This document shows positions 1 through 64,000 of a stretch of DNA of 64,000 bases, one piece after another. The first letter of the stretch is position 1, and the number at the start of each line of letters is the position of its first letter. The notes beneath the pieces were generated by a model. It made no database searches. It saw only the letters and a program-made list of their open reading frames with translations, and was not told where the DNA came from. The stretch comes from Agrococcus carbonis (GTDB lineage Bacteria; Actinomycetota; Actinomycetes; Actinomycetales; Microbacteriaceae): the NCBI RefSeq assembly GCF_900104705.1, contig NZ_LT629734.1, positions 1,178,001 through 1,242,000 of the forward strand, in the 5' to 3' direction. A program made the translations under genes and the position numbers.

Positions 1-609
1 CCGATCCTGTGGTGGCTCATGCTCGGCATCCACCGCTACTACGCGCGAGTGCGCGCCGAGATCGCCGCCGACCGCACGACCGTGTTCGGCGCGAAGGGCG
101 ACCACGCGATCGTGCTCGTCGAGGAGCTCACGAAGCCCACGCTCAAGGCGCTCGACTACGCGATCGCCGCCCGGCACGCAACGCTCGAGGGCGTCCACGC
201 CGACGTCGACCCCGAGGCGACCATGCGCCTCGAGCGCCAGTGGAAGGCCGAGGGGGTGCGCGTGCCGCTGCGCATCGTGCCGAGCCCCTACCGCGACGTC
301 GCCGAACCGGTCGTCGAGCACATCCGTCGGCACCGCGCCGAGCACGGCCCCGAGGTCGTGACGGTCTACACGCCGAAGCTCGTCGGGCTGCGCTGGTGGG
401 AGCATCTGCTGCACAACCGTCGCTCGACGCGCATCCGCCAGCGCCTCACGCTCGAGCACGGCGTGACGCTCGCGCTCGTGCCCTGGCGGCTGCACCCCGA
501 CCTGCCGGTCGGCCCGGACCCGCGGCCCCTGCCCGGCGACGCCCGGCGCGGCCAGCCCGCCCGGCCCGTCGTCCGCCAGCAGCACCGGCCGGCCCGGGAG
601 CGCCGCTAG
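1..609 (+). CDS. APC-family permease, C-terminal part only
   Basis: This is the 3' end of a gene cut by the window edge. The frame is open from base 1 (PILWWLMLG...) to the TAG at 607-609. The visible 202 residues are a soluble domain after a last hydrophobic stretch, with HAIVLVEELTKPTLKALDYAI, a Glu-rich middle and a WWEHLLHN motif. This matches the cytosolic C-terminal domain of large actinobacterial APC-superfamily amino-acid permeases. The substrate cannot be inferred. The tail is rich in Arg and Pro. The internal ATG at 19 is not a real start. The stop codon doubles as the first three bases of the probable crcB -10 element. Confidence 0.7.
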   Translation, partial: PILWWLMLGIHRYYARVRAEIAADRTTVFGAKGDHAIVLVEELTKPTLKALDYAIAARHATLEGVHADVDPEATMRLERQWKAEGVRVPLRIVPSPYRDVAEPVVEHIRRHRAEHGPEVVTVYTPKLVGLRWWEHLLHNRRSTRIRQRLTLEHGVTLALVPWRLHPDLPVGPDPRPLPGDARRGQPARPVVRQQHRPARERR

Positions 610-612
610 CCT
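607..612 (+). promoter_or_regulatory. Probable -10 of a leaderless crcB transcript
   Basis: TAGCCT lies six bases before the crcB ATG, the geometry expected when transcription starts at the start codon. Its TAG is also the stop codon of the permease. No good -35 was seen. Confidence 0.5.
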
Positions 613-618
613 CGACGC

Positions 619-1014
619 ATGCCCCTGCTGCCGTCGATCGCCGCCGTGCTGGTGGGCGGCGCGCTCGGCACCGCGGCGCGCGCGCTGCTGCAGGCTGCGC
701 TGCCCGAGTGGTGGCTGCTGCTCGCGGTCAACGCGCTGGGCTCGCTGCTGCTCGGCGTCGCCGTCGCGGCGCTCGCCGACGCGCCGGCGTGGCTGCGCCA
801 CGGGATCGGCGCCGGCGTGCTCGGCGGCTTCACGACCTTCAGCGCCGTGGCCGTCGCGAGCGTCGCCGCGTCCGCGGGCCGCGGCGGCTGGTCGGCGCTC
901 GCGCCCGCGCTCCCCGGGATCGCGCTCGCCGTCGGGATGCTGCTCGCGTGCCTCGCGGCGGCCGGCGCCGGGCTCGCGCTCGGGCGGCGCATCGCCCGGA
1001 GCCGGGCGGCATGA
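619..1014 (+). CDS. crcB: Fluoride channel subunit CrcB/Fluc (first copy)
   Basis: A 131-residue protein with four hydrophobic segments. It carries the Fluc signatures: GGALGTAAR near the N-terminus, NALGSLLLG around residue 38, and the central GGFTTFS motif around residue 75, whose Thr/Ser and Phe line the fluoride pore. Length is typical of the family. Fluc proteins export fluoride passively across the inner membrane as dual-topology dimers. The gene overlaps the second crcB by four bases (ATGA), so the two are translationally coupled and the products probably pair. No fluoride riboswitch fits in the short upstream gap. Confidence 0.9.
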   Translation: MPLLPSIAAVLVGGALGTAARALLQAALPEWWLLLAVNALGSLLLGVAVAALADAPAWLRHGIGAGVLGGFTTFSAVAVASVAASAGRGGWSALAPALPGIALAVGMLLACLAAAGAGLALGRRIARSRAA

Positions 1015-1385
1015 GCCCGCTCGAGCTGCTCGCGATCGCAGCGGCGGGCGGCGTCGGCGCGACGGTGCGCTTCCTCGCGGGCGCGCTCGCGCCACGGCGG
1101 CCGGCGCGAGCGACGATGGCCGTGAACCTCGTCGCGAGCCTGCTCGCGGGGCTCGCGGCAGGGCTCATGCCCCTCGACGACGCCTGGCGCGCCGTGCTCG
1201 TCACCGGCTTCTGCGGCGGCATGTCGACCTACTCCGCCTTCGCGGTGCAGGCCGTCGAGCAGCTCGAGCGCCGGCGCGGCGGCCACGCGCTCGCGACGGT
1301 CGCCGTGACCCTCGTCGGGGGCGCGCTCGCCGCATCCGCCGGCCTGCTCATCGCCGCGATGCTCGCTCCTGCGGCCGCGGCCTGA
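1011..1385 (+). CDS. crcB: Fluoride channel subunit CrcB/Fluc (second copy)
   Basis: A 124-residue paralogue of the preceding protein, starting at the ATG inside the ATGA overlap. It has GGVGATVRF at the N-terminus, NLVASLLAG, and the pore motif GFCGGMSTYS around residue 67, where Met and Tyr replace the Phe residues of the first copy. Four membrane segments are predicted. Adjacent crcB pairs are common in Gram-positive bacteria and are thought to make a heterodimer with the two subunits in opposite orientation. The longer open frame upstream is an artefact of GC-rich sequence. Confidence 0.88.
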   Translation: MSPLELLAIAAAGGVGATVRFLAGALAPRRPARATMAVNLVASLLAGLAAGLMPLDDAWRAVLVTGFCGGMSTYSAFAVQAVEQLERRRGGHALATVAVTLVGGALAASAGLLIAAMLAPAAAA

Positions 1386-1445
1386 GCGATTCGGAACGCT
1401 GTCCACATCCCGGGCCAGGGCACAGCGGATCGACAGCCGCGATGA

Positions 1446-1508
1446 TACGATGCAGGTTGGACTTGATAGCAGAAGTTCTCCCAATCGTCCGTCGGCATGC
1501 GAGCCGAC
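1446..1508 (+). promoter_or_regulatory. Leader region of the DUF3073 gene
   Basis: TACGAT at 1446-1451 could be a -10 hexamer, giving a 5' leader of about 75 bases. The leader contains a six-base-pair hairpin (GTCGGC at 1491-1496 with GCCGAC at 1503-1508) upstream of the AAGGGGG ribosome binding site. The -35 is not convincing. Confidence 0.3.
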
Positions 1509-1530
1509 GCCAGTAGCAAGGGGGTCCAGC

Positions 1531-1737
1531 ATGGGTCGTGGCCGCCAGAAGGCAAAGCACACGAAGTTGGCTCGGGAGCTGAAGTCGTTCAGCCCCGACA
1601 TCAACTACAACGCGCTGCAGGCAGAGCTCGGCAGCCGCTCCGGCGACCCCGAGGTCGACAAGTGGGCCGACTACGCCGAGTACCAGCCCGAGGGCGACGA
1701 CTACGCTGACGAGTACCAGACGGGCCGCACCGCCTGA
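1531..1737 (+). CDS. DUF3073 family small protein
   Basis: A 68-residue basic-then-acidic protein beginning MGRGRQKAKHTKLARELK, with a C-terminal half full of Asp, Glu and Tyr. This is the actinobacterial DUF3073 family, function unknown. The N-terminal RGRQKAKHTK stretch looks like a nucleic-acid or ribosome contact. I start at 1531, not at upstream in-frame codons, because the family begins MGRGRQKAK and an AAGGGGG site lies ten bases before it. Confidence 0.88.
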   Translation: MGRGRQKAKHTKLARELKSFSPDINYNALQAELGSRSGDPEVDKWADYAEYQPEGDDYADEYQTGRTA

Positions 1738-1782
1738 GCCACCACCTCCGGTTCCGGGCGCCTTGACGCGAAGGAGCCGATC

Positions 1783-3294
<1,512 letters not shown>

Positions 3295-3315
3295 CCGGCA
3301 CGATCCCGCACATGA

Positions 3316-3345
3316 CGGAGGGCCCGCCGATCGGCGGGCCCTCCG
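3316..3345. terminator. Bidirectional terminator between convergent genes
   Basis: A perfect 30-base palindrome (15-base arms, centred on GCCGATCGGC) sits between the convergent serine deaminase and the minus-strand DUF4190-like gene. Confidence 0.75.
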
Positions 3346-3355
3346 TGCGAGCGGG

Positions 3356-3751
3356 TCAGTAGCCGTACTGCGACTGGAAGGCCGCGGCGAAGATCACGGT
3401 GATGATCAGCGGCCAGAAGATGAACGCCCAGATGAAGCCGAGGATGGACGTGACGAGGCCCCAGATGGCCATCGTCTTGCCGGCCGGCTCCTTGGCGAGA
3501 CCGATGCCGGAAAGCACGCCGCCGGCGATCGCGTTGATCCAGATGGGGATGAGGATGCTCGAGATGCCGAGGATGAGGCCCCACAGCGACAGGGTGCGCT
3601 TGGTCGAGGGCGCGGCGTAGCCGTACTGCTGGCCGGCCGGCTGGTAGCCGGGCTGGGCGGCCTGGTAGCCGGGCTGCGCCGGCTGGTAGCCGGGCTGGGC
3701 GGGCTGGTAGCCGCCCGTCGGGTCGGGCTGCTCCGGAGGGGTGTAGGTCAT
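3356..3751 (-). CDS. Small membrane protein with Gly-Tyr-Gln-Pro repeats (DUF4190-like)
   Basis: 131 residues. The N-terminal 45 residues are disordered, with four imperfect copies of a GYQPAQP heptad. The rest forms two or three membrane helices (LSLWGLILGISSILIPIW, IWGLVTSILGFIWAFIFW). The KEPAGKTMAIWGLVTSILG stretch between helices is typical of DUF4190-type proteins, and the downstream neighbour carries the equivalent REPAGRVMAIVGLVGSGLG. Function is unknown. An AAGGA site lies five bases before the ATG, and TAGGCT (read on the minus strand, 3800-3805) is a candidate -10. Confidence 0.75.
   Translation of the reverse strand: MTYTPPEQPDPTGGYQPAQPGYQPAQPGYQAAQPGYQPAGQQYGYAAPSTKRTLSLWGLILGISSILIPIWINAIAGGVLSGIGLAKEPAGKTMAIWGLVTSILGFIWAFIFWPLIITVIFAAAFQSQYGY
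3641..3724 (-). repeat. 21-base tandem repeat encoding GYQPAQP
   Basis: Four tandem 21-base units (3641, 3662, 3683, 3704) encode YQPAQPG-type heptads. The last unit is degenerate. Such arrays are prone to copy-number change. Confidence 0.85.
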
Positions 3752-3845
3752 GACGGTCCTTGCTGGTGGTGCGGGCAGGGGGCGCGGTGCGCCGGGATGA
3801 GCCTACGGCGCAGGGATGCGGGACCGCTACGAGCGAACCCGCCGG

Positions 3846-4433
3846 TCAGGGGCCGGCCGGGACCGCGAAGAGCATCGCCCCGAGCAGCACGATCAGCGGC
3901 AGCACGTAGATGAGCAGCACGAGCAGCAGCCCGAGGCCCGAGCCCACGAGCCCGACGATCGCCATCACGCGCCCGGCGGGCTCGCGCCGCAGCGCGAGGA
4001 TGCCGAAGACGATGCCGATGATGGGCACGACGACGAAGATCCAGGCGAAGACGAACGAGCAGATCCCGAGCACGAGCGCGGTGGTCGAGAGGCCGCGCTG
4101 CACCTGCGGCACGGGTGCCGGCGCCGGCGCGCGGTAGACGGGCACGCCGTAGGGGGTGAGGCTCGAGGCCTGCGCGGCCGCCGGGTGGATGAGCGGGGCG
4201 TCGCGGCCGTCGAAGCCAGCGGAGAAGTGCGGCTGCACCCGCGGCGGAAGGCCGAACTGCGTCGCAGGCGACCCGAAGCGGGGGTGGTGGACGGCGCCGA
4301 AGGCAGAGGCGTGCGTGGCGGTCGGCGGCGCTGCGTGCGGAGAGGCGTGCGGCGCCGCGTGGGGCGCCGGCGGCGACTGCTCCGCGGTGCCGCCGGATTC
4401 CCAGGGGCCGAAGCGGTCGGCGTTCGGGTCCAT
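3846..4433 (-). CDS. DUF4190-like membrane protein with long proline/histidine-rich N-terminus
   Basis: 195 residues from the ATG at 4433, chosen because AGAGGAGG lies just upstream. Longer in-frame starts have no such site. The first ~105 residues are low complexity (Ala, Pro, His) and probably cytosolic. The last 85 contain two or three membrane helices around LVLGICSFVFAWIFVVVPIIG and the REPAGRVMAIVGLVGSGLG connector shared with the neighbouring small membrane protein. The two may be paralogues. Function unknown. Confidence 0.72.
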   Translation of the reverse strand: MDPNADRFGPWESGGTAEQSPPAPHAAPHASPHAAPPTATHASAFGAVHHPRFGSPATQFGLPPRVQPHFSAGFDGRDAPLIHPAAAQASSLTPYGVPVYRAPAPAPVPQVQRGLSTTALVLGICSFVFAWIFVVVPIIGIVFGILALRREPAGRVMAIVGLVGSGLGLLLVLLIYVLPLIVLLGAMLFAVPAGP

Positions 4434-4598
4434 CGTGCACCTCCTCTGTCGTGCTGGTTCCAAGCATCCGCTCGCACCGCGCGGCGCTCTTGCGACCGCT
4501 GCGGTGTCAGACCGCAAGTCACCGTACGCCCGGAGGCTCCGGATCACCTGGACGTCGCGGTCGGCCGTCCAAGAGCGCTCGCGGGGCGAGCGGTCGGG

Positions 4599-5687
4599 TC
4601 AGCGGTAGCTGCCGGAGAGGCGCACCGCGCCGCCGTCGACGCCCTTCGCGCCCCGCACCCAGCCGGCGGGGTCGGTGGGCGCGTCGCGCACCTCGCCGAC
4701 GGTCCACGCGGGGATGCCCGCCTGCTCGCTCGCCGCGATCACGCGGTCGGCGTCGGCCGCATCCACGACCACGAGCATGCCGAGCCCGAGGTTCCAGGTG
4801 CCCTCGGCCTCGATGAGCGGGAAGCCGCCGAGCTGCGCGAGCACGTCGAACACCTCGGGCACCTGCCATCCGGCGCGGTCGATCTCGACCGCGAGGTGCT
4901 GCGGCAGCACGCGCGCGAGGTTCGCGGCGATGCCGCCGCCGGTGACGTGCGAGATCGAGCGGATGCCGTGGCCGGCCTCGAGCATGCCGAGCAGCGGGAG
5001 CGTGTAGAGGCGCGTCGGCTCGAGCAGCGCCTCGGCCGCGACGCCGCCGAGCTCGTCGACCCGGTCGGTGAGCGCGATCGAGCGCTGCGCGAGGATGTGG
5101 CGCACGAGCGAGAAGCCGTTGGAGTGGAGCCCCGACGAGGCCATGGCGACCACGACGTCGCCCGCGCGAACCCGCTCGGCGCCCAGCACCGCATCCGCCT
5201 CGACGATGCCGACGGCGGCGCCCGCGACGTCGTAGTCGTCGGGCTGCATGAGGCCCGGGTGCTCGGCGGTCTCGCCGCCGACGAGCGCGGTGCCAGTCGC
5301 CTCGCACGCCTCGGCGATGCCGCGCACGATGTCGGCGATGCGCTCGGGCACGACGCGCCCGCACGCGATGTAGTCGGTCATGAACAGCGGCTTCGCGCCC
5401 ACGACGACGATGTCGTCGACGACCATGCCCACGAGGTCCTGGCCGATCGTGTCGTGCTTGTCGATCGCCTGCGCGAGCGCGATCTTGGTGCCCACGCCGT
5501 CGGTCGAGGTCGCGAGCAGCGGCTTGGCGTAGGCGCCCGCGGCCGAGAGGTCGAACAGCCCCGCGAAGCCGCCGAAGCCGCCGAGCACGCCCGGGCCGTG
5601 GGTGCGGCCGACGGCCGCCTTCATGAGCTCGACCGCGCGGTCGCCCGCCTCGGTGTCGACGCCGGCGGAGGCATACGGATCGGTCAT
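4599..5687 (-). CDS. purM: Phosphoribosylformylglycinamidine cyclo-ligase (AIR synthetase)
   Basis: 362 residues of the AIRS family, catalysing the ATP-dependent ring closure of FGAM to AIR in de novo purine synthesis. It begins [23 protein letters not shown] and carries [13 protein letters not shown], the Asp-rich [28 protein letters not shown]/metal site, GGETAEHPG and [16 protein letters not shown], in family order. In many actinobacteria purM follows purF, but here it is alone and about 4.5 kb from purF. It is divergent from tdh and probably leaderless. Confidence 0.96.
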
Positions 5688-5693
5688 GCTCCC

Positions 5694-5699
5694 AGGCTA
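5694..5699 (-). promoter_or_regulatory. Probable leaderless -10 of purM
   Basis: On the minus strand, TAGCCT is followed after exactly six bases (GGGAGC) by the purM ATG. The GGGAG could alternatively serve as a close ribosome binding site. Confidence 0.55.
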
Positions 5700-5723
5700 C
5701 CGAGCCGCGGGTGCGTCGGACTC

Positions 5724-5780
5724 AACGGCCATCCCGGGCGGATGTGCCGCTTGGCGGCACATCCGTCGCGAATGGCCGTT
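5724..5780. repeat. Long palindromic intergenic element, copy 1 (REP-like)
   Basis: Two 27-base arms (5724-5750 and 5754-5780) around a three-base loop. Outer blocks AACGGCCAT and inner blocks CGGATGTGCCGC pair perfectly, while the six bases between them are mismatched. The same element occurs at 25608-25668. It lies between divergent purM and tdh. Confidence 0.8.
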
Positions 5781-5836
5781 CGGATCGGGATGGCAGGATG
5801 GGGCGCGGCACGCCCACCACGTCGACGGAGACACCC

Positions 5837-6886
5837 ATGCACGCACTCGTGACCCGAGGCGCCCCGGGACTCGAGCTGGTCGAGATCCCGGAGCCCGAGA
5901 CCCCGCCGGGCCATGTCAAGGTGCGCGTGCTGCGCGCCGGCATCTGCGGCACCGACCTGCACATCGACGGGTGGGATGCCTGGGCCCAGTCGGCCGTGAC
6001 GCCCGGCCTCACCGTCGGGCACGAGTTCTGCGGCGAGATCGTCGAGGTCGGCGACGGCGTCACCGACTACGCCGTCGGACAGCTCATGAGCGGCGAGGGG
6101 CACGTCGTGTGCGGGCACTGCCGCAACTGCCGCGCCGGGCGCCGGCACCTGTGCATCCGCACCTCCAACCTCGGCGTGCAGCGCGACGGGTGCTTCGCCG
6201 AGTACGTCGTGCTGCCCGCGACCAACGTCTGGGTGCACCCCGGCGTCACCGCCGCATCCGCCACCGCGCAGCAGCTCGACGTCTTCGGCATCTACGACCC
6301 CTTCGGCAATGCCGTGCACACCGCGCTCAAGTTCCCAGTGGTCGGCGAGGACGTGCTCGTCACCGGCGCTGGCCCCATCGGCCTCATGGCGGCGATGGTC
6401 GCGCGGCACGCGGGCGCCCGCCACATCGTCGTCACCGACATCTCGGAGCCGCGGCTCGAGCTCGCCCGCTCGCTCGGCTTCCGGGCGCTCGACCCGCGCG
6501 AGCAGGAGATCCGCGAGGTGCAGCGCGAGCTCGGCATGACCGAGGGCTTCGACGTCGCGCTCGAGATGTCGGGCTCGCCGGCGGCGCTCGTCGGCATCAT
6601 CGAGAACCTCAACTTCGGCGGCCGCATGGCGATGCTCGGGCTGCCCTCGACCCCGATCGAGCTCGACTTCGCCAAGGTCGTCTCGCACATGCTGACGATC
6701 CAGGGCATCTACGGCCGCGAGATGTACGAGACCTGGTACGCGATGGCCGCGATGGCCCAGACCGGGCTCGACGTCTCCCCCGTCATCACCGACCGATTCG
6801 CCTTCGCCGACTGGCAGGCGGCCTTCGAGCGCGCGCGCTCCGGTGCCGCCGGCAAGGTGATCCTCGACTTCACCGAAGGAGCCTGA
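5837..6886 (+). CDS. tdh: L-threonine 3-dehydrogenase
   Basis: A 349-residue zinc-dependent medium-chain dehydrogenase oxidising L-threonine to 2-amino-3-ketobutyrate with NAD+. Catalytic zinc residues are visible as C37, T39, H42 and the H62-E63 pair. The structural zinc site is C92, C95, C98, C106, matching the E. coli enzyme almost residue for residue. The nucleotide fold [10 protein letters not shown] lies near residue 177. The start at 5837 has GGAG seven bases upstream, and upstream in-frame ATGs would add a non-family leader. kbl follows after one base, so the two form the threonine-to-glycine operon. Confidence 0.95.
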
Positions 6887-6887
6887 G

Positions 6888-8066
6888 ATGTTCTCCATCC
6901 GCGACGCGATCGCCGACGAGCTCGCCGAGATCGAGGCCGCCGGCCTCACGAAGCACGAGCGGGCCATCGCCTCCCCGCAGGCCGCATCCGTCGTCACCGA
7001 CGGGCAGGAGGTGCTCAACTTCTGCGCCAACAACTACCTCGGCCTCGCCGACGACCCGCGCATCGTCGACGCCGCGAAGGCCGCGCTCGACGACTGGGGC
7101 TTCGGGATGGCGTCGGTGCGCTTCATCTGCGGCACGCAGACGCAGCACCTCGAGCTCGAGTCGCGCCTCGCGGCCTTCCTCGGCCAGGAGGCGTGCATCC
7201 TCTACTCGTCGTGCTTCGACGCGAACGGCGGGCTCTTCGAGACGCTGCTCGGCGCTGACGACGCGGTGATCTCGGACGCCCTAAACCACGCCTCGATCAT
7301 CGACGGCATCCGGCTGTCGAAGGCGGCCCGGTACCGCTACGCGAACCGCGACATGGCCGAGCTCGAGGCGCGGCTGGTCGAGGCCTCGGGCGCGCGCCGC
7401 CGGCTGATCGTGACCGACGGCGTCTTCTCGATGGACGGCTATCTCGCGCCGCTGCGCGAGATCTGCGACCTCGCCGACCGCTACGACGCGATGGTGATGG
7501 TCGACGACTCGCACGCGGTGGGCTTCACCGGCGCGACGGGAGCCGGCACGCCAGAGCTCGCGGGCGTGCAGGACCGCGTCGACATCATCTCGGGCACGCT
7601 CGGCAAGGCGCTCGGCGGAGCCTCGGGCGGCTACATCGCCGCGCGCGCCGAGATCGTCGACCTGCTGCGCCAGCGCTCGCGGCCCTACCTCTTCTCGAAC
7701 GCGCTCGCGCCGTCGGTCGTCGCGGGCTCGCTCGCCGCGCTCGACCTCGTCGAGGGTGCGGGCGAGCTGCGCGAGCAGCTGCAGCGCAACACCGCGCGCT
7801 TCCGCGAGGGCATGGAGGCGGCGGGCTTCGAGCTGCTGCCGGGCGAGCACCCGATCACGGCGGTCATGTTCCACGACGCGCGCCTCGCGGCGCAGATGGC
7901 GGATGCGATGCTCGCCGAGGGCGTCTACGTCACCGCCTTCTCGTTCCCCGTCGTGCCCCGCGGCGAGGCCCGCATCCGGGTGCAGCTCTCGGCCGCCCAC
8001 TCGGACGCGGACGTCGACCGCGCGGTGGCGGCGTTCGCCGCGGCGCGCGAGCGCGTCGGCGGCTGA
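6888..8066 (+). CDS. kbl: Glycine C-acetyltransferase (2-amino-3-ketobutyrate CoA ligase)
   Basis: A 392-residue PLP enzyme of the alpha-oxoamine synthase family. It cleaves 2-amino-3-ketobutyrate, the Tdh product, with CoA into glycine and acetyl-CoA. The pyridoxal lysine is K240 in [26 protein letters not shown] near the N-terminus and [13 protein letters not shown] (PLP-binding Asp and His) are canonical. It is one base downstream of tdh, with AAGGAG inside the end of tdh as ribosome binding site. The stop codon sits in the first unit of a 14-base tandem repeat. Confidence 0.95.
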
Positions 8067-8102
8067 GCCTCGGCGGCTGAGCCTCGGCGGCTGAGCCTCG
8101 GC
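8061..8102 (+). repeat. 14-base tandem repeat at the kbl 3' end
   Basis: Three perfect copies of GGCTGAGCCTCGGC at 8061, 8075 and 8089. The first includes the kbl stop codon, so each copy carries an in-frame-like TGA. Confidence 0.9.
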
Positions 8103-8129
8103 GGCGCGCCTGCGCCGCTCGGGCCACGA

Positions 8130-8216
8130 GGGTGGTCACGACACGCCGTCGCGCGAGTCGACCGGCGGCGTGTCGTGACCACCCCCGCCGTGCGGCCCGG
8201 CGTGTCGTGACCACCC
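8130..8216. repeat. 19-base word in three copies forming a terminator-like hairpin
   Basis: CGGCGTGTCGTGACCACCC occurs perfectly at 8166-8184 and 8198-8216, and in reverse complement at 8130-8148. The first two make a 19-base-pair stem with a 17-base loop between convergent kbl and the SDR gene. The remainder of 8217-8364 contains only GC-rich sequence with no recognisable gene. Confidence 0.85.
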
Positions 8217-8364
8217 TGGGTCCCCGGCGGAGGCGGGAGATCTCGCGACGCGTGGGACTTCGACGCGCGAGGAGGCGCATCTCGACGCCCGACGCCCGGG
8301 ACGGGCGTCGGCGCTGGGGTCGCGGCGTCGACCCGAGAGGGTCGTCGCCCTCAGCTCCACCGCG

Positions 8365-9225
8365 CTAGAAGACGGGCTTGCCGCCGGTGACGCCGAGCAC
8401 GGTGCCCGAGACGTAGCTCGCCTCGTCGCTCGCGAGGTAGACGAACGCGGTCGCGACCTCGATCGGCTGGCCGGGGCGGCCGAGCGGCGCATCCATGCCG
8501 AAGTCCTTCACCGAGGGCTTCGTCGCGGGCTGCAGCGGCGTCCAGATGGGGCCGGGGGCGACGGCGTTCACACGGATGCCGCGCTCGCCGAGCTGGGCGG
8601 CGAGGTTGACGGTGAAGTTGTTGATCGCCGCCTTCGTCGAGGCGTAGTCGAGCAGCGTCTCTGAGGGGTCGAAGGCCTGGATCGACGAGCAGTTGATGAT
8701 GCTCGCCCCCTCGCCGAGGTGCGGCAGCAGCGCACGCGTGAGGTTGAACATCGCGAAGATGTTGGTCTCGAAGGTCTGGCGCAGCTGCGCGTCGTCGATG
8801 TCGGCGAGCGACTCCTGCGCCATCTGGAAGCCGGAGTTGTTGACGAGCACGTCGACGCCGCCGAGCTGCTCGACGACCGTCCGCGCGAGCTCGGCGTTCG
8901 CCTCGTCGGTGCGCTGGTCGCACGGCACGAGCACCGCGCGGCGGCCCGCGGCCTCGATGTGGCGCCGCGTCTCCTCGGCGTCGTCCTGCTCCTGCGGGAG
9001 GTAGGCGATCGCGACGTCGGCGCCCTCCTTCGCGAAGGCGATGGCGGTCGCGCGGCCGATGCCGGAGTCGCCGCCGGTGACGAGCGCGCGCTTGCCCTCG
9101 AGGCGGCCGCGGCCGGTGTAGCTCGTCTCGCCGTGGTCGGGCACGGGCTGCAGGTCGTCGGTGCGACCGGGCCACTCCTGCTGCTGCTCGGGCAGATGCT
9201 TGATGGATTCGGTGTCGACGTTCAT
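8365..9225 (-). CDS. SDR-family oxidoreductase
   Basis: A 286-residue classical short-chain dehydrogenase with an N-terminal ~40-residue extension (KHLPEQQQEWPG...), like the YhdF/YhxD group often seen near stress genes. Cofactor motif TGGDSGIG at 50-57, NNSG at 129-132, catalytic Ser about 181, and Y194-K198 in YASTK. The C-terminus GTVLGVTGGKPVF is typical. An Ala/Glu-rich cofactor pocket after beta-2 does not clearly tell NAD from NADP. Substrate unknown. I use the ATG at 9225; a GTG nine bases upstream is possible. Confidence 0.88.
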   Translation of the reverse strand: MNVDTESIKHLPEQQQEWPGRTDDLQPVPDHGETSYTGRGRLEGKRALVTGGDSGIGRATAIAFAKEGADVAIAYLPQEQDDAEETRRHIEAAGRRAVLVPCDQRTDEANAELARTVVEQLGGVDVLVNNSGFQMAQESLADIDDAQLRQTFETNIFAMFNLTRALLPHLGEGASIINCSSIQAFDPSETLLDYASTKAAINNFTVNLAAQLGERGIRVNAVAPGPIWTPLQPATKPSVKDFGMDAPLGRPGQPIEVATAFVYLASDEASYVSGTVLGVTGGKPVF

Positions 9226-9300
9226 GTCCCCCACTGTGGATGCTGCGGCTGGGAGCGGGGTGGACGCCGGCCCTGCGTCGGCCCGGCCGGGCGAGCGTCG

Positions 9301-9329
9301 TTGACCGCGCGATCAGGGCCGCCTAGGGT
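9301..9329 (+). promoter_or_regulatory. Promoter of the exported-protein gene
   Basis: TTGACC (9301-9306) and TAGGGT (9324-9329) are separated by 17 bases, a near-consensus housekeeping promoter. The 5' leader would be about 20 bases, with GAGGGAGA as ribosome binding site. Confidence 0.65.
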
Positions 9330-9355
9330 CGGCGCAACGGACGAGGGAGACCGCG

Positions 9356-10105
9356 ATGGCGAGCGTGCGCACGGGCTCGGGGCTCGCCGTCGCGGTGGCG
9401 CTGCTGCTGATCGTCGGAGCGCCGGCCGCGGGGGCGGCCACGGTGCCTGCCGCGAGCGTCGCCGGGCCGCCTGCCGCCAGCGCCGCGGCGATCCCCGACG
9501 ACGTCGCCGCCTTCTTCGCCGAGCAGGCGTCCGGCGTGCTGCAGGGCTCGGGACTGCCGGGCGAGCCGCGCGGCATCCACGAGGTCTTCACGTGGAGCGA
9601 GGCCTACCTCGTCGGCGAGGGCGGCGCGCCTACCGCGTCGCTCGACGAGTGGATCGCTGCCGTCGAGCGCGAGGGCGAACCGATCGGCACGCTCACCGCC
9701 TGGCGCCCCTCGCCCGGCGCGCCCGCCGAGTTCGCGGCGACGAGCGACGACGCCGGGCTCGCGGCCGCGCTGCTCGCGGTGCCCGCCGGCGCGACGCTCG
9801 TGAGCGATCCCCCGATCGACGCCTGGTACGCGCTCGTCGGCGAGACCCTCACGCCGCTCGACGAGCACGCGGCGGCCGAGCTGCCCCAGGGGCGCGCGAC
9901 GCTCGCCGAGCTGCAGCCGAGCGTCGTGGAGCGCACCGCGGCCGCGCGGGCGGCGGGCGGCGACGCATCCGTCGATGGCGGAGGCCGCGACGCGCCGCTC
10001 GGAGCGCAGCCGTGGATGCTCGGCGCGGGCATCATCGCGGCGGTGATCGGCGCGCTCGCGATCATCGCGATCGTGCGGCGGGCGCGGCGGCGGCGCGCCG
10101 AGTGA
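9356..10105 (+). CDS. Exported, C-terminally membrane-anchored protein of unknown function
   Basis: 249 residues. An N-terminal signal sequence (hydrophobic residues ~10-27, Ala-rich cleavage region) is followed by a soluble extracytoplasmic domain of ~170 residues. A single membrane helix (WMLGAGIIAAVIGALAIIAIV) with an Arg-rich cytosolic tail ends it. The domain includes AYLVGEGGAPTASLDEWIAA and TPLDEHAAAELPQG, none of which I recognise. There is no sortase motif. It is upstream of and co-oriented with purF but separated by a purF promoter candidate. Confidence 0.7.
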   Translation: MASVRTGSGLAVAVALLLIVGAPAAGAATVPAASVAGPPAASAAAIPDDVAAFFAEQASGVLQGSGLPGEPRGIHEVFTWSEAYLVGEGGAPTASLDEWIAAVEREGEPIGTLTAWRPSPGAPAEFAATSDDAGLAAALLAVPAGATLVSDPPIDAWYALVGETLTPLDEHAAAELPQGRATLAELQPSVVERTAAARAAGGDASVDGGGRDAPLGAQPWMLGAGIIAAVIGALAIIAIVRRARRRRAE

Positions 10106-10164
10106 CGCGAGCGCCTCGGCCCCGTCAGCGCCGCGCAGACCCCGCCGCGGCACGTCGCGGCCGG

Positions 10165-10170
10165 TAGGCT
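10165..10170 (+). promoter_or_regulatory. Candidate purF -10 (TAGGCT)
   Basis: TAGGCT lies 34 bases before the purF GTG, which has its own AGAAGGAGC site. No clear -35 was seen. Confidence 0.4.
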
Positions 10171-10204
10171 GGATCGTCAGCCCCGCGACAGAAGGAGCTC
10201 GCCT

Positions 10205-11662
10205 GTGTGCGGCATCGTCGGCATCGTCTCCGACTCGAGCGTCAACCAGCAGGTCTACGACGCACTCGCCCTCCTCCAGCACCGCGGCCAGGACTCCACG
10301 GGCATCGCCACCGCGGAGGGCCGCTCCATCCACGTGCGGAAGGCCAAGGGCCAGGTGCGCGAGGCGTTCCGCACCCGCGACATGCGCTCGCTGCTCGGCG
10401 ACATCGGCCTCGGCCACGTGCGCTACGCGACCAAGGGCGAGGCCGAGAACGAGCTCGAGGCGCAGCCGTTCTACGTGAACGCGCCCTACGGCATCGTGCT
10501 CGTGCACAACGGCAACCTGACGAACTCCCGCGAGCTCGAGCGCGAGCTCGCGACCGTCGACCACCGCCACGTCAACACGGGCAGCGACACCGAGATGCTC
10601 GTCAACGTGCTCGGCTCCGAGCTGCAGACGCTCGTCGCCGCGGGCGACCTCGACGCCGATCGCGTCTTCCAGGCGGTGCGGCGCGTGCACGAGCGCATCC
10701 GCGGCTCGTACGGCGTGATCGCGCTCATCGCGGGGCACGGGATGCTCGCCTTCCGCGACCCGTTCGGCATCCGCCCCCTCGTGCTCGGCTCACGCACCGC
10801 CGAGTCGGGCCGCACCGAGTGGATGGTCGCGAGCGAGTCAGTCGCGCTCACCGGCTCCGGCTTCACCCTCGAGCGCGACGTCGCGCCGGGCGAGGCCATC
10901 TTCATCGCTCCCGACGGCGCCATCACGAGCGCGATGACGCACGACAGCCCGGTGCTCATGCCCTGCTCGTTCGAGTACGTCTACCTCGCGCGCCCCGACT
11001 CGGTGATGAACGGCATCAACGTCTACGAGTCGCGGCTGCGGATGGGCGAGCGCCTCGCCGACACGATCGCGAAGTACACGCCGTCGGGCGCGATCGACGT
11101 CGTGATGCCCATCCCCGACTCGTCGCGACCCGCCGCGATGGAGGTCGCGCGGCGCCTCGGCATCGAGTACCGCGAGGGCTTCTACAAGAACCGCTACGTC
11201 GGCCGCACGTTCATCATGCCCGGGCAGGCGACCCGCAAGAAGTCGGTGCGGCAGAAGCTCAACGCGCTCGAGAGCGAGTTCCGCGGCAAGAACGTGCTCG
11301 TCGTCGACGACTCGATCGTGCGCGGCACGACGAGCCGCGAGATCGTCGAGATGATGCGCTCGGTCGGCACCGCCAACGTCACCTTCACGTCGGCCGCGCC
11401 GCCCGTGCGTTACCCGCACGTGTACGGCATCAACATGCCCTCCCGCGCCGAGCTCATCGCATCCGGCCGCACGATCCCCGAGGTCAACGCCGCGCTCGGC
11501 AGCGACTTCCTCGTCTACCAGGAGGTCGACGACCTGCAGCGCGCGATTCTCGACGGCAGCGACGTGCAGGGCCTCGACATGTCGTGCTTCACCGGCGAGT
11601 ACATCACCGGCGACGTCACCGACGAGTACCTCGAGTGGGTGGAGCGCACCCAGCTCAGCTGA
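10205..11662 (+). CDS. purF: Amidophosphoribosyltransferase
   Basis: 485 residues, first committed step of de novo purine synthesis: PRPP plus glutamine gives phosphoribosylamine. The GTG start puts the catalytic glutaminase Cys at position 2 (MCGIVGIVSD), exposed by Met removal alone without a propeptide. LLQHRGQDSTGIA, HVRYATKGE and the phosphoribosyltransferase PRPP motif VLVVDDSIVRGTTSREIV are present. Note the glutamine-tunnel region GHVRYATKG with Lys-Gly where many homologues have Thr-Gly. AAGGAG lies upstream. Confidence 0.96.
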   Translation: MCGIVGIVSDSSVNQQVYDALALLQHRGQDSTGIATAEGRSIHVRKAKGQVREAFRTRDMRSLLGDIGLGHVRYATKGEAENELEAQPFYVNAPYGIVLVHNGNLTNSRELERELATVDHRHVNTGSDTEMLVNVLGSELQTLVAAGDLDADRVFQAVRRVHERIRGSYGVIALIAGHGMLAFRDPFGIRPLVLGSRTAESGRTEWMVASESVALTGSGFTLERDVAPGEAIFIAPDGAITSAMTHDSPVLMPCSFEYVYLARPDSVMNGINVYESRLRMGERLADTIAKYTPSGAIDVVMPIPDSSRPAAMEVARRLGIEYREGFYKNRYVGRTFIMPGQATRKKSVRQKLNALESEFRGKNVLVVDDSIVRGTTSREIVEMMRSVGTANVTFTSAAPPVRYPHVYGINMPSRAELIASGRTIPEVNAALGSDFLVYQEVDDLQRAILDGSDVQGLDMSCFTGEYITGDVTDEYLEWVERTQLS

Positions 11663-11664
11663 GC

Positions 11665-11688
11665 GGGGCCTCGAGCCGCGCGGGCCCC
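11665..11688. terminator. Weak hairpin between purF and a convergent gene
   Basis: GGGGCC (11665-11670) pairs with GGCCCC (11683-11688) just after the purF stop. The stem is short. Confidence 0.35.
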
Positions 11689-11713
11689 TGCCGCGCTGCG
11701 GCGTGCGGACGGG

Positions 11714-12943
11714 TCAGCGCGGCACCCACGCGCCGACGCCGGCGACGAGGCACGCGAGCGCCGCGCCCAGCACGACGTCGGGCAGCGGCACCGCGGCCAG
11801 CAGCAGCGCCGCGAGCACCGCGCCCGCCGCACCCGCGAGCGCGAGGAGCGTCGGCGCCGGCCGGCGCACGCGCGCACCGCGGCGACGGGCCAGCTCGACG
11901 AGGGCGACGGATGCGGCGAGCGCGACGCCGAGGAGGGTCGCGGCCACGACGTCGAGGGTCCCGGGCCGCGCGATGGGGGCCACGAGCGCCGCCGCGCCGC
12001 CTGCGGTCGCGAGGGTCGCCCCGGCGCGAGTCGGCAGCTGCTCGGCGAGGCGTGCGAGCGGCGGCCCGAGCAGCGCGCCGAGCATGAGCGTGAGGGCGAG
12101 CGGTCCCGCGGGCTGCGGCTGCTCGACGCCGATCGCCGAGAGCGCGGGGCGGAGGGCAGCGAGCGCGGTGGCGCCGGCGACCGCGAGCGCGAGCAGGGCG
12201 AGGAGCGGTGCGGGGGCGCCGAGCGGGGCGCGGCCGGCGGTGCTGCGGCCGCTCGCGCCGAGCTCGTCGGAGGTATCGCTTGCCCCGCGCGGCGGCGCCG
12301 CCGCGGCGGTCGCCGCGCGCTCGGAGCCCGTGGTGGCGAGGGTGCCGCCGAGCGCGGGAGCGGGGTGCGCGTGCTCTGCAGCGGCGCTCGCGAGGGCATC
12401 GGGCTCGGCATCGGAGGCCGATGCTCCCGAGGACGCGCCGACCGCGAGCGCCGCGAGCTGCAGCACCGCGGCGACGACGAGCGGCCAGCCCTCGGCGAGC
12501 TGCGGCACGAGCTCGGCGACCGCGACGAGCGCAGCGCCCGTGCCCGCGGCGAGCAGCGTGGGAGCGGGGCGCACGCGCGGCGCGAGCGGCGGGTCGCTCT
12601 CGGCCGCCGCGACGATCGCGGCCGTGTGGAGGCCCGCGGCGAGCCCGAGCGCGGCGGCCACGCCGGCGTGCGGCGGCAGGTCGAGCAGCGCGAGCGCGCC
12701 GCCCGCGGCTGCGGCGACGACCGCGAGCGCCGCGGCGGCGACCAGCAGCGCGCGCGTCGGGACGCGGGGCGGCGCCAGCAGGCCGACGGCCGCCGCGGCG
12801 ACGGCGCAGGCTGCGCCGAGCGCGAGAGCGACCGCGGCTCCGGGCCGGCTCGCCGCATCCGTCACGAGCGCCGCGACGGCGACGCCGTGCGCGAGGCAGG
12901 CGAGCGCGTGCCCGATGCCCAGCCGCGCGCGGCGCGCCCCCAC
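11714..12943 (-). CDS. Polytopic membrane protein of unknown function
   Basis: 409 residues, extremely Ala/Leu-rich, with roughly ten predicted membrane helices in two blocks around a hydrophilic, Ser/Ala/Glu-rich loop (about residues 190-260). I start at GTG 12943, where GGAG lies six bases upstream, directly after the stop of the preceding gene; the much longer open frame is a GC artefact. No domain is recognised. Composition this extreme leaves some doubt that every residue is translated as shown, but coupling to the upstream gene supports it. Confidence 0.6.
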   Translation of the reverse strand: MGARRARLGIGHALACLAHGVAVAALVTDAASRPGAAVALALGAACAVAAAAVGLLAPPRVPTRALLVAAAALAVVAAAAGGALALLDLPPHAGVAAALGLAAGLHTAAIVAAAESDPPLAPRVRPAPTLLAAGTGAALVAVAELVPQLAEGWPLVVAAVLQLAALAVGASSGASASDAEPDALASAAAEHAHPAPALGGTLATTGSERAATAAAAPPRGASDTSDELGASGRSTAGRAPLGAPAPLLALLALAVAGATALAALRPALSAIGVEQPQPAGPLALTLMLGALLGPPLARLAEQLPTRAGATLATAGGAAALVAPIARPGTLDVVAATLLGVALAASVALVELARRRGARVRRPAPTLLALAGAAGAVLAALLLAAVPLPDVVLGAALACLVAGVGAWVPR

Positions 12944-12944
12944 G

Positions 12945-13454
12945 TCAGGCTCCGCGGGGGCCGTCGCGCTCGTCGTCGGCCTCGTCCGTCTCGCCGGGGG
13001 CCGGGGGCGCCGCCGGCTCGTCGAGCGAGCGGTGGTGCTCGAACTCCGCCTCGACGACCGGGGCGTGCGGGGCGTGCGGGGCGGGCGGGGCCGCGTCGGC
13101 CGGCGCATCCGCCTCGGACACGTCGATCTGCTCGGCCGTCGCGGTGCCGGCCCGCTTCGCGAGCGAGCGATCGATGAGCAGCGCGACGACCGCGCCGAGC
13201 GCGCCGCCGAGCACGAAGCCGACGACGATCGACAGGCCGATGATCGGTGAGGTGTCGACCCGCTCTCCCGCCGCGTTGACCGCCGGCGGCATGACCCAGG
13301 CGACGATCCAGGCGACGACAGCGCCGAGCGCGGCGCCGAGCGCCATGAAGCGCCCGTACTTGGGCGAGCGGCGCACCTGCACCTCGACGTCGTGGTGGTG
13401 CTCGCGAGGCGAGCCCGCGCCGTCGTTCGCTGCGGGATCCGGCGTGTGGTCCAT
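12945..13454 (-). CDS. Two-helix membrane protein, purF-linked actinobacterial family
   Basis: 169 residues. A basic patch RRSPKYGRFMALGAALGAVVAWIVAWVM leads into the first helix, a short extracellular loop (PAVNAAGERVDTSP) follows, then a second helix and a long acidic, Pro-rich cytosolic tail. I recognise the KYGRFMALG pattern from small actinobacterial membrane proteins near purF, sometimes misnamed as potassium transport proteins. There is no transport domain. The ATG at 13454 has GAGGG close upstream; an ATG four codons earlier is possible. Confidence 0.7.
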   Translation of the reverse strand: MDHTPDPAANDGAGSPREHHHDVEVQVRRSPKYGRFMALGAALGAVVAWIVAWVMPPAVNAAGERVDTSPIIGLSIVVGFVLGGALGAVVALLIDRSLAKRAGTATAEQIDVSEADAPADAAPPAPHAPHAPVVEAEFEHHRSLDEPAAPPAPGETDEADDERDGPRGA

Positions 13455-13525
13455 GCCCTCAAGCATCCCATCTCGCCGTGCCCGGCCGGGGCGGCCCACC
13501 GCATCCGCTCGTCATCTGACACCGC

Positions 13526-13531
13526 TAGGGT
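13526..13531 (+). promoter_or_regulatory. Candidate atoE -10 (TAGGGT)
   Basis: TAGGGT lies 57 bases before the atoE ATG, the only TANNNT in the gap with the right position. -35 not evident. Confidence 0.35.
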
Positions 13532-13588
13532 CGGCGGCGGTGCGCCCTCGGGCGCCCGCACCCATCCCTATGCACAACGAGGTGAACC

Positions 13589-14968
13589 ATGGCGAACGCT
13601 CCGGTGGAGACGAAGCAGTCCGGCGCGCCGCTCGCACGCGCGATGCGGCCCATCAACAACGTGGTCGAGCGGTGGATACCCTCCGCGCTCGTCTTCGGCA
13701 TCATCCTGACCCTCGTGATCGCGGTGCTCGCGCTCGCGATCACGCCCACGAGCCCGGTCGAGCTCGTCAAGGGCTGGGGCGACGGGCTCTCGGGCCTGCT
13801 GGCGTTCATGACGCAGATGGCGCTCATCCTGCTGCTCGGGCACATGCTCGCCAACACGCGCCCCGTGCGCAAGCTGCTGCGGTGGCTGTCGGCGCTGCCG
13901 CAGACGCCCGTGCAGGCCTACCTGTTCGTCTTCGTCGTCGCCGCCGTCGCGTCCCTCATCACGTGGGGCCTCGGCCTCGTCGTGGGCGGCCTGCTCGCCC
14001 GCGAGGTCGCGGCCTCGGGCAAGGAGCGCGGCCTGCGCCTGCACTTCCCCATGCTCGTCGCGGCCGGGTTCTCGGGCTTCGTCGTGTGGCACATGGGCTA
14101 CTCGGGCTCCGGGCCGCTGACCGCCGCGACGCCCGACTCGTTCATCGCCGAGCACCTGGGCGGCCAGGTGATCCCGGTGAGCGAGACGACCTTCGCGCTG
14201 CCGAACATCATCGGTGCCGTCGCGACCATCGTCGTCGTCGCCATCGCCCTCGCGCTCGTCGCGCCGCGCGGCGCCGACCGCGTCGTCGAGCTCGAGATCG
14301 ACGCGCGCGAGCAGATCGTCGAGCAGGAGGAGGAGGTCGTCACGCCGGCCGACCGCATCGACGCGAGCCGCGTCATCACGCTCATCGTCGGCGCGGCGCT
14401 CGTGTGCTACCTCATCGTGCACTTCGTGCAGGGCGGCACCATCACGCTCGACATCGTCAACTGGTCCTTCCTCGCGCTCATCTTCCTGCTCGTCCGCAGC
14501 CCCTTCGAGATCATCCGGCTGACGAAGGAGGCCGCATCGAACGTCGGTGAGATCCTGCTGCAGTTCCCGCTCTACGCGGGCATCCTCGGCATGATGACCG
14601 TGTCGGGGCTCGTGCAGGTGTTCTCCGACTGGTTCGTCGAGATCTCGAACCCGACGACGTTCGGGGTGCTCGCGCTGCTGTCGGCGGGGCTCGTGAACTT
14701 CTTCGTGCCCTCGGGCGGCGGGCAGTTCGCGGTGCAGGCGCCGATCATGCTCGACGCCGCCGAGCGGCTCGGCGTCGACCCGGCGATCCCGATCATGGCG
14801 GTGGCCTACGGCGACCAGTGGACGAACATGATCCAGCCGTTCTGGGCGCTGCCGCTGCTCGCGATCGCGGGACTGAAGATGCGCGACATCCTCGGCTTCA
14901 CGACCGTGACGCTCATCGCATCCGGGCTCGTGTTCGCCGGCACCCTCTTCGTCTGGTCGCTCCTCTGA
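13589..14968 (+). CDS. atoE: Short-chain fatty acid transporter, AtoE family
   Basis: A 459-residue integral membrane protein with about 11-12 helices. The second half carries VNFFVPSGGGQFAVQAPIML and AVAYGDQWTNMIQPFWALPLLAIAGL, hallmarks of the AtoE short-chain fatty acid permease family. E. coli AtoE takes up acetoacetate and butyrate. No atoDAB or scoAB genes lie nearby, so the real substrate is unproven. GAGGTGAACC is the ribosome binding site. A strong terminator follows, so the gene is monocistronic. Confidence 0.88.
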   Translation: MANAPVETKQSGAPLARAMRPINNVVERWIPSALVFGIILTLVIAVLALAITPTSPVELVKGWGDGLSGLLAFMTQMALILLLGHMLANTRPVRKLLRWLSALPQTPVQAYLFVFVVAAVASLITWGLGLVVGGLLAREVAASGKERGLRLHFPMLVAAGFSGFVVWHMGYSGSGPLTAATPDSFIAEHLGGQVIPVSETTFALPNIIGAVATIVVVAIALALVAPRGADRVVELEIDAREQIVEQEEEVVTPADRIDASRVITLIVGAALVCYLIVHFVQGGTITLDIVNWSFLALIFLLVRSPFEIIRLTKEAASNVGEILLQFPLYAGILGMMTVSGLVQVFSDWFVEISNPTTFGVLALLSAGLVNFFVPSGGGQFAVQAPIMLDAAERLGVDPAIPIMAVAYGDQWTNMIQPFWALPLLAIAGLKMRDILGFTTVTLIASGLVFAGTLFVWSLL

Positions 14969-14990
14969 CGCCGGAGCGCTCGGCGGTCTG

Positions 14991-15019
14991 CGGCCCCCGC
15001 CCCTCGTGGGCGGGGGCCG
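14991..15019. terminator. Strong hairpin terminator after atoE
   Basis: CGGCCCCCGCCC (14991-15002) pairs perfectly with GGGCGGGGGCCG (15008-15019) around a five-base loop, between convergent genes. Confidence 0.8.
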
Positions 15020-15066
15020 TTGCGCGTTCCGTGGGGAGTCGGCGCTCGCGAGGGCAGTGGACGCCG

Positions 15067-16035
15067 TCAGCGGCGGTGCTGCAGCAGGGAGTTGAGGCGC
15101 AGCGAGGTCTTCGACAGCGCGCTCGTCGAGAGCGACGACCGCGTGAGCGACGAGCCGCGGCGGCGCACCCGCTCGGCGTCGGCGAGGTCGAGTCGGCCGA
15201 CGAGCGCCTCGGTCGCCTCGTCGAGGCGCACCGGCAGGCCCTGCTGCGCGCGGGCTGCCGCTGCCTGCGCTGCGCGGCGCGCCTGCTCGGCGGCCTGGCG
15301 CGCAGCATCCTGCTGGCCGTGCGCGACCTGCTGCACGCGCGAATCGACGCGCGAGCGCAGCTCCTCGATGCGCGAGAGGCGGTCGGCGCCGGGCGCCTGC
15401 TGCGGGCGCTGCTGCTGCGGGCGCTGCTGCTGCGGCTGCTGCCAGCCCTGCGGCGGGCGGCCCTGCTGCAGCTGCTCCCACTCCTGCGCGGCGCGCTGCG
15501 GGCGAGCGGTCGGCTGCCCCTGCGATTGCTGCGGCCGCTGGCCCTGAGCCTGCTGCCGCGCGCCCTGGCCCTCCCACTCGGGGTGGGCCGCGGAGACCGC
15601 TCGGGCGGCGCGCTCCTGCTCGACGGCCTGCGCAGCGGCCTGGATGCGCTCGCGCCAGCCGTCGGGCACCTTGTTGACGAGCTGCTGCGCCTGCGAGCTC
15701 ACGTCGCCGTAGCGCTGCTCGGCCTGACGGCGCACCTGCTGCACCCCGTCGCGCACCTGTCCGCGCGCCCGCTGCGCAGCGCCGCGTCCCTGACGCACGA
15801 GCGCGCTGAACCCTCCGCGCGCCATGAGGAAGCCGATGAAGGTCGCGGCGCCGGCCATGAGCAGCGGCACGAGCGCGGTCTCGAGCGCGTAGTCGAGGTC
15901 GACGAGCGCAGCGGTCTGCGCGATCCACGGCAGCCATTGCAGCAGCGCGGGCACGCCGTTGAGCAGCAGGATGCCGCCGATCACCATCGTGACGAGCGGA
16001 GCGACCCACCCCTTCGACTGCACGACCTGCGCCAT
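15067..16035 (-). CDS. Membrane protein with glutamine-rich coiled-coil tail, unknown function
   Basis: 322 residues. Two N-terminal membrane helices (WVAPLVTMVIGGILLLNGVP and a later segment around LETALVPLLMAGAATFIGF) are followed by ~240 soluble residues. These include a helical RARGQVRDGVQQVRRQAEQR stretch, a Gln/Pro-rich low-complexity block (about 160-225: PQQQRPQQQRPQ), a second coiled coil, and a Ser/Arg-rich end. It is probably a membrane-tethered cytosolic scaffold, but no known domain is recognised. Confidence 0.65.
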   Translation of the reverse strand: MAQVVQSKGWVAPLVTMVIGGILLLNGVPALLQWLPWIAQTAALVDLDYALETALVPLLMAGAATFIGFLMARGGFSALVRQGRGAAQRARGQVRDGVQQVRRQAEQRYGDVSSQAQQLVNKVPDGWRERIQAAAQAVEQERAARAVSAAHPEWEGQGARQQAQGQRPQQSQGQPTARPQRAAQEWEQLQQGRPPQGWQQPQQQRPQQQRPQQAPGADRLSRIEELRSRVDSRVQQVAHGQQDAARQAAEQARRAAQAAAARAQQGLPVRLDEATEALVGRLDLADAERVRRRGSSLTRSSLSTSALSKTSLRLNSLLQHRR

Positions 16036-16087
16036 GGATTCAGTATGGCGCGCCGGGGCCTGCGGTGGGCGGAAGGGTGCGCGCGGA

Positions 16088-16250
16088 CTCGGTCTCGTGA
16101 CGCGTCCGGCCTGCGGCCGGGCGCTCCTCGACCAGCGGGTCCCCGCGACCCGCGACCGGGCGCGCCGGGGGCGGCGGTGGGCGGAGCTGCTCGCGGGCTC
16201 GGTCTCGTGACGCGTCCGGCCTGCGGCCGGGCGCTCCTCGACCAGCGGGT
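16088..16250. repeat. 53-base direct repeat in a ~110-base tandem duplication
   Basis: Bases 16088-16140 and 16198-16250 are identical (starting CTCGGTCTCGTGACGCG, ending CGACCAGCGGGT). Similarity continues upstream (GCGGTGGGCGGA at about 16062 and 16174), giving a period of 110. A third partial copy, GCTCCTCGACC, lies at about 16258. It belongs to the GTCTCG...CTCGACC repeat family also seen at 18.9-19.2 kb, 30.3 kb and inside lhr. Confidence 0.9.
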
Positions 16251-16293
16251 GTGCCGGGCGCTCCTCGACCCGCGGGTGTCGCAGCGGGGAGCG

Positions 16294-16650
16294 CTAGGTG
16301 CGCACGACCGGCAGCCAGGGCGACACGTCGGCGCGCACGCCCGACGCCCGCACGGCGCCGCGACCGACCGCATCCGCCCACGCCTCTGCTCCGGTCGCGA
16401 GCGCGAGCCACGTCGCGACGTCGGTCTCGATGACGTTGGGCGGCGTGCCGCGCGTGTGCCCGGGCCCCTCGACCGCCTGCACCGCACCGAAGGGCGGCAC
16501 CCGCACCTCGACGCTCTTGCCGGGCGCCCGCTCGGCGAGGCACTGCAGCGTGTAGCGCACCGCGAGCGCCGTCTGCGCGCGCTCGGCACCCCGTTCGAGG
16601 GCCGCGCGCACTGCCGCCACGCCGTCGAGGTCGGGGATGCGCTTGGCCAC
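16294..16650 (-). CDS. SCP-like (sterol-carrier-fold) small protein
   Basis: 118 residues. The stretch [26 protein letters not shown] matches the bacterial SCP-orthologue family found next to purine genes in actinobacteria, for example beside mycobacterial purF. Those proteins have a sterol-carrier-like fold of unknown ligand. Here it is divergent from purD, 128 bases away, which keeps the purine link. GTG start. It is probably leaderless. Confidence 0.75.
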
Positions 16651-16656
16651 GCATCC

Positions 16657-16662
16657 AGGCTA
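16657..16662 (-). promoter_or_regulatory. Probable leaderless -10 of the SCP-like gene
   Basis: TAGCCT on the minus strand, six bases (GGATGC) before the GTG start. Confidence 0.5.
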
Positions 16663-16766
16663 GTCACGGCCGCAGACGCGGGCCGCCTGCGCCCGACTGC
16701 CGGGCGCTGCGGCCGCTCGCCCGCAGATCCATCCACCCGGGCGGAGCGACCGCGCCGCTTCGTTCG

Positions 16767-16772
16767 TAGAAT
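16767..16772 (+). promoter_or_regulatory. Probable leaderless -10 of purD
   Basis: TAGAAT, six bases before the purD GTG. No ribosome binding site fits in between. Confidence 0.55.
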
Positions 16773-16778
16773 GGCCTG

Positions 16779-18038
16779 GTGCGGATCCTGGTACTCGGCA
16801 GCGGCGCGCGCGAGCACGCCATCATCGCGGCACTCCTGGCGGAGGGCGGCCACGAGATCACGGCCGCGCCCGGCAACGCCGGCATCAAGCGCGACGTCGA
16901 GGCGGTGCGCGTCGACATCAAGTCGCCGAAGCTCGTCGCCGAGCTCGCCGTCGAGGGCGGCTACGACCTCGTCGTGATCGGCCCCGAGGCGCCGCTCGTG
17001 GCGGGCGTGGCGGATGCGCTGCGGGAGGTCGGGGTCCCCGCGTTCGGCCCCACGAAGGCCGCCGCCCGCATCGAGGGCTCGAAGTCGTTCGCGAAGGACG
17101 TGATGGCGCGCGCCGGCGTGCCCACAGGCATCGACCAGACCGCCACCTCGATGGACGAGGTGCGCGCGGCGCTCGACGCCACGAAGCCCCCCTACGTGCT
17201 GAAGGCCGACGGCCTCGCCGCCGGCAAGGGCGTCATCGTCACCGACGACCGCGCCGCGGCCGAGGCGCACGCCGAGGCGTTCCTGCCCGACGGCCCGCTG
17301 CTCATCGAGGAATACCTCGACGGCCCGGAGGTGAGCCTGTTCGTGCTCACCGACGGCGAGGCGGTCATGCCGCTCGCGCCCGCCCAGGACTACAAGCGGC
17401 TCGGCGACGGCGACGCCGGCCCGAACACCGGCGGCATGGGCGCGTACTCGCCGCTGCCGTGGCTCGCGCAGCGCTTCGGCAGCGAGCAGGCGTTCGTCGA
17501 CGAGGTCGTCGAGACGGTCGCGATGCCCACGATCCGCGCGATGGCCGACGCCGGCACCCCCTTCTCAGGCCTGCTGTACTGCGGCCTCATCGTCACCGCA
17601 TCCGGGGTGAAGGTCATCGAGTTCAACGCGCGCTTCGGCGACCCCGAGACGCAGGTCGTGCTGCCGCGCATCGAGTCGGGCTTCGCGGATGCGCTCCTGG
17701 CGGCCGCGAACGGCACCCTCGGCTCCGCCGCGCCACTGACGTGGCGCGACTCGGCCGCGGTCACGGTCGTGCTCGCGAGCGAGGGCTACCCCGCAGAGCC
17801 CGTGACGGGCCGCGTCATCACGGGCGTCGACGAGGCGGCGAAGGTCGAGGGCGTGCACGTGCTGCACGCCGCGACGGGCGAGGGCGAGCAAGGCCTGACG
17901 GCGACCGGCGGCCGCGTGCTCAACGTCGTCGGCACCGGTGCGACGCTCGCCGAGGCGCGCGAGCGCGCCTACGCGGCGCTCGGGCGCATCAGCCTCGAGG
18001 GCGGGCAGGCGCGCACCGACATCGCGGCCGGCGCATGA
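16779..18038 (+). CDS. purD: Phosphoribosylamine-glycine ligase (GAR synthetase)
   Basis: A 419-residue ATP-grasp enzyme joining glycine to phosphoribosylamine. It begins MRILVLGSGAREHAI, the N-terminal nucleotide-like fold. VIGPEAPLVAGVADALR, the ATP-grasp core PPYVLKADGLAAGKGVIV, FDGRLLY-type LLIEEYLDGPEVSLFVLTDG, NTGGMGAYSP and FNARFGDPETQVVLPR are all in place. Length is standard. It overlaps purC by four bases (ATGA), so the pair is translationally coupled. Confidence 0.97.
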   Translation: MRILVLGSGAREHAIIAALLAEGGHEITAAPGNAGIKRDVEAVRVDIKSPKLVAELAVEGGYDLVVIGPEAPLVAGVADALREVGVPAFGPTKAAARIEGSKSFAKDVMARAGVPTGIDQTATSMDEVRAALDATKPPYVLKADGLAAGKGVIVTDDRAAAEAHAEAFLPDGPLLIEEYLDGPEVSLFVLTDGEAVMPLAPAQDYKRLGDGDAGPNTGGMGAYSPLPWLAQRFGSEQAFVDEVVETVAMPTIRAMADAGTPFSGLLYCGLIVTASGVKVIEFNARFGDPETQVVLPRIESGFADALLAAANGTLGSAAPLTWRDSAAVTVVLASEGYPAEPVTGRVITGVDEAAKVEGVHVLHAATGEGEQGLTATGGRVLNVVGTGATLAEARERAYAALGRISLEGGQARTDIAAGA

Positions 18039-18913
18039 CCGAGGCGCTGCCGGGCTGGAGCCTGGCGTACAGCGGCAAGGTGCGCGACCTCTACGTCGCC
18101 GCGGGCCAGTCGCTCGAGACGGCGCCCGAGATGCTCATGGTCGCGTCGGATCGCGTGTCGGCGTTCGACCAGGTGCTCGAGCCGGCCATCCCGGGCAAGG
18201 GTGAGCTGCTCACCGAGCTCACCCGCTGGTGGACCGAGCGGCTCGGCCTGCCGTCGCAGCTCGCTCCCGACGCCGACGCGCGCACGCCCGAGCCGGTGCG
18301 AGGCCGCGCGATGCTCGTGCGCACCCTCGACATGCTGCCGGTGGAGTGCGTCGTGCGCGGACGGGTGACCGGCTCGGGCCTCAAGGAGTACCAGCGGCTC
18401 GGGTCGATCTCGGGCGTGTCGCTGCCCGACGGCCTCGTCGACGGCGACGCGCTGCCCGAGCCGATCTATACGCCCGCGTGGAAGGCCCCGCAGGGCGAGC
18501 ACGACGAGAACGTGTCGTACGAGCGCACGGTCGAGCTCGTGGGCGAGGCCGACGCGGCGGCGATCCGCGAGCTCAGCCTCTCGGTCTACGCGCGCGCGGC
18601 GGAGGTCGCCGCCGCGGCGGGGCTCGTGCTCGCCGACACGAAGTTCGAGTTCGGGCGCGACCGGGTGACGGGCGAGCTGCTGCTGGCGGATGAGGTGCTC
18701 ACCTCGGACTCGTCGCGGTACTGGGATGCCGCGGCGCTCGAGGCGGGCCGGGTCGAGTCGTTCGACAAGCAGATCGTGCGCGACTGGCTCGCCGCCAACT
18801 GGGACGGCGAGGGCGCGGCGCCCGAGCTGCCCGCCGAGATCGTCGAGCGCACGGCGGCGCGCTACCGCGAGCTCATCGAGCGGCTGACCGGGGCTCCCTC
18901 GATCGGCGAGTAG
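18035..18913 (+). CDS. purC: SAICAR synthase
   Basis: 292 residues, adding aspartate to CAIR. It starts at the ATGA overlap with purD. Family motifs YSGKVRDLYV (ATP-binding N-terminus), ASDRVSAFDQVL, VVRGRVTGSGLKEYQ and DTKFEFGRD are visible, with EVLTSDSSRYWD near the end. The last residues (PSIGE) and the TAG stop are encoded by sequence resembling the intergenic palindromic repeat that follows (CCTCGxTCGxCGAGTAGGCCCG), so the C-terminus may have been rewritten by a repeat copy. Confidence 0.96.
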   Translation: MTEALPGWSLAYSGKVRDLYVAAGQSLETAPEMLMVASDRVSAFDQVLEPAIPGKGELLTELTRWWTERLGLPSQLAPDADARTPEPVRGRAMLVRTLDMLPVECVVRGRVTGSGLKEYQRLGSISGVSLPDGLVDGDALPEPIYTPAWKAPQGEHDENVSYERTVELVGEADAAAIRELSLSVYARAAEVAAAAGLVLADTKFEFGRDRVTGELLLADEVLTSDSSRYWDAAALEAGRVESFDKQIVRDWLAANWDGEGAAPELPAEIVERTAARYRELIERLTGAPSIGE

Positions 18914-18940
18914 GCCCGGAAGGATCGATTCGGCTGTTCC

Positions 18941-19041
18941 CCTCGGTCGTCGAGTAGGCCCGAAGGGCCGTATCGAGACGGGACTGTCCAGGTCTCGTGA
19001 CGCGAGCCGGCTGCGCCGGCGCGCTCCTCGACCGGCGGAGG
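18941..19041. repeat. Palindromic intergenic repeat, hairpin unit 1
   Basis: A 5' arm at 18941-18979 (CCTCGGTCGTCGAGTAGGCC to ATCGAGAC) and 3' arm at 18991-19041 (GGTCTCGTGACGCGAG to CTCGACCGGCGG) form a long imperfect inverted repeat around GGGACTGTCCA. Confidence 0.8.
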
Positions 19042-19046
19042 TGGCC

Positions 19047-19140
19047 CCCTCGGTCGTCGAGTAGGCCCGCAGGGCCGCATCGAGACGCGGCCGTGCAGGT
19101 CTCGATACGCCGGCTGCGCCGGCTACTCGACCAGCGAGGG
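19047..19140. repeat. Palindromic intergenic repeat, hairpin unit 2
   Basis: Arms 19047-19086 and 19099-19140, about 40 bases each, pair imperfectly (CCCTCGGTCGTCGAGTAGG against CTACTCGACCAGCGAGGG). The inner parts differ in their own mini-palindromes (GGCCCGCAGGGCC versus GCCGGCTGCGCCGGC). Confidence 0.8.
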
Positions 19141-19229
19141 AACGAGCCGGCTGCGCCGGCTGCGCCGGCTACTCGACCAGCGAGGGGACGAGCCGACTGC
19201 GCCGGCGCGCTCCTCGACCAGCGACCGGG
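19141..19229. repeat. Two further half-units of the same repeat
   Basis: Bases 19141-19186 and 19187-19229 each repeat only the 3' arm, with GAGCCGGCTGCGCCGGC and CTCGACCAGCGA. Together with units 1 and 2 they fill the whole 316-base gap between purC and the convergent metallopeptidase gene. No gene was seen in the gap. Confidence 0.75.
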
Positions 19230-20129
19230 TCAGACCTGCGGAGCGTTCCAGGTGTCGCAGGCGCCGACGCCGCCGTTGTAGCCGTTCAGCAGCCAGGTCT
19301 GGCGCTGCTCGCTCGAGCCGTGCGTCCAGCCCTCAGGGTTCACGCCGCCACCGCTCATCTCCTGCAGCCGGTCGTCGCCGATCGTCTTCGCGGCGTCGAC
19401 GGCCTGGCGCATCTGCTCCTCCGAGACCGATTCGATCACCGGCGCGCCGCCGCCCTGGTCGGCGGTCTGCGACGCCCCCGCGATCCACGCGCCGGCGTAG
19501 CAGTCGGCCTGGAGCTCGCTGCGCACCGCCGACGACTGCGGCCCGGTGTCGCCCTGCTGCACGCGGTCGAGCTGCCCCGTCACGCCCTGGATGTGGTGGC
19601 CCCACTCGTGCGCGAGCACGTAGAGCTCGGCGAGGTTGCCGCCCTCGGCGCCGAACTGGTCGCGCATCTGCTGGAAGAACGTGGTGTCGATGTAGATGCG
19701 CTGGTCGGGCGGGCAGTAGAACGGGCCGACCGCGCTCGTCGCGGCACCGCATCCGGTCTGCACCTGGCGATCGAACAGCTGCACGGTCGGGTCGGCGTAC
19801 TCGAGGTCGTTCTGCTGCATCGTCGCGGCCCAGAACGCCGACATCGAGTCGGCGCCGCCCTCCATGCGGCAGACGACGTTCGCGGGGTCGTTCGCGTCGG
19901 CGCCGGTGCAGCCGGTGACCTCCTCGCCCTGCTGCTGCGACTGCGGCTGGATGGGATCGCCGGGCGCGAGGCCCGTGAGGTCGACGCCGAAGATCATCGA
20001 GACGATCACCAGGATGACCGTGATGATGCCGCCGCCGCCGACCGCGATCGTGCCGCCGCCGATGCCGCCTCCGCCGCCGCCCTTGCTCACAGCCGAGGTG
20101 TCGAAGCCCGCGTCGCCCCTGAACGTCAT
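19230..20129 (-). CDS. ypfJ: Neutral zinc metallopeptidase, YpfJ family
   Basis: 299 residues. The N-terminus is cytosolic with a Gly-rich run ([11 protein letters not shown]) before one membrane helix (about 33-49). An extracytoplasmic peptidase domain follows, with the zinc motif HEWGH at 174-178 and a paired Cys set (C74/C87, C127/C139). [10 protein letters not shown] and [13 protein letters not shown], which supplies the third zinc ligand region, are typical of the family. The physiological substrate is unknown. It is divergent from purS and probably leaderless. Confidence 0.88.
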
Positions 20130-20135
20130 GGACGA

Positions 20136-20141
20136 ACAATA
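20136..20141 (-). promoter_or_regulatory. Probable leaderless -10 of the metallopeptidase gene
   Basis: TATTGT on the minus strand, six bases before the ATG at 20129. Confidence 0.5.
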
Positions 20142-20220
20142 GCCCTCGCCGTTGCGCGCCAGCCCGGGAGCCCGCTGAGCGCCCGCGCGACCCGACGCAT
20201 CCGCGGCGCACGCCCTTCAA

Positions 20221-20226
20221 TAGACT
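20221..20226 (+). promoter_or_regulatory. Candidate purS -10 (TAGACT)
   Basis: TAGACT, 38 bases before the purS ATG. The transcript would carry the AGGGAG site at about 20253. Confidence 0.45.
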
Positions 20227-20264
20227 GGAGGCACCCACCCCCACCGACCCCCAGGGAGCGACCC

Positions 20265-20525
20265 ATGGCCCTCATCGTCGTCGACGTGATGCCGAAGGCA
20301 GAGATCCTCGACCCCCAGGGCAAGGCGGTCACCCGCGCGCTCGCCCGCCTCGGCCACGAGGCGGTGGGCGACGTGCGCGTCGGCAAGCGCTTCGAGCTGC
20401 GGGTCGAGGGCGAGGTGACGGATGCGCTGCTCGAGCGGGTGCGCGGCGTCGCGAACGAGGTGCTCGCCAACACCGTGATCGAGGACGTCGTGGGCGTGAG
20501 CGTGGTCGAGGAGCAGTCGCGATGA
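20265..20525 (+). CDS. purS: FGAM synthase subunit PurS
   Basis: 86 residues, the small dimeric subunit that bridges PurL and PurQ in the three-part FGAM synthetase. The pattern [43 protein letters not shown] and [13 protein letters not shown] is standard. The longer open frame upstream is not coding; AGGGAGCG marks the start. The stop overlaps purQ by four bases. Confidence 0.95.
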
Positions 20526-21211
20526 AGGTCGGCGTCATCACCTTCCCCGGCACGCTCGACGACCGGGACGCGCAGCGCGCCGTTCGGCTCGCGGGCCACG
20601 AGCCGGTGGCGCTGTGGCACGGCGAGCACGACCTCCACGGCGTCGACGCGCTCGTGCTGCCCGGCGGCTTCTCGTACGGCGACTACCTGCGCTGCGGCGC
20701 GATCGCCGCGCTGTCGCCGATCATGACCGAGGTGGTTGAGGCGGCGACCAAGGGCATGCCGGTGCTGGGCATCTGCAACGGGTTCCAGATGCTCGCCGAG
20801 GCGCACCTGCTCGCGGGCGGCCTCGTGCGGAACGAGACGGGCCTGTTCGTGCGGCGCGATCAGCGGCTGCGGGTCGAGCGCACGACGACCGCGTGGACGA
20901 ACCGCTTCGACGAAGGCCAGGAGATCGTCATCCCGCTGAAGAACGGCGAGGGCCGCTTCGTCGCGACGCCCGAGGAGGTCAAGCGCATCGAGGGCGAGGG
21001 GCTCGTCGCCTTCCGCTACGTGGGCGAGAACCCGAACGGCTCGATCGACGACATCGCCGGCCTCACGAACGAGGCGGGCAACGTCGTGGGCCTCATGCCG
21101 CACCCCGAGCACGCGGTCGAGCTGGGCTTCGGCCCCACGACCACCCGCATGAAGGCGGGGCTCGACGGGCTCGACATCTTCAAGAGCGCGCTCGAGGCCG
21201 TCGCGGCCTGA
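20522..21211 (+). CDS. purQ: FGAM synthase glutaminase subunit PurQ
   Basis: A 229-residue class I glutamine amidotransferase that supplies ammonia to PurL. The nucleophile is C85 in [10 protein letters not shown], and the His-Glu pair is H194/E196 in MPHPEH. Translation is coupled to purS. purL, its partner, lies 2 kb downstream after two unrelated genes with their own promoters, an unusual separation of a purSQL set. Confidence 0.96.
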
Positions 21212-21230
21212 CATGTAGACTGGCTACATG
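21212..21230 (+). promoter_or_regulatory. DUF3817 leaderless promoter within an inverted repeat
   Basis: TAGACT (21216-21221) lies six bases before the ATG. CATGTAG (21212-21218) and CTACATG (21224-21230) form a perfect seven-base inverted repeat. It spans half of the -10 on one side and the start codon on the other, so it may be an operator or a start-masking hairpin. Confidence 0.5.
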
Positions 21231-21725
21231 ACTGCGGCCGCGACCACCACGACCTCGACCGGACTCTCGCCGAAGCGGCTCTACCGCATCCTCGCGATCG
21301 CCGAGGCGATCACCTGGACGCTGCTGATCGCGGCGATGATCGCCAAGTACGGCTTCGAGATCGAGTGGCCGATGCCGATCGCCGGCTCGCTGCACGGCTT
21401 CGTCTTCCTCTCCTACGGGGCGATGCAGCTCGTCGTCGGGCACAACCAGCGCTGGCGCGCCGGCACGGTGCTGCTCGGCATCGTGACTGCGGTCATCCCC
21501 TACGCGACCATCCCCTGGGAGCGGCGGATCGAGCGGCGCGGGCTGCTCGAGGGCGCCTGGCGCACCGAGCCGAGCGACGACCCGCGCGACCGGCGGTGGA
21601 TCGACCGGCTCTTCCGCTGGGGCATCAACCACGCGCTGCTGCTGACGATCGCGGTGCTCGCGGTCGTCGCCATCGTCTTCGTCGTGCTGCTGAACGCGGG
21701 CCCGCCCACCGCCTGGTTCGACTGA
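21228..21725 (+). CDS. DUF3817 membrane protein
   Basis: 165 residues. Three helices in the DUF3817 part: LYRILAIAEAITWTLLIAAMI with the characteristic EAITW, SLHGFVFLSYGAMQLVV, and AGTVLLGIVTAVIPYATIPWERR. A loop follows, then a fourth C-terminal helix. The family is actinobacterial, function unknown, and often lies near purine or tRNA genes. It sits 16 bases after purQ but has its own probable leaderless promoter. Confidence 0.85.
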   Translation: MTAAATTTTSTGLSPKRLYRILAIAEAITWTLLIAAMIAKYGFEIEWPMPIAGSLHGFVFLSYGAMQLVVGHNQRWRAGTVLLGIVTAVIPYATIPWERRIERRGLLEGAWRTEPSDDPRDRRWIDRLFRWGINHALLLTIAVLAVVAIVFVVLLNAGPPTAWFD

Positions 21726-21756
21726 TCGGGGGCGTGCGCCGCGCGTGCCGCGGGCG

Positions 21757-21762
21757 TAGCGT
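21757..21762 (+). promoter_or_regulatory. Probable leaderless -10 of the serine hydrolase gene
   Basis: TAGCGT, six bases before the ATG at 21769. Confidence 0.45.
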
Positions 21763-21768
21763 CGGGCC

Positions 21769-23229
21769 ATGAGCCCCGAGGACGCCGCCCTCGACCGCCT
21801 CCTGGCCGAGCGCCTGTGGCCCTGGGTCGAGCAGGTGATGGATGCCTGGGCGCTGCCGGGCGTCGCGATCTGCGCCGTGCGCGGCGAGGCCGTGGTCGCG
21901 CGCGGCTTCGGCACGCGCGACGTGCGCACCGGCGAGCCCGTGACCGGCGACACGCTCTTCCACCTCGCATCGATCTCGAAGCCGTTCGTCGCGACCGCGG
22001 CGCTGCAGCTCGTCGACGACGGCGCGCTCGAGCTCGACGCGCCGATCGCTCCCTTGCTGCCGGAGCTGCGCTGGGCCGATGAGCGGGCGCGCGGCATCAC
22101 GCTGCGGCACCTGCTCTCGCATCGCTCGGGGCTCGGCGACGTGCACGACTACGGCTGGGACGACCCGGAATTCGACGACGACGCGCTCGCGCGCTTCGCC
22201 GCCGAGGTGGCCGGCTGGCGGCTCGAGCGCGACCCGGGCAATGCGTTCGCCTACTCGAACGCCGCCTACGAGCTGCTCGGCCACCTGCTGGCGACGGTGA
22301 CCGGCAGCAGCTTCGAGGCGCTGCTCGCCGAGCGCGTGCTGCGGCCGCTCGGCATGGCGACGAGCACGTTCCTGCGGCACGACGTGCCCCCGGCGCTCGA
22401 GGCCGCGCCGCACATCGGCCAGCCCGCAGCCGTGCCCGAGGGCGCCTATCCCTACACGCGACAGCACGCGCCGAGCTCGTCGCTGCACTCGAGCGCCGCC
22501 GAGCTCGGCCGCTGGCTCGTCGCGCACCTCGACGGCCGCGCGGGGCTCTCGCCGGAGCTGCACCGCGAGATGTGGGCCCCGCAGGCGGAGGCGGGCGGAG
22601 TCTGGCACGCGCAGATCGCGCTCGGCTGGTTCCTCGGCACGATCCGCGGCCGCACGGTCGTGAGCCACTCGGGCGAGGATCCGGGCTTCGCGACCAACCA
22701 CGGGCTCGTGCCCGACGAGCGCGTGGGCTTCGCCGTGCTCGGCAACAGCAACCTCGTGCCGGTCGAGCTCTCCGAGGCGACGCTCGCCGTGCTGCTCGGC
22801 GAGGACCCGGGTGAGCCCCCGCTGCCGCCCGCGGTCGTGCCGGTCGGGCGCGAGCTGGAGGTGGCCGGGCCCGAAGCCGCCGAGGCGCTGTTCCGGCTGC
22901 TTGCCGCTGAGCGGCCGCCGCGCGCCGACCTCGACGAACCCGGCTTCGACGATGCGACGTGGCCCGCGGTCGAGCTGCACCGCCCCGAGCTCGTGCGGCC
23001 GCTGCTCGAGCTGTGGCTGCGCGCGCAGCCCGAGTCGGCGGATGCGTGGGCGACGGCCGCGTGGTCCCACGAGGTGGAGGGGCGTGCGGCCGAGGCTGTC
23101 GAGCACCTCCGCCGGGCGCTCGAGCTCGACCCGGAGCACGAGGACGCCGCCGCGCGGCTGCGGCGGTTGCGGGCGGCCCCCGCATCCGCCACCTCGGTAG
23201 GATCGAAGGACCGCCGCGCTGAGCTCTAG
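21769..23229 (+). CDS. Serine hydrolase (class C beta-lactamase/DD-peptidase fold) with TPR-like tail
   Basis: 486 residues without a signal peptide, so probably cytosolic. Catalytic S68-x-x-K71 in SISK, Y162-S-N, and H300-S-G in place of KTG are all present. These define the beta-lactamase-related esterase/peptidase group (EstB-like). From about residue 345 a separate helical region ends in a TPR-like pair ([31 protein letters not shown]), possibly for partner binding. Substrate unknown. The end of the gene overlaps the purL promoter candidate. Confidence 0.85.
23198..23203 (+). promoter_or_regulatory. Candidate purL -10 (TAGGAT)
   Basis: TAGGAT lies within the end of the upstream gene, 33 bases before the purL GTG. 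The 13-base word CGGTAGGATCGAA here is repeated exactly upstream of gdhA. Confidence 0.45.
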
Positions 23230-23236
23230 GAGAGTC

Positions 23237-25522
23237 GTGACCGCATCCCGCACGCCCCGTGACACCGTCGAGGTGGCCGCCGCCACCCCCGAGCGCGAGC
23301 AGCCCTACGAGGCCCTCGGCCTCAAGACCGACGAGTACGAGCGGATCCGCGAGATCCTCGGCCGCCGCCCCACGAGCGCCGAGCTCGCGATGTACTCGGT
23401 GATGTGGAGCGAGCACTGCTCCTACAAGTCGTCGAAGGTGCACCTGCGCACCTTCGGGCAGAAGGTCACGCCCGAGATGCAGGAGCGCCTCATGGTCGGC
23501 ATGGGCCAGAACGCGGGCGTCATCGACGCGGGCGAGGGCTGGGCCGTGACGTTCAAGGTCGAGTCGCACAACCATCCGTCGTTCGTCGAGCCCTTCCAGG
23601 GCGCCGCGACCGGCGTCGGCGGCATCGTGCGCGACATCATCTCGATGGGCGCCCGCCCGGTCGCGGTGATGGATGCGCTGCGGTTCGGCGCGATCGACCA
23701 CCCCGACACCGCTCGGGTCGTGCACGGCGTGACGAGCGGCATCTCGTTCTACGGCAACTGCCTCGGGCTGCCGAACATCGGCGGCGAGACGGTCTTCGAC
23801 GCGGTCTACCAGGGCAACCCGCTCGTGAACGCGCTCGCCGTGGGCGTGCTGCGGCACGAGGACCTGCACCTCGCGAACGCGACCGGCGCCGGCAACAAGG
23901 TCGTGCTGTTCGGCGCCCGCACCGGCGGCGACGGCATCGGCGGCGCGTCGATCCTCGCCTCGGAGTCGTTCGACGACGAGGGCCCCGCGAAGCGCCCCGC
24001 CGTGCAGGTCGGCGACCCGTTCGCCGAGAAGGTGCTCATCGAGTGCTGCCTCGAGCTCTACGCCGCGGGCGTCGTCGAGGGCATCCAGGATCTCGGCGCC
24101 GCCGGCATCTCGTGCGCCACCAGTGAGCTCGCCGCGAACGGCGACTCGGGCATGCGGGTCGAGCTCGACCACGTGCTGCTGCGCGATCCGACGCTCACGG
24201 CCGAGGAGATCCTCATGTCGGAGTCGCAGGAGCGCATGATGGCGATCGTCGCGCCCGAGCAGCTCGACGCGTTCCTCGCGATCACCGGCAAGTGGGATGT
24301 CGAGACGAGCGTGCTCGGCGAGGTCACCGGCGACGGCCGCCTCGTCATCACCCACTCCGGCGAGACGATCGTCGACGTCGACCCGAAGACCGTCGCGGTC
24401 GACTCCCCCGTCTACGAGCGCCCCTACGAGCGCCCCGTGTGGCAGGACGCCCTGCAGGCCGACAGCGCCTCGGCGCTGCCGCGCGTCGCCGACGCCGAGC
24501 TCGGGCAGCAGCTGCTCGCGCTCGCGGGCAGCGCCAACCTCGCCGACACCTCGTGGATCACCGACCAGTACGACGACTACGTGCTCGGCAACACGGCGCT
24601 CTCGACGCCCGACGACGCCGGCATGGTGCGCATCGACGAGGAGTCGGGGCTCGGCTTCGCCGTCTCGGTCGACGCGAACGGCCGCTATTGCCAGCTCGAC
24701 CCGCGCGAGGGCGCGAAGGCCGCGCTCGCCGAGTCGTACCGCAACGTCGCCGTCACGGGCGCGACGCCCGTCGGCGTGAGCGATTGCCTCAACTTCGGCA
24801 ACCCCGAGATCCCGGCGGTCATGTGGCAGTTCGCCGAGGCGGTCGACGGCCTCGCCGACGCGTGCGTCGAGCTCGGCATCCCCGTCACCGGCGGCAACGT
24901 GTCGTTCTACAACCAGACCGGCGAGACGCAGATCCACCCGACGCCCGTCGTGGGCGTGCTCGGCATCATCGACGACGTCGACCGCCGCATCCCCTCGGGC
25001 TGGCAGGACGACGGGCAGGCGCTCTTCCTGCTCGGCACGACGCGCGACGAGCTCGACGGCTCGGCGTGGGCCGGCACGATCCACGACCACCTCGGCGGTG
25101 TGCCCCCGCGCGTCGACCTCGCGGCCGAGAAGCAGCTCGCGGGCCTCATGCAGGGCATCGCGTTCGACGGACTCGCGACCGCCGCGCACGACCTCTCGGA
25201 GGGCGGGCTCGGCATGGCCGTCGTCGAGGGCGCGCTGCGCTTCGGCATCGGCGCCCGAATCTGGCTCGACTCGCTCATGGAGCGCGACGGGATCGACGCG
25301 ACCGCGGCGCTCTTCTCGGAGTCGGGCGCCCGCGCGCTCGTCGCCGTCGCCCGCGAGGACGAGGTGAAGTTCACCGGCATGTGCGAGGCGCGCGGCGTGC
25401 CCGTGCTGCGGATCGGCGTGACCGACGCCACGAGCGGCACGATCGAGATCCAGGACGTCGCGACGCTGTCGCTCGACGAGCTGCGCTCGGCGAACCGGGC
25501 ACCGCTCGCGCGCTTCGCCTGA
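23237..25522 (+). CDS. purL: FGAM synthase subunit PurL (small type)
   Basis: 761 residues, the ATP-dependent synthetase subunit that converts FGAR to FGAM with PurS and PurQ. Motifs in order: [97 protein letters not shown], and in the second half [11 protein letters not shown] and [11 protein letters not shown]. Length fits small PurL without a glutaminase domain. GTG start with AGGAG seven bases upstream. Confidence 0.97.
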
Positions 25523-25537
25523 CGCGGGGACCGCGGG

Positions 25538-25567
25538 GCGACGGGCGCGCGCGGCGCGACCCGTCGC
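25538..25567 (+). terminator. Hairpin after purL
   Basis: GCGACGGG (25538-25545) pairs with CCCGTCGC (25560-25567). The 16-base word CGGCGCGACCCGTCGC is repeated at 25552 and 25582, a 30-base tandem period. Confidence 0.5.
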
Positions 25568-25607
25568 GCGAGCCGCGCGCACGGCGCGACCCGTCGCATC
25601 CGTCATC

Positions 25608-25668
25608 TCAACGGCCATGCGCGACGGATGTGCGCTGTGCGTGCACATCCGTCGCGCATGGCCGTTGA
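25608..25668. repeat. Long palindromic intergenic element, copy 2 (REP-like)
   Basis: Perfect 26-base arms (25608-25633 and 25643-25668) with a nine-base loop. The arms begin TCAACGGCCAT and contain CGGATGTGC, as in copy 1 at 5724-5780. It lies between purL and the DUF1761 promoter. Confidence 0.85.
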
Positions 25669-25686
25669 GTCTGCTCGCCGCGAGCC

Positions 25687-25692
25687 TATGCT
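25687..25692 (+). promoter_or_regulatory. Probable leaderless -10 of the DUF1761 gene
   Basis: TATGCT, six bases before the ATG at 25699. Confidence 0.5.
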
Positions 25693-25698
25693 GACGCC

Positions 25699-26136
25699 AT
25701 GGAACTGACCGTGCCGGCCGTCAACATCTGGGCCGTGCTGCTCGCGACCGTCGCCGCGATCGTGATCGGCTTCGTCTACTACCACCCGAAGGTGCTCGGC
25801 ACGTCGTGGATGAAGGCCATCGGCCACACCACCGACTCGGTCGCGCGCGGCCCGAAGCCCTGGGTGTACCCGCTGATCGTCGTGTGCGCGTTCGTCACGG
25901 CGTGGGTGCTCGCGGGCGCCGCCTGGATCTCGCAGGAGTTCTACGGCGGCAGCTTCCTACTCAACGCGCTCGTCACCGGCTGGATCCTCTTCGTCGGGTT
26001 CACGCTCGCGCGCGTCGTCGTGCACGACGCCTTCGACCCGCGCGGCTTCCGCGTGACGGGTCACACCGCGCTCAACGAGCTGCTCATCATCACCGCGATG
26101 GGCCTGATCATCGGCGTCTGGCCGCCCGCCGCATGA
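25699..26136 (+). CDS. DUF1761 membrane protein
   Basis: 145 residues, four membrane helices. The N-terminus NIWAVLLATVAAIVIGFVYYHPKVLGTSWMK, with its Tyr-His and Trp-Met residues, is diagnostic of DUF1761. A central helix pair and a C-terminal HTALNELLIITAMGLIIGVWP helix follow. Function unknown. It overlaps the next gene by four bases (ATGA), so the two proteins are co-translated. Confidence 0.82.
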   Translation: MELTVPAVNIWAVLLATVAAIVIGFVYYHPKVLGTSWMKAIGHTTDSVARGPKPWVYPLIVVCAFVTAWVLAGAAWISQEFYGGSFLLNALVTGWILFVGFTLARVVVHDAFDPRGFRVTGHTALNELLIITAMGLIIGVWPPAA

Positions 26137-26603
26137 GCGACATCGCGCTGACGGTCGAGCGCACGATCGACGCCCCCGCGGATGCGGTGTGGCGCGTCAT
26201 CACCGACGTCGAGGGCTTCGAGGCGGTGCTGTCGGGCGTGACCCGCGTCGAGCGGCTCGCCGGCGCCGGCTACACGATCGGCACGCGCTGGCGCGAGACG
26301 CGGCGCGCGCGAGGCCGTGACGAGAGCCAGGAGCTCGAGGTCGTCGGCATCGACGAGGGCCGCTCGACGATGCTCGCGGCCGAGTCGCACGGCCTCGCGC
26401 AGCGCACGGAGCTCACGCTCGAGCCGGCGGGCGGCGGCACGGTGCTGCGGATGCGCTTCGCCGGCACGTTCCTCGCGGTCTCGTGGGTGCAGCGCGTCGC
26501 TGCGAGGCTCACCGCGAAGCTCGGCGCGTCGACGATGCGGACGATGATGCAGCAGGACCTCGACGACATCGCGGCGGCTGCCGAGGGCCTCGCGCGCTCG
26601 TAG
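26133..26603 (+). CDS. SRPBCC-fold protein
   Basis: 156 residues of the START/Bet v1-like (polyketide cyclase/AHSA1-type) fold: TVERTIDAPADAVWRVITDVEGFEAVLSGV at the N-terminus, a central sheet, and a long C-terminal helix. The family binds hydrophobic ligands in a cavity; the ligand is unknown. It is coupled to the DUF1761 gene. Its TAG stop is also the first part of the TAGGCT element for the next gene. Its start is the ATG at 26133. Confidence 0.82.
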   Translation: MSDIALTVERTIDAPADAVWRVITDVEGFEAVLSGVTRVERLAGAGYTIGTRWRETRRARGRDESQELEVVGIDEGRSTMLAAESHGLAQRTELTLEPAGGGTVLRMRFAGTFLAVSWVQRVAARLTAKLGASTMRTMMQQDLDDIAAAAEGLARS

Positions 26604-26606
26604 GCT
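26601..26606 (+). promoter_or_regulatory. Probable leaderless -10 overlapping the upstream stop codon
   Basis: TAGGCT, six bases before the ATG at 26613. The TAG is the stop of the SRPBCC gene. Confidence 0.5.
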
Positions 26607-26612
26607 GGAGCC

Positions 26613-27179
26613 ATGCCCGCGACGCCGACCGAGCCCGGCTGGCACGACGACCCCGAGGGTCGACGGCGCTGGTGGACGGGCACGCACTGGGGCGCCTACG
26701 CGCCGTGGGCCGACGCCGACGAGCCCGAGGGCTCGCAGCGGCCGCCGCAGCAGCGCCCGACGCTCGACCGCTCCCTCACGTTCGATCCGACCGCCGGCGG
26801 CCGCGCGAGCCGGGCGCTCGGCGAGCAGCCCGAGCGCCCGACGGGTCCGCTGCCGAGGCCCGCGGCAGGCGGCTCGTCGCCCGCTCCGATCCGCCCCGAC
26901 CGCGAGGCAGCGGCCGCGGGCCGCAGCCGTCGGCTCGTCACCGCGACCGTGCTGCTGCTGACGCTCGGCCTGCTCGGCGGCCACCGCTACTACCTCGGCC
27001 GCATCGGCTCCGGCATCGCGCAGATGATGCTGTCGTTCGGCGCCGCCGCCGCGCTCGTGGTGCTGCAGGACGAGGGCAGCTCGCGCCTGCTGCTCGCGGC
27101 AGTGCCGGTCGCCGCGCTCGGCTGGTGGGTCGTGGACCTCATCCGCATCCGCAGCATCGTGCGGCGCAGCCCCGCCTGA
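26613..27179 (+). CDS. DUF2510/TM2-like membrane protein
   Basis: 188 residues. The N-terminus PGWHDDPEGRRRWWTGTHW is a DUF2510 module, a short Trp-rich repeat common in actinobacterial membrane proteins. A disordered linker of ~70 residues follows. The C-terminal half has LLTLGLLGGHRYYLGRIGSGIAQMML, which is the TM2-domain pattern (Gly-Gly-His-Arg-Tyr-Tyr-Leu-Gly), and a second pair of helices. Role unknown. Confidence 0.82.
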   Translation: MPATPTEPGWHDDPEGRRRWWTGTHWGAYAPWADADEPEGSQRPPQQRPTLDRSLTFDPTAGGRASRALGEQPERPTGPLPRPAAGGSSPAPIRPDREAAAAGRSRRLVTATVLLLTLGLLGGHRYYLGRIGSGIAQMMLSFGAAAALVVLQDEGSSRLLLAAVPVAALGWWVVDLIRIRSIVRRSPA

Positions 27180-27217
27180 GCAGCCGCGGGCCCCACGAGC
27201 TGGCGGTCGTCGCGGCG

Positions 27218-27514
27218 CTACTCGGCGCCCGCGATCCGCTCGTGGTGGTGGATGACCTCGGCGATCACGAAGGTGATGAACTTCTCGGCGAACTCCGGGT
27301 CGAGCTCCGCCTCCTCGGCGAGGCGCCGCAAGCGGGCGATCTGCGTCGCCTCGCGCGCGGGGTCCGACGGCGGCATCGCGTGCTCGGCCTTCAGCTCGCC
27401 CACCGCCTGCGTGAGCTTGAAGCGCTCGGCGAGCGTGTGGATCAGCACGGCGTCGACGTTGTCGATCGAGCGACGCAGTCGCAGCAGCTGGTCCTCGGGG
27501 CTCGGGCTCGTCAT
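27218..27514 (-). CDS. AroQ-type chorismate mutase
   Basis: 98 residues, all-helical AroQ fold: LRLRRSIDNVDAVLIHTLAERFKLTQAVGELKA (helix 1, with the N-terminal Arg and the catalytic Arg/Lys positions), PPSDPAREATQIARLRRLAEEAELDP, and FAEKFITFVIAEVIHHHERI. It converts chorismate to prephenate for Phe/Tyr synthesis. It resembles the small cytosolic actinobacterial enzyme (M. tuberculosis Rv0948c type), which is activated by DAHP synthase. No signal peptide. It is downstream of a GNAT gene on the same strand. Confidence 0.85.
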   Translation of the reverse strand: MTSPSPEDQLLRLRRSIDNVDAVLIHTLAERFKLTQAVGELKAEHAMPPSDPAREATQIARLRRLAEEAELDPEFAEKFITFVIAEVIHHHERIAGAE

Positions 27515-27520
27515 GCCTCC

Positions 27521-27526
27521 AGCCTA
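27521..27526 (-). promoter_or_regulatory. Probable leaderless -10 overlapping the upstream stop codon
   Basis: TAGGCT on the minus strand, six bases (GGAGGC) before the chorismate mutase ATG. The TAG is the stop of the GNAT gene. GGAGG could also act as a ribosome binding site. Confidence 0.45.
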
Positions 27527-28135
27527 GGTCGCGCGCTGGTCGAGCCGCGCCTCGAGCCCGCGCCGCACCGCGGGCCACTCGACCGCGATGATCGAGGAGA
27601 CCACGACGTCGCGCAGCGTGCCCTTGACGACCTGATGGCTGCGCAGCACGCCGTCCTGCTTCGCGCCGAGGCGCTCGATCGCGTCGCGCGACTGCCGGTT
27701 GTGCCACGACGTGCGGAACTCGACCGCGACGCATCCGAGCACCTCGAACGCCCGCTCGAGCATGAGCAGCTTGATCGCAGGGTTCACGCCCGTGCCCTGC
27801 TGCGACACCGCCATCCACGTCGAGCCGATCTCGAGCCGCGGCGTCTCGGCGTCGATGTGCATGTACGTCGTCTGGCCGACCGCGCGGCCGTCGACCACGA
27901 TCGTCCAGGGCACCATCGAACCCGCGGCGTGGAGCGCGAGGCGCCGGTCGATCTCTGCGGCGACGGCGTCGGGCTCCGGCACGGAGGTGTACCAGGCGCG
28001 CCGCCACAGGTCGCCCTCGGCGGCCGCGGCCGCGAGGTCGGCGGCGTGCTCGTGCGAGAGCGGCTCGAGCGTGGCGAGCGGATGCGTGAGCACCGGGATG
28101 TCGAGGATCCGGGATCGGTCGTCGGTCACGGCCAC
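27524..28135 (-). CDS. GNAT-family N-acetyltransferase
   Basis: 203 residues of the RimJ/RimL-like group: an N-terminal LATLEPLSHEHAADL, the central LEIGSTWMAVSQQGTGVNPAIKLLMLERAFEVLG, which includes the acetyl-CoA loop region (QQGTGVNP), and VEFRTSWHNRQSRDAIERLGAKQDGVLR. This pattern is common for proteins that acetylate small molecules or protein N-termini; the substrate is unknown. I start at GTG 28135 because GGGGAG lies six bases upstream. The open frame continues further but into non-coding sequence. Confidence 0.82.
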   Translation of the reverse strand: MAVTDDRSRILDIPVLTHPLATLEPLSHEHAADLAAAAAEGDLWRRAWYTSVPEPDAVAAEIDRRLALHAAGSMVPWTIVVDGRAVGQTTYMHIDAETPRLEIGSTWMAVSQQGTGVNPAIKLLMLERAFEVLGCVAVEFRTSWHNRQSRDAIERLGAKQDGVLRSHQVVKGTLRDVVVSSIIAVEWPAVRRGLEARLDQRAT

Positions 28136-28199
28136 ATTCTGCTCCCCGCTGCGAAGACCGCGCTGGCGGGCTCGCCGCCGCGACTGCCACCATGCCGTC

Positions 28200-28826
28200 A
28201 TGACCGTGCGCTTCGACGACGCCGCCGGCGATCTCCTCGACCTCGTCGAGCGCGTGCCGCGTGAGCGGCTCGACGCGCCGGGTCTCGGCGAGTGGACGCT
28301 CCGCGAGCTCATCGGCCACACCTCGCGCGCCGTCTCGACGGTCACCGACTACCTCGCGCTCCCCGAACCCGCCGAGGTCACGGTGCACTCCGCGAGCGAG
28401 TACCTCGAGGTCGTGCTGCGCCAACGGGGCGACGACGAGGCGATCGCGCTGCGCGGCCGCGCGTCGGCCGCGGCGCTCGGCGACGATCCCGTGCCGGCGC
28501 TCACCGAGCTCGTCACGGCCGCGATCGGCGCCGTCGCCGCGGCCGGGCCGGCGCGCCGCATCGCGGTCGGCGGCGGGCCCGATCCGGTGGGCATGGTGCT
28601 CGGCGAGTACCTGCGCACGCGGGTGTTCGAGCTCACCGTGCACGGCCTCGACATCGCCGACGCCGCAGGCCTCGAGTGGCGGCCCGCGCCCGCGCACGTG
28701 CTCGACGCCCTGCACCTGGCCGCGGCCAACGCATCCGCCCGCGACCTCGGCCTCGAGGCGCTGCGGTTCCTCACCGGCAGGCGACCGGATGCGGGGCTCG
28801 ACGGGGTGCTCGCGGCCGGTCGCTGA
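28200..28826 (+). CDS. Maleylpyruvate-isomerase-like (MDMPI/DinB-fold) protein
   Basis: 208 residues. The mycothiol-dependent maleylpyruvate isomerase N-terminal fold is seen in LLDLVERVPRERLDAPGLGEWTLRELIGHTSRAVSTV, with the metal-type His in IGHTSR. LRTRVFELTVHGLDIADAAGLEW supplies the second part. Many actinobacterial members probably use mycothiol. The reaction is unknown here. Start at ATG 28200. Confidence 0.75.
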   Translation: MTVRFDDAAGDLLDLVERVPRERLDAPGLGEWTLRELIGHTSRAVSTVTDYLALPEPAEVTVHSASEYLEVVLRQRGDDEAIALRGRASAAALGDDPVPALTELVTAAIGAVAAAGPARRIAVGGGPDPVGMVLGEYLRTRVFELTVHGLDIADAAGLEWRPAPAHVLDALHLAAANASARDLGLEALRFLTGRRPDAGLDGVLAAGR

Positions 28827-28858
28827 CTCCCCCACCGGTTCGCGAACGGCGTGCGCGG

Positions 28859-30245
<1,387 letters not shown>

Positions 30246-30247
<2 letters not shown>

Positions 30248-30294
30248 GCGCGGAGGGCGCGATGCCGCGCAGCGGCGTCGCGCCCGGAGCGCTC
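30246..30294 (+). terminator. Hairpin terminator after gdhA
   Basis: Two 21-base arms starting GAGCGC and ending GCGCTC pair with few mismatches (GGGCGCGATGCC against GGCGTCGCGCCC). Confidence 0.6.
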
Positions 30295-30296
30295 AA

Positions 30297-30331
30297 GGTC
30301 GAGTAGCGCCCGCAGGGCGCGTACCGAGACC
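30297..30331. repeat. Single arm of the palindromic intergenic repeat family
   Basis: GGTCGAGTAGCGCC...GTACCGAGACC, with an inner GCGCCC-GCA-GGGCGC hairpin, matches the 5' arms at 18.9-19.1 kb. The rest of the 30332-30423 gap shows nothing recognisable. Confidence 0.65.
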
Positions 30332-30423
30332 CCGCCGAGCTGGTCCATCTCGCCCGCTCCATCAGCACGTAGGTCGTAGGGCGGGCGGTGCGCGAAGCAG
30401 CTTGGAGCGAGGGGTTCCCCTGC

Positions 30424-30444
30424 GATGTGAACGGCGTTAACATC
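30424..30444. promoter_or_regulatory. 21-base palindromic operator over the DUF899 -10
   Basis: Half-sites GATGTGAACG and CGTTAACATC flank one central G and match at 9 of 10 positions. The probable -10 TAACAT (30438-30443) lies in the right half-site, seven bases before the ATG, so a bound dimer would block the promoter. The regulator is not encoded next door. Confidence 0.65.
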
Positions 30445-30450
30445 GGGCGC

Positions 30451-31179
30451 ATGACGCTCATCGATGAGACCGCACCCGCTCCCGACGTCGTCGACCGCGA
30501 GGCCTGGAGGGCGGCACGGCTCGCGCTCCTCGATCGCGAGAAGGCCCACACCCGCGAGGGCGACGCGATCGCCGCCGCCCGGCGCCGGCTGCCGATGACC
30601 GAGGTGCCGAACGTCGCGCTCGTGGGCGAGCAGGGCGAGACGCCGCTGCTCGGCCTGTTCGACGGACGCCCGCAGCTCGTGCTCTACAAGCACATGTGGC
30701 ACGACGGGCAGACGATCGAGGCGCAGTGCGAAGGCTGCACCGCCACGATCTGGGACTTCCACGACGCCTCGTACCCCAACGCCCGCGGCATCTCGTTCGC
30801 CGTGCTGAGCAAGGGCCCGTGGGAGGAGCTGGAGCCCTTCCGGGCCTTCATGGGGTACACGCATCCGTGGTTCTCGAACCGCGCGGTCGACGACCCGCTG
30901 CTCGGGCCCGCGACGGAGGGCGCCTACGTCTCGCTGCTGCGCCGCGGCGACCGCGTCTTCGCGACCAACTGGATCACCGGCCGCGGCGTCGAGGCGATGA
31001 TGAGCTCGATGGCGATCGCCGACATGACCGCCTACGGCCGGCAGGAGGCGTGGGAGGACTCTCCGGCAGGCTGGCCGCAGTCACCGACGTTCTCAGCCTG
31101 GCGCACGGCAGGGCGGCCGACGCCCCAGTGGAGCCGGCCGGGCGCGACGCCGGTCGACGCCGCCGCGCACCACCACTGA
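30451..31179 (+). CDS. DUF899 (thioredoxin-like) family protein
   Basis: 242 residues. VVDREAWRAARLALLDREKAHTREGDAIAAARRRLPMTEV is the conserved DUF899 entry. LVLYKHMWHDGQTIEAQCEGCTATIWDF replaces the usual active-site strand, with the C-E-G-C motif (CxxC) that suggests redox chemistry. The family has a thioredoxin-like fold with unproven function. The His-rich end DAAAHHH is notable. Start ATG 30451 is probably leaderless. Confidence 0.8.
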   Translation: MTLIDETAPAPDVVDREAWRAARLALLDREKAHTREGDAIAAARRRLPMTEVPNVALVGEQGETPLLGLFDGRPQLVLYKHMWHDGQTIEAQCEGCTATIWDFHDASYPNARGISFAVLSKGPWEELEPFRAFMGYTHPWFSNRAVDDPLLGPATEGAYVSLLRRGDRVFATNWITGRGVEAMMSSMAIADMTAYGRQEAWEDSPAGWPQSPTFSAWRTAGRPTPQWSRPGATPVDAAAHHH

Positions 31180-31209
31180 AGGAACCAGGACCGACGAGAG
31201 GCTCGACCG

Positions 31210-31614
31210 ATGACCGCGATGACCCTGTACGCCTGGTTCCCCGGGACCGCCGGCGAAGCGCTGCCCTTCTACCAGGAGGTGTTCGGCGGCGAGCTCGAGC
31301 TGCACACCTACGAGGAGTTCGGCCGCACCGACGGACCGGCCGACGCGATCGCGCACGGCATCCTCGCGGGGCCGGTGAGCCTGTACGGCACCGACGCCGG
31401 GCCCGAGGATCGACCGGTCGACATGCAGGGCATCAGCGTGGCGGCGCTCGGCGCGGCCGACCCCGACACGCTCACGCGCTGGTTCGACGCGCTCGCCGAC
31501 GGCGGCACCGTCATCGACCCGCTGCAGCCGCGCGCGTGGGGCGCGAGCGACGGCCAGGTCGTCGACCGGTTCGGCCTGCGCTGGCTCATCGGCTTCGAGC
31601 ACGACCAGGCCTGA
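31210..31614 (+). CDS. VOC/PhnB-like protein
   Basis: 134 residues of the glyoxalase/bleomycin-resistance (VOC) superfamily, PhnB-like branch: WFPGTAGEALPFYQEVFGGELELHTYEEF, DPDTLTRWFDALADGGTVIDPLQPRAWGASDGQVVDRFGLRWLIGF. Members bind a metal or ligand in a cupped barrel; no reaction can be named. It lies 30 bases after the DUF899 gene and has GAGAGGCTCG as ribosome site, so the two are probably one operon under the palindromic operator. Confidence 0.78.
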   Translation: MTAMTLYAWFPGTAGEALPFYQEVFGGELELHTYEEFGRTDGPADAIAHGILAGPVSLYGTDAGPEDRPVDMQGISVAALGAADPDTLTRWFDALADGGTVIDPLQPRAWGASDGQVVDRFGLRWLIGFEHDQA

Positions 31615-31635
31615 ACCCGATCCCCACCCGGAGGG

Positions 31636-32922
31636 TCAGTCGACGAGGTCGTGCAGCTGCACGATCTCCTCGCGGTCGGGGCCGACGCCGATCGCCGAGA
31701 TGCGCGAGCCCGAGCGCTCCTCGAGGAAGCGCACGTAGGCCTGCGCGTTCGCGGGCAGGTCGGAGAGCTCGCGCGCGCCGGAGATGTCCTCGGTCCAGCC
31801 GGGGAGGCTCTCGTAGACGGGCGTCGCGTGGTGGAAGTCGGACTGCGAGACGGGCATCTCGTCGAAGCGCTGCCCGTCGACCTCGTAGGCGACGCACACG
31901 GGGATCTGCTCGATGCCGGTCAGCACGTCGAGCTTCGTCAGCACGATGTCGGTGAGCCCGTTGATGCGCGAGGCGTAGCGGGTGATGACGGTGTCGTTCC
32001 AGCCGCAGCGGCGGGGGCGGCCCGTCGTGGTGCCGAACTCGAAGCCGTTCTTGCGCAGCAGCTCGCCCCACTCGTCGAAGAGCTCGGTGGGGAACGGGCC
32101 CGCGCCGACGCGGGTCGTGTAGGCCTTCACGATGCCGATGACGCGGTCGAGGCGCGCGGGCGCGACGCCCGAGCCGAGCGCGGCGCCCGCGGCGGTCGCC
32201 GTCGATGAGGTCACGAACGGGTAGGTGCCGTGGTCGATGTCGAGCATCGTCGCCTGGCCGGCCTCGAACACGACGGTCTTGCCCGCATCCATCGCCTGCG
32301 ACAGCTCGAGCCCGGTGTCGCCCACCATCGGGCGCAGCCGCTCGACATAGGAGGTGAGGTCGTCGAAGATCTCGTCGACGGTCACCGCGCGCCGGTTGTA
32401 GACCTTCGTGAGCATGTGGTTCTTGACGTCGAGCGCGCCCTCGATCTTCTGGCGCAGGATCGACTCGTCGAAGAGGTCCTGCACGCGGATGCCGACGCGG
32501 TTGATCTTGTCGGCGTACGTCGGGCCGATGCCGCGGCCCGTCGTGCCGATCGAGCGCTTGCCGAGGAAGCGCTCGGTGACCTTGTCGAGCGTGCGGTGGT
32601 AGTCGGTGATGATGTGCGCGTTGGCCGAGATGCGCAGCTTCGAGACGTCGACGCCGCGCGCCGAGAGCGCCTCGAGCTCGTCGAAGAGCACCTCGAGGTC
32701 GATCACGACGCCGTTGCCGATCACGGGCGTGACTCCCTCGGTGAGGATGCCCGACGGCAGCAGGTGCAGCGCGTACTTCTGGTCGCCGACGACGACCGTG
32801 TGGCCGGCGTTGTTGCCGCCGTTGAACTTCACGACGTAGTCGGTGCGGCCGCCGAGCAGGTCGGTGGCCTTGCCCTTGCCCTCGTCGCCCCACTGGGCTC
32901 CGACGATGACGATTCCTGGCAT
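31636..32922 (-). CDS. purA: Adenylosuccinate synthetase
   Basis: 428 residues, converting IMP and aspartate to adenylosuccinate with GTP, the first AMP-specific step. It begins [25 protein letters not shown], with the P-loop and catalytic Asp-His pattern (NNAGHTV). [23 protein letters not shown] and RCGWNDTVI follow. The ATG at 32922 has GAAGGGA upstream. An in-frame start ten codons earlier lacks one. Candidate -10 lies at 32956-32961. Confidence 0.97.
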
Positions 32923-32955
32923 GGGGCATCCCTTCGACCGGTTCGCGTACACCCC

Positions 32956-32961
32956 AGCCTA
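32956..32961 (-). promoter_or_regulatory. Candidate purA -10 (TAGGCT, minus strand)
   Basis: TAGGCT lies 33 bases before the purA ATG and would give a leader of about 26 bases with its own ribosome binding site. Confidence 0.45.
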
Positions 32962-33038
32962 TCGAGCGCGGCCTTCCGCCCATGACGGGCCGCGGTCGTG
33001 CGGGCCGGGTGCGCGGGTCGGATGCGCGGGTGCGGCGC

Positions 33039-34394
33039 CTATCGGCCCGCCTCGCGCTGCTTGCCGAGCATGTGCCGCAGCGCATCCTCGAGCCCCGGAT
33101 GGCGGAAGCGGTGCCCGGCGGCGAGCAGCTTCGCCGGCACGACCCGCTGGTCGGCGAGCGCGAGCTCCTGCATGCCCTGGTGGCCGAGCAGCACGCGCGG
33201 CCCGAGCGACGGCGTGGGCAGCACCGCCGGGCGGTGCAGCACGCCCGCGAGCACGTCCGCATACTCGGCCTGCCGCACCGGATCGGGCACGACCGCGTTG
33301 ACGGGGCCCTGCAGCCGATCGTCGACGAGCGCCCGCGCGTAGACGTCGACGAGGTCGTCGAGCCCGATCCACGCCTGCCAGTGCTCGCCGCCCGCGAGCG
33401 GCCCGCCGAGCCCGGCGGCGTAGATCGGGCGCAGCACCTGCAGCATGCCGCCGCGCGGCGACTGCACGAGCCCCGTGCGCACCTGCACGACCCGCGCGCC
33501 GCCGGCGCCGGCCAGCGCCGCCTCGGCCTCCCAGTCGGCGACGACCTCGGCGAGGAAGCCGTCGCCCTGGGCGCTCTCCTCGCTGAGCACCTCGTCGCCG
33601 CGGTCGGCGCCGTAGCCGCCGATGCCCGAGGCGCTCACGAACGTGCGCACGCCCGCTGCGGCCGCCCGCTCGGCGAGCAGCCGGGTGGGGCCGATGCGGC
33701 TCGCACGGATGCGGTGGCGGTGGCCCTCGTCGAAGCGCCCGAAGATGCTCGCGCCCGCGAGGTGCACGACCGCGTCGATGCCCTCGAGCAGGTCGTCGGC
33801 AGGCCAGTCGGGATCCCAGCGGCGCTCGTGCTCGCCGGGGTCGCGGCGCACGAGCCGCACGACCTCGTGCCCGCCGGTGGTGAGGAAGGCGCGCAGCGCC
33901 GTGCCGATGAGGCCGCCGCCGCCCGTGACGGCGACGCGCATCGGCTCTGCTGCGAGCTCGGCGTGCCGACGCAGGTCGTCGGCGAGCTGCCGGTGGCGGT
34001 AGACGAACATCGGCCGCAGCGCGCGCGAGCCGACCGGCGCCTCGACGCGGTCGTGCACGCGCGTGCCCTGCCCGGTCGGTGTCTCGACCGGGTCGAACCG
34101 GTGCTCGTGGCGCCAGCGGATGGGGGCGAGCGCGGCCGACCGCGCTCCCGCGTCGACGCGCTCGTCGACGAAGGCGCGACCGGGCACGAAGCCCGCGGGG
34201 TCGTGCTGCCCGATCCACACCTGGCCGCCCGGCAGGGCGAGCTCCGCACGGCCGTCGGCGAGCGAATCGGCCTCGCGCAGCACGCGACCGGGGAGCCACG
34301 GCGGCATCAGCCGCTGCAGCGCCCCCGGTCGCTCATGCCAGGCGAAGACCTCGTCGGTCGCCGCCGGAACGGTGCTCCAGTGCTCGATGCCCAT
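33039..34394 (-). CDS. TIGR01777-family epimerase with N-terminal SRPBCC domain
   Basis: 451 residues: an N-terminal SRPBCC domain (IEHWSTVPAATDEVFAWHERPGALQRLMPPW, about 1-145), an extended SDR NAD(P) domain (MRVAVTGGGGLIG, residues 157-164 for TGGGGLIG), and a C-terminal DUF1731 (ALADQRVVPAKLLAAGHRFRHPGLEDALRHML). This three-domain form is known as TIGR01777, related to cell-division inhibitor SulA-like annotations but without proven function. Family members are linked to photosynthesis or cell division. It is the first of three consecutive SRPBCC-containing genes. Confidence 0.85.
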   Translation of the reverse strand: MGIEHWSTVPAATDEVFAWHERPGALQRLMPPWLPGRVLREADSLADGRAELALPGGQVWIGQHDPAGFVPGRAFVDERVDAGARSAALAPIRWRHEHRFDPVETPTGQGTRVHDRVEAPVGSRALRPMFVYRHRQLADDLRRHAELAAEPMRVAVTGGGGLIGTALRAFLTTGGHEVVRLVRRDPGEHERRWDPDWPADDLLEGIDAVVHLAGASIFGRFDEGHRHRIRASRIGPTRLLAERAAAAGVRTFVSASGIGGYGADRGDEVLSEESAQGDGFLAEVVADWEAEAALAGAGGARVVQVRTGLVQSPRGGMLQVLRPIYAAGLGGPLAGGEHWQAWIGLDDLVDVYARALVDDRLQGPVNAVVPDPVRQAEYADVLAGVLHRPAVLPTPSLGPRVLLGHQGMQELALADQRVVPAKLLAAGHRFRHPGLEDALRHMLGKQREAGR

Positions 34395-34456
34395 GGATCC
34401 GGACGATATGCCCGGAGCCTGGGCGCGCGCCCTGACGCAGCGCAGGGCGCGTCGGC

Positions 34457-34939
34457 TCAGCGGCCGGTCGCGTCGGCCGGGCGCTCGATGTCGCCGTCCC
34501 AGCCGGCGTCGGCGGCCTGGGTGGGCGAGACGCCCTCGGCAAGCTCCTTGAAGCGCTTGAGGTCCTTGCCGACCTGCGCGTCGTCGATCTGCAGCAGCGC
34601 GCCAGCGGCCTCGACGACGCCCTGCGGCTTCCAGTCGATCTGCACGTTGACGCGCGTGGTGGCGTCATCGAGCCGGTGGAAGGTCACGACACCGGCGTGC
34701 GTCTCGCCGTCGACGCTGCGCCACGCGACGCGCTCGTCGGGGTGCTGCTCGGTGATCTCGGCGTCGAACTCGCGCTCGACCCCGGCGACCGAGACGACCC
34801 AGTGCAGGCGGTCATCGCTCTGCTGCGTGATCGACTCGACGCCTCCCATGAACTCCGGGAAGCGCTCGAACTGGGTCCACAGTCCGTAGACCGCGCTGAT
34901 CGGGGCCTCGACGTCGATGCTGTCGGTGATCTGCGGCAT
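34457..34939 (-). CDS. SRPBCC-fold protein (cyclase/dehydrase type)
   Basis: 160 residues: ITDSIDVEAPISAVYGLWTQFERFPEFMGGVESITQQ, the COQ10/cyclase-dehydrase signature. WVVSVAGVEREFDAEITEQHPDERVAWRSVDG and KPQGVVEAAG... complete the sheet and helix. Ligand unknown. GTGAGGA precedes the ATG. It is downstream of a close paralogue on the same strand and upstream of the TIGR01777 gene. Confidence 0.8.
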   Translation of the reverse strand: MPQITDSIDVEAPISAVYGLWTQFERFPEFMGGVESITQQSDDRLHWVVSVAGVEREFDAEITEQHPDERVAWRSVDGETHAGVVTFHRLDDATTRVNVQIDWKPQGVVEAAGALLQIDDAQVGKDLKRFKELAEGVSPTQAADAGWDGDIERPADATGR

Positions 34940-35006
34940 GGGTGTTCCTCACTCTCGTCATGCTCGGGTCGTGCGACCGGCGCCGACGGCACCGGGGTGG
35001 GTCAGC

Positions 35007-35435
35007 CTAGGCGGCTCGCTGGAGCGCACCCTCCAAGGAGGCTCGGAATCTCTGGAGGTCGCAGCGGATGGTCAGCTCGTCGAGCTCTCGCGCGCCGGGC
35101 GCCGCGGGCGCATCGCCGCGCGGGGACCAGATGATGCGCACCGTGACGCGGGTGCCGCCGCCGTCGGCGTCGTCGAGGTCGATCCACCAGCCCATCGTCG
35201 ACTGGTCGACGCTGACCCACGCGATGCGTCGACCCTCGACGCGCTCGATCACGATCGCGTAGAGCGAGGGCTGCACGCCCGCGATCGACAGGCGCCAGCG
35301 CAGGCGCTCGCTCGTCTCGGCGTAGACGGAGTCCACGCCCGTCATGAAGCTCGGGAACCGCTCGAAGTCGGTCCAGGCGCGCCACACCTCGTCACGCGGC
35401 GCCGCGACCTCGAAGTGATCGTCGACCTGCAGCAT
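35007..35435 (-). CDS. SRPBCC-fold protein, paralogue of its neighbour
   Basis: 142 residues: LQVDDHFEVAAPRDEVWRAWTDFERFPSFMTGVDSVYAE, with the same WTDFERFP block as the neighbour and RLSIAGVQPSLYAIVIERVEGRRIAWVSVDQ. DLQRFRASLEGALQRA is the C-terminal helix. The two small proteins are clear paralogues. GGGGATGCG is the ribosome binding site. Confidence 0.8.
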   Translation of the reverse strand: MLQVDDHFEVAAPRDEVWRAWTDFERFPSFMTGVDSVYAETSERLRWRLSIAGVQPSLYAIVIERVEGRRIAWVSVDQSTMGWWIDLDDADGGGTRVTVRIIWSPRGDAPAAPGARELDELTIRCDLQRFRASLEGALQRAA

Positions 35436-35508
35436 CGCATCCCCAACCGTCGTGTCCGTGCTCGCACGGGGACGATGTTTTGTACCCCGTTATGGAATCG
35501 TGACATGA

Positions 35509-37744
<2,236 letters not shown>

Positions 37745-37748
<4 letters not shown>

Positions 37749-39046
37749 GCGGGCACGAGCACGTCGACGATGAACGCGGCGTCGCGGTGCTCGGCGACGC
37801 GCCGCATGCCCGGGGTGGCGGCGGCCTGGGCGTGCACGTCCTTGGCGGGCGCTCGCAGGTCGTCGCCGTCGCCGAGCCAGTGGCAGAGCACGACGTGAGC
37901 GCCCCGGTCGCGCGCCTCGTGCAGCAGCGCCGCGAACGCGCGCTCGGGCAGGTAGTAGCCGATCTCGCTCAGCACGACGAGGTCGATGTCACCCGCCGGC
38001 AGGCCGAGCGCCGCGTCGCGGTGCTCGATCCAGGCGTTCGGCGCCTGGTCGAGCGTCGACCTGGCCTCGGCGAGCGCGGGCACCGACGCGTCGACGCCGA
38101 GCACCGCATCGCAGCGGGAGGCGAGCTCGGCTGCGAGCGTCGCCGTGCCGCAGCCGACCTCGACGGCGAAGCGGTAGCGCTCCTGCGGGAGCGACGCGAG
38201 CACGACCGCGCGCTTCCGCCGCTCGTACCAGGCGGACCGGGTGGCCCACGGGTCGCCGGCCCGCTCGTAGCGCTCGTCGAACCGCGTCGGCGCAGCCGCT
38301 GGTGCGAGCACGAGCCACTCATCGCCCGCGAAGCGCTCGAGCATGCGCGGCGTGAGCACCGCGCGATCGGCGGGGTGCGCGGAGAGCGGCGCCACCTGGG
38401 AGCGGTGCGCCGCGATCGCGGCGGCCTTGGCGGCTCGCGCCTCGCCGTCGAGGGGCACGCGCCGCACGTCGAGCCCGTCGAGCAGCGGCGGCTCGCCCCA
38501 CAGCCAGGCCCAGACCGGCGTCCACGCGCACGCGGTGCCGCGCTCGCGGGCGACCGCCGCGGCCACATCGCCGACGACCTCGTGATCGGGATGGCCGTCG
38601 CGGGCCCAGGGCGCGACCACGAGCGCATCGGCCGGGAGCGCGGCGACGATCGGCTCGAGTGCGGCGACGAGCTCGCGGCGGCGCGCGGCGAGGCCGCCGT
38701 CGGGCAGGCCGAGCCGCACGATGCGGCCCGCGACGCCGGCGAGCGACGCCTCGTGCTCGGCGACGCGGGTCGCCGCGAGGGCCTCGGGCGCGAGCGTGGG
38801 CGAGCCGGGGTGCGAGCCCTCGCCGTCGGTCGCCACGACGACCGTCACGTCGGCGCCGGCCCGCGCCGCCTCGTGCAGCAGCCCGTAGGCGCCGAGCACG
38901 TCGTCGTCGGGATGCGCGGCGACGGCGAGCACGGCGCTCGGCGCCGCGGCGAGCGTGGGCGCGTCGCGCAGCGCGCGGCTGCTGAGCCAGACGTCCTGCG
39001 GGGTGCCCTCGTCCTCGCCCCGGAAGCGGGGTGCCGACGTCACCAC
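37745..39046 (-). CDS. Fused PIG-L deacetylase and SAM methyltransferase
   Basis: 433 residues. The N-terminal half is a PIG-L/LmbE zinc deacetylase: AHPDDDV (H45, D47, D48) and GHPDHE (H152, D154, H155). PIG-L enzymes remove acetyl groups from N-acetylglucosamine-type sugars. The C-terminal half is a class I methyltransferase with motif I VEVGCGTATLA (about 295-305) and VLSEIGYYLPERAF. Start at GTG 39046 because GGAG lies five bases upstream; the next GTG is also possible. Overlaps the next gene by four bases and the upstream one by seven. Confidence 0.85.
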
Positions 39047-40068
39047 ATCCGCTCCCCTGCTGCCGCGCGTACGCCGAGCGCCGCGCCGAGGGCCGCCTGG
39101 TCGCGCTCCGCGTGGTGCTGCCGCACGTAGAGCTGCAGGTCGGCGACGCGCGCGGCGTGCTCCGGCTCGAGCGCGAGCGGCGCAGCGCCGAGCGCGCGCC
39201 CGACCCGGGCGAGCACCTCCTCGACCGCGCGCGCGACGATCCCGCGCGTGCAGAGCGCCAGCACGGCAGGCTCGTCGACGTCGCCGGCGTCCATGCGGCG
39301 CGCCGCGTCGGTGAGGGCGAGCCGGCTCGCGGTGAGCACCTCGTCGATCGCGCCGAGGTGCGCGAGCCGCAGCGGCGCTGCCTCCGGCGCACCGGCGACC
39401 GCGTCGAGCAGCCGCCGCGCGACGCCCACGGCACCGCCGTGCCAGCACGCCGCGACGCCGATGCCGCCCCACGCGAACCCCGCGCGCCGCAGGTACCAGC
39501 CGGGCTCGCCGACCGGCTCGGCCGCGGCGCCGGCGAAGCGCACCGGCCCGGAGGGGATGCCGATGAGGCCGCGGGCATGCCACGCTCCCTCGACGGCGAC
39601 CACGCCGGGCTGGCGCAGGTCGACGTCGACGAGCACGCGCTCGTCCCCCTGCCAGGCCGAGACGAGCGCCCGGTCGAGCCGGTCGGCGAGCGAGCACCAC
39701 GGCTTCTCGCCCTCGAGCCGCCCTTCCCGGGCCTCGAGCCTCGCCATGGGGGCCTCGGCCGCGAAGACGCCGTACGCGCCCGCCTTCGGGCTCGCATCCG
39801 CTTCGGCGAGGATCGCGACCGCGTCGAGGTGCGGCTCGATCGCGCGCGCGACCTCGAGATCCGCGGCCGCGAGCGTCGCGAGCACCTCGAATCGCGTGGC
39901 GGTCTCGCCCGCCGCGGGCAGCGGCACGACGCCGGCGAGGGCGGGCGCGGCGGCGAGCGCACGCGCGACGCCGGCGGGCTGCTCGGGCAGCGCGCGCGCG
40001 AGCAGCTGGGCGCCGCGGCCGTCGGCGATCGTCACGGCGTGCGGGAGGGTCGTCTGGGCAGGAGGCAC
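39040..40068 (-). CDS. Acyl-CoA dehydrogenase-like protein
   Basis: 342 residues, shorter than true acyl-CoA dehydrogenases (~380). Segments resemble the fold: GEKPWCSLADRLDRALVSAW in the middle domain, FAWGGIGVAACWHGGAVGVARRLLDAV at the start of the C-terminal helices, and LRLAHLGAIDEVLTASRL. The usual catalytic Glu is not evident, so it may not be an ordinary dehydrogenase. It is the first gene of the unit with the PIG-L fusion and GT2. Start GTG 40068 is uncertain. Divergent from lhr. Confidence 0.75.
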   Translation of the reverse strand: MPPAQTTLPHAVTIADGRGAQLLARALPEQPAGVARALAAAPALAGVVPLPAAGETATRFEVLATLAAADLEVARAIEPHLDAVAILAEADASPKAGAYGVFAAEAPMARLEAREGRLEGEKPWCSLADRLDRALVSAWQGDERVLVDVDLRQPGVVAVEGAWHARGLIGIPSGPVRFAGAAAEPVGEPGWYLRRAGFAWGGIGVAACWHGGAVGVARRLLDAVAGAPEAAPLRLAHLGAIDEVLTASRLALTDAARRMDAGDVDEPAVLALCTRGIVARAVEEVLARVGRALGAAPLALEPEHAARVADLQLYVRQHHAERDQAALGAALGVRAAAGERMW

Positions 40069-40119
40069 GCTCCATTGTGGCCGGGGCGTCCCCCAAGCCT
40101 GCTGTGCTGTACTGACCGG

Positions 40120-43100
40120 ATGGGCGACGCCCTCGAGCTGTTCTCCCCCGCGACCCGCGCATGGTTCGCGGGCGCCTTCGACGCGCCGACGCCGGCGCAG
40201 GAGCAGGCGTGGGCGTCGATCGCGCGCGGCGACCACACGCTCGTCGTCGCGCCGACGGGCTCGGGCAAGACCCTCGCGGCGTTCCTGTGGGCGATCGACC
40301 GGCTGCACCGCGAGGACGCCGAGCCGCACGAGGAGCGCGAGCCGGGCGTCCGCGTGCTCTACGTCTCGCCGCTCAAGGCGCTCGCCGTCGACGTCGACCG
40401 CAACCTGCGCGCACCGCTCGCGGGCATCGCCGCCCGGGCGCGCGCCGAGGGCGCCGAGCCGCCGCCGATCCGCATCGGGCTGCGCACGGGCGACACCCCG
40501 CAGGAGGAGCGCCGGCAGCAGGCGAAGCATCCGCCCGACATCCTCATCACCACACCCGAATCGCTCTTCCTCCTGCTGACGAGCCGCGCGCGCGAGACGC
40601 TGCGCACCGTCGAGACGGTGATCGTCGACGAGGTGCACGCGGTCGTGCCGACCAAGCGGGGCGCGCACCTCGCGGTGAGCCTCGAGCGGCTCGACGCGCT
40701 GCTGCCCGAGCCTGCGCAGCGCATCGGCCTGTCGGCGACCGTCAACCCGATCGAGGAGGTCGCGGCGTTCCTGGGCGGGCCGGCCCCCGTGACGACCGTC
40801 GCGCCGCCGAGCGACAAGCGCATCGAGCTCACGATCACCGTGCCCGTCGACGACATGACCGACCTCCGCGGGCCTGCGAGGGAGGAGTCGGCGCCGACCG
40901 GCAGCGCCTTCGGCTCGACGCAGCCCGAGACGCCGTCGATCTGGCCGCACATCGAGCGCGAGGTGCTCGAGCTCGTCGATCGGCACCGCTCGACGATCGT
41001 GTTCGTCAACGCGCGGCGCGCGGCCGAGCGACTGACGGCGCGGCTCAACGAGCTGGATGCGGAGCGGCTGGATGCGCTGGAGGCCGCTGACGCCGAGGGT
41101 GACGGGGGGTCTCGTGACGCGAGCGCCTCCGGCGCGCGCTCCTCGACCGGCGGGAGTAGCGGCACACGCTCCTCGACCGGCGGGAGTAGCGGCACGCGTT
41201 CCTCCACCAGCGGAGGCGGCAACGGCGGGGCGCGGGACGGGGTCGTGCTGCGCGACGTGAGCGAGCACATCCGCCTGCGCCTCGCCGAGCGCGCCGCCGC
41301 CCGCGAGACAGGCGGCGACGACGCGGAGGCGCCGCCGCTCGCGCGCGCCCACCACGGGTCGGTCTCGAAGGAGCAGCGCGCCGAGATCGAGGATCAGCTG
41401 AAGTCGGGGCGGCTGCGCTGCGTCGTGGCGACCTCGAGCCTCGAGCTCGGCATCGACATGGGCGAGGTCGACCTCGTCGTGCAGGTCGAGTCGCCGCCGT
41501 CGACGGCGAGCGGCCTCCAGCGCGTCGGCCGCGCCGGCCACAACGTCGGCGACGCCTCGCGGGGCGTGCTCATCCCCAAGCACCGCGCCGACCTGCTGCA
41601 CGCGACGGTCGTCGCCGATCGGATGGCGCGCGGGCAGCTCGAGCCGATCCGCATGCCGCGGCATCCGCTCGACGTGCTCGCCCAGCACACCGTCGCGGCT
41701 GCCGCGATGGATGTGCTCGACGTCGACGAGTGGTTCCAGTGCGTGCGGCGCGCGGCCGGCTTCGCGACGCTGCCGCGCAGCGCCTACGACGCGACGCTCG
41801 ACCTCGTCTCGGGCGTGTACCCGAGCGACGAGTTCGCTGAGCTGCGGCCGCGGGTCGTGTGGGATCGCGAGGCCGGCACGATCGAAGGGCGCCCGAGCGC
41901 GCAGCGCGTCGCAGTCTCCTCCGGCGGCACGATCCCCGACCGCGGGCTCTTCGGCGTCTTCCTCGCCGGCCAGGAGGGCAAGCCGGGCGCGCGCGTCGGC
42001 GAGCTCGACGAGGAGATGGTCTACGAGTCGCGCGCGGGCGACGTGTTCGCGCTCGGCGCGACGAGCTGGCGCGTCGTCGACATCACGCACGACCGCGTGC
42101 TCGTCGTGCCCGCGTTCGGCGAGCCCGGCAAGCTGCCCTTCTGGCACGGCGACGCCGAGGGGCGGCCCGCCGACCTCGGCCGCTCGATCGGGCAGGCGAC
42201 CGCTGCGCTCGCGGCCGGCACCGGCATCGACCTGCCGCACTCCGACGAGCGCGCGATCCGCAACCTCGACGCCTACGTGCGCGACCAGCTCGCCGCGACC
42301 GGCGCCGTGCCGACCGACGCGCAGCTCGTCGTCGAGCGCTCGCGCGACGAGCTCGGCGACTGGCGGCTCATCGTCCACTCCCCCTGGGGCCGCCGCGTGC
42401 ACGCGCCGTGGGCGCTCGCGATCGACCGGCGGCTGCGCGAGGATCGCGACCTGGGGGCCGCCGCGATGGCCTCGGACGACGGCATCGTGATCCGCATCCC
42501 CGATTCCGACGCCGAGCCGCCGGGGGCCGAGCTCATCCGCTTCGAGCCCGACGAGCTCGTCTCGATCGTCGAGACCGAGGCGGGCGGCACGGCGCTCTTC
42601 GCGAGCCGGTTCCGCGAGTGCGCGGCGCGCGCGCTGCTGCTGCCCAAGCGCGACCCCGCGCGCCGCGCACCGCTGTGGCAGCAGCGCCAGCGGGCGGCGC
42701 AGCTGCTCGACGTCGCCAAGCGCTACCCCGACTTCCCGATCGTGCTCGAGGCGCTGCGCGAGGTGCTGCAGGACGCCTACGACCTGCCGGCGCTGCGCTC
42801 GATCGCCGAGCGGCTGCAGCACGGCGACATCCGCGTCGTCGAGGTCGAGACGCCCTCGCCCTCCCCCTTCGCCCACCACCTGCTCTTCGGCTACGTCGGC
42901 GCGTTCCTCTACGAGGGCGACGCCCCGCTCGCCGAGCGCCGGGCGGCGGCGCTCACGCTCGACCCGGCGCTGCTCGCCGACGTGCTCGGGCAGGCGGCGC
43001 TGCGCGAGCTGCTCGACCCGGCGGTCGTCGAGCGCACCGAGCTCGAGCTGCAGCGGCTCGCGCCCGACCGCCGCGCGAAGGGCGTCGAGGGCGCGGCCGA

Positions 43101-44835
43101 CCTGCTGCGGCTGCTCGGGCCGCTCACGGTGGGCGAGCTCGCGCTGCGCCTCGAGGGCGACGCCGACGGGCACCTCGACGAGTCCGGCGCCGCGGCGATC
43201 GCTGCGACGCTCGTGGATGCGCGGCGCGCGGTGCGCGTGCGGATCGGCGACGAGGAGCGCGTCGCAGCGATCGAGGACGTCGCGCGGCTCCGCGACGCGC
43301 TCGGCGTGCCGCCGCCGCAGGGGGTGCCGTCGGCCTTCCTCGAGGCGGTCGCCGACCCGATCGGCGACGTCGTCGCCCGGCACGCCCGCACGCACGGGCC
43401 GTTCACCCTCGAAGAGGCGGCCGCGCAGCTCGGCCTGCCGCGCGCCGTCGCGCACTCGGCGCTGCGCGCCCTCGAGCGGCAGGGGCGCGTCGTGCCGGGC
43501 GAGTACCGCCAGCACGGCACCGGCGAGGAATGGATCGACGCGCAGGTGCTCTCGCGCCTCAAGCGCCGCAGCCTGCAAGCGCTGCGCAGCGACGTCGAGC
43601 CCGTCGACCACGCCGTGTTCGCCGACCACCTGCTCGCGCACCAGCGCATCACCCGGCCCCTGTCGGGCACCGACGGCGTGCTCGAGGCGCTCGACCGGCT
43701 CGACGGCGTGCCGCTGCCGCTCTCGGCGCTCGAGACGCTCATCCTGCCGTCGCGCGTGCGCGACTACCGGCCGTCCATGCTCGACGAGCTCACCGCATCC
43801 GGCGTCATCACGTGGGTCGGCGCCGGCGCCCTCGGCGGCCGCGACGGCCGCGTGGTGCTGCGGCCGGCCGACACCGTCGAGCAGCGGCGCGACACCGAGC
43901 ACGAGGATCCCGACGCGCAGGCGCTGCTCGAGGCGCTCTCGGGCGGCGGCGCCCTGTTCGCGAAGCAGCTGAGCGACATCCTGGCCTTCGACCTCACGAA
44001 GCTCGGCGAGGTGCTGTGGCCGCTCGTGTGGGCGGGGCGCGTGACGAACGACACGATCGCGCCGCTGCGCGCGCACCTGCTGGGCGTTCGGGCGCGGTCG
44101 GCGCCCGCGCCGAGCCGCCGCGCGGCGCCCGTCAGCAGGCGCCGGCTCGCGGGCGCGAAGCCGTTCCGGTCGGATGCGCTGCCGACGCTCGCGGGCCGGT
44201 GGCTGCTGGCGTCGGCGCCGACGGGCTCGCCGACCGAACGGGCGGCGCAGACGGCGGATGCGCTGCTCGCGCGCTACGGCGTGGTCACCCGCGGGAGCGT
44301 AGTCGCGGAGGACGTGCCGGGCGGCTTCCACGGCGTCTACCAGGTGCTCAAGGCGTTCGAGGAGGCCGGCCACACGCGCCGCGGCTACTTCGTCGACGGG
44401 CTCGGCGCCGCGCAGTTCGCCGACGCGCCCGTCGTCGACGCGCTGCGGGCACGGCAGTCGAGCGGGCCCTCGGATGCGGTGGCGACGGTCGCGGCGGTCG
44501 ATCCGGCGAACCCGTTCGGCGCGTCGCTGCCGTGGCCCGAAGCGCGCGCCGAGCGGCGGCCCACGCGGCGCGTCGGCGCGCTCACGACCATCGCGAGCGG
44601 CCGCGCCGTGCTGCACCTCGAGCGCGGTGGCAAGGCGCTGCTGACCTTCACCGACGACGAGCCGACGCTCGTGCGGGCGCTCGAGAGCCTCGCGGATGCG
44701 GTGGCTCGGCTCGGCGGGCGGCGACGCGTGATCGAGGAGGTCGACGGACGCTCGTCGCTCGACGGGGAGGTCGCGGCGCTGCTCGAGGCGGGCGGGCTGC
44801 GGCGCACGCCGCGCGGATTCAGGATCGGGCCGTGA
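40120..44835 (+). CDS. lhr: Large helicase-related protein Lhr
   Basis: 1571 residues, a superfamily 2 helicase with 3'-5' translocase activity in mycobacterial homologues. Walker A APTGSGKT at 44-51, DEVH at 170-173, LSATVNP and the C-terminal motif VVATSSLELGID-QRVGRAGHN are visible. The remaining ~900 residues are the winged-helix and Lhr-specific domains. A repeat-derived linker (GARSSTGGSSGTRSSTGG) sits at about 330-370, between the two helicase domains. Paired with nei downstream, as in M. tuberculosis Rv3296-Rv3297. ATG start. Confidence 0.95.
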   Translation: MGDALELFSPATRAWFAGAFDAPTPAQEQAWASIARGDHTLVVAPTGSGKTLAAFLWAIDRLHREDAEPHEEREPGVRVLYVSPLKALAVDVDRNLRAPLAGIAARARAEGAEPPPIRIGLRTGDTPQEERRQQAKHPPDILITTPESLFLLLTSRARETLRTVETVIVDEVHAVVPTKRGAHLAVSLERLDALLPEPAQRIGLSATVNPIEEVAAFLGGPAPVTTVAPPSDKRIELTITVPVDDMTDLRGPAREESAPTGSAFGSTQPETPSIWPHIEREVLELVDRHRSTIVFVNARRAAERLTARLNELDAERLDALEAADAEGDGGSRDASASGARSSTGGSSGTRSSTGGSSGTRSSTSGGGNGGARDGVVLRDVSEHIRLRLAERAAARETGGDDAEAPPLARAHHGSVSKEQRAEIEDQLKSGRLRCVVATSSLELGIDMGEVDLVVQVESPPSTASGLQRVGRAGHNVGDASRGVLIPKHRADLLHATVVADRMARGQLEPIRMPRHPLDVLAQHTVAAAAMDVLDVDEWFQCVRRAAGFATLPRSAYDATLDLVSGVYPSDEFAELRPRVVWDREAGTIEGRPSAQRVAVSSGGTIPDRGLFGVFLAGQEGKPGARVGELDEEMVYESRAGDVFALGATSWRVVDITHDRVLVVPAFGEPGKLPFWHGDAEGRPADLGRSIGQATAALAAGTGIDLPHSDERAIRNLDAYVRDQLAATGAVPTDAQLVVERSRDELGDWRLIVHSPWGRRVHAPWALAIDRRLREDRDLGAAAMASDDGIVIRIPDSDAEPPGAELIRFEPDELVSIVETEAGGTALFASRFRECAARALLLPKRDPARRAPLWQQRQRAAQLLDVAKRYPDFPIVLEALREVLQDAYDLPALRSIAERLQHGDIRVVEVETPSPSPFAHHLLFGYVGAFLYEGDAPLAERRAAALTLDPALLADVLGQAALRELLDPAVVERTELELQRLAPDRRAKGVEGAADLLRLLGPLTVGELALRLEGDADGHLDESGAAAIAATLVDARRAVRVRIGDEERVAAIEDVARLRDALGVPPPQGVPSAFLEAVADPIGDVVARHARTHGPFTLEEAAAQLGLPRAVAHSALRALERQGRVVPGEYRQHGTGEEWIDAQVLSRLKRRSLQALRSDVEPVDHAVFADHLLAHQRITRPLSGTDGVLEALDRLDGVPLPLSALETLILPSRVRDYRPSMLDELTASGVITWVGAGALGGRDGRVVLRPADTVEQRRDTEHEDPDAQALLEALSGGGALFAKQLSDILAFDLTKLGEVLWPLVWAGRVTNDTIAPLRAHLLGVRARSAPAPSRRAAPVSRRRLAGAKPFRSDALPTLAGRWLLASAPTGSPTERAAQTADALLARYGVVTRGSVVAEDVPGGFHGVYQVLKAFEEAGHTRRGYFVDGLGAAQFADAPVVDALRARQSSGPSDAVATVAAVDPANPFGASLPWPEARAERRPTRRVGALTTIASGRAVLHLERGGKALLTFTDDEPTLVRALESLADAVARLGGRRRVIEEVDGRSSLDGEVAALLEAGGLRRTPRGFRIGP
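41108..41220 (+). repeat. Palindromic-repeat arm and 30-base tandem repeat inside lhr
   Basis: GGTCTCGTGACGCGAG...CGCTCCTCGACCGGCGG is the same arm as the intergenic repeat at 18991-19041. It is followed by a 30-base unit at 41137-41166 and 41167-41196 and a partial at 41197, encoding RSSTGGSSGT. All are in frame. Confidence 0.85.
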
Positions 44836-44905
44836 GCGGGTCGGTCCCGAGCGGTGCGGCCGATCGCGGTGCGGCCGCGAGGGCGATGTCGGCGGTGCGT
44901 CGCTG

Positions 44906-45718
44906 ATGCCCGAGGGCGACACGATCCACCGCGCGGCCGTGCGGCTCGGGCAGGCGATGGCCGGGCGCACGCTCGTGCGCAGCGACTTCCGCGTGCCGCG
45001 GCTCGCGACCGCCGACCTCGCGGGCGAGCGCATCGACGAGGTCGTGAGTGTCGGCAAGCACCTGCTCATGCGGGGCGAGCACTGGACGATCCACTCGCAC
45101 GCCGGCATGGACGGGCTCTGGCACGTGCTCGCGCCCGGGCAGCGCGCGCCGGTGGCGGCCCACACCATCCGCGCCGTGCTCGCGACCGACGCGCACGAGA
45201 TCGTCGGCTCGTCGCTGCCCGTGCTCGAGCTGCTGCCGCGCGAGCGCGACGGCGAGGCGGTCGCGCACCTCGGCCCCGACCTGCTCTCGCCCGAGTGGAG
45301 CGAGGCGGATGCGGCGGAGGCGGTGCGCCGGCTGCGCGCGACCGGGGTGCCCGTGGGCGTCGCGCTGCTCGACCAGACGGCGGTCGCGGGGCTCGGGAAC
45401 GTCTACCGGGGCGAGCTGTGCTTCCTGCGTGGGCTGCACCCCGTGACGCCCGTCGAGCAGGTCGAGCTCGAGCCGCTCGTCGCGCTCGCGCGGCGGCTCA
45501 TGGTCGCGAACCGCGACCGGGTGGAGCGCACGTTCACGGGCGATGCGCGGCGGGGGCGGCGCACGTGGGTGTACGGGCGCGGCGGTCAGCCGTGCCTGCG
45601 GTGCGGCACCCGCATCCGCGACGCGCAGCTCGGCATGGAGGACGGCATGCTGCGGCAGGTGCAATGGTGCCCGCGCTGCCAGCCGGAGCCGCAGCGCGCC
45701 GAGCCGCTGCCGGCTTAG
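44906..45718 (+). CDS. nei: Fpg/Nei-type DNA glycosylase
   Basis: 270 residues. MPEGDTIHRAAVRLGQAM carries the catalytic Pro2 and Glu3. HSHAGMDGLW and the H2TH segment (LDQTAVAGLGNVYRGELCF, with the typical Gly-Asn-Tyr) follow. The zinc finger is C230, C233, C255, C258. It excises oxidised bases. The lhr-nei pairing and family features suggest the Nei group. 70 bases after lhr. Confidence 0.92.
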   Translation: MPEGDTIHRAAVRLGQAMAGRTLVRSDFRVPRLATADLAGERIDEVVSVGKHLLMRGEHWTIHSHAGMDGLWHVLAPGQRAPVAAHTIRAVLATDAHEIVGSSLPVLELLPRERDGEAVAHLGPDLLSPEWSEADAAEAVRRLRATGVPVGVALLDQTAVAGLGNVYRGELCFLRGLHPVTPVEQVELEPLVALARRLMVANRDRVERTFTGDARRGRRTWVYGRGGQPCLRCGTRIRDAQLGMEDGMLRQVQWCPRCQPEPQRAEPLPA

Positions 45719-45752
45719 CGGCGGCGCGCCAGGGCGGCGGCGCGCGCCGCTG

Positions 45753-46295
45753 CTACCCGACCACCGCGTCGACCGCTGCCTCGACCGTCAGGCCGGGTTC
45801 GAACACGAGCCGTTCGAATGCGACCATCACCAGGGCGCCGAAGAACGCGGAGGCGTGCAGCGGCGACGCCGGTGAGCCGTCGCGCCGCAGCGCATCCGAG
45901 ATGCGGCTGAGCACCGTCGTGCGATGGCCCCCGAGCGTCTCGCTCCAGGGACGGTCGGTGCGCAGCAGCTCGGCGAAGACCACCTTCGTGCGCAGCGGCC
46001 GCTCCTCGACCGCGTGCAGGAACGCCCGGGCCAGCGCTCGGGCGGCCGGGCGGCCCTCGCCGGGCAGCGCCTCCGCCACCGACTCACCGAGCCGTTCGGC
46101 CAGGCGCGTGACCGACTCCTCGATGAGCGTCTCGAACAGCTGCTCCTTGGAGGCGAAGGAGTAGTAGACGCTGCCCTTGGCGACGCCCGCGGCGGCCGCG
46201 ATGTCGTCGACCGTGGTGGCGCTGACCCCACCGCTGGCGGCGAGCTCCGCTGCCGCGTCGAGCACCTTGGCGCGACTCAGGTTGGGCCTTGCCAC
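45753..46295 (-). CDS. TetR-family repressor
   Basis: 180 residues: an N-terminal HTH (VLDAAAELAASGGVSATTVDDIAAAAGVAKGSVYYSFASKEQLFETLI, residues 11-60) and a helical ligand domain. GTG start with GGAGG upstream. It is divergent from the degenerate ATPase/YhgE operon, and a palindromic operator lies between the promoter elements, so it very likely represses that operon and perhaps itself. The ligand is unknown. Confidence 0.9.
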   Translation of the reverse strand: MARPNLSRAKVLDAAAELAASGGVSATTVDDIAAAAGVAKGSVYYSFASKEQLFETLIEESVTRLAERLGESVAEALPGEGRPAARALARAFLHAVEERPLRTKVVFAELLRTDRPWSETLGGHRTTVLSRISDALRRDGSPASPLHASAFFGALVMVAFERLVFEPGLTVEAAVDAVVG

Positions 46296-46333
46296 TGCAC
46301 ACCTCCAGGATCCGCGACCGACAGCACGCTTAG

Positions 46334-46363
46334 TTGTACTGACCAGTCAGTTCAGGTTAGCAT
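46334..46363 (+). promoter_or_regulatory. TetR-controlled promoter of the YhgE operon
   Basis: TTGTAC (46334-46339) and TAGCAT (46358-46363) are 18 bases apart. Between them the palindrome ACTGAC-CA-GTCAGT (46338-46351) overlaps the -35 and spacer, the classic site for a TetR dimer. Confidence 0.7.
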
Positions 46364-46426
46364 CGACTCCGTCCTGTTCGCGACCACACCATCCGCACCG
46401 CCGCTCCGCAAGGGAGGGACCCCGTC

Positions 46427-47032
46427 ATGCGCATCGAGCTCCAGAGCGTCAGCAAGGGCAAGGGCATCGCCCTGCCGACGACCAGCTGCGCCTTCACCTC
46501 GGGCGAGGTCACGCGCGCCGTCTGCGAGACCGAGCAGCGCCCTACCGTGCTGGGGCTGATCGCCGCCGGTCGCATGAAGCCGGACACCGGCCGGGTGCTG
46601 CTAGACGGCGACGACCGCGCACGGCGCGAGATCCGCCGCCGCACCGCACTCGTCGATGCGCCGGGCGCATCCGACCCCGAGCCGAACGTCTCGCTGGGCG
46701 GTGCGATCGCCGAGGAGCTGCTCTACGCGGGCATACCCGGCACGCCGCTGCAGGTGCGGCGCTGGGCCGAGCAGCTCGGCGTCGGCGAGCACCTGGCGAC
46801 CCCCATCGCCGACGTCTCCCCCACCGTGCGCGTGCGGGTGCTGGCCGAGCTCGCCACCCTACGCGACGACATCGAGGCGATCGTGATCGTCAGCCCAGAC
46901 CGGCACGGCGGGCAGCCCGGTCAGTGGTGGGCGATCGCCCAGCGGCTGGCCGAGCGCGGCTACGCCGTGCTGGTGATCGCGGGCAGCGCGGCGGATGCGG
47001 CGCTCACGAACGACGAGGAGTCCAACGCGTGA
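46427..47032 (+). CDS. Degenerate ABC-type ATPase, partner of YhgE
   Basis: 201 residues with the ABC ATP-binding domain layout (MRIELQSVSKGKGIALPTT...SGEVTRAV, MKPDTGRVLLDG, a Gln-loop-like region), but the Walker A site reads ETEQRPTVL in place of GxxGxGKT. The signature motif is replaced by VSPTVRVRVLAEL, and the Walker B Asp-Glu pair by VSPDRHG. ATP hydrolysis looks impossible. It overlaps the YhgE gene by four bases, implying a co-translated complex. It may be a regulatory or scaffold subunit. Confidence 0.65.
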   Translation: MRIELQSVSKGKGIALPTTSCAFTSGEVTRAVCETEQRPTVLGLIAAGRMKPDTGRVLLDGDDRARREIRRRTALVDAPGASDPEPNVSLGGAIAEELLYAGIPGTPLQVRRWAEQLGVGEHLATPIADVSPTVRVRVLAELATLRDDIEAIVIVSPDRHGGQPGQWWAIAQRLAERGYAVLVIAGSAADAALTNDEESNA

Positions 47033-49038
47033 AGATCCCCCAGCTCGTCACGGCGGAGCTGCGGCGCCTGGTGTCGACGCCGATGGCCAGGCTCGCACTG
47101 CTCGCCCTCGCCGTCGTGCCGTTGCTCTACGGCGGCGTCTACCTGTGGGCCAACCAGGACCCCTACGCGTACCTCGATGAGCTGCCGGCCGCCCTGGTGG
47201 TCGAGGATGCCGGGTTCAACGGCGAGAACCAGGGCGACGAGGTGGCCGACCGCGTGATCGCGGACGCCACCTTCGACTGGCATCGGGTGAGCGCTGCCGA
47301 GGCCGCGGCCGGCGTCGCCGACGGCACCTTCGACTTCTCGCTGACGCTGCCCGAGACCTTCTCGGCAGACCTGCAGAGCGTCTCGGGTGACGACCCGCAT
47401 CAGGCCACGGTCACGCTCACGACGAACGACGCGAACAGCTATCTGGCATCGACGATCGGCACGCAGGCGACCGCGAGGATCCGCCAGAGCGTGGTGGCGG
47501 CCGTGGGCGAGGAGGCGGCCGGGCGCATGCTGCTGGCCATCAGCGATCTGCGCGATGGCATGCTCGACGCCGAGGGCGGTGCCGGGCAGCTCGCCGGTGG
47601 TCTGACGAGCGCGCTCGACGGGGCGACGCAGCTCACGAACGGCACGTCCGACGCGTCGGACGGCGCGACGCAGCTGCAGTCGGGCACAGCATCGCTCGTG
47701 GATGGCACGGCGCAGCTGCAGAGCGGTGCCGCGCAGCTCGCCGACGGCCTGGGCACGCTGCAGCAACGCACCGCGAACCTCCCCGCCCAGTCGCAGCAGC
47801 TCGCGGATGGGGCGCGCCGTGTGGCCGACGGCAACGCGCAGGTGGCGACCCTCGGCGACCGGGTCGCGGGCGTCACCGGCGGTCTGGCGGGCGATGTCCC
47901 CGATGCCCGAGCACAGATCGTCGCGCAGCTCACCGCCGCCGGCCTCGACGAGGCGCAGCTCGCGGCCGCGCTCGAGCCGCTCGATGCGCTCGGCGCCGAC
48001 ATCGTCGCCGGCGATGCGCGCGTGCAGGAGGCGAACGCGCAGCTGCAGCAGCTGGCGAGCGGCAGCTCGCAGCTGGCCGACGGAGCCGCGCAGATCGCCG
48101 CGTCGGCACCGGCACTCACCGACGGGATCGCGCAGGCTTCCTCCGGCGCAGCTCGGCTGGCGGACGGCACCGCCGCCGCGCACGATGGCGCGCTCGCGCT
48201 GGACGACGGCGCGACCCGTCTGGTCGCGGGTCTCGACCAGCTGGACGACGGGGCCGCAGCGCTGCGGGACGGCGTCGACGAGCTGCGTTCCGGGGCTGTG
48301 CAGCTGCGCGACGGCCTGGCCGATGGTGTCGCGCAGGTGCCCGCCTCGACACCGGCGCTGCGCGCCGACCAGGCTTCGACGATCGCCGACCCGGTCACGA
48401 CGGACGCCGATGCGGTGACCTCCGCCGGCACCTACGGCGCCGGACTCGCCCCATTCTTCTTGAGCCTCGCGGCGTGGATCGGCATGTACGCGCTGATGCT
48501 CATCACCAAGCCGCTGTCACGGCGCGCGATCACGGCGCTCCGCTCGCCCGTGCGGGTCGGCCTCGCCGCCTGGCTCACGCCCGCGCTGATGGGCGTCGCG
48601 CAGATGGCGGCGCTGTTCGCGCTCATCGCACTGTGGCTGCGGTTCGACATCGCCTGGCCATGGGCGACCGTCGGGCTGATGATGCTCACGGTGGTGACCT
48701 TCGCCGCCATCATCGTCGCGCTCAACGTCTGGTTGGGTTCGGTCGGGCAGTTCCTGGGGCTGGTGCTGATGGTGCTGCAGCTGGTGACCGCTGGCGGCAC
48801 CTTCCCGTGGCAGACGCTGCCGGCGCCGCTCGCGGCCCTCCACCACCTGCTGCCGATGAGCTACGCCGTGGACGGCATCCGCCAGGCCATGTACGGCGGG
48901 CAGGCGTCGATCGCGGCGAACGACGCGCTCGTGCTCGCAGGCTTCTTGGGCATCGCCGTGCTGGCGGTGATCGCGGGGGTGGCGCGCATGATGGATCACC
49001 GCACGCTGCGCGACCTGCAGCCGAGCCTCATCGGCTGA
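47029..49038 (+). CDS. YhgE/Pip-domain membrane protein
   Basis: 669 residues. One N-terminal membrane helix (LALLALAVVPLLYGGVYLW) with the FNGENQGDEVAD segment of YhgE proteins. A large external domain follows, built of repeated heptads such as LADGAQQLQSG (about 170-440), which form long helices. Five C-terminal helices (from about 465) resemble an ABC-2-type permease. The family includes the phage-infection protein Pip of lactococci. GTG start overlapping the ATPase gene stop. Exporter or surface role is inferred. Confidence 0.85.
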   Translation: MKIPQLVTAELRRLVSTPMARLALLALAVVPLLYGGVYLWANQDPYAYLDELPAALVVEDAGFNGENQGDEVADRVIADATFDWHRVSAAEAAAGVADGTFDFSLTLPETFSADLQSVSGDDPHQATVTLTTNDANSYLASTIGTQATARIRQSVVAAVGEEAAGRMLLAISDLRDGMLDAEGGAGQLAGGLTSALDGATQLTNGTSDASDGATQLQSGTASLVDGTAQLQSGAAQLADGLGTLQQRTANLPAQSQQLADGARRVADGNAQVATLGDRVAGVTGGLAGDVPDARAQIVAQLTAAGLDEAQLAAALEPLDALGADIVAGDARVQEANAQLQQLASGSSQLADGAAQIAASAPALTDGIAQASSGAARLADGTAAAHDGALALDDGATRLVAGLDQLDDGAAALRDGVDELRSGAVQLRDGLADGVAQVPASTPALRADQASTIADPVTTDADAVTSAGTYGAGLAPFFLSLAAWIGMYALMLITKPLSRRAITALRSPVRVGLAAWLTPALMGVAQMAALFALIALWLRFDIAWPWATVGLMMLTVVTFAAIIVALNVWLGSVGQFLGLVLMVLQLVTAGGTFPWQTLPAPLAALHHLLPMSYAVDGIRQAMYGGQASIAANDALVLAGFLGIAVLAVIAGVARMMDHRTLRDLQPSLIG

Positions 49039-49103
49039 GATCGATCTCGACCCTGCACGGGCGTCGGCGAGCTGGGCGCGTGGAGGCCCGGGGGGAGCTC
49101 CGA

Positions 49104-49721
49104 TCAGAGCGCCCACTCGCGCACCCACTCGTGCATCACGATCGCGGCAGCCGCGGCCGCGTTGATCGAGCGGGTCGAGCCGAACTGGCGGATCGCGACG
49201 TGCGCATCCGCCGCCACGATCGCCTCGTCGGTCAGCCCCGGCCCCTCCTGCCCGAACAGCAGCACGCAGCGCTCGGGCAGCGGCGCCGCGTCGACGGGCA
49301 CGCTGCCGGCGGTGTTGTCGACGGCCACGATCGTGAGGCCCGCCTCGTGCGCCCACGCGGTGAACGCATCCGTCGTCTCGTGGTGGCGGATGCGCTGGTA
49401 GCGGTCGGTGACCATGGCGCCGCGGCGGTTCCACCGGCGCTTGCCGATGATGTGCACCTCGGCGGCGGCGAAGGCGTTCGCGGTGCGCACGATCGAGCCG
49501 ATGTTGAGGTCGTGCTGCCAGTTCTCGATCGCGACGTGGAACGGGTGGCGGCGGGTGTCGAGGTCGGCCACGATCGCCTCGAGGCGCCAGTAGCGGTAGC
49601 GGTCGACGACGTTGCGGCGGTCGCCGTGGGCGAGCAGCTCGGGGTCGTAGCGCTCGTCGTCGGGCAGGGGTCCGCGCCACGGGCCGACGCCGACCTCGAG
49701 CCGGGGTTCCTCGTCGTGCAC
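49104..49721 (-). CDS. TrmH/SpoU-family RNA 2'-O-methyltransferase
   Basis: 205 residues. SPOUT motifs are visible: NIGSIVRTANAFAAAEVHIIGKRRW (motif 1), LLFGQEGPGLTDE (motif 2) and IRQFGSTRSINAAAAAAIVMHEW (motif 3), with the knot. They methylate a ribose in tRNA or rRNA; the target is unknown. GTG start, probably leaderless. It follows sortase 1 on the same strand. Confidence 0.9.
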   Translation of the reverse strand: MHDEEPRLEVGVGPWRGPLPDDERYDPELLAHGDRRNVVDRYRYWRLEAIVADLDTRRHPFHVAIENWQHDLNIGSIVRTANAFAAAEVHIIGKRRWNRRGAMVTDRYQRIRHHETTDAFTAWAHEAGLTIVAVDNTAGSVPVDAAPLPERCVLLFGQEGPGLTDEAIVAADAHVAIRQFGSTRSINAAAAAAIVMHEWVREWAL

Positions 49722-49727
49722 GCCTCC

Positions 49728-49733
49728 AGGCTA
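49728..49733 (-). promoter_or_regulatory. Probable leaderless -10 overlapping the sortase stop codon
   Basis: TAGCCT on the minus strand, six bases (GGAGGC) before the trmH GTG. Its TAG is the stop of the sortase gene. Confidence 0.5.
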
Positions 49734-50696
49734 CGGGCGGCGCCGCGCGATGATGTCGGGCTCGACCGCGCGCTCGGGCTCGAGCGGCGGCTCGGCGCCC
49801 GGCTCGCGCGGGCGGGCCGTGAGGCTTCGGTAGCCGGCCGCGAGCGCCCACCCGCCCGCGAGCGCCACGGCCCACCACGCGGGGCCGGGGATCTCGGGCA
49901 TCGCGGTGGCGGGGTCGTCGGATGCGGGGTTCGCGATGCGCTCGCCGGTGACGATGATGCGGTGGCTGTTGACGCCGAGCGGCGTGCACGTGACGAGGCT
50001 CACGAGGTCGCGACCGGACTCGGGGAGCAGCACGTCGGTGTTGCCGGGGTCGATGACCTCGACGTCGCGCACCTGATAGGTGAGCACCTCGCCGTAGACG
50101 TCGACCTCGAAGAGGTCGCCGGGCTCCACCTCGTCGAGGTCGCTGAAGAGCACCGCCTCGGGCAGGCCGCGGTGGCCGGTGAGCACGCTGTGGGTGCCGT
50201 CGCCGCCGACGGGGAGGGAGGATCCGAGCAGGTGCCCGATGCCGCGGCGCAGGGTGGCCTCGTCGGTGCCGTGGTAGATCGGCAGGTCGACCGCGATCGA
50301 GGGGATGCGGATGCGGGCCATGACGTCGGCGGGGCCGAGGTCGAGCTGCCGCTCGTACGCGGCGACGATTGCGCGCTGGTCGCTGAGCGGCGTGCCGCCG
50401 TAGGGGTCGATGAGGGCGCCGCCGGCGAGCGTGGCGTTGTAGTCGCGCGCCTCGGCCAGCTCCTGCTCGCGGCCCTCGGGACCGAGCGCGGTCATCACCT
50501 CCGCGTAGTCGTCGACCCGGTCGGACTGCTCGAGCTGCGCGAACCAGCCGGCGGCGGATGGGTAGGCGAGCACGGTGGAGCCAGCCATGGCGAGGAGGGC
50601 GATCACGAGCGTGGACGCGCTGCCTCGCCGGCGGCGGCTCGCGCGCGCGCTCTGCCGGGTCGTCGTTGCGGGCTGGTCGGCGATGACGGCGCTCAT
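49731..50696 (-). CDS. srtC: Class C (pilus) sortase, operon 1
   Basis: 321 residues. One N-terminal helix after a basic segment, the class C lid DPY at 97-99, and catalytic H175 (LTGHRGLP), C237 (VTCTPLGVNSHR), R246. A C-terminal helix (WWAVALAGGWALAAGY) gives the second membrane anchor typical of class C. It cross-links pilin subunits at the LPVTG motif. Start at ATG 50696 with GAGGAGG upstream. About 85% identical to sortase 2 by hand alignment over ~210 residues. Confidence 0.93.
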   Translation of the reverse strand: MSAVIADQPATTTRQSARASRRRRGSASTLVIALLAMAGSTVLAYPSAAGWFAQLEQSDRVDDYAEVMTALGPEGREQELAEARDYNATLAGGALIDPYGGTPLSDQRAIVAAYERQLDLGPADVMARIRIPSIAVDLPIYHGTDEATLRRGIGHLLGSSLPVGGDGTHSVLTGHRGLPEAVLFSDLDEVEPGDLFEVDVYGEVLTYQVRDVEVIDPGNTDVLLPESGRDLVSLVTCTPLGVNSHRIIVTGERIANPASDDPATAMPEIPGPAWWAVALAGGWALAAGYRSLTARPREPGAEPPLEPERAVEPDIIARRRP

Positions 50697-50721
50697 GCTG
50701 CCTCCTCGAGGGATGGGGGTC

Positions 50722-50790
50722 GGCCCCGCGGCGGCGACTGGGGGTCGCGCCGCGGGGCCGGTTCGCCCGGGCCGGCCGGAGCTCCGGCCG
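50722..50790 (-). promoter_or_regulatory. Hairpins between pilin 1 and sortase 1
   Basis: GGCCCCGCGGCG (50722-50733) pairs with CGCCGCGGGGCC (50748-50759). A perfect 18-base palindrome lies at 50773-50790. The first hairpin ends 26 bases before the sortase start, the same as in operon 2. Likely a partial terminator or RNA-processing site lowering sortase levels relative to pilin. Confidence 0.55.
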
Positions 50791-50803
50791 ACCCGGGACG
50801 GCA

Positions 50804-52261
50804 TCAGGCCTGCGCCTGCTCCTTGCGGCGACGCGCGAGGGCGAAGCCCAGCGCGAGCGCCACGAGGCCGAAGCCGCCGATCATGAAGGCGACCTGCCCG
50901 GTGCCACCGGTGACCGGCAGCTGGTACGGCGGGACCTGCTCGTTCTCGACCGTCACCTCGTAGCCGGCCGGGGTGCCCGGGGCGACCGTGAAGCTGTGGA
51001 CGCGGTCGGCCGGGTTCGCCGGCAGCACGTAGCCCGAGGGCGCCGTGATCTCGACGAGCTGGTACGCCAGGCCCGTGGGGCTGGCCGTGCGGAGGCCGTC
51101 GATCGCGATGACGCCGTTCGCGCCGCTCGTGTAGCGGATCGGGTCGCCCGAGCCGTCGAGGAGCGCGACGCCCGAGCTGTCGCGCAGCTCGAAGACCGCG
51201 CCCGAGAGGCCGCGCTCGCTCGCGTCGTGCTTGAAGAGCTCGACCGCGCCCCAGTGGTCGGTGACCGTGTTCGTCGGCACCGTGGTGCCGTTGATCACGA
51301 CGGCGCCCGTGTTGGCGATCGCGCCGGTCGCGCTGACCGCGACGACGGCGGTGTCGAACGTGACGGAGACCTCAGCGCCGGGGTTGTCGAGGAGCGCCTG
51401 ACGGCCGGCTCCCGTGAACGTCACCGACAGGGTGCCGCCCGCGCCGCCCGGCGCGCTCAGCGTGTAGTCGTCGCCGAGCTCGAGCGCGGTGCCCGCGACG
51501 GTGACGACGATCGAGCCCTCGACGTAGTCGAGCTGCGCGGCGAGGTCGTCGCGCACGACGTAGCTCGTGAGCGCGGTGCCCTGCGAGGGCACCGGCGCGT
51601 GCGAGGTGATCGCCCACTCGATCGTGGTGCCGAGCACCTGGTGGTCGGGCGCGGAGACCGACTTGCTCGCGAGCGCCGTCGTGTTCTTGGGGTAGACGTG
51701 CACGTCGTAGAACCAGTCGCCCGTGCTCTCGTCGACCTGCGGCAGCACGACGAGGAACGGCGCCGGCTGGATGACGACGTTGGGGCCGCCGACACTCGGC
51801 GCCGGGACGGCCGACTCCTGCACGAGGTAGACGCCCACCGGGAGCCCGTCGACCTCGAGCAGGCCGTCGCCGTCGGTGGAGCCCACGACCGGCGTGCCGA
51901 ACTCGTACGGGCCGCCGACGCCGTTCACGACATCCGCGCCGGTGAGGCCAACGCCGAGCTTGGCCCACGTGTCGTTGTCGAGCACGTCGAGGCTCGTCAC
52001 CCGCGTGACGGTGAACTCGACCCCGGCGACGGGCTCGAGACCCGCGAGCGCGTCCTCGCCGAGCTCGAGGCCCGTGCCCACATCGCCGCGCTCGACGGGC
52101 TGCTCGAACTTGTGGATGATGATCGACCCCGGCTCCTGCGGGTCGATGTTGGGGGCGGCCGAGGCCGGGAGGGCCCCGCCGAGGGCGGTGAGGGTCGCGA
52201 GCGCGACCGCTCCGAAGCCTGCGGCGACTCGTGCCGTCAGGCCCTTCTTCGTGGATGCCAT
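50804..52261 (-). CDS. Major pilin with LPVTG anchor, operon 1
   Basis: 485 residues. Signal peptide (1-36, ending LPASAA), the pilin motif WFYDVHVYPKN with K192 (W183 to N193), which forms the inter-subunit bond, the E-box YQLVEITAPSGY near residue 412, and LPVTG at 448-452 before a membrane helix and RRRK. These are the hallmarks of Spa-type major pilins (SpaA/SpaH). Internal isopeptide bonds are expected. Ribosome site AAGGAAG. Confidence 0.95.
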   Translation of the reverse strand: MASTKKGLTARVAAGFGAVALATLTALGGALPASAAPNIDPQEPGSIIIHKFEQPVERGDVGTGLELGEDALAGLEPVAGVEFTVTRVTSLDVLDNDTWAKLGVGLTGADVVNGVGGPYEFGTPVVGSTDGDGLLEVDGLPVGVYLVQESAVPAPSVGGPNVVIQPAPFLVVLPQVDESTGDWFYDVHVYPKNTTALASKSVSAPDHQVLGTTIEWAITSHAPVPSQGTALTSYVVRDDLAAQLDYVEGSIVVTVAGTALELGDDYTLSAPGGAGGTLSVTFTGAGRQALLDNPGAEVSVTFDTAVVAVSATGAIANTGAVVINGTTVPTNTVTDHWGAVELFKHDASERGLSGAVFELRDSSGVALLDGSGDPIRYTSGANGVIAIDGLRTASPTGLAYQLVEITAPSGYVLPANPADRVHSFTVAPGTPAGYEVTVENEQVPPYQLPVTGGTGQVAFMIGGFGLVALALGFALARRRKEQAQA

Positions 52262-52338
52262 GGCGGCACTTCCTTTCGGTGATGCAGGGTGTTGCAGAGG
52301 GTGGATGGACAGGTGTCGGGTGGACGGGGCAGGCCGGA

Positions 52339-55300
52339 TCACGTGAGCCGCCCTCGGAGGCGGATGACGCGCATCCGGATCAGCAGCGCCGCGGCGGCGA
52401 GCACGAGCAGCGCGAGTCCGCCGAAGAGGTAGGCGTCGGCGCCGAGGCCGCCGGTGACCGGGAGCGCGAGCGCCGGTGGCGCCGCGTTCACGAACCGGTA
52501 GGTGGTGGTCTGCCCGGGCTCGGGGGCGGTGATCTCGCTCGACGTCACGTCGACCCAGGTGCTGCCCTCGAGTCGCTGCAGCCGCAGCTGCAGGTAGGCG
52601 TAGCTGCTCGATTCGCTGAGCGCGTAGGCGGCGCCGGGGCGCACGGTCACGGTGTTGTCCGCATCCGCCGCCTCTGCGCCCTGCACCGTCGTGGGGATCA
52701 GCCCGAGGGTGGCGTCGACGGGTGCGGCGGTGAGCTCGAAGTCCTCCGGCAGGAGCGAGCCCGCCATCGCGGCATCGATGTGCTTGAGCAGCACCACGTG
52801 CGCGGTCTGCTGCGTCACGGTGCAGGTGACGCGCGTGCCGACGGCGACCGTGACCGTTGCACTGGTCACCGCGACGGCGCTGCCGCCCTGGTCGACGCAG
52901 CTCCACGCACCGGCGACGTGGGTCGCGGGGCCGCCGGTCGCGGCGAGCTGATAGGCGCCGGGCGCGACATCCTGCGCGACGCCGGTGGTGAAGGCGATGG
53001 GGCTGCCGCCGGTCGGGGTCGCCGAGAGGCTCCACGCGGCGGGATCGGCGTCGGTCGCCTGGTTGACGAGCGTCAGCCGCGTCGGCTGCCGACGGTTGAC
53101 GAACGAGCACTCGATGCGGGTGCCGGGCGCCACCTGCTGCAGCTGTGCGCCGTCGGCGGTCGTGAAGCTCTGCACGAAGGGCGCGGATGCGATGGGCCGC
53201 ACGATGCACGCGCCCTCCTGGAACGCGAACCCGGGCTGCTGCTGCTCGGCGACCGAGACGGTGGCGCGGGCCGACGCGGAGCCGAAGGCCAGCCCCCACG
53301 TGGCGACGCCCTGGGCGTTCGTCTGCTGCTGCGCCGCGCCGACGAGCGACACGGTCGGCGTCGTCGCCGTCACCGAGGTGCTGACCGACCAGCCGGCGCC
53401 CGGCGATCGGTTCGCGCCGCCGACGTCCTCGACCACCTTGCGGATCGTCACGGATCCGGTCAGCGGTGCATTGCGGATGGTGCAGGCGACGCTCATGCCG
53501 GCCGAGGCGATCGTCACGCGGCCGGAGCCCGCCGTGCTCGTGTCGACCGGCAGCGCGGTGCCGTTCTGGTCGACGCAGCTGAAGCTCGTCGCGTAGCTCG
53601 AGGCGTTGCCGTTCGAGAACGTCTCGGTGAAGGCGTAGGTGCCGCCCGCGAGCGCGGCGACCGGCCCGGCCTGCGCGGACTGCACACCGGTGGAGGCCCC
53701 CGTCGTGGTCGCCGAGGCGAGCGACGCGCCGGCCGGGGTGCGCGAGCTGATGGTGAACTGGTCGCCGGTCCCGGCGCGCGCCACGACATCCTTCAGGATC
53801 GTGAGCGTCGACGGCGTCTGGCAGCTCGCGAGGTCGGTGCTCGAGAGCCCGCTCGCGGCGTTGCCGGCGTCGAAGGTCTGCGTCGACGGGTTGTACGAGC
53901 GCACCGCCGTGCTGCTGCCGAGGTAGAGGCGACCGTCGGCGTTGAAGGCGGCGCCGACGACGTCGCTGAGGCCGGTCACGATCGGCGTGAACGCCGCGAC
54001 GGCGAGCGTCGTGTTGTTCGCCGCCGCGAGCGTCTGCGCGGCGATCGTGTAGATCCGCGTCGGCGAGCCCGTGGTGGAGGACGTGACCGCGACGTACAGG
54101 TTGCCCGCGGCGTCGAAGGCGAGGTCGCCGGTGGCCTGCTGCGTGGTCTCCTGCGTCGTGAACTGCCCGAGCCGGGTGACGCCTGTCGTCGGCGTGAAGC
54201 GGTAGAGCGCGACGCTCTGCGACTGGCCGTTGGTGAAGGCGGCGAAGGCGTAGCTGCCGTCGCCGAGGTTGACGGCACCGGCGGTGTAGCGCGCGGAGGC
54301 GAGGCTCACGTCGTTCGCGAGCGGGATGCGCTGCCACCCCTGACTGACCGAGTAGTAGCGGAACGCGCCGATGCCGGATGCGTTGGACGATGGCCGCTCG
54401 ATGAGGTACGCCGTGGTGCCGCCCGGTCCGATGCCGAGACCGTTGGCCTCGTTGTTGCCGAAGTTCGGCACGGTCGCGAAGACCTGGCTCGTCGACGCCC
54501 CGCCGCCCGTGGGCGTGACGCGCGTGATCACGCCGGTCGAGGAGAGCGAGTAGAACGACCCCGCGGTGCACACGAGCGCCGCGTTGGCCGCGGTCGTGAA
54601 GGTGCCGAGATCGGCACTCGCCGACGTGAGGCTCGCGGTGCGCCAGCTCGTGTCGGTCCAGAAGCGGCCCGCCGGCGGCGTAGCCGGGCGCACCCGGTAC
54701 TCGTGCTGGGCTGTGGCGCTGTTCACCGCGACGGGATCGGCGCCGACCTGGCTCAGCTGCAGCTCACCCGCGTCGGGGTCGAGGTCGCCGCTTCCCGCGC
54801 AGCCGGCCGTGCAGTCGGCGACGGTCGCGCTCGCGCTCCACGCCGACCAGTCGGCCCACCAGGTCTCGCCCGCGAGCACCGTGCCGGTGCGCGAGCGATG
54901 CTGCACCTCGAAGGTCGAGCCGGCCGCCGCGGGCGAGACGAGCCAGTGGAGCGAGGGCGTCTCGACCCCAGCCTCCGGCCCGCCGACCGCGAGGGGCGCG
55001 ATCGGGGCGTCGGCGAGCTCGGAGACCGGCTCATCCGTCGGGGAGGCGGACGCCTGAGGTGCCGTCGGCTCTACCGGAGCGGCTGAGGCGGGCGAGGGCT
55101 GCGCAGGGGCCGGCGCGGCTGGGGCCGGGCTCGCCGCTGGTGCGGGCGCGGGCGCGGTCGTGGGGGCGGGCTCGGTCGTCGGCGCCGGCTGCGCGGACGG
55201 CGCCGGCTGGGCCGAGGGGGCCGGCTGGGCCGAGGGCACGGGGGCCGGCGCGGAGGGTGCGGGCTGCGCCACAGGCGCCTGCGGAGCAGCGGTCTCCGAG

Positions 55301-55551
55301 GGCGCCGGAGCCGTCGACGCAGACTCGGTCGGCGCCGCGTCCGAGCCCGACGGCGCTGCCGCCGCCGTGAGCGACGCCGCAGCGGAGGTCTGGGCCGCGG
55401 GGGCGTCGGATGTCGACGGTGCGGCGGCGTCGGCCGCGCTCGCAGCGCTCGGCGCGAGCACCGTCAGCGCGAGCGAGCACGCGATCGCCGTGGCGATCGG
55501 GCCGAGCACCGAACGTGGTGAGCGGCGGCGTGAGGGCGTGCGCGATCGCAT
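52339..55551 (-). CDS. LPXTG surface protein, probable tip adhesin, operon 1
   Basis: 1070 residues. Signal peptide to about 39, then ~140 residues of Ala/Pro/Ser low complexity with PSAQPA repeats. A Cys-rich N-domain (DCTAGCAGSGDL) and a beta-propeller-like region (about 325-577) follow, then four prealbumin-like Ig/SpaA domains with paired Cys (VACTIRNAP, IECSFVNRRQ, VTCTVTQQ) and LPVTG at 1030-1034. I start at ATG 55551. No vWA or collagen-binding domain was seen, so the tip role is inferred from order and size. Confidence 0.85.
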   Translation of the reverse strand: MRSRTPSRRRSPRSVLGPIATAIACSLALTVLAPSAASAADAAAPSTSDAPAAQTSAAASLTAAAAPSGSDAAPTESASTAPAPSETAAPQAPVAQPAPSAPAPVPSAQPAPSAQPAPSAQPAPTTEPAPTTAPAPAPAASPAPAAPAPAQPSPASAAPVEPTAPQASASPTDEPVSELADAPIAPLAVGGPEAGVETPSLHWLVSPAAAGSTFEVQHRSRTGTVLAGETWWADWSAWSASATVADCTAGCAGSGDLDPDAGELQLSQVGADPVAVNSATAQHEYRVRPATPPAGRFWTDTSWRTASLTSASADLGTFTTAANAALVCTAGSFYSLSSTGVITRVTPTGGGASTSQVFATVPNFGNNEANGLGIGPGGTTAYLIERPSSNASGIGAFRYYSVSQGWQRIPLANDVSLASARYTAGAVNLGDGSYAFAAFTNGQSQSVALYRFTPTTGVTRLGQFTTQETTQQATGDLAFDAAGNLYVAVTSSTTGSPTRIYTIAAQTLAAANNTTLAVAAFTPIVTGLSDVVGAAFNADGRLYLGSSTAVRSYNPSTQTFDAGNAASGLSSTDLASCQTPSTLTILKDVVARAGTGDQFTISSRTPAGASLASATTTGASTGVQSAQAGPVAALAGGTYAFTETFSNGNASSYATSFSCVDQNGTALPVDTSTAGSGRVTIASAGMSVACTIRNAPLTGSVTIRKVVEDVGGANRSPGAGWSVSTSVTATTPTVSLVGAAQQQTNAQGVATWGLAFGSASARATVSVAEQQQPGFAFQEGACIVRPIASAPFVQSFTTADGAQLQQVAPGTRIECSFVNRRQPTRLTLVNQATDADPAAWSLSATPTGGSPIAFTTGVAQDVAPGAYQLAATGGPATHVAGAWSCVDQGGSAVAVTSATVTVAVGTRVTCTVTQQTAHVVLLKHIDAAMAGSLLPEDFELTAAPVDATLGLIPTTVQGAEAADADNTVTVRPGAAYALSESSSYAYLQLRLQRLEGSTWVDVTSSEITAPEPGQTTTYRFVNAAPPALALPVTGGLGADAYLFGGLALLVLAAAALLIRMRVIRLRGRLT

Positions 55552-55638
55552 GGCGAGACACCTTCCGGACAGGCGGGTGCTGAGGCCCTGCCAGTGCAGA
55601 AGAGACGCTCCGACGCGGGCCCCGCTGGGGTTGCCTGC

Positions 55639-55693
55639 AACGTATTGAGCAAGACTCAAGGAGGCCGCGGTCGTTCACCGAACGAATCCTCAA
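55639..55693 (-). promoter_or_regulatory. Promoter/operator region of pilus operon 1
   Basis: TTGAG-CAAGA-CTCAA (55645-55659) is a five-base inverted repeat inside AACGTATTGAGC. GAATCCTCAA at 55684-55693 lies further upstream. Both blocks recur before operon 2 at similar distance (about 90-100 bases from the adhesin start). The gap 55694-55760 is AT-richer with no gene. Confidence 0.5.
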
Positions 55694-55760
55694 CGTACGA
55701 TAAGCGCGTTACCGAACACTGTGCGTTGTACGCAAAGACGCCGCTGGTCGCAGGCTTCGC

Positions 55761-56657
55761 TCAGGTGAGGCGCGCGCTCATCGAGCGGTAGGCCGCCGCG
55801 AAGGCGAAGCCGCACGCGAGGCCCACCGCCCACCACGGCGGTCCGGGGATCTCCGGCATGATGCGCTCGGGCGCGTCGGCCTCGGGCGTGGGGATGCGCT
55901 CGCCCGTGACGATGATGCGGTGGCTGTTGACGCCGAGGGGCGTGCACGTCACGAGGCTCACGAGGTCGCGGCCGAGCTCGGGCGCGAGCGAGTCGGTCTC
56001 GCTCGGCTCGATCACCTGCACCTCGCGCACCCGGTAGGTCAGCACCTCGCCGTAGACGTCGAGCTCGAAGACGTCGCCGACGGCCACCTGATCGAGGTCG
56101 CTGAAGAGCACCGACTCCGGCAGCCCGCGGTGGCCCGTCAGCACGCTGTGCGTGCTCTCCCCGCCGACCGGCAGCGCCGAGCCGAGCAGGTGGCCGACGC
56201 CCTTCCGCAGCGTCACCTCGTCGGTGCCGTGGTAGATCGGCAGGTCGACGGCTATGGAAGGGATCCGGATGCGGGCCATGACGTCGGCGGGGCCCAGGTC
56301 GAGCTGCTCCTCGTAGGCGGCGACGATGGCGCGCTGCTCGCTGAGCGGCGTACCGCCGTACGGGTCGATGAGCGCCCCGCCCGTGAGGGTCTGGTTGTAG
56401 GCGCGCGCGTCGGCGAGCTCCTGCTCGCGCCCTTCCGGGCCGAGGTCGGTCATCACCTCGGCGTAGTCGTCGATGCGGTGCGACTGCTCGAGCTGGCTGA
56501 ACCAACCCGCGATCGACGGGTACAGCAGGGTGCTGACGCCGCCGATGACCATGAGCGCGACGATCAGCGAGGAGCCGGGCGCTCGCCGCCGCGTCCGCCG
56601 CGCCGGCGAGGCCGCGGATGCGCGGGGGGCCGGGGCGGACTCGGCGGCGAGCGTCAC
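55761..56657 (-). CDS. srtC: Class C (pilus) sortase, operon 2
   Basis: 298 residues, paralogue of sortase 1. Lid DPY at 98-100, catalytic H176, C238 and R247, N-terminal and C-terminal helices. GTG start with AAGGAG five bases upstream. The ~85% identity to sortase 1 over the catalytic domain contrasts with the diverged pilins. Confidence 0.93.
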   Translation of the reverse strand: MTLAAESAPAPRASAASPARRTRRRAPGSSLIVALMVIGGVSTLLYPSIAGWFSQLEQSHRIDDYAEVMTDLGPEGREQELADARAYNQTLTGGALIDPYGGTPLSEQRAIVAAYEEQLDLGPADVMARIRIPSIAVDLPIYHGTDEVTLRKGVGHLLGSALPVGGESTHSVLTGHRGLPESVLFSDLDQVAVGDVFELDVYGEVLTYRVREVQVIEPSETDSLAPELGRDLVSLVTCTPLGVNSHRIIVTGERIPTPEADAPERIMPEIPGPPWWAVGLACGFAFAAAYRSMSARLT

Positions 56658-56682
56658 GGTGGCTCCTTCGGAGGAGGTCAGC

Positions 56683-56718
56683 CCCGCGGCAGCGGAGGGA
56701 TGGGGCCGCTGCCGCGGG
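56683..56718 (-). promoter_or_regulatory. Hairpin between pilin 2 and sortase 2
   Basis: CCCGCGGCAGCGG (56683-56695) pairs perfectly with CCGCTGCCGCGGG (56706-56718) around a ten-base loop. It ends 26 bases before the sortase start, as in operon 1. Confidence 0.6.
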
Positions 56719-56734
56719 ACTGGGTCTGGGTGGC

Positions 56735-58159
56735 TCAGCCCTGCTCGGCGGCCTTGCGGCGACGCACGAGCATGAAGCCGAGGGCGCCGAGCAGCAGGCC
56801 GGCGCCGCCGATCATGAAGGCGGCCTGGCCGGCGCCACCGGTGATGGGCAGCGCGTAGGCGGGCACCTGGTCGTTGACGACCACGGCCTCGACGGCGGCG
56901 TTGACGCCGACGGGAATCGCCAGGGTCCACTCGGTCGTCGCGCCGAGCACATACCCGGCGGGCGCAGACTTCTCGCGGATCAGGTACGTCTGCGCGCCGT
57001 TCGCGTCGGTGCGCAGGCCGGCGATCGCGACAACGCCGTTCACGTCGCTCGTGAACTCCGTGCGGCCACCGATGGCGACCACTTCGCCCGAGGCGTCGAC
57101 GACCTCGAAGATCGCGCCCTGCAGCGGCGCGCCATTGTCGTCGTTCTTCTGCAGCTCGATGCCGCCGAAGTACACGGATGCGGTGTTCGACGTGATGCTC
57201 GCGCCGTTGATCGTGATGGTGGCCGAGTTGCCGATCGTGCCGGCGCCGAAGCTCTGGACGGTCGTGTCGATGGCCACCGCCACGCGCTGGTCGGGGTTGG
57301 CGGCGAGCACAGCGCGACCCGCGGCGGTGAACTCGATGCGCAGCGCCTGCCCCGTGAGCGTCACCGAGAAGTCCGTGCCGCGCACGAGCGTCGTGCTGCC
57401 GACGGTGATGCGCACGGCGCCGGTGTCGCCGATGGTGTGCGCGAGGCGGTCGTCGAGCGTCTCGGTGATCACGAAGGAGTCGACGGTCGTGCCGGCAGTG
57501 GCGACGGGAACGCCGATGTCGAGCGTCCACGTCACATTCGAGCCGAGGCCCTCCTGCTCGAACGCCTCAGCGCGGTTGGTGACGTCGGAGACCGTGCTCT
57601 TGGGGAAGACGTGCACGTCATAGTTCCAGGCGCCCGTTGCCTCGACGGGCTGCGGGACCACCACGAGGAACGGCTGCGACTTGATCACGATGCCGGCCGC
57701 CGCGGGAGCGTCGAGCTCCTCGACGAGGTAGACGCCCTGCGGAACGACCTGTCGGACGCTGCCATCGGCGCCCGTCGTCACGGTCCAGGCGTTCACGCCG
57801 GCCGTCGCGCCGAGCGGGTACGTGGCAGGAGCCGCGATCACGGCCGGCGCCTTGAGCGTCCGGAGCGTCGTCCACGTGCTGTTCTGCGCGACGTCGAGGC
57901 TCGTCACCCGGCGGATCGAGTAGTCGACGCCCGAAATCGGGTCGCCGGCGACCGGGTCGGTCGAAGCACCGGTGCCAGGAGCGCCGGCCGCCCCCGTCTG
58001 CTCGTGCTTGTGGATGGTGATCGCCGCCGGCGCAGCAGGGTCGATGTTGGCCGCAGCGGAAGCGGGCAGCACGGCGCCGAAGGCGGCAAGCGTCGCGAGG
58101 GCGACGGCGCCGAAGCCGGCGACGATGCGCGCCGACAGGCTCTTGGTGGTTGTTGCCAT
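56735..58159 (-). CDS. Major pilin with LPITG anchor, operon 2
   Basis: 474 residues. Signal peptide to about 37, IDPAAPAAITIHKHEQ at the mature N-terminus, pilin motif WNYDVHVFPKS with K187, E-box TYLIREKSAPAGY, and LPITG at 437-441 before a membrane helix and RRRK. Same architecture as pilin 1 but with only scattered similarity outside the motifs, ends and signal peptide. Ribosome site AGGAAGGAA. Confidence 0.94.
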   Translation of the reverse strand: MATTTKSLSARIVAGFGAVALATLAAFGAVLPASAAANIDPAAPAAITIHKHEQTGAAGAPGTGASTDPVAGDPISGVDYSIRRVTSLDVAQNSTWTTLRTLKAPAVIAAPATYPLGATAGVNAWTVTTGADGSVRQVVPQGVYLVEELDAPAAAGIVIKSQPFLVVVPQPVEATGAWNYDVHVFPKSTVSDVTNRAEAFEQEGLGSNVTWTLDIGVPVATAGTTVDSFVITETLDDRLAHTIGDTGAVRITVGSTTLVRGTDFSVTLTGQALRIEFTAAGRAVLAANPDQRVAVAIDTTVQSFGAGTIGNSATITINGASITSNTASVYFGGIELQKNDDNGAPLQGAIFEVVDASGEVVAIGGRTEFTSDVNGVVAIAGLRTDANGAQTYLIREKSAPAGYVLGATTEWTLAIPVGVNAAVEAVVVNDQVPAYALPITGGAGQAAFMIGGAGLLLGALGFMLVRRRKAAEQG

Positions 58160-58218
58160 GGAGGCAGTTCCTTCCTGGAGGGGTGGTGCAGAGGGACGGT
58201 TGTGCTGGGGTCTGGGGT

Positions 58219-60945
58219 TCACGCTCGGCGGCCTGCCGTGCGGGAGCGGATCCTCGTGCGGACGAGGAGGAACGCGGAGGCGAGGAAGGAGAGCAGCAGC
58301 ACGCCCGATCCGCCGAGCTGGTAGGTGTCGGCGCCGACGCCGCCGGTGAGGGGCAGCGCCAGGGGCGCGGGCGCCGCGCTGACGAACCGGTAGACCTCGT
58401 GCCCGCCGACGGCGACGCGGGCGGTCGGCGAGGTCACGGTCACCCACTCGGCCTCGAGGAAGACGCCGTTCGCGGGGTAGCCTCCGCGGTACTGCTGGAG
58501 CTCGAGCCCGAGCGCCGCGTAGCTCGTCGCCTCGGTGAGTCGGTACTCGTGGTCGGGGCGCACGTCGAAGCTGTTTGCGCCGGCGCCGCTGGGCACAACG
58601 GTCTCGCTGCCGGGCACCGTGACGGCGGGCAGGCCGGCGATGGCAGTCGACGGGGTGGCCGTGAGCGTGAACCCGCTCGCGAGCAGCGCGCTCGGCTGAC
58701 CGGCGACGTGCTTCAGCAGCGTGAGCCGCGCGGTCGTGAGCGTGACGGTGCACGTCACCTGAGAGCCCTGCGCCACGGTCACCTTGCTGTCGGTCACGGG
58801 AACGGTTGTGCCCTGCTGGTCGACGCAGGCCCAGGTGCCGAGATAGGCAGGGTCGCCCGTAGCAGTGAGCGTGTACGGCACGCCCTTCGTGACGGACGCG
58901 GTCGCGGTGCGCGAACCCGTCGCACCCGAGGGGCCAAGGACGTTCTGCGGGTCGCGCGACGACAGCTGCCAGGTCGTCGGAGCGGCCCCGCCCGGCGCCG
59001 CGACGGCCGCCGCAAGTGTCAGCGTGGTGGGCTGTTCCCGATTGAGGAAGCGACAGTGCACTGTCGATCCGGCCGGCACGCCCGGGACAGTGATGTTGCG
59101 CGTCGCCGTGCCGCTGACGCTGGGCAGGGGTGTTCCGCTCGGCGCAATCACGTCGCAGCGCACTGACTCCGGTGCGTACCCGGCGCGAGCCGGCTCCTCA
59201 ACGGTGATCGTCGCCGGAGTCGTCGCCGAGGGGTGCACGAAGCGCAGCTCCGGCGTCACGCCGGACGCCTGGGTCGTGCGCACGAACGAGGTCGGGCTGC
59301 CGCTGCCGAACGCGGTGGTGATGGCCATCGCCCAATCGGCGCCGGGCGAGGAGACCGAATCGGTCGGGCCCAGGAGACCCTTCGCGACGGTGATGACGGT
59401 ACGGAGCGGCATGATCGTGATGGTGCACACGACGCTGGCGCCGGCAGGCACGTTCACAGACGCGGACCATCCATCGACCGGAGTGAAGCTCGTGCCCGTG
59501 CACGCGATGCGGGCCGAGTAGTAGGGCGCCTGAGCAGAAGGAACGCTCGCAGCAGTGACGGTGTATTGCCCCGGCGTCACGACCGACGGCCCGACCTGCG
59601 CGGCCGTATTGGCTCCGGTCGACGCCGGCCCCAGATTGACGGTGCCAGCGGCGCTCACTTGGAACGAGTCCGCTGCGAGGTCGCGCCTCGTCACCTGCAC
59701 GGCGACGGTCAGCGACGAGTTCGCCGCCGGCACCGCGCAGGTCGCGAGGTCGGTCGCACCAGGACCGAGGCCGGTGGTGATCTCCGAGCGCTGCGTCCAG
59801 GTGACCGGGTCGTAGCGGCGCAGCGTCGTGGCGTTCGACAGCAGCACGGAGCCGTCGTCGGCGAACGCGGCGCCGTTGATGCCGCTGAGGCTGACCTCCC
59901 GAGGCGAGCCTGCCGTCGCAGCGATCGAGCCGCCGTTCGCAGCCGCGAGCGCGGCTGCCGCCACCGTGAAAGTCGTGACCGAGGTCGCGCCCGCGCGCAT
60001 GATCACCAGGTCGCCTGCCCCGTCGAACGCCATGTCGCCGCTGCCATCGCTCGAGGCTCCCGTCGCGATCGTGCCGACGAGGGCGACGGCGTTGCTCTGC
60101 GCGTCGTACTGGTGCAGCTGGAAGGAACCGGAGGTCGTGAATCCCCCGAAGAGGAAGCGGCTGCTCGCGCGGTCGTACGCGCCGGCGACGATCGAATAGG
60201 CGACCGACGTGCTCACGGGGACGCGCCGCCAGCCGCCTGAGGTGTCGTACCGCAGCACGGCGCTGAGCCTGGAGCCGCTCCGGTCGACCGCGTAGAGCTC
60301 GGAGCCGGTGCCGGCGGCGAGGCCGTTGGCCTCGCCGGTCAAGCCGGTCCAGGCACCGAAGAGGGTCACCACAGGTGAGTTCGCCGTCGACACCTGCTGC
60401 ACAGCGCCACTGCTCAACAGCGCGAACGCCGTACCGGCACACGGAACCGAGGGCAGCACCACGCGGTCCACTCGGAACGGACCGAGCGTCACGGTCGACA
60501 GCCAGCTGTTCGACGACCCGGTGGCGGCGGGGGCCGTGCTCGTGAAGGTCGCACCAGGCGGCTGAGGGACGGGCGAGACGCGGTAGCGGCGCATGCCGTT
60601 GTGGTTCGGGTCGTTCAGCAGCACCTGCAGCTCGCCCGCACCGGGGTGGATATCCGGCCCCGAGCACGGAGCCTCGGTGCAGTCCACGACGGTGAGGGCC
60701 TGGGCGGTCTCCCAGTTCTCGGAGCCGTTGCCCTGGGCCTTCTCGACGCGGTACGTCGCTCCGCCGTAGAGCGCACCGCTGCCGTCGACAGTCCGCCAGT
60801 AGAGCGAGCCGCCCTGCGTCGGCAGCGCTGCGGCCTCGACAGGGGAGGCCGGCATCTGCGGCAGCACGCTCGCGGCGACCGCGAGCGCAACGACGGCGAC
60901 GGCGACGCCGAGCGGGCGTCGTCGTGCAGAGGTGCGCGTGAGCAT
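58219..60945 (-). CDS. LPXTG surface protein, probable tip adhesin, operon 2
   Basis: 908 residues, homologous to adhesin 1 but without the Pro-rich spacer. Signal peptide to about 39, an N-domain with DCTEAPCSGPDIHPGAGELQ, a propeller-like region (about 169-402), then prealbumin-like domains (VVCTITIMP, VHCRFLNREQP, VTCTVTLT) and LPLTG at 864-868. Start ATG 60945 preceded by GGGATGGA. Confidence 0.83.
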   Translation of the reverse strand: MLTRTSARRRPLGVAVAVVALAVAASVLPQMPASPVEAAALPTQGGSLYWRTVDGSGALYGGATYRVEKAQGNGSENWETAQALTVVDCTEAPCSGPDIHPGAGELQVLLNDPNHNGMRRYRVSPVPQPPGATFTSTAPAATGSSNSWLSTVTLGPFRVDRVVLPSVPCAGTAFALLSSGAVQQVSTANSPVVTLFGAWTGLTGEANGLAAGTGSELYAVDRSGSRLSAVLRYDTSGGWRRVPVSTSVAYSIVAGAYDRASSRFLFGGFTTSGSFQLHQYDAQSNAVALVGTIATGASSDGSGDMAFDGAGDLVIMRAGATSVTTFTVAAAALAAANGGSIAATAGSPREVSLSGINGAAFADDGSVLLSNATTLRRYDPVTWTQRSEITTGLGPGATDLATCAVPAANSSLTVAVQVTRRDLAADSFQVSAAGTVNLGPASTGANTAAQVGPSVVTPGQYTVTAASVPSAQAPYYSARIACTGTSFTPVDGWSASVNVPAGASVVCTITIMPLRTVITVAKGLLGPTDSVSSPGADWAMAITTAFGSGSPTSFVRTTQASGVTPELRFVHPSATTPATITVEEPARAGYAPESVRCDVIAPSGTPLPSVSGTATRNITVPGVPAGSTVHCRFLNREQPTTLTLAAAVAAPGGAAPTTWQLSSRDPQNVLGPSGATGSRTATASVTKGVPYTLTATGDPAYLGTWACVDQQGTTVPVTDSKVTVAQGSQVTCTVTLTTARLTLLKHVAGQPSALLASGFTLTATPSTAIAGLPAVTVPGSETVVPSGAGANSFDVRPDHEYRLTEATSYAALGLELQQYRGGYPANGVFLEAEWVTVTSPTARVAVGGHEVYRFVSAAPAPLALPLTGGVGADTYQLGGSGVLLLSFLASAFLLVRTRIRSRTAGRRA

Positions 60946-61044
60946 GCGAGTTCCATCCCTGGATCGTTCGTGATGTGAGCGAGCTCGCGGTGCGCTTCGA
61001 GGGCTGGCCGTCGGTGGTCTCCGTCGCAGCTCGCTTCGTCGATG

Positions 61045-61159
61045 AACGTATTGAGCGAACCTCAGGAGCCGGGGGCTCAGAACGCAAGGAAATCTCAGCG
61101 TCTCCGGGTGATTCAAAAGTGAACGAAACCGAACGCTGTTCGAATGGAGGAATCCTCAA
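61045..61159 (-). promoter_or_regulatory. Promoter/operator region of pilus operon 2
   Basis: AACGTATTGAGCGAACCTCAGGA (61045-61067) contains TGAG-N5-CTCA, matching operon 1. GGAATCCTCAA lies at 61149-61159. The 291-base gap (60946-61236) is the most AT-rich stretch in the window, contains no gene and probably also carries activator sites. Confidence 0.5.
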
Positions 61160-61224
61160 TCTGGCTTCGGATTGGCTCAAGACGGCGCGTCGTGGTCGTT
61201 CACATGACGGACACATGCGCGGCG

Positions 61225-61230
61225 TAGCCT
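61225..61230 (+). promoter_or_regulatory. Probable leaderless -10 of the NagD-like gene
   Basis: TAGCCT, six bases before the ATG at 61237. Confidence 0.5.
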
Positions 61231-61236
61231 GGCCCC

Positions 61237-62064
61237 ATGGCCATCGACCGCACCCGCGCTGACATCGAATGCTGGCTCACCGACATGGATGGCGTGCTCG
61301 TCCACGAGGACCGCCCGCTCCCCGGCGCGAAGGAGCTGCTGCAGCAGTGGCAGGACGCCGGCACCGAGTTCCTGGTGCTCACCAACAACTCGATCTTCAC
61401 GCCGCGCGACCTCTCTGCGCGACTGCGCGCATCCGGCCTCATCGTGCCCGAGGAGCGGATCTGGACGAGCGCGCTCGCGACCGCCGACTTCCTGCACGAC
61501 CAGATGCCGGGCGGCTCGGCCTACGTCATCGGCGAGGCGGGCCTCATCACCGCGCTGCACGACATCGGCTTCACGATGACCGAGACGAAGCCCGACTTCG
61601 TGGTGATCGGCGAGACCCGCTCGTACTCGTTCGAGGCGATCACCAAGGCGATCCGCCTCATCGCCGGCGGCGCGCGCTTCATCTCGACCAATCCCGACGC
61701 GACCGGCCCGAGCGCCGACGGCGTGCTGCCGGCGACCGGCGCGATCAACGCGCTCATCACGAAGGCGACGGGCCGCGTGCCCTACATCGTCGGGAAGCCC
61801 AACCCCATGATGTTCCGCTCGGCGCTCAACAAGATCGGCGCGCACTCCGAGGTGACCGGCATGATCGGCGACCGCATGGACACCGACATCGTCGCCGGCA
61901 TGGAGGCGGGCCTGCACACCGTGCTCGTCATGACGGGCATCAGCGACCCGGCGGTCGTCGAGACCTTCCCGTTCCGCCCCGACGAGATGCTGCGCAGCGT
62001 GCAGGAGCTGCTGGAGCCCGCGCCGGTCGACTCCGAGCTCGACGAGCCCCGCGCCGACGTCTGA
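61237..62064 (+). CDS. nagD: HAD-IIA phosphatase, NagD-like
   Basis: 275 residues. HAD motif I DMDGV with nucleophile D16 and D18, LTNNS (motif II), KPNPMMF (motif III Lys) and GDRMDTDIVAG (motif IV). The cap matches the NagD/p-nitrophenyl phosphatase group that hydrolyses nucleotide or sugar phosphates. Divergent from the pilus operon 2 promoter. Confidence 0.9.
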   Translation: MAIDRTRADIECWLTDMDGVLVHEDRPLPGAKELLQQWQDAGTEFLVLTNNSIFTPRDLSARLRASGLIVPEERIWTSALATADFLHDQMPGGSAYVIGEAGLITALHDIGFTMTETKPDFVVIGETRSYSFEAITKAIRLIAGGARFISTNPDATGPSADGVLPATGAINALITKATGRVPYIVGKPNPMMFRSALNKIGAHSEVTGMIGDRMDTDIVAGMEAGLHTVLVMTGISDPAVVETFPFRPDEMLRSVQELLEPAPVDSELDEPRADV

Positions 62065-62091
62065 GGGCGGATGCGCCGGGCGCTCAGGCGC

Positions 62092-62694
62092 TCAGGCCTC
62101 GGAGAGCAGGCGGATCACGTGCGCGCCGAAGACACCGCCCGCGATGACGAGCGCGAGCGCGGCGAGCGGGATGACGAGCTTGTCGACGCCGCGGTGCGCG
62201 GCCTCGCGCGCGTCGAGGCCGTCGAGCCGGATCCAGCCGTAGCGGGCCGCCTTGCCGCGGCCCGCAGCGAGCGCCGCGAGCACGAGCGCGAGTGCGCCGG
62301 CGACGAGCGTCAGCAGCAGCCACACGGGCGAGAGCGCCGCCCCCTCTGCCGCCGAGAAGGGCGCGAGCGCGAGCGCGGCGAGACCGATCGGCAGCACCCA
62401 CCACGTGGCGGGCGGCCCGAAGCCGCGCGCCATGAACACCCACGCCGCAGTGCCGCCCGCGAGCGCCACCATGCCCATGAGCAGCCCGCCCCATCCCGAG
62501 ACCTGGCAGATCGACTGCGAGAGCGCGCCGCACGCGCCGTCCCGGTACGAGAGCAGCAGGCCCGTCGCGCGGGAGGCGGCGCTCGCGCCGAAGCCGATCG
62601 CGGTCCAGCCGACGAGCACGCCGAGCCAGCCGGAGAAGCGATCGCCGGCGACGATCAGCGGCGGCAGCCTGAGGAGGCGATCCGACCAGCGCAT
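62092..62694 (-). CDS. Polytopic membrane protein, unknown function
   Basis: 200 residues with about six helices, for example WLGVLVGWTAIGFGASAASRATGLLL, LLMGMVALAGGTAAWVFMARGF and LVIPLAALALVIAGGVFGAHVIRLL. Three Cys in GACGALSQSICQVSG form an unusual external loop. No domain is recognised. Start ATG 62694. It follows the FMO-like gene by ten bases and may share its transcript, but also has its own -10. Confidence 0.68.
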   Translation of the reverse strand: MRWSDRLLRLPPLIVAGDRFSGWLGVLVGWTAIGFGASAASRATGLLLSYRDGACGALSQSICQVSGWGGLLMGMVALAGGTAAWVFMARGFGPPATWWVLPIGLAALALAPFSAAEGAALSPVWLLLTLVAGALALVLAALAAGRGKAARYGWIRLDGLDAREAAHRGVDKLVIPLAALALVIAGGVFGAHVIRLLSEA

Positions 62695-62701
62695 GCCTGC
62701 C

Positions 62702-62707
62702 ACGCTA
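62702..62707 (-). promoter_or_regulatory. Probable leaderless -10 overlapping the upstream stop codon
   Basis: TAGCGT on the minus strand, seven bases before the ATG at 62694. The TAG is the stop of the FMO-like gene. Confidence 0.4.
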
Positions 62708-63844
62708 CGCCGCCCGGGCGCCCGCGGCGGCGAGGGACCTGCGCTCGCGCCCGAGCATCCGGTCGAGCTCCTGCACGGCGGCGCGGCCGGCACGGTTGGC
62801 GCCGACCGTCGACTGGCTCGGTCCGAAGCCGATGAGGTGCACGCGCGCGTCGGCGACCGCGCGGGTGCCGACGACCTGCGGCACGCCGAGGTCGTTGCGC
62901 AGTCCGAGCGGGTCGAGGTGGCGGAGGTCGGCGCGGAAGCCCGTCGCCCACAGGATGGCGTCGACGCTCGTGAAGCTGCCGTCGGCCTCGCGCACGCCGT
63001 GCGGCTCGATCGCTGTGAACATCGGCCGCCGCTCGAGCGCCCCGCGAGCCTTGGCGCGCAGCGCGTAGTCCGTCCAGAGCAGGCCCGTGTAGGAGACGAC
63101 GCTGCCCGTGGGCCGGCCGGCCTCCGCATCGGCGGTCACGCGCTCGATGACGTCGCGGCCGGTCGTCTCCGGTTCGAAGTCCCCGTCGAGGAAGACCGGC
63201 TCGCGGCGCGTGTACCAGCGGGTGTCGGCGACGGCCGAGAGCTCCTCGAGCTGCTGCACGGCCGAGATGCCGCCGCCCACCACCGCCACGCGCTGGCCGG
63301 CGAACGCATCCGCCGACACGTAGTCGCGGGTGTGCAGCTGGCGGCCCTGGAACGCATCCGCCCCCGGGTACTCGGGCAGCGTCGGGTTGTTCCACGTGCC
63401 GGTCGCGTTGATGATCGCGCGCGTGCGCCAGGCGCCGGCGCTCGAGGCGACGAGCAGCTCGCCCTCAGGGTCGTCGTCGACCGCCGTGACGGTCTCGACG
63501 CGGACGGGGCGGAGGATCGGCAGCTGCCGCTCGCGCTCGAACGCGGCGAAGTAGCGGGGCACCGCGTCGCGGCTCGGCTCGCTCGGGTCGATGGCAGGCT
63601 GCGGGAAGCCCGGCAGGTCGAAGATGCCGTTGACGGTCGCCATGCGCAGCGACTCCCAGCGGTGCTGCCAGGCGCCGCCCGGCGCCGCGTCGGCGTCGAG
63701 CATCACGAACGTGCGCTCGGCATCGGGCTCGTCGAGCGCGCTCGCGTAGCCGCGGCGCTGCAGGTGGTGACCCGCCGAGAGGCCCGCCTGGCCGGCGCCG
63801 ATCACCATGATCGTCGCGGCGCGCTCGCCCCCGGTGCCGGTCAT
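62705..63844 (-). CDS. FAD/NAD(P)-binding monooxygenase-like protein
   Basis: 379 residues, single-chain flavoprotein of the FMO/Baeyer-Villiger-like group. FAD motif MVIGAGQAGLSAGHHL (Gly-rich at 16-21), PGGAWQHRWESLRM, and a second Rossmann motif VAVVGGGISAVQQLEEL for NADPH. ATGTW and the C-terminal IGFGPSQSTVGANRAGRAAV complete it. Substrate unknown. ATG 63844 with GGGGGAG upstream. Confidence 0.85.
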   Translation of the reverse strand: MTGTGGERAATIMVIGAGQAGLSAGHHLQRRGYASALDEPDAERTFVMLDADAAPGGAWQHRWESLRMATVNGIFDLPGFPQPAIDPSEPSRDAVPRYFAAFERERQLPILRPVRVETVTAVDDDPEGELLVASSAGAWRTRAIINATGTWNNPTLPEYPGADAFQGRQLHTRDYVSADAFAGQRVAVVGGGISAVQQLEELSAVADTRWYTRREPVFLDGDFEPETTGRDVIERVTADAEAGRPTGSVVSYTGLLWTDYALRAKARGALERRPMFTAIEPHGVREADGSFTSVDAILWATGFRADLRHLDPLGLRNDLGVPQVVGTRAVADARVHLIGFGPSQSTVGANRAGRAAVQELDRMLGRERRSLAAAGARAA

Positions 63845-63892
63845 CGCTCCCCCTGATCGTTCGAATCGCAACGATAGGGACAACGCCGGGCG

Positions 63893-63911
63893 CCGGGGTT
63901 CGCTTCCCCGG
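63893..63911 (-). terminator. Hairpin downstream of the cut gene
   Basis: CCGGGG (63893-63898) pairs with CCCCGG (63906-63911) around a seven-base loop, just after the stop of the partial gene. Confidence 0.45.
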
Positions 63912-63926
63912 TCGGGCCGCGCGGCG

Positions 63927-64000
63927 TCAGAGGGCGGAGATGAGCGCGCCCTGCAGCAGCCCCGAGAGCGCGCCGACGATCGCCGCGGCGCCGACGCCGA
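63927..64000 (-). CDS. C-terminal end of a membrane protein (cut)
   Basis: Only the last 24 codons are visible, ending GVGAAAIVGALSGLLQGALISAL and a TGA at 63927-63929. The composition (Ala, Gly, Leu) and the following hairpin suggest the end of an integral membrane protein on the minus strand. Too short to name. Confidence 0.4.
   Translation of the reverse strand, partial: GVGAAAIVGALSGLLQGALISAL

Follow-up and report, generated by a model that had tools for sequence, protein, structure and literature searches.

Two pilus operons of the same gene order stand in tandem in the window, the 64,000-nucleotide stretch of Agrococcus carbonis DNA analysed here. This raises the question of how the pair arose, and which of its parts are exchanged among relatives. 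A preliminary description explained the pair by duplication of the whole pilus locus, followed by diversification of the exposed proteins. The present results point elsewhere: the two units probably encode two fibres built by sortases, with exposed subunits that recombination exchanges in a slot between conserved genes. The features of the locus are as follows.

58219..60945, minus strand: tipA (operon A), 908 aa; signal peptide, predicted beta-propeller, prealbumin-like domains, LPLTG anchor.
56735..58159, minus strand: pilA (operon A), 474 aa; major pilin of the SpaH/EbpB family, pilin-motif Lys, E-box, LPITG.
55761..56657, minus strand: srtA (operon A), 298 aa; class C sortase, GTG start.
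52339..55551, minus strand: tipB (operon B), 1070 aa; assigned by BLAST to the tip class of tipA; long N-terminal stretch rich in Ala/Pro/Ser; LPVTG anchor.
50804..52261, minus strand: pilB (operon B), 485 aa; major pilin of the SpaH/EbpB family, LPVTG.
49731..50696, minus strand: srtB (operon B), 321 aa; class C sortase.
61237..62064, plus strand: HAD-IIA hydrolase by family match; conserved slot flank.
49104..49721, minus strand: SpoU-type RNA methyltransferase by family match, SpoU domain in a homologue; conserved slot flank.
61049..61064, minus strand: TGAG-N5-CTCAATA element before operon A, a 16-base pattern with a putative function.
55643..55658, minus strand: TGAG-N5-CTCAATA element before operon B, a 16-base pattern with a putative function.

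The starts of the six pilus genes were chosen among in-frame starts. Read 5' to 3' on the minus strand, the order is tipA, pilA, srtA, tipB, pilB, srtB, between the HAD hydrolase and SpoU methyltransferase genes. The open reading frames and family matches bear out two complete tandem units of tip, pilin and class C sortase on the minus strand, and the four sorting motifs agree with those stated in the preliminary description. The genes also support its claim of two class C sortase pilus operons, with two predicted fibre types, in an actinobacterium. Only six genes were assigned in the window's slot, and no regulator gene was found there. There were 4 terminator-like sites in 49000-61400 (mean of shuffles 2.1, sd 1.7), which is not clearly above chance. 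The GC content showed no step at the locus (0.69-0.74 vs 0.69-0.79 across the window), and a recent foreign origin of the window copy is unsupported on this ground.

Both sortases matched the class C model NF033745 (NCBIfam), with scores of 245.5 and 241.4 bits at a cut-off of 160. Their identity, estimated earlier by hand at about 85% over about 210 residues, was measured as 84.8% in the best 210-residue stretch and as 73.1% across 297 aligned residues. Among solved structures, the best match of sortase B was 8t28 and the second-best 2xwg. Its TGHRG, LVTCTP and SHR words align with both structures, and sortase A has the same words. The DPY lid noted earlier was confirmed, with the DPY residues of sortase B aligning with the DPW of 2xwg. 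The units hold a class C sortase with the catalytic His, Cys and Arg and an N-terminal lid. Between A and B, overall pS was equal in the sortases (0.393) and the pilins (0.397), and pN was doubled in the pilins (0.362 vs 0.178). Because of this equal pS, together with a lowest value of 0.31 in any 40-codon sortase window, recent gene conversion between sortases A and B was ruled out. The alike catalytic domains are weak evidence that either sortase cross-polymerises both pilins.

The two pilins scored 274.3 and 288.7 bits with the SpaH/EbpB major-pilin model NF033902 (NCBIfam, cut-off 95); like the sortase scores, these lie far beyond chance level. They had been said to share little beyond motifs and ends; this was too strong, at 44.4% identity over 466 aligned residues, and the part that stood is that the signal peptide and anchor are best kept. 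In the table of 23 pilins (those of 21 genus operons, G026 and G110), all have the pilin Lys and the E-box Glu, pilA and pilB included. In each unit, the major pilin thus carries the pilin-motif Lys, an E-box and an LPxTG anchor. Solved relatives of the pilins were 4hss and 7woi, and 3uxf, named 'Fimbrial subunit type 1', matched both; 3uxf and 2xwg are presumably from Actinomyces. By alignment columns, candidate residues for isopeptide bonds (Lys, acid and Asn) are present in pilB, and the domain-2 Lys column of pilA holds Asn, with Arg next to it. Four other pilins of the 23 also have no Lys at the domain-2 site. The residue after the pilin Lys is Ser in pilA and Asn in 21 of the 23. Because of the absent domain-2 Lys and this Ser, the pilA subunit may be built differently. 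A scan of genome contigs with pilB confirmed 1 relative among 32 stretches.

The tip proteins were 37.5% identical. Their Pfam matches above cut-off were prealbumin-like SpaA domains (SpaA_2 in tipA, SpaA_3 in tipB); neither matched an NCBIfam family, and no anchor family was among the matches listed in Pfam or NCBIfam. In each tip, the LPLTG (tipA) or LPVTG (tipB) is followed by a hydrophobic stretch and an Arg-rich tail, which gives each operon an LPxTG-anchored tip or minor pilin. A structure model predicted a beta-propeller at about residues 169-408 of tipA; overall confidence was low (mean pLDDT 64.9, pTM 0.39), and interpretation was restricted to residues of about 171-400. The best match of tipA within the genus was 41% identical (G019). 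It is not unique, because the metagenome tip P0003 is 75% identical to it by BLAST. N-terminal BLAST sorted 22 tips (one partial) into three groups: one of 14 that includes the window tips, one of 5, with CshA_NR2 and GEVED domains in the 3 scanned, and one of 3 left unassigned. Tip and pilin lie in one open frame in five operons.

In class C pili, sortase C forms a bond between the Lys of one pilin and the LPxTG Thr of the one that follows; the tip leads the fibre, and the housekeeping sortase anchors its base. By this analogy, each unit would most likely produce one covalent fibre, in which successive major pilins are linked by the class C sortase, from the pilin-motif Lys of one to the LPxTG of the following one. 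The tip protein would cap the fibre as an adhesin, in the case of tipA with a predicted beta-propeller on a stalk, and the class E sortase of the genome would attach the fibre base to the wall. Fibre formation, adhesion, class E anchoring and the route of recombination are all predictions.

The gap between the HAD and SpoU genes is a variable slot within Agrococcus. Among 24 Agrococcus genomes, HAD was present in 24 and the methyltransferase in 22. Two tandem operons occupied the slot in 2 genomes, that of the window (G000) and G007. One operon was present in 12 (G001, G002, G004, G009, G010, G011, G014, G016, G017, G019, G020 and G022). Four genomes (G006, G013, G021, G023) had a giant ORF ending in an LPxTG region, of 4257-4396 codons by frame; the protein of G023 is shorter than its frame, because that frame begins before the HAD gene. 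One genome, G018, had a SipW-type set. Its first two proteins match SipW-type signal-peptide models, with only a short domain model above cut-off for the second; the third has a weak ricin-lectin match and the last is a signal peptidase I. The slot held no gene in G008 and two or three short ORFs in G012 and G015, some of which we take to be GNAT acetyltransferases, and it was cut by contig ends in 2 of the 24 genomes (G003, G005). G010 and G011 carried a second class C operon on the far side of HAD, where the single class C operon of G018 also lay, and G001 carried a second one on the far side of the methyltransferase; the operons of G006 and G015 lay elsewhere. At four loci outside the genus, neither flank gene was found within the 19.5 kb examined.

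In the whole genome of the window, the upstream pattern occurred exactly 2 times, once ahead of each operon. Of the 16 in-slot operons, 15 had the form TGAG-N5-CTCA[A/T]TA ahead of the tip gene, the exception being G017. Its distance to the start was about 107-122 nt in 11 of these 15; in the other four, an earlier in-frame start had been taken. Across the 24 whole genomes there were 19 matches, 16 of them in the slot (reversed control, 4); none of the 19 was at a giant-ORF slot or at any of the six class C operons located outside the slot. In G018, the element stood 123 nt before the SipW-type set. What followed the element ranged from tips of at least two of the three classes, with pilins that varied, to a tandem pair and this SipW-type set. 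A scan for sigma-70-type promoters over 49000-61400 on both strands found none (shuffles 0.3), which gives no support to a promoter role of the element. It may co-regulate the operons. We tentatively suggest, as an idea more doubtful than probable, that the slot could be a promoter-anchored exchange socket, in which the HAD flank and the TGAG-N5-CTCA element stay and inserts come under one pilus-specific regulator. The tandem units might then serve as a cassette store, giving two fibres per cell and new tip-pilin combinations by recombination.

The borders of exchange were examined in two trios of operons, each with nearly one and the same sortase, giving six pairs. Few replacement events carry this fine-scale case, because such close pairs are few. 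The pilin core was replaced in 5 of the 6 pairs (nucleotide identity 54-60% vs 89-95% in the sortase) and kept in G014/G022 (98%). The tip cores of the six pairs were 47, 48, 63, 73, 74 and 96% identical; identities of tip signal peptides rest on guessed starts and were left unused. Between G016 and G022, identity was 95% in the pilin signal peptide, 60% in the core, 95% in the anchor and 95% in the sortase. Along this pair, the opening 90 nt of the pilin gene were 93-96% identical; the value fell to 33-83% across the mature region and rose to 83-100% near the LPxTG codons, staying in that range through the sortase. The pair G014 and G022, with a pilin core of 98%, had a tip core of only 47%, the two tips belonging to different groups ahead of a nearly identical pilin. 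The opposite was observed between G010_out and G018_out, where the tip core was 96%, the pilin core 54% and the sortase 90% identical. The pilin signal peptide (68%) and anchor (76%) of this pair have also diverged, and it does not break cleanly at their borders for this reason.

Trees covered 27 sortases and, for pilins and tips, 23 proteins each. These 23 came from 21 genus operons, G026 and G110, with the far relatives G015, G034 and G070 set aside; the DNA sortase tree held the 21 genus operons, and rpoB was found in 21 of the 24 genomes. The modules of the window had different partners. pilB grouped with G011_slot and G020_slot (100/100), and pilA with G007_s1 (99/98) and then G016 (100/98). 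tipB grouped with G007_s2 (100/100), and tipA stood alone. The sortase trees were weakly resolved; in the DNA tree, sortase B grouped with G007_s2 (92/92; not a starred branch) and sortase A was unplaced. In the rpoB tree, G000 lay with G019, G018, G010, G006, G004 and G002 (86/93), and the tree partners of the window modules, G007, G011, G020 and G016, lay in the other clade (86/99), without G000.

Had the whole locus been duplicated once in this lineage, and had selection then driven the exposed proteins apart quickly with no exchange, the copies should be sisters. With groups partly picked after the trees were seen, AU tests rejected A and B as sisters for pilins (p 3.5e-6) and tips (p 2.8e-55), and more weakly for sortases (p 0.019 for protein, 0.0064 for DNA). 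The identical gene order, the upstream element before each unit and the equal pS with doubled pN in the pilins would fit such a duplication. Set against them, besides the tests, are the differing closest relatives of the modules and the near-identical operons of other strains that differ by whole cores. We regard this course of events as very improbable, and duplication followed by diversification is not supported as it was originally proposed.

The comparison of sortase and pilin trees, suggested earlier as a check, did not recover A and B as sisters, but the pairing of sortase B with G007_s2 makes an old duplication of the unit, predating the split of these species, possible. A tandem pair formed before G000 and G007 split may have been passed down vertically, single cassettes being replaced later (tipA or the first G007 tip; pilB or the second G007 pilin). 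We give this history a chance only slightly short of even. It overlaps with exchange in the slot and differs in how the pair arose. The only tandem slots among the 24 genomes are those of G000 and G007; tipB and sortase B pair with the second G007 operon and pilA with the first G007 pilin; and sortase A with the first G007 sortase was not rejected at 0.05 (p 0.096, 0.054). Against this, G000 and G007 lie in different rpoB clades, G017, the rpoB neighbour of G007 (100/100), carries a single operon that is quite different, and pilB with the second G007 pilin was rejected (p 1e-4).

Alternatively, each whole operon may have been acquired independently from a different donor into one slot. The slot does take unrelated cargo, namely the giant LPxTG ORF and the SipW-type set, and second copies were found in three different places. 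But the units resemble mosaics rather than intact foreign operons, the locus has no GC step, and close relatives of the sortases, the pilins and tipB occur within the genus. Independent acquisition seems unlikely.

Homologous recombination with breaks in conserved sequence is the most economical account of the variation. The locus would be an exchange slot between two conserved genes, seen over most of the genus. Recombination in the bounding genes, the signal-peptide and anchor codons and the sortase would swap the exposed cores, and the assembly parts would stay. The tandem pair would then be two different cassette combinations, each behind a like upstream element, and it could offer extra homology for recombination.

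The working parts of the Agrococcus pilus operons are ordinary. In one open-access collection, no work on Agrococcus pili was found by title among the matches listed, and none was found that links sortase, pilus and Microbacteriaceae; on tandem and cassette arrangements, the only match concerned a housekeeping sortase of Bifidobacterium. That cassettes end near the signal peptide and LPxTG hints at which sortase-pilus parts are exchangeable with assembly preserved, and the Agrococcus species set offers natural combinations of tip and pilin. For streptococcal pathogens, host immunity is the usual frame in which pilus-gene exchange at a fixed locus is discussed. Agrococcus is a genus of soil and environment, and an architecture like that of the streptococcal FCT region suggests that other drivers are possible, such as phage, grazers, or recognition of surfaces and partners.

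Several known systems share parts of this arrangement. Genomes of Bifidobacterium, which are commensal actinobacteria, are described as carrying two to six pilus clusters, with a major pilin, minor pilins and a sortase, and pilus-like structures were observed by AFM (PMC3231923). Those clusters are reported there at various positions and flanked by transposon elements, whereas Agrococcus has a fixed slot, and no mobile gene was recognised in the window copy. In Actinomyces, fimQP and fimAB provide tip and shaft proteins that go with a pilus sortase, giving two fimbria types per organism (PMC3231923). Unlike Agrococcus, these fimbriae as described in that source have no tandem exchangeable slot. 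The Streptococcus agalactiae islands PI-1, PI-2a and PI-2b are reported to be gained and lost, with the PI-1 site sometimes filled by another element and with allelic backbone proteins; as described, the islands combine one backbone protein with two ancillary proteins and a pair of class C sortases, in contrast to the three-gene units of Agrococcus (PMC4074840).

The FCT region of Streptococcus pyogenes is described as 11-16 kb between conserved flanking genes, with several architectures; it is called a recombination hotspot, and exchange of pilus genes between FCT types was inferred (PMC1949102, PMC7900414). According to these sources, the FCT region includes regulators of its own as well as other matrix-binding proteins, unlike the window's slot, where no regulator was assigned. 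The Agrococcus units also differ in being tip-pilin-sortase, with the giant LPxTG ORF or the SipW-type set in the slot elsewhere. Like the FCT region, the Agrococcus slot has variable pilus genes between conserved flanks, and the module incongruence and identity breaks observed here point to recombination between variants. By this comparison, the Agrococcus exchange locus resembles the FCT region and, to a lesser degree, the group B streptococcal pilus islands.

The slot between the HAD-IIA hydrolase and SpoU-type RNA methyltransferase genes was occupied in four Agrococcus genomes by a giant ORF ending in LPxTG. In genome G018, the slot holds a SipW-type four-gene set, which encodes two SipW-signal proteins, a ricin-lectin-like protein and a signal peptidase. 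In G016, a further ORF was located after the sortase gene. The loci, each in its own coordinates, were as follows:

L056, 3349-16506: giant LPxTG-ending ORF in the slot
L057, 3359-16132: giant LPxTG-ending ORF in the slot
L058, 1782-14702: giant LPxTG-ending ORF in the slot
L059, 2705-15895: giant LPxTG-ending ORF in the slot
L036, 1240-4041: SipW-type set of G018, downstream of a pilus-type upstream element
L042, oriented 15004-16400: 403-codon ORF of G016, between sortase and methyltransferase genes

A domain scan of two of the four giant ORFs showed chiefly DUF7507 and DUF11 repeats in L056 and chiefly CshA repeats in L057. The 403-codon ORF looks like an IS transposase. The pattern of the upstream element also occurs at three sites beyond the slot (G011:C1:1441942, G002:C1:2659824 and G004:C1:1303350).

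Past the methyltransferase gene, the window contains:

45753-49038: TetR-type regulator and ABC-2 membrane transporter, directly past that gene
39040-45168, minus strand: 2042-codon frame
37745-40162, minus strand: ORF with domains of the PIG-L deacetylase and methyltransferase types

The 2042-codon frame, whose DNA has a GC content of 75-79%, gave no match in the Pfam search and overlaps the PIG-L deacetylase/methyltransferase ORF.

In the alignment of 23 pilins, pilA (56735-58159), the major pilin of operon A, lacks Lys in the likely isopeptide column of domain 2, and its pilin Lys is followed by Ser, as against Asn in 21 of the 23. Tip and pilin form a single open frame, without an intervening stop, in L039 (first operon of G007), L040 (G002), L042 (G016), L043 (G014) and L044 (G022), and a ribosome-binding-like AAGGA or AAGGGA precedes the pilin ATG in these operons. 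Judging from its Pfam domains and its match to tipA, the tip protein of operon A, the protein P0004 (1518 aa) looks like a further tip-pilin fusion.
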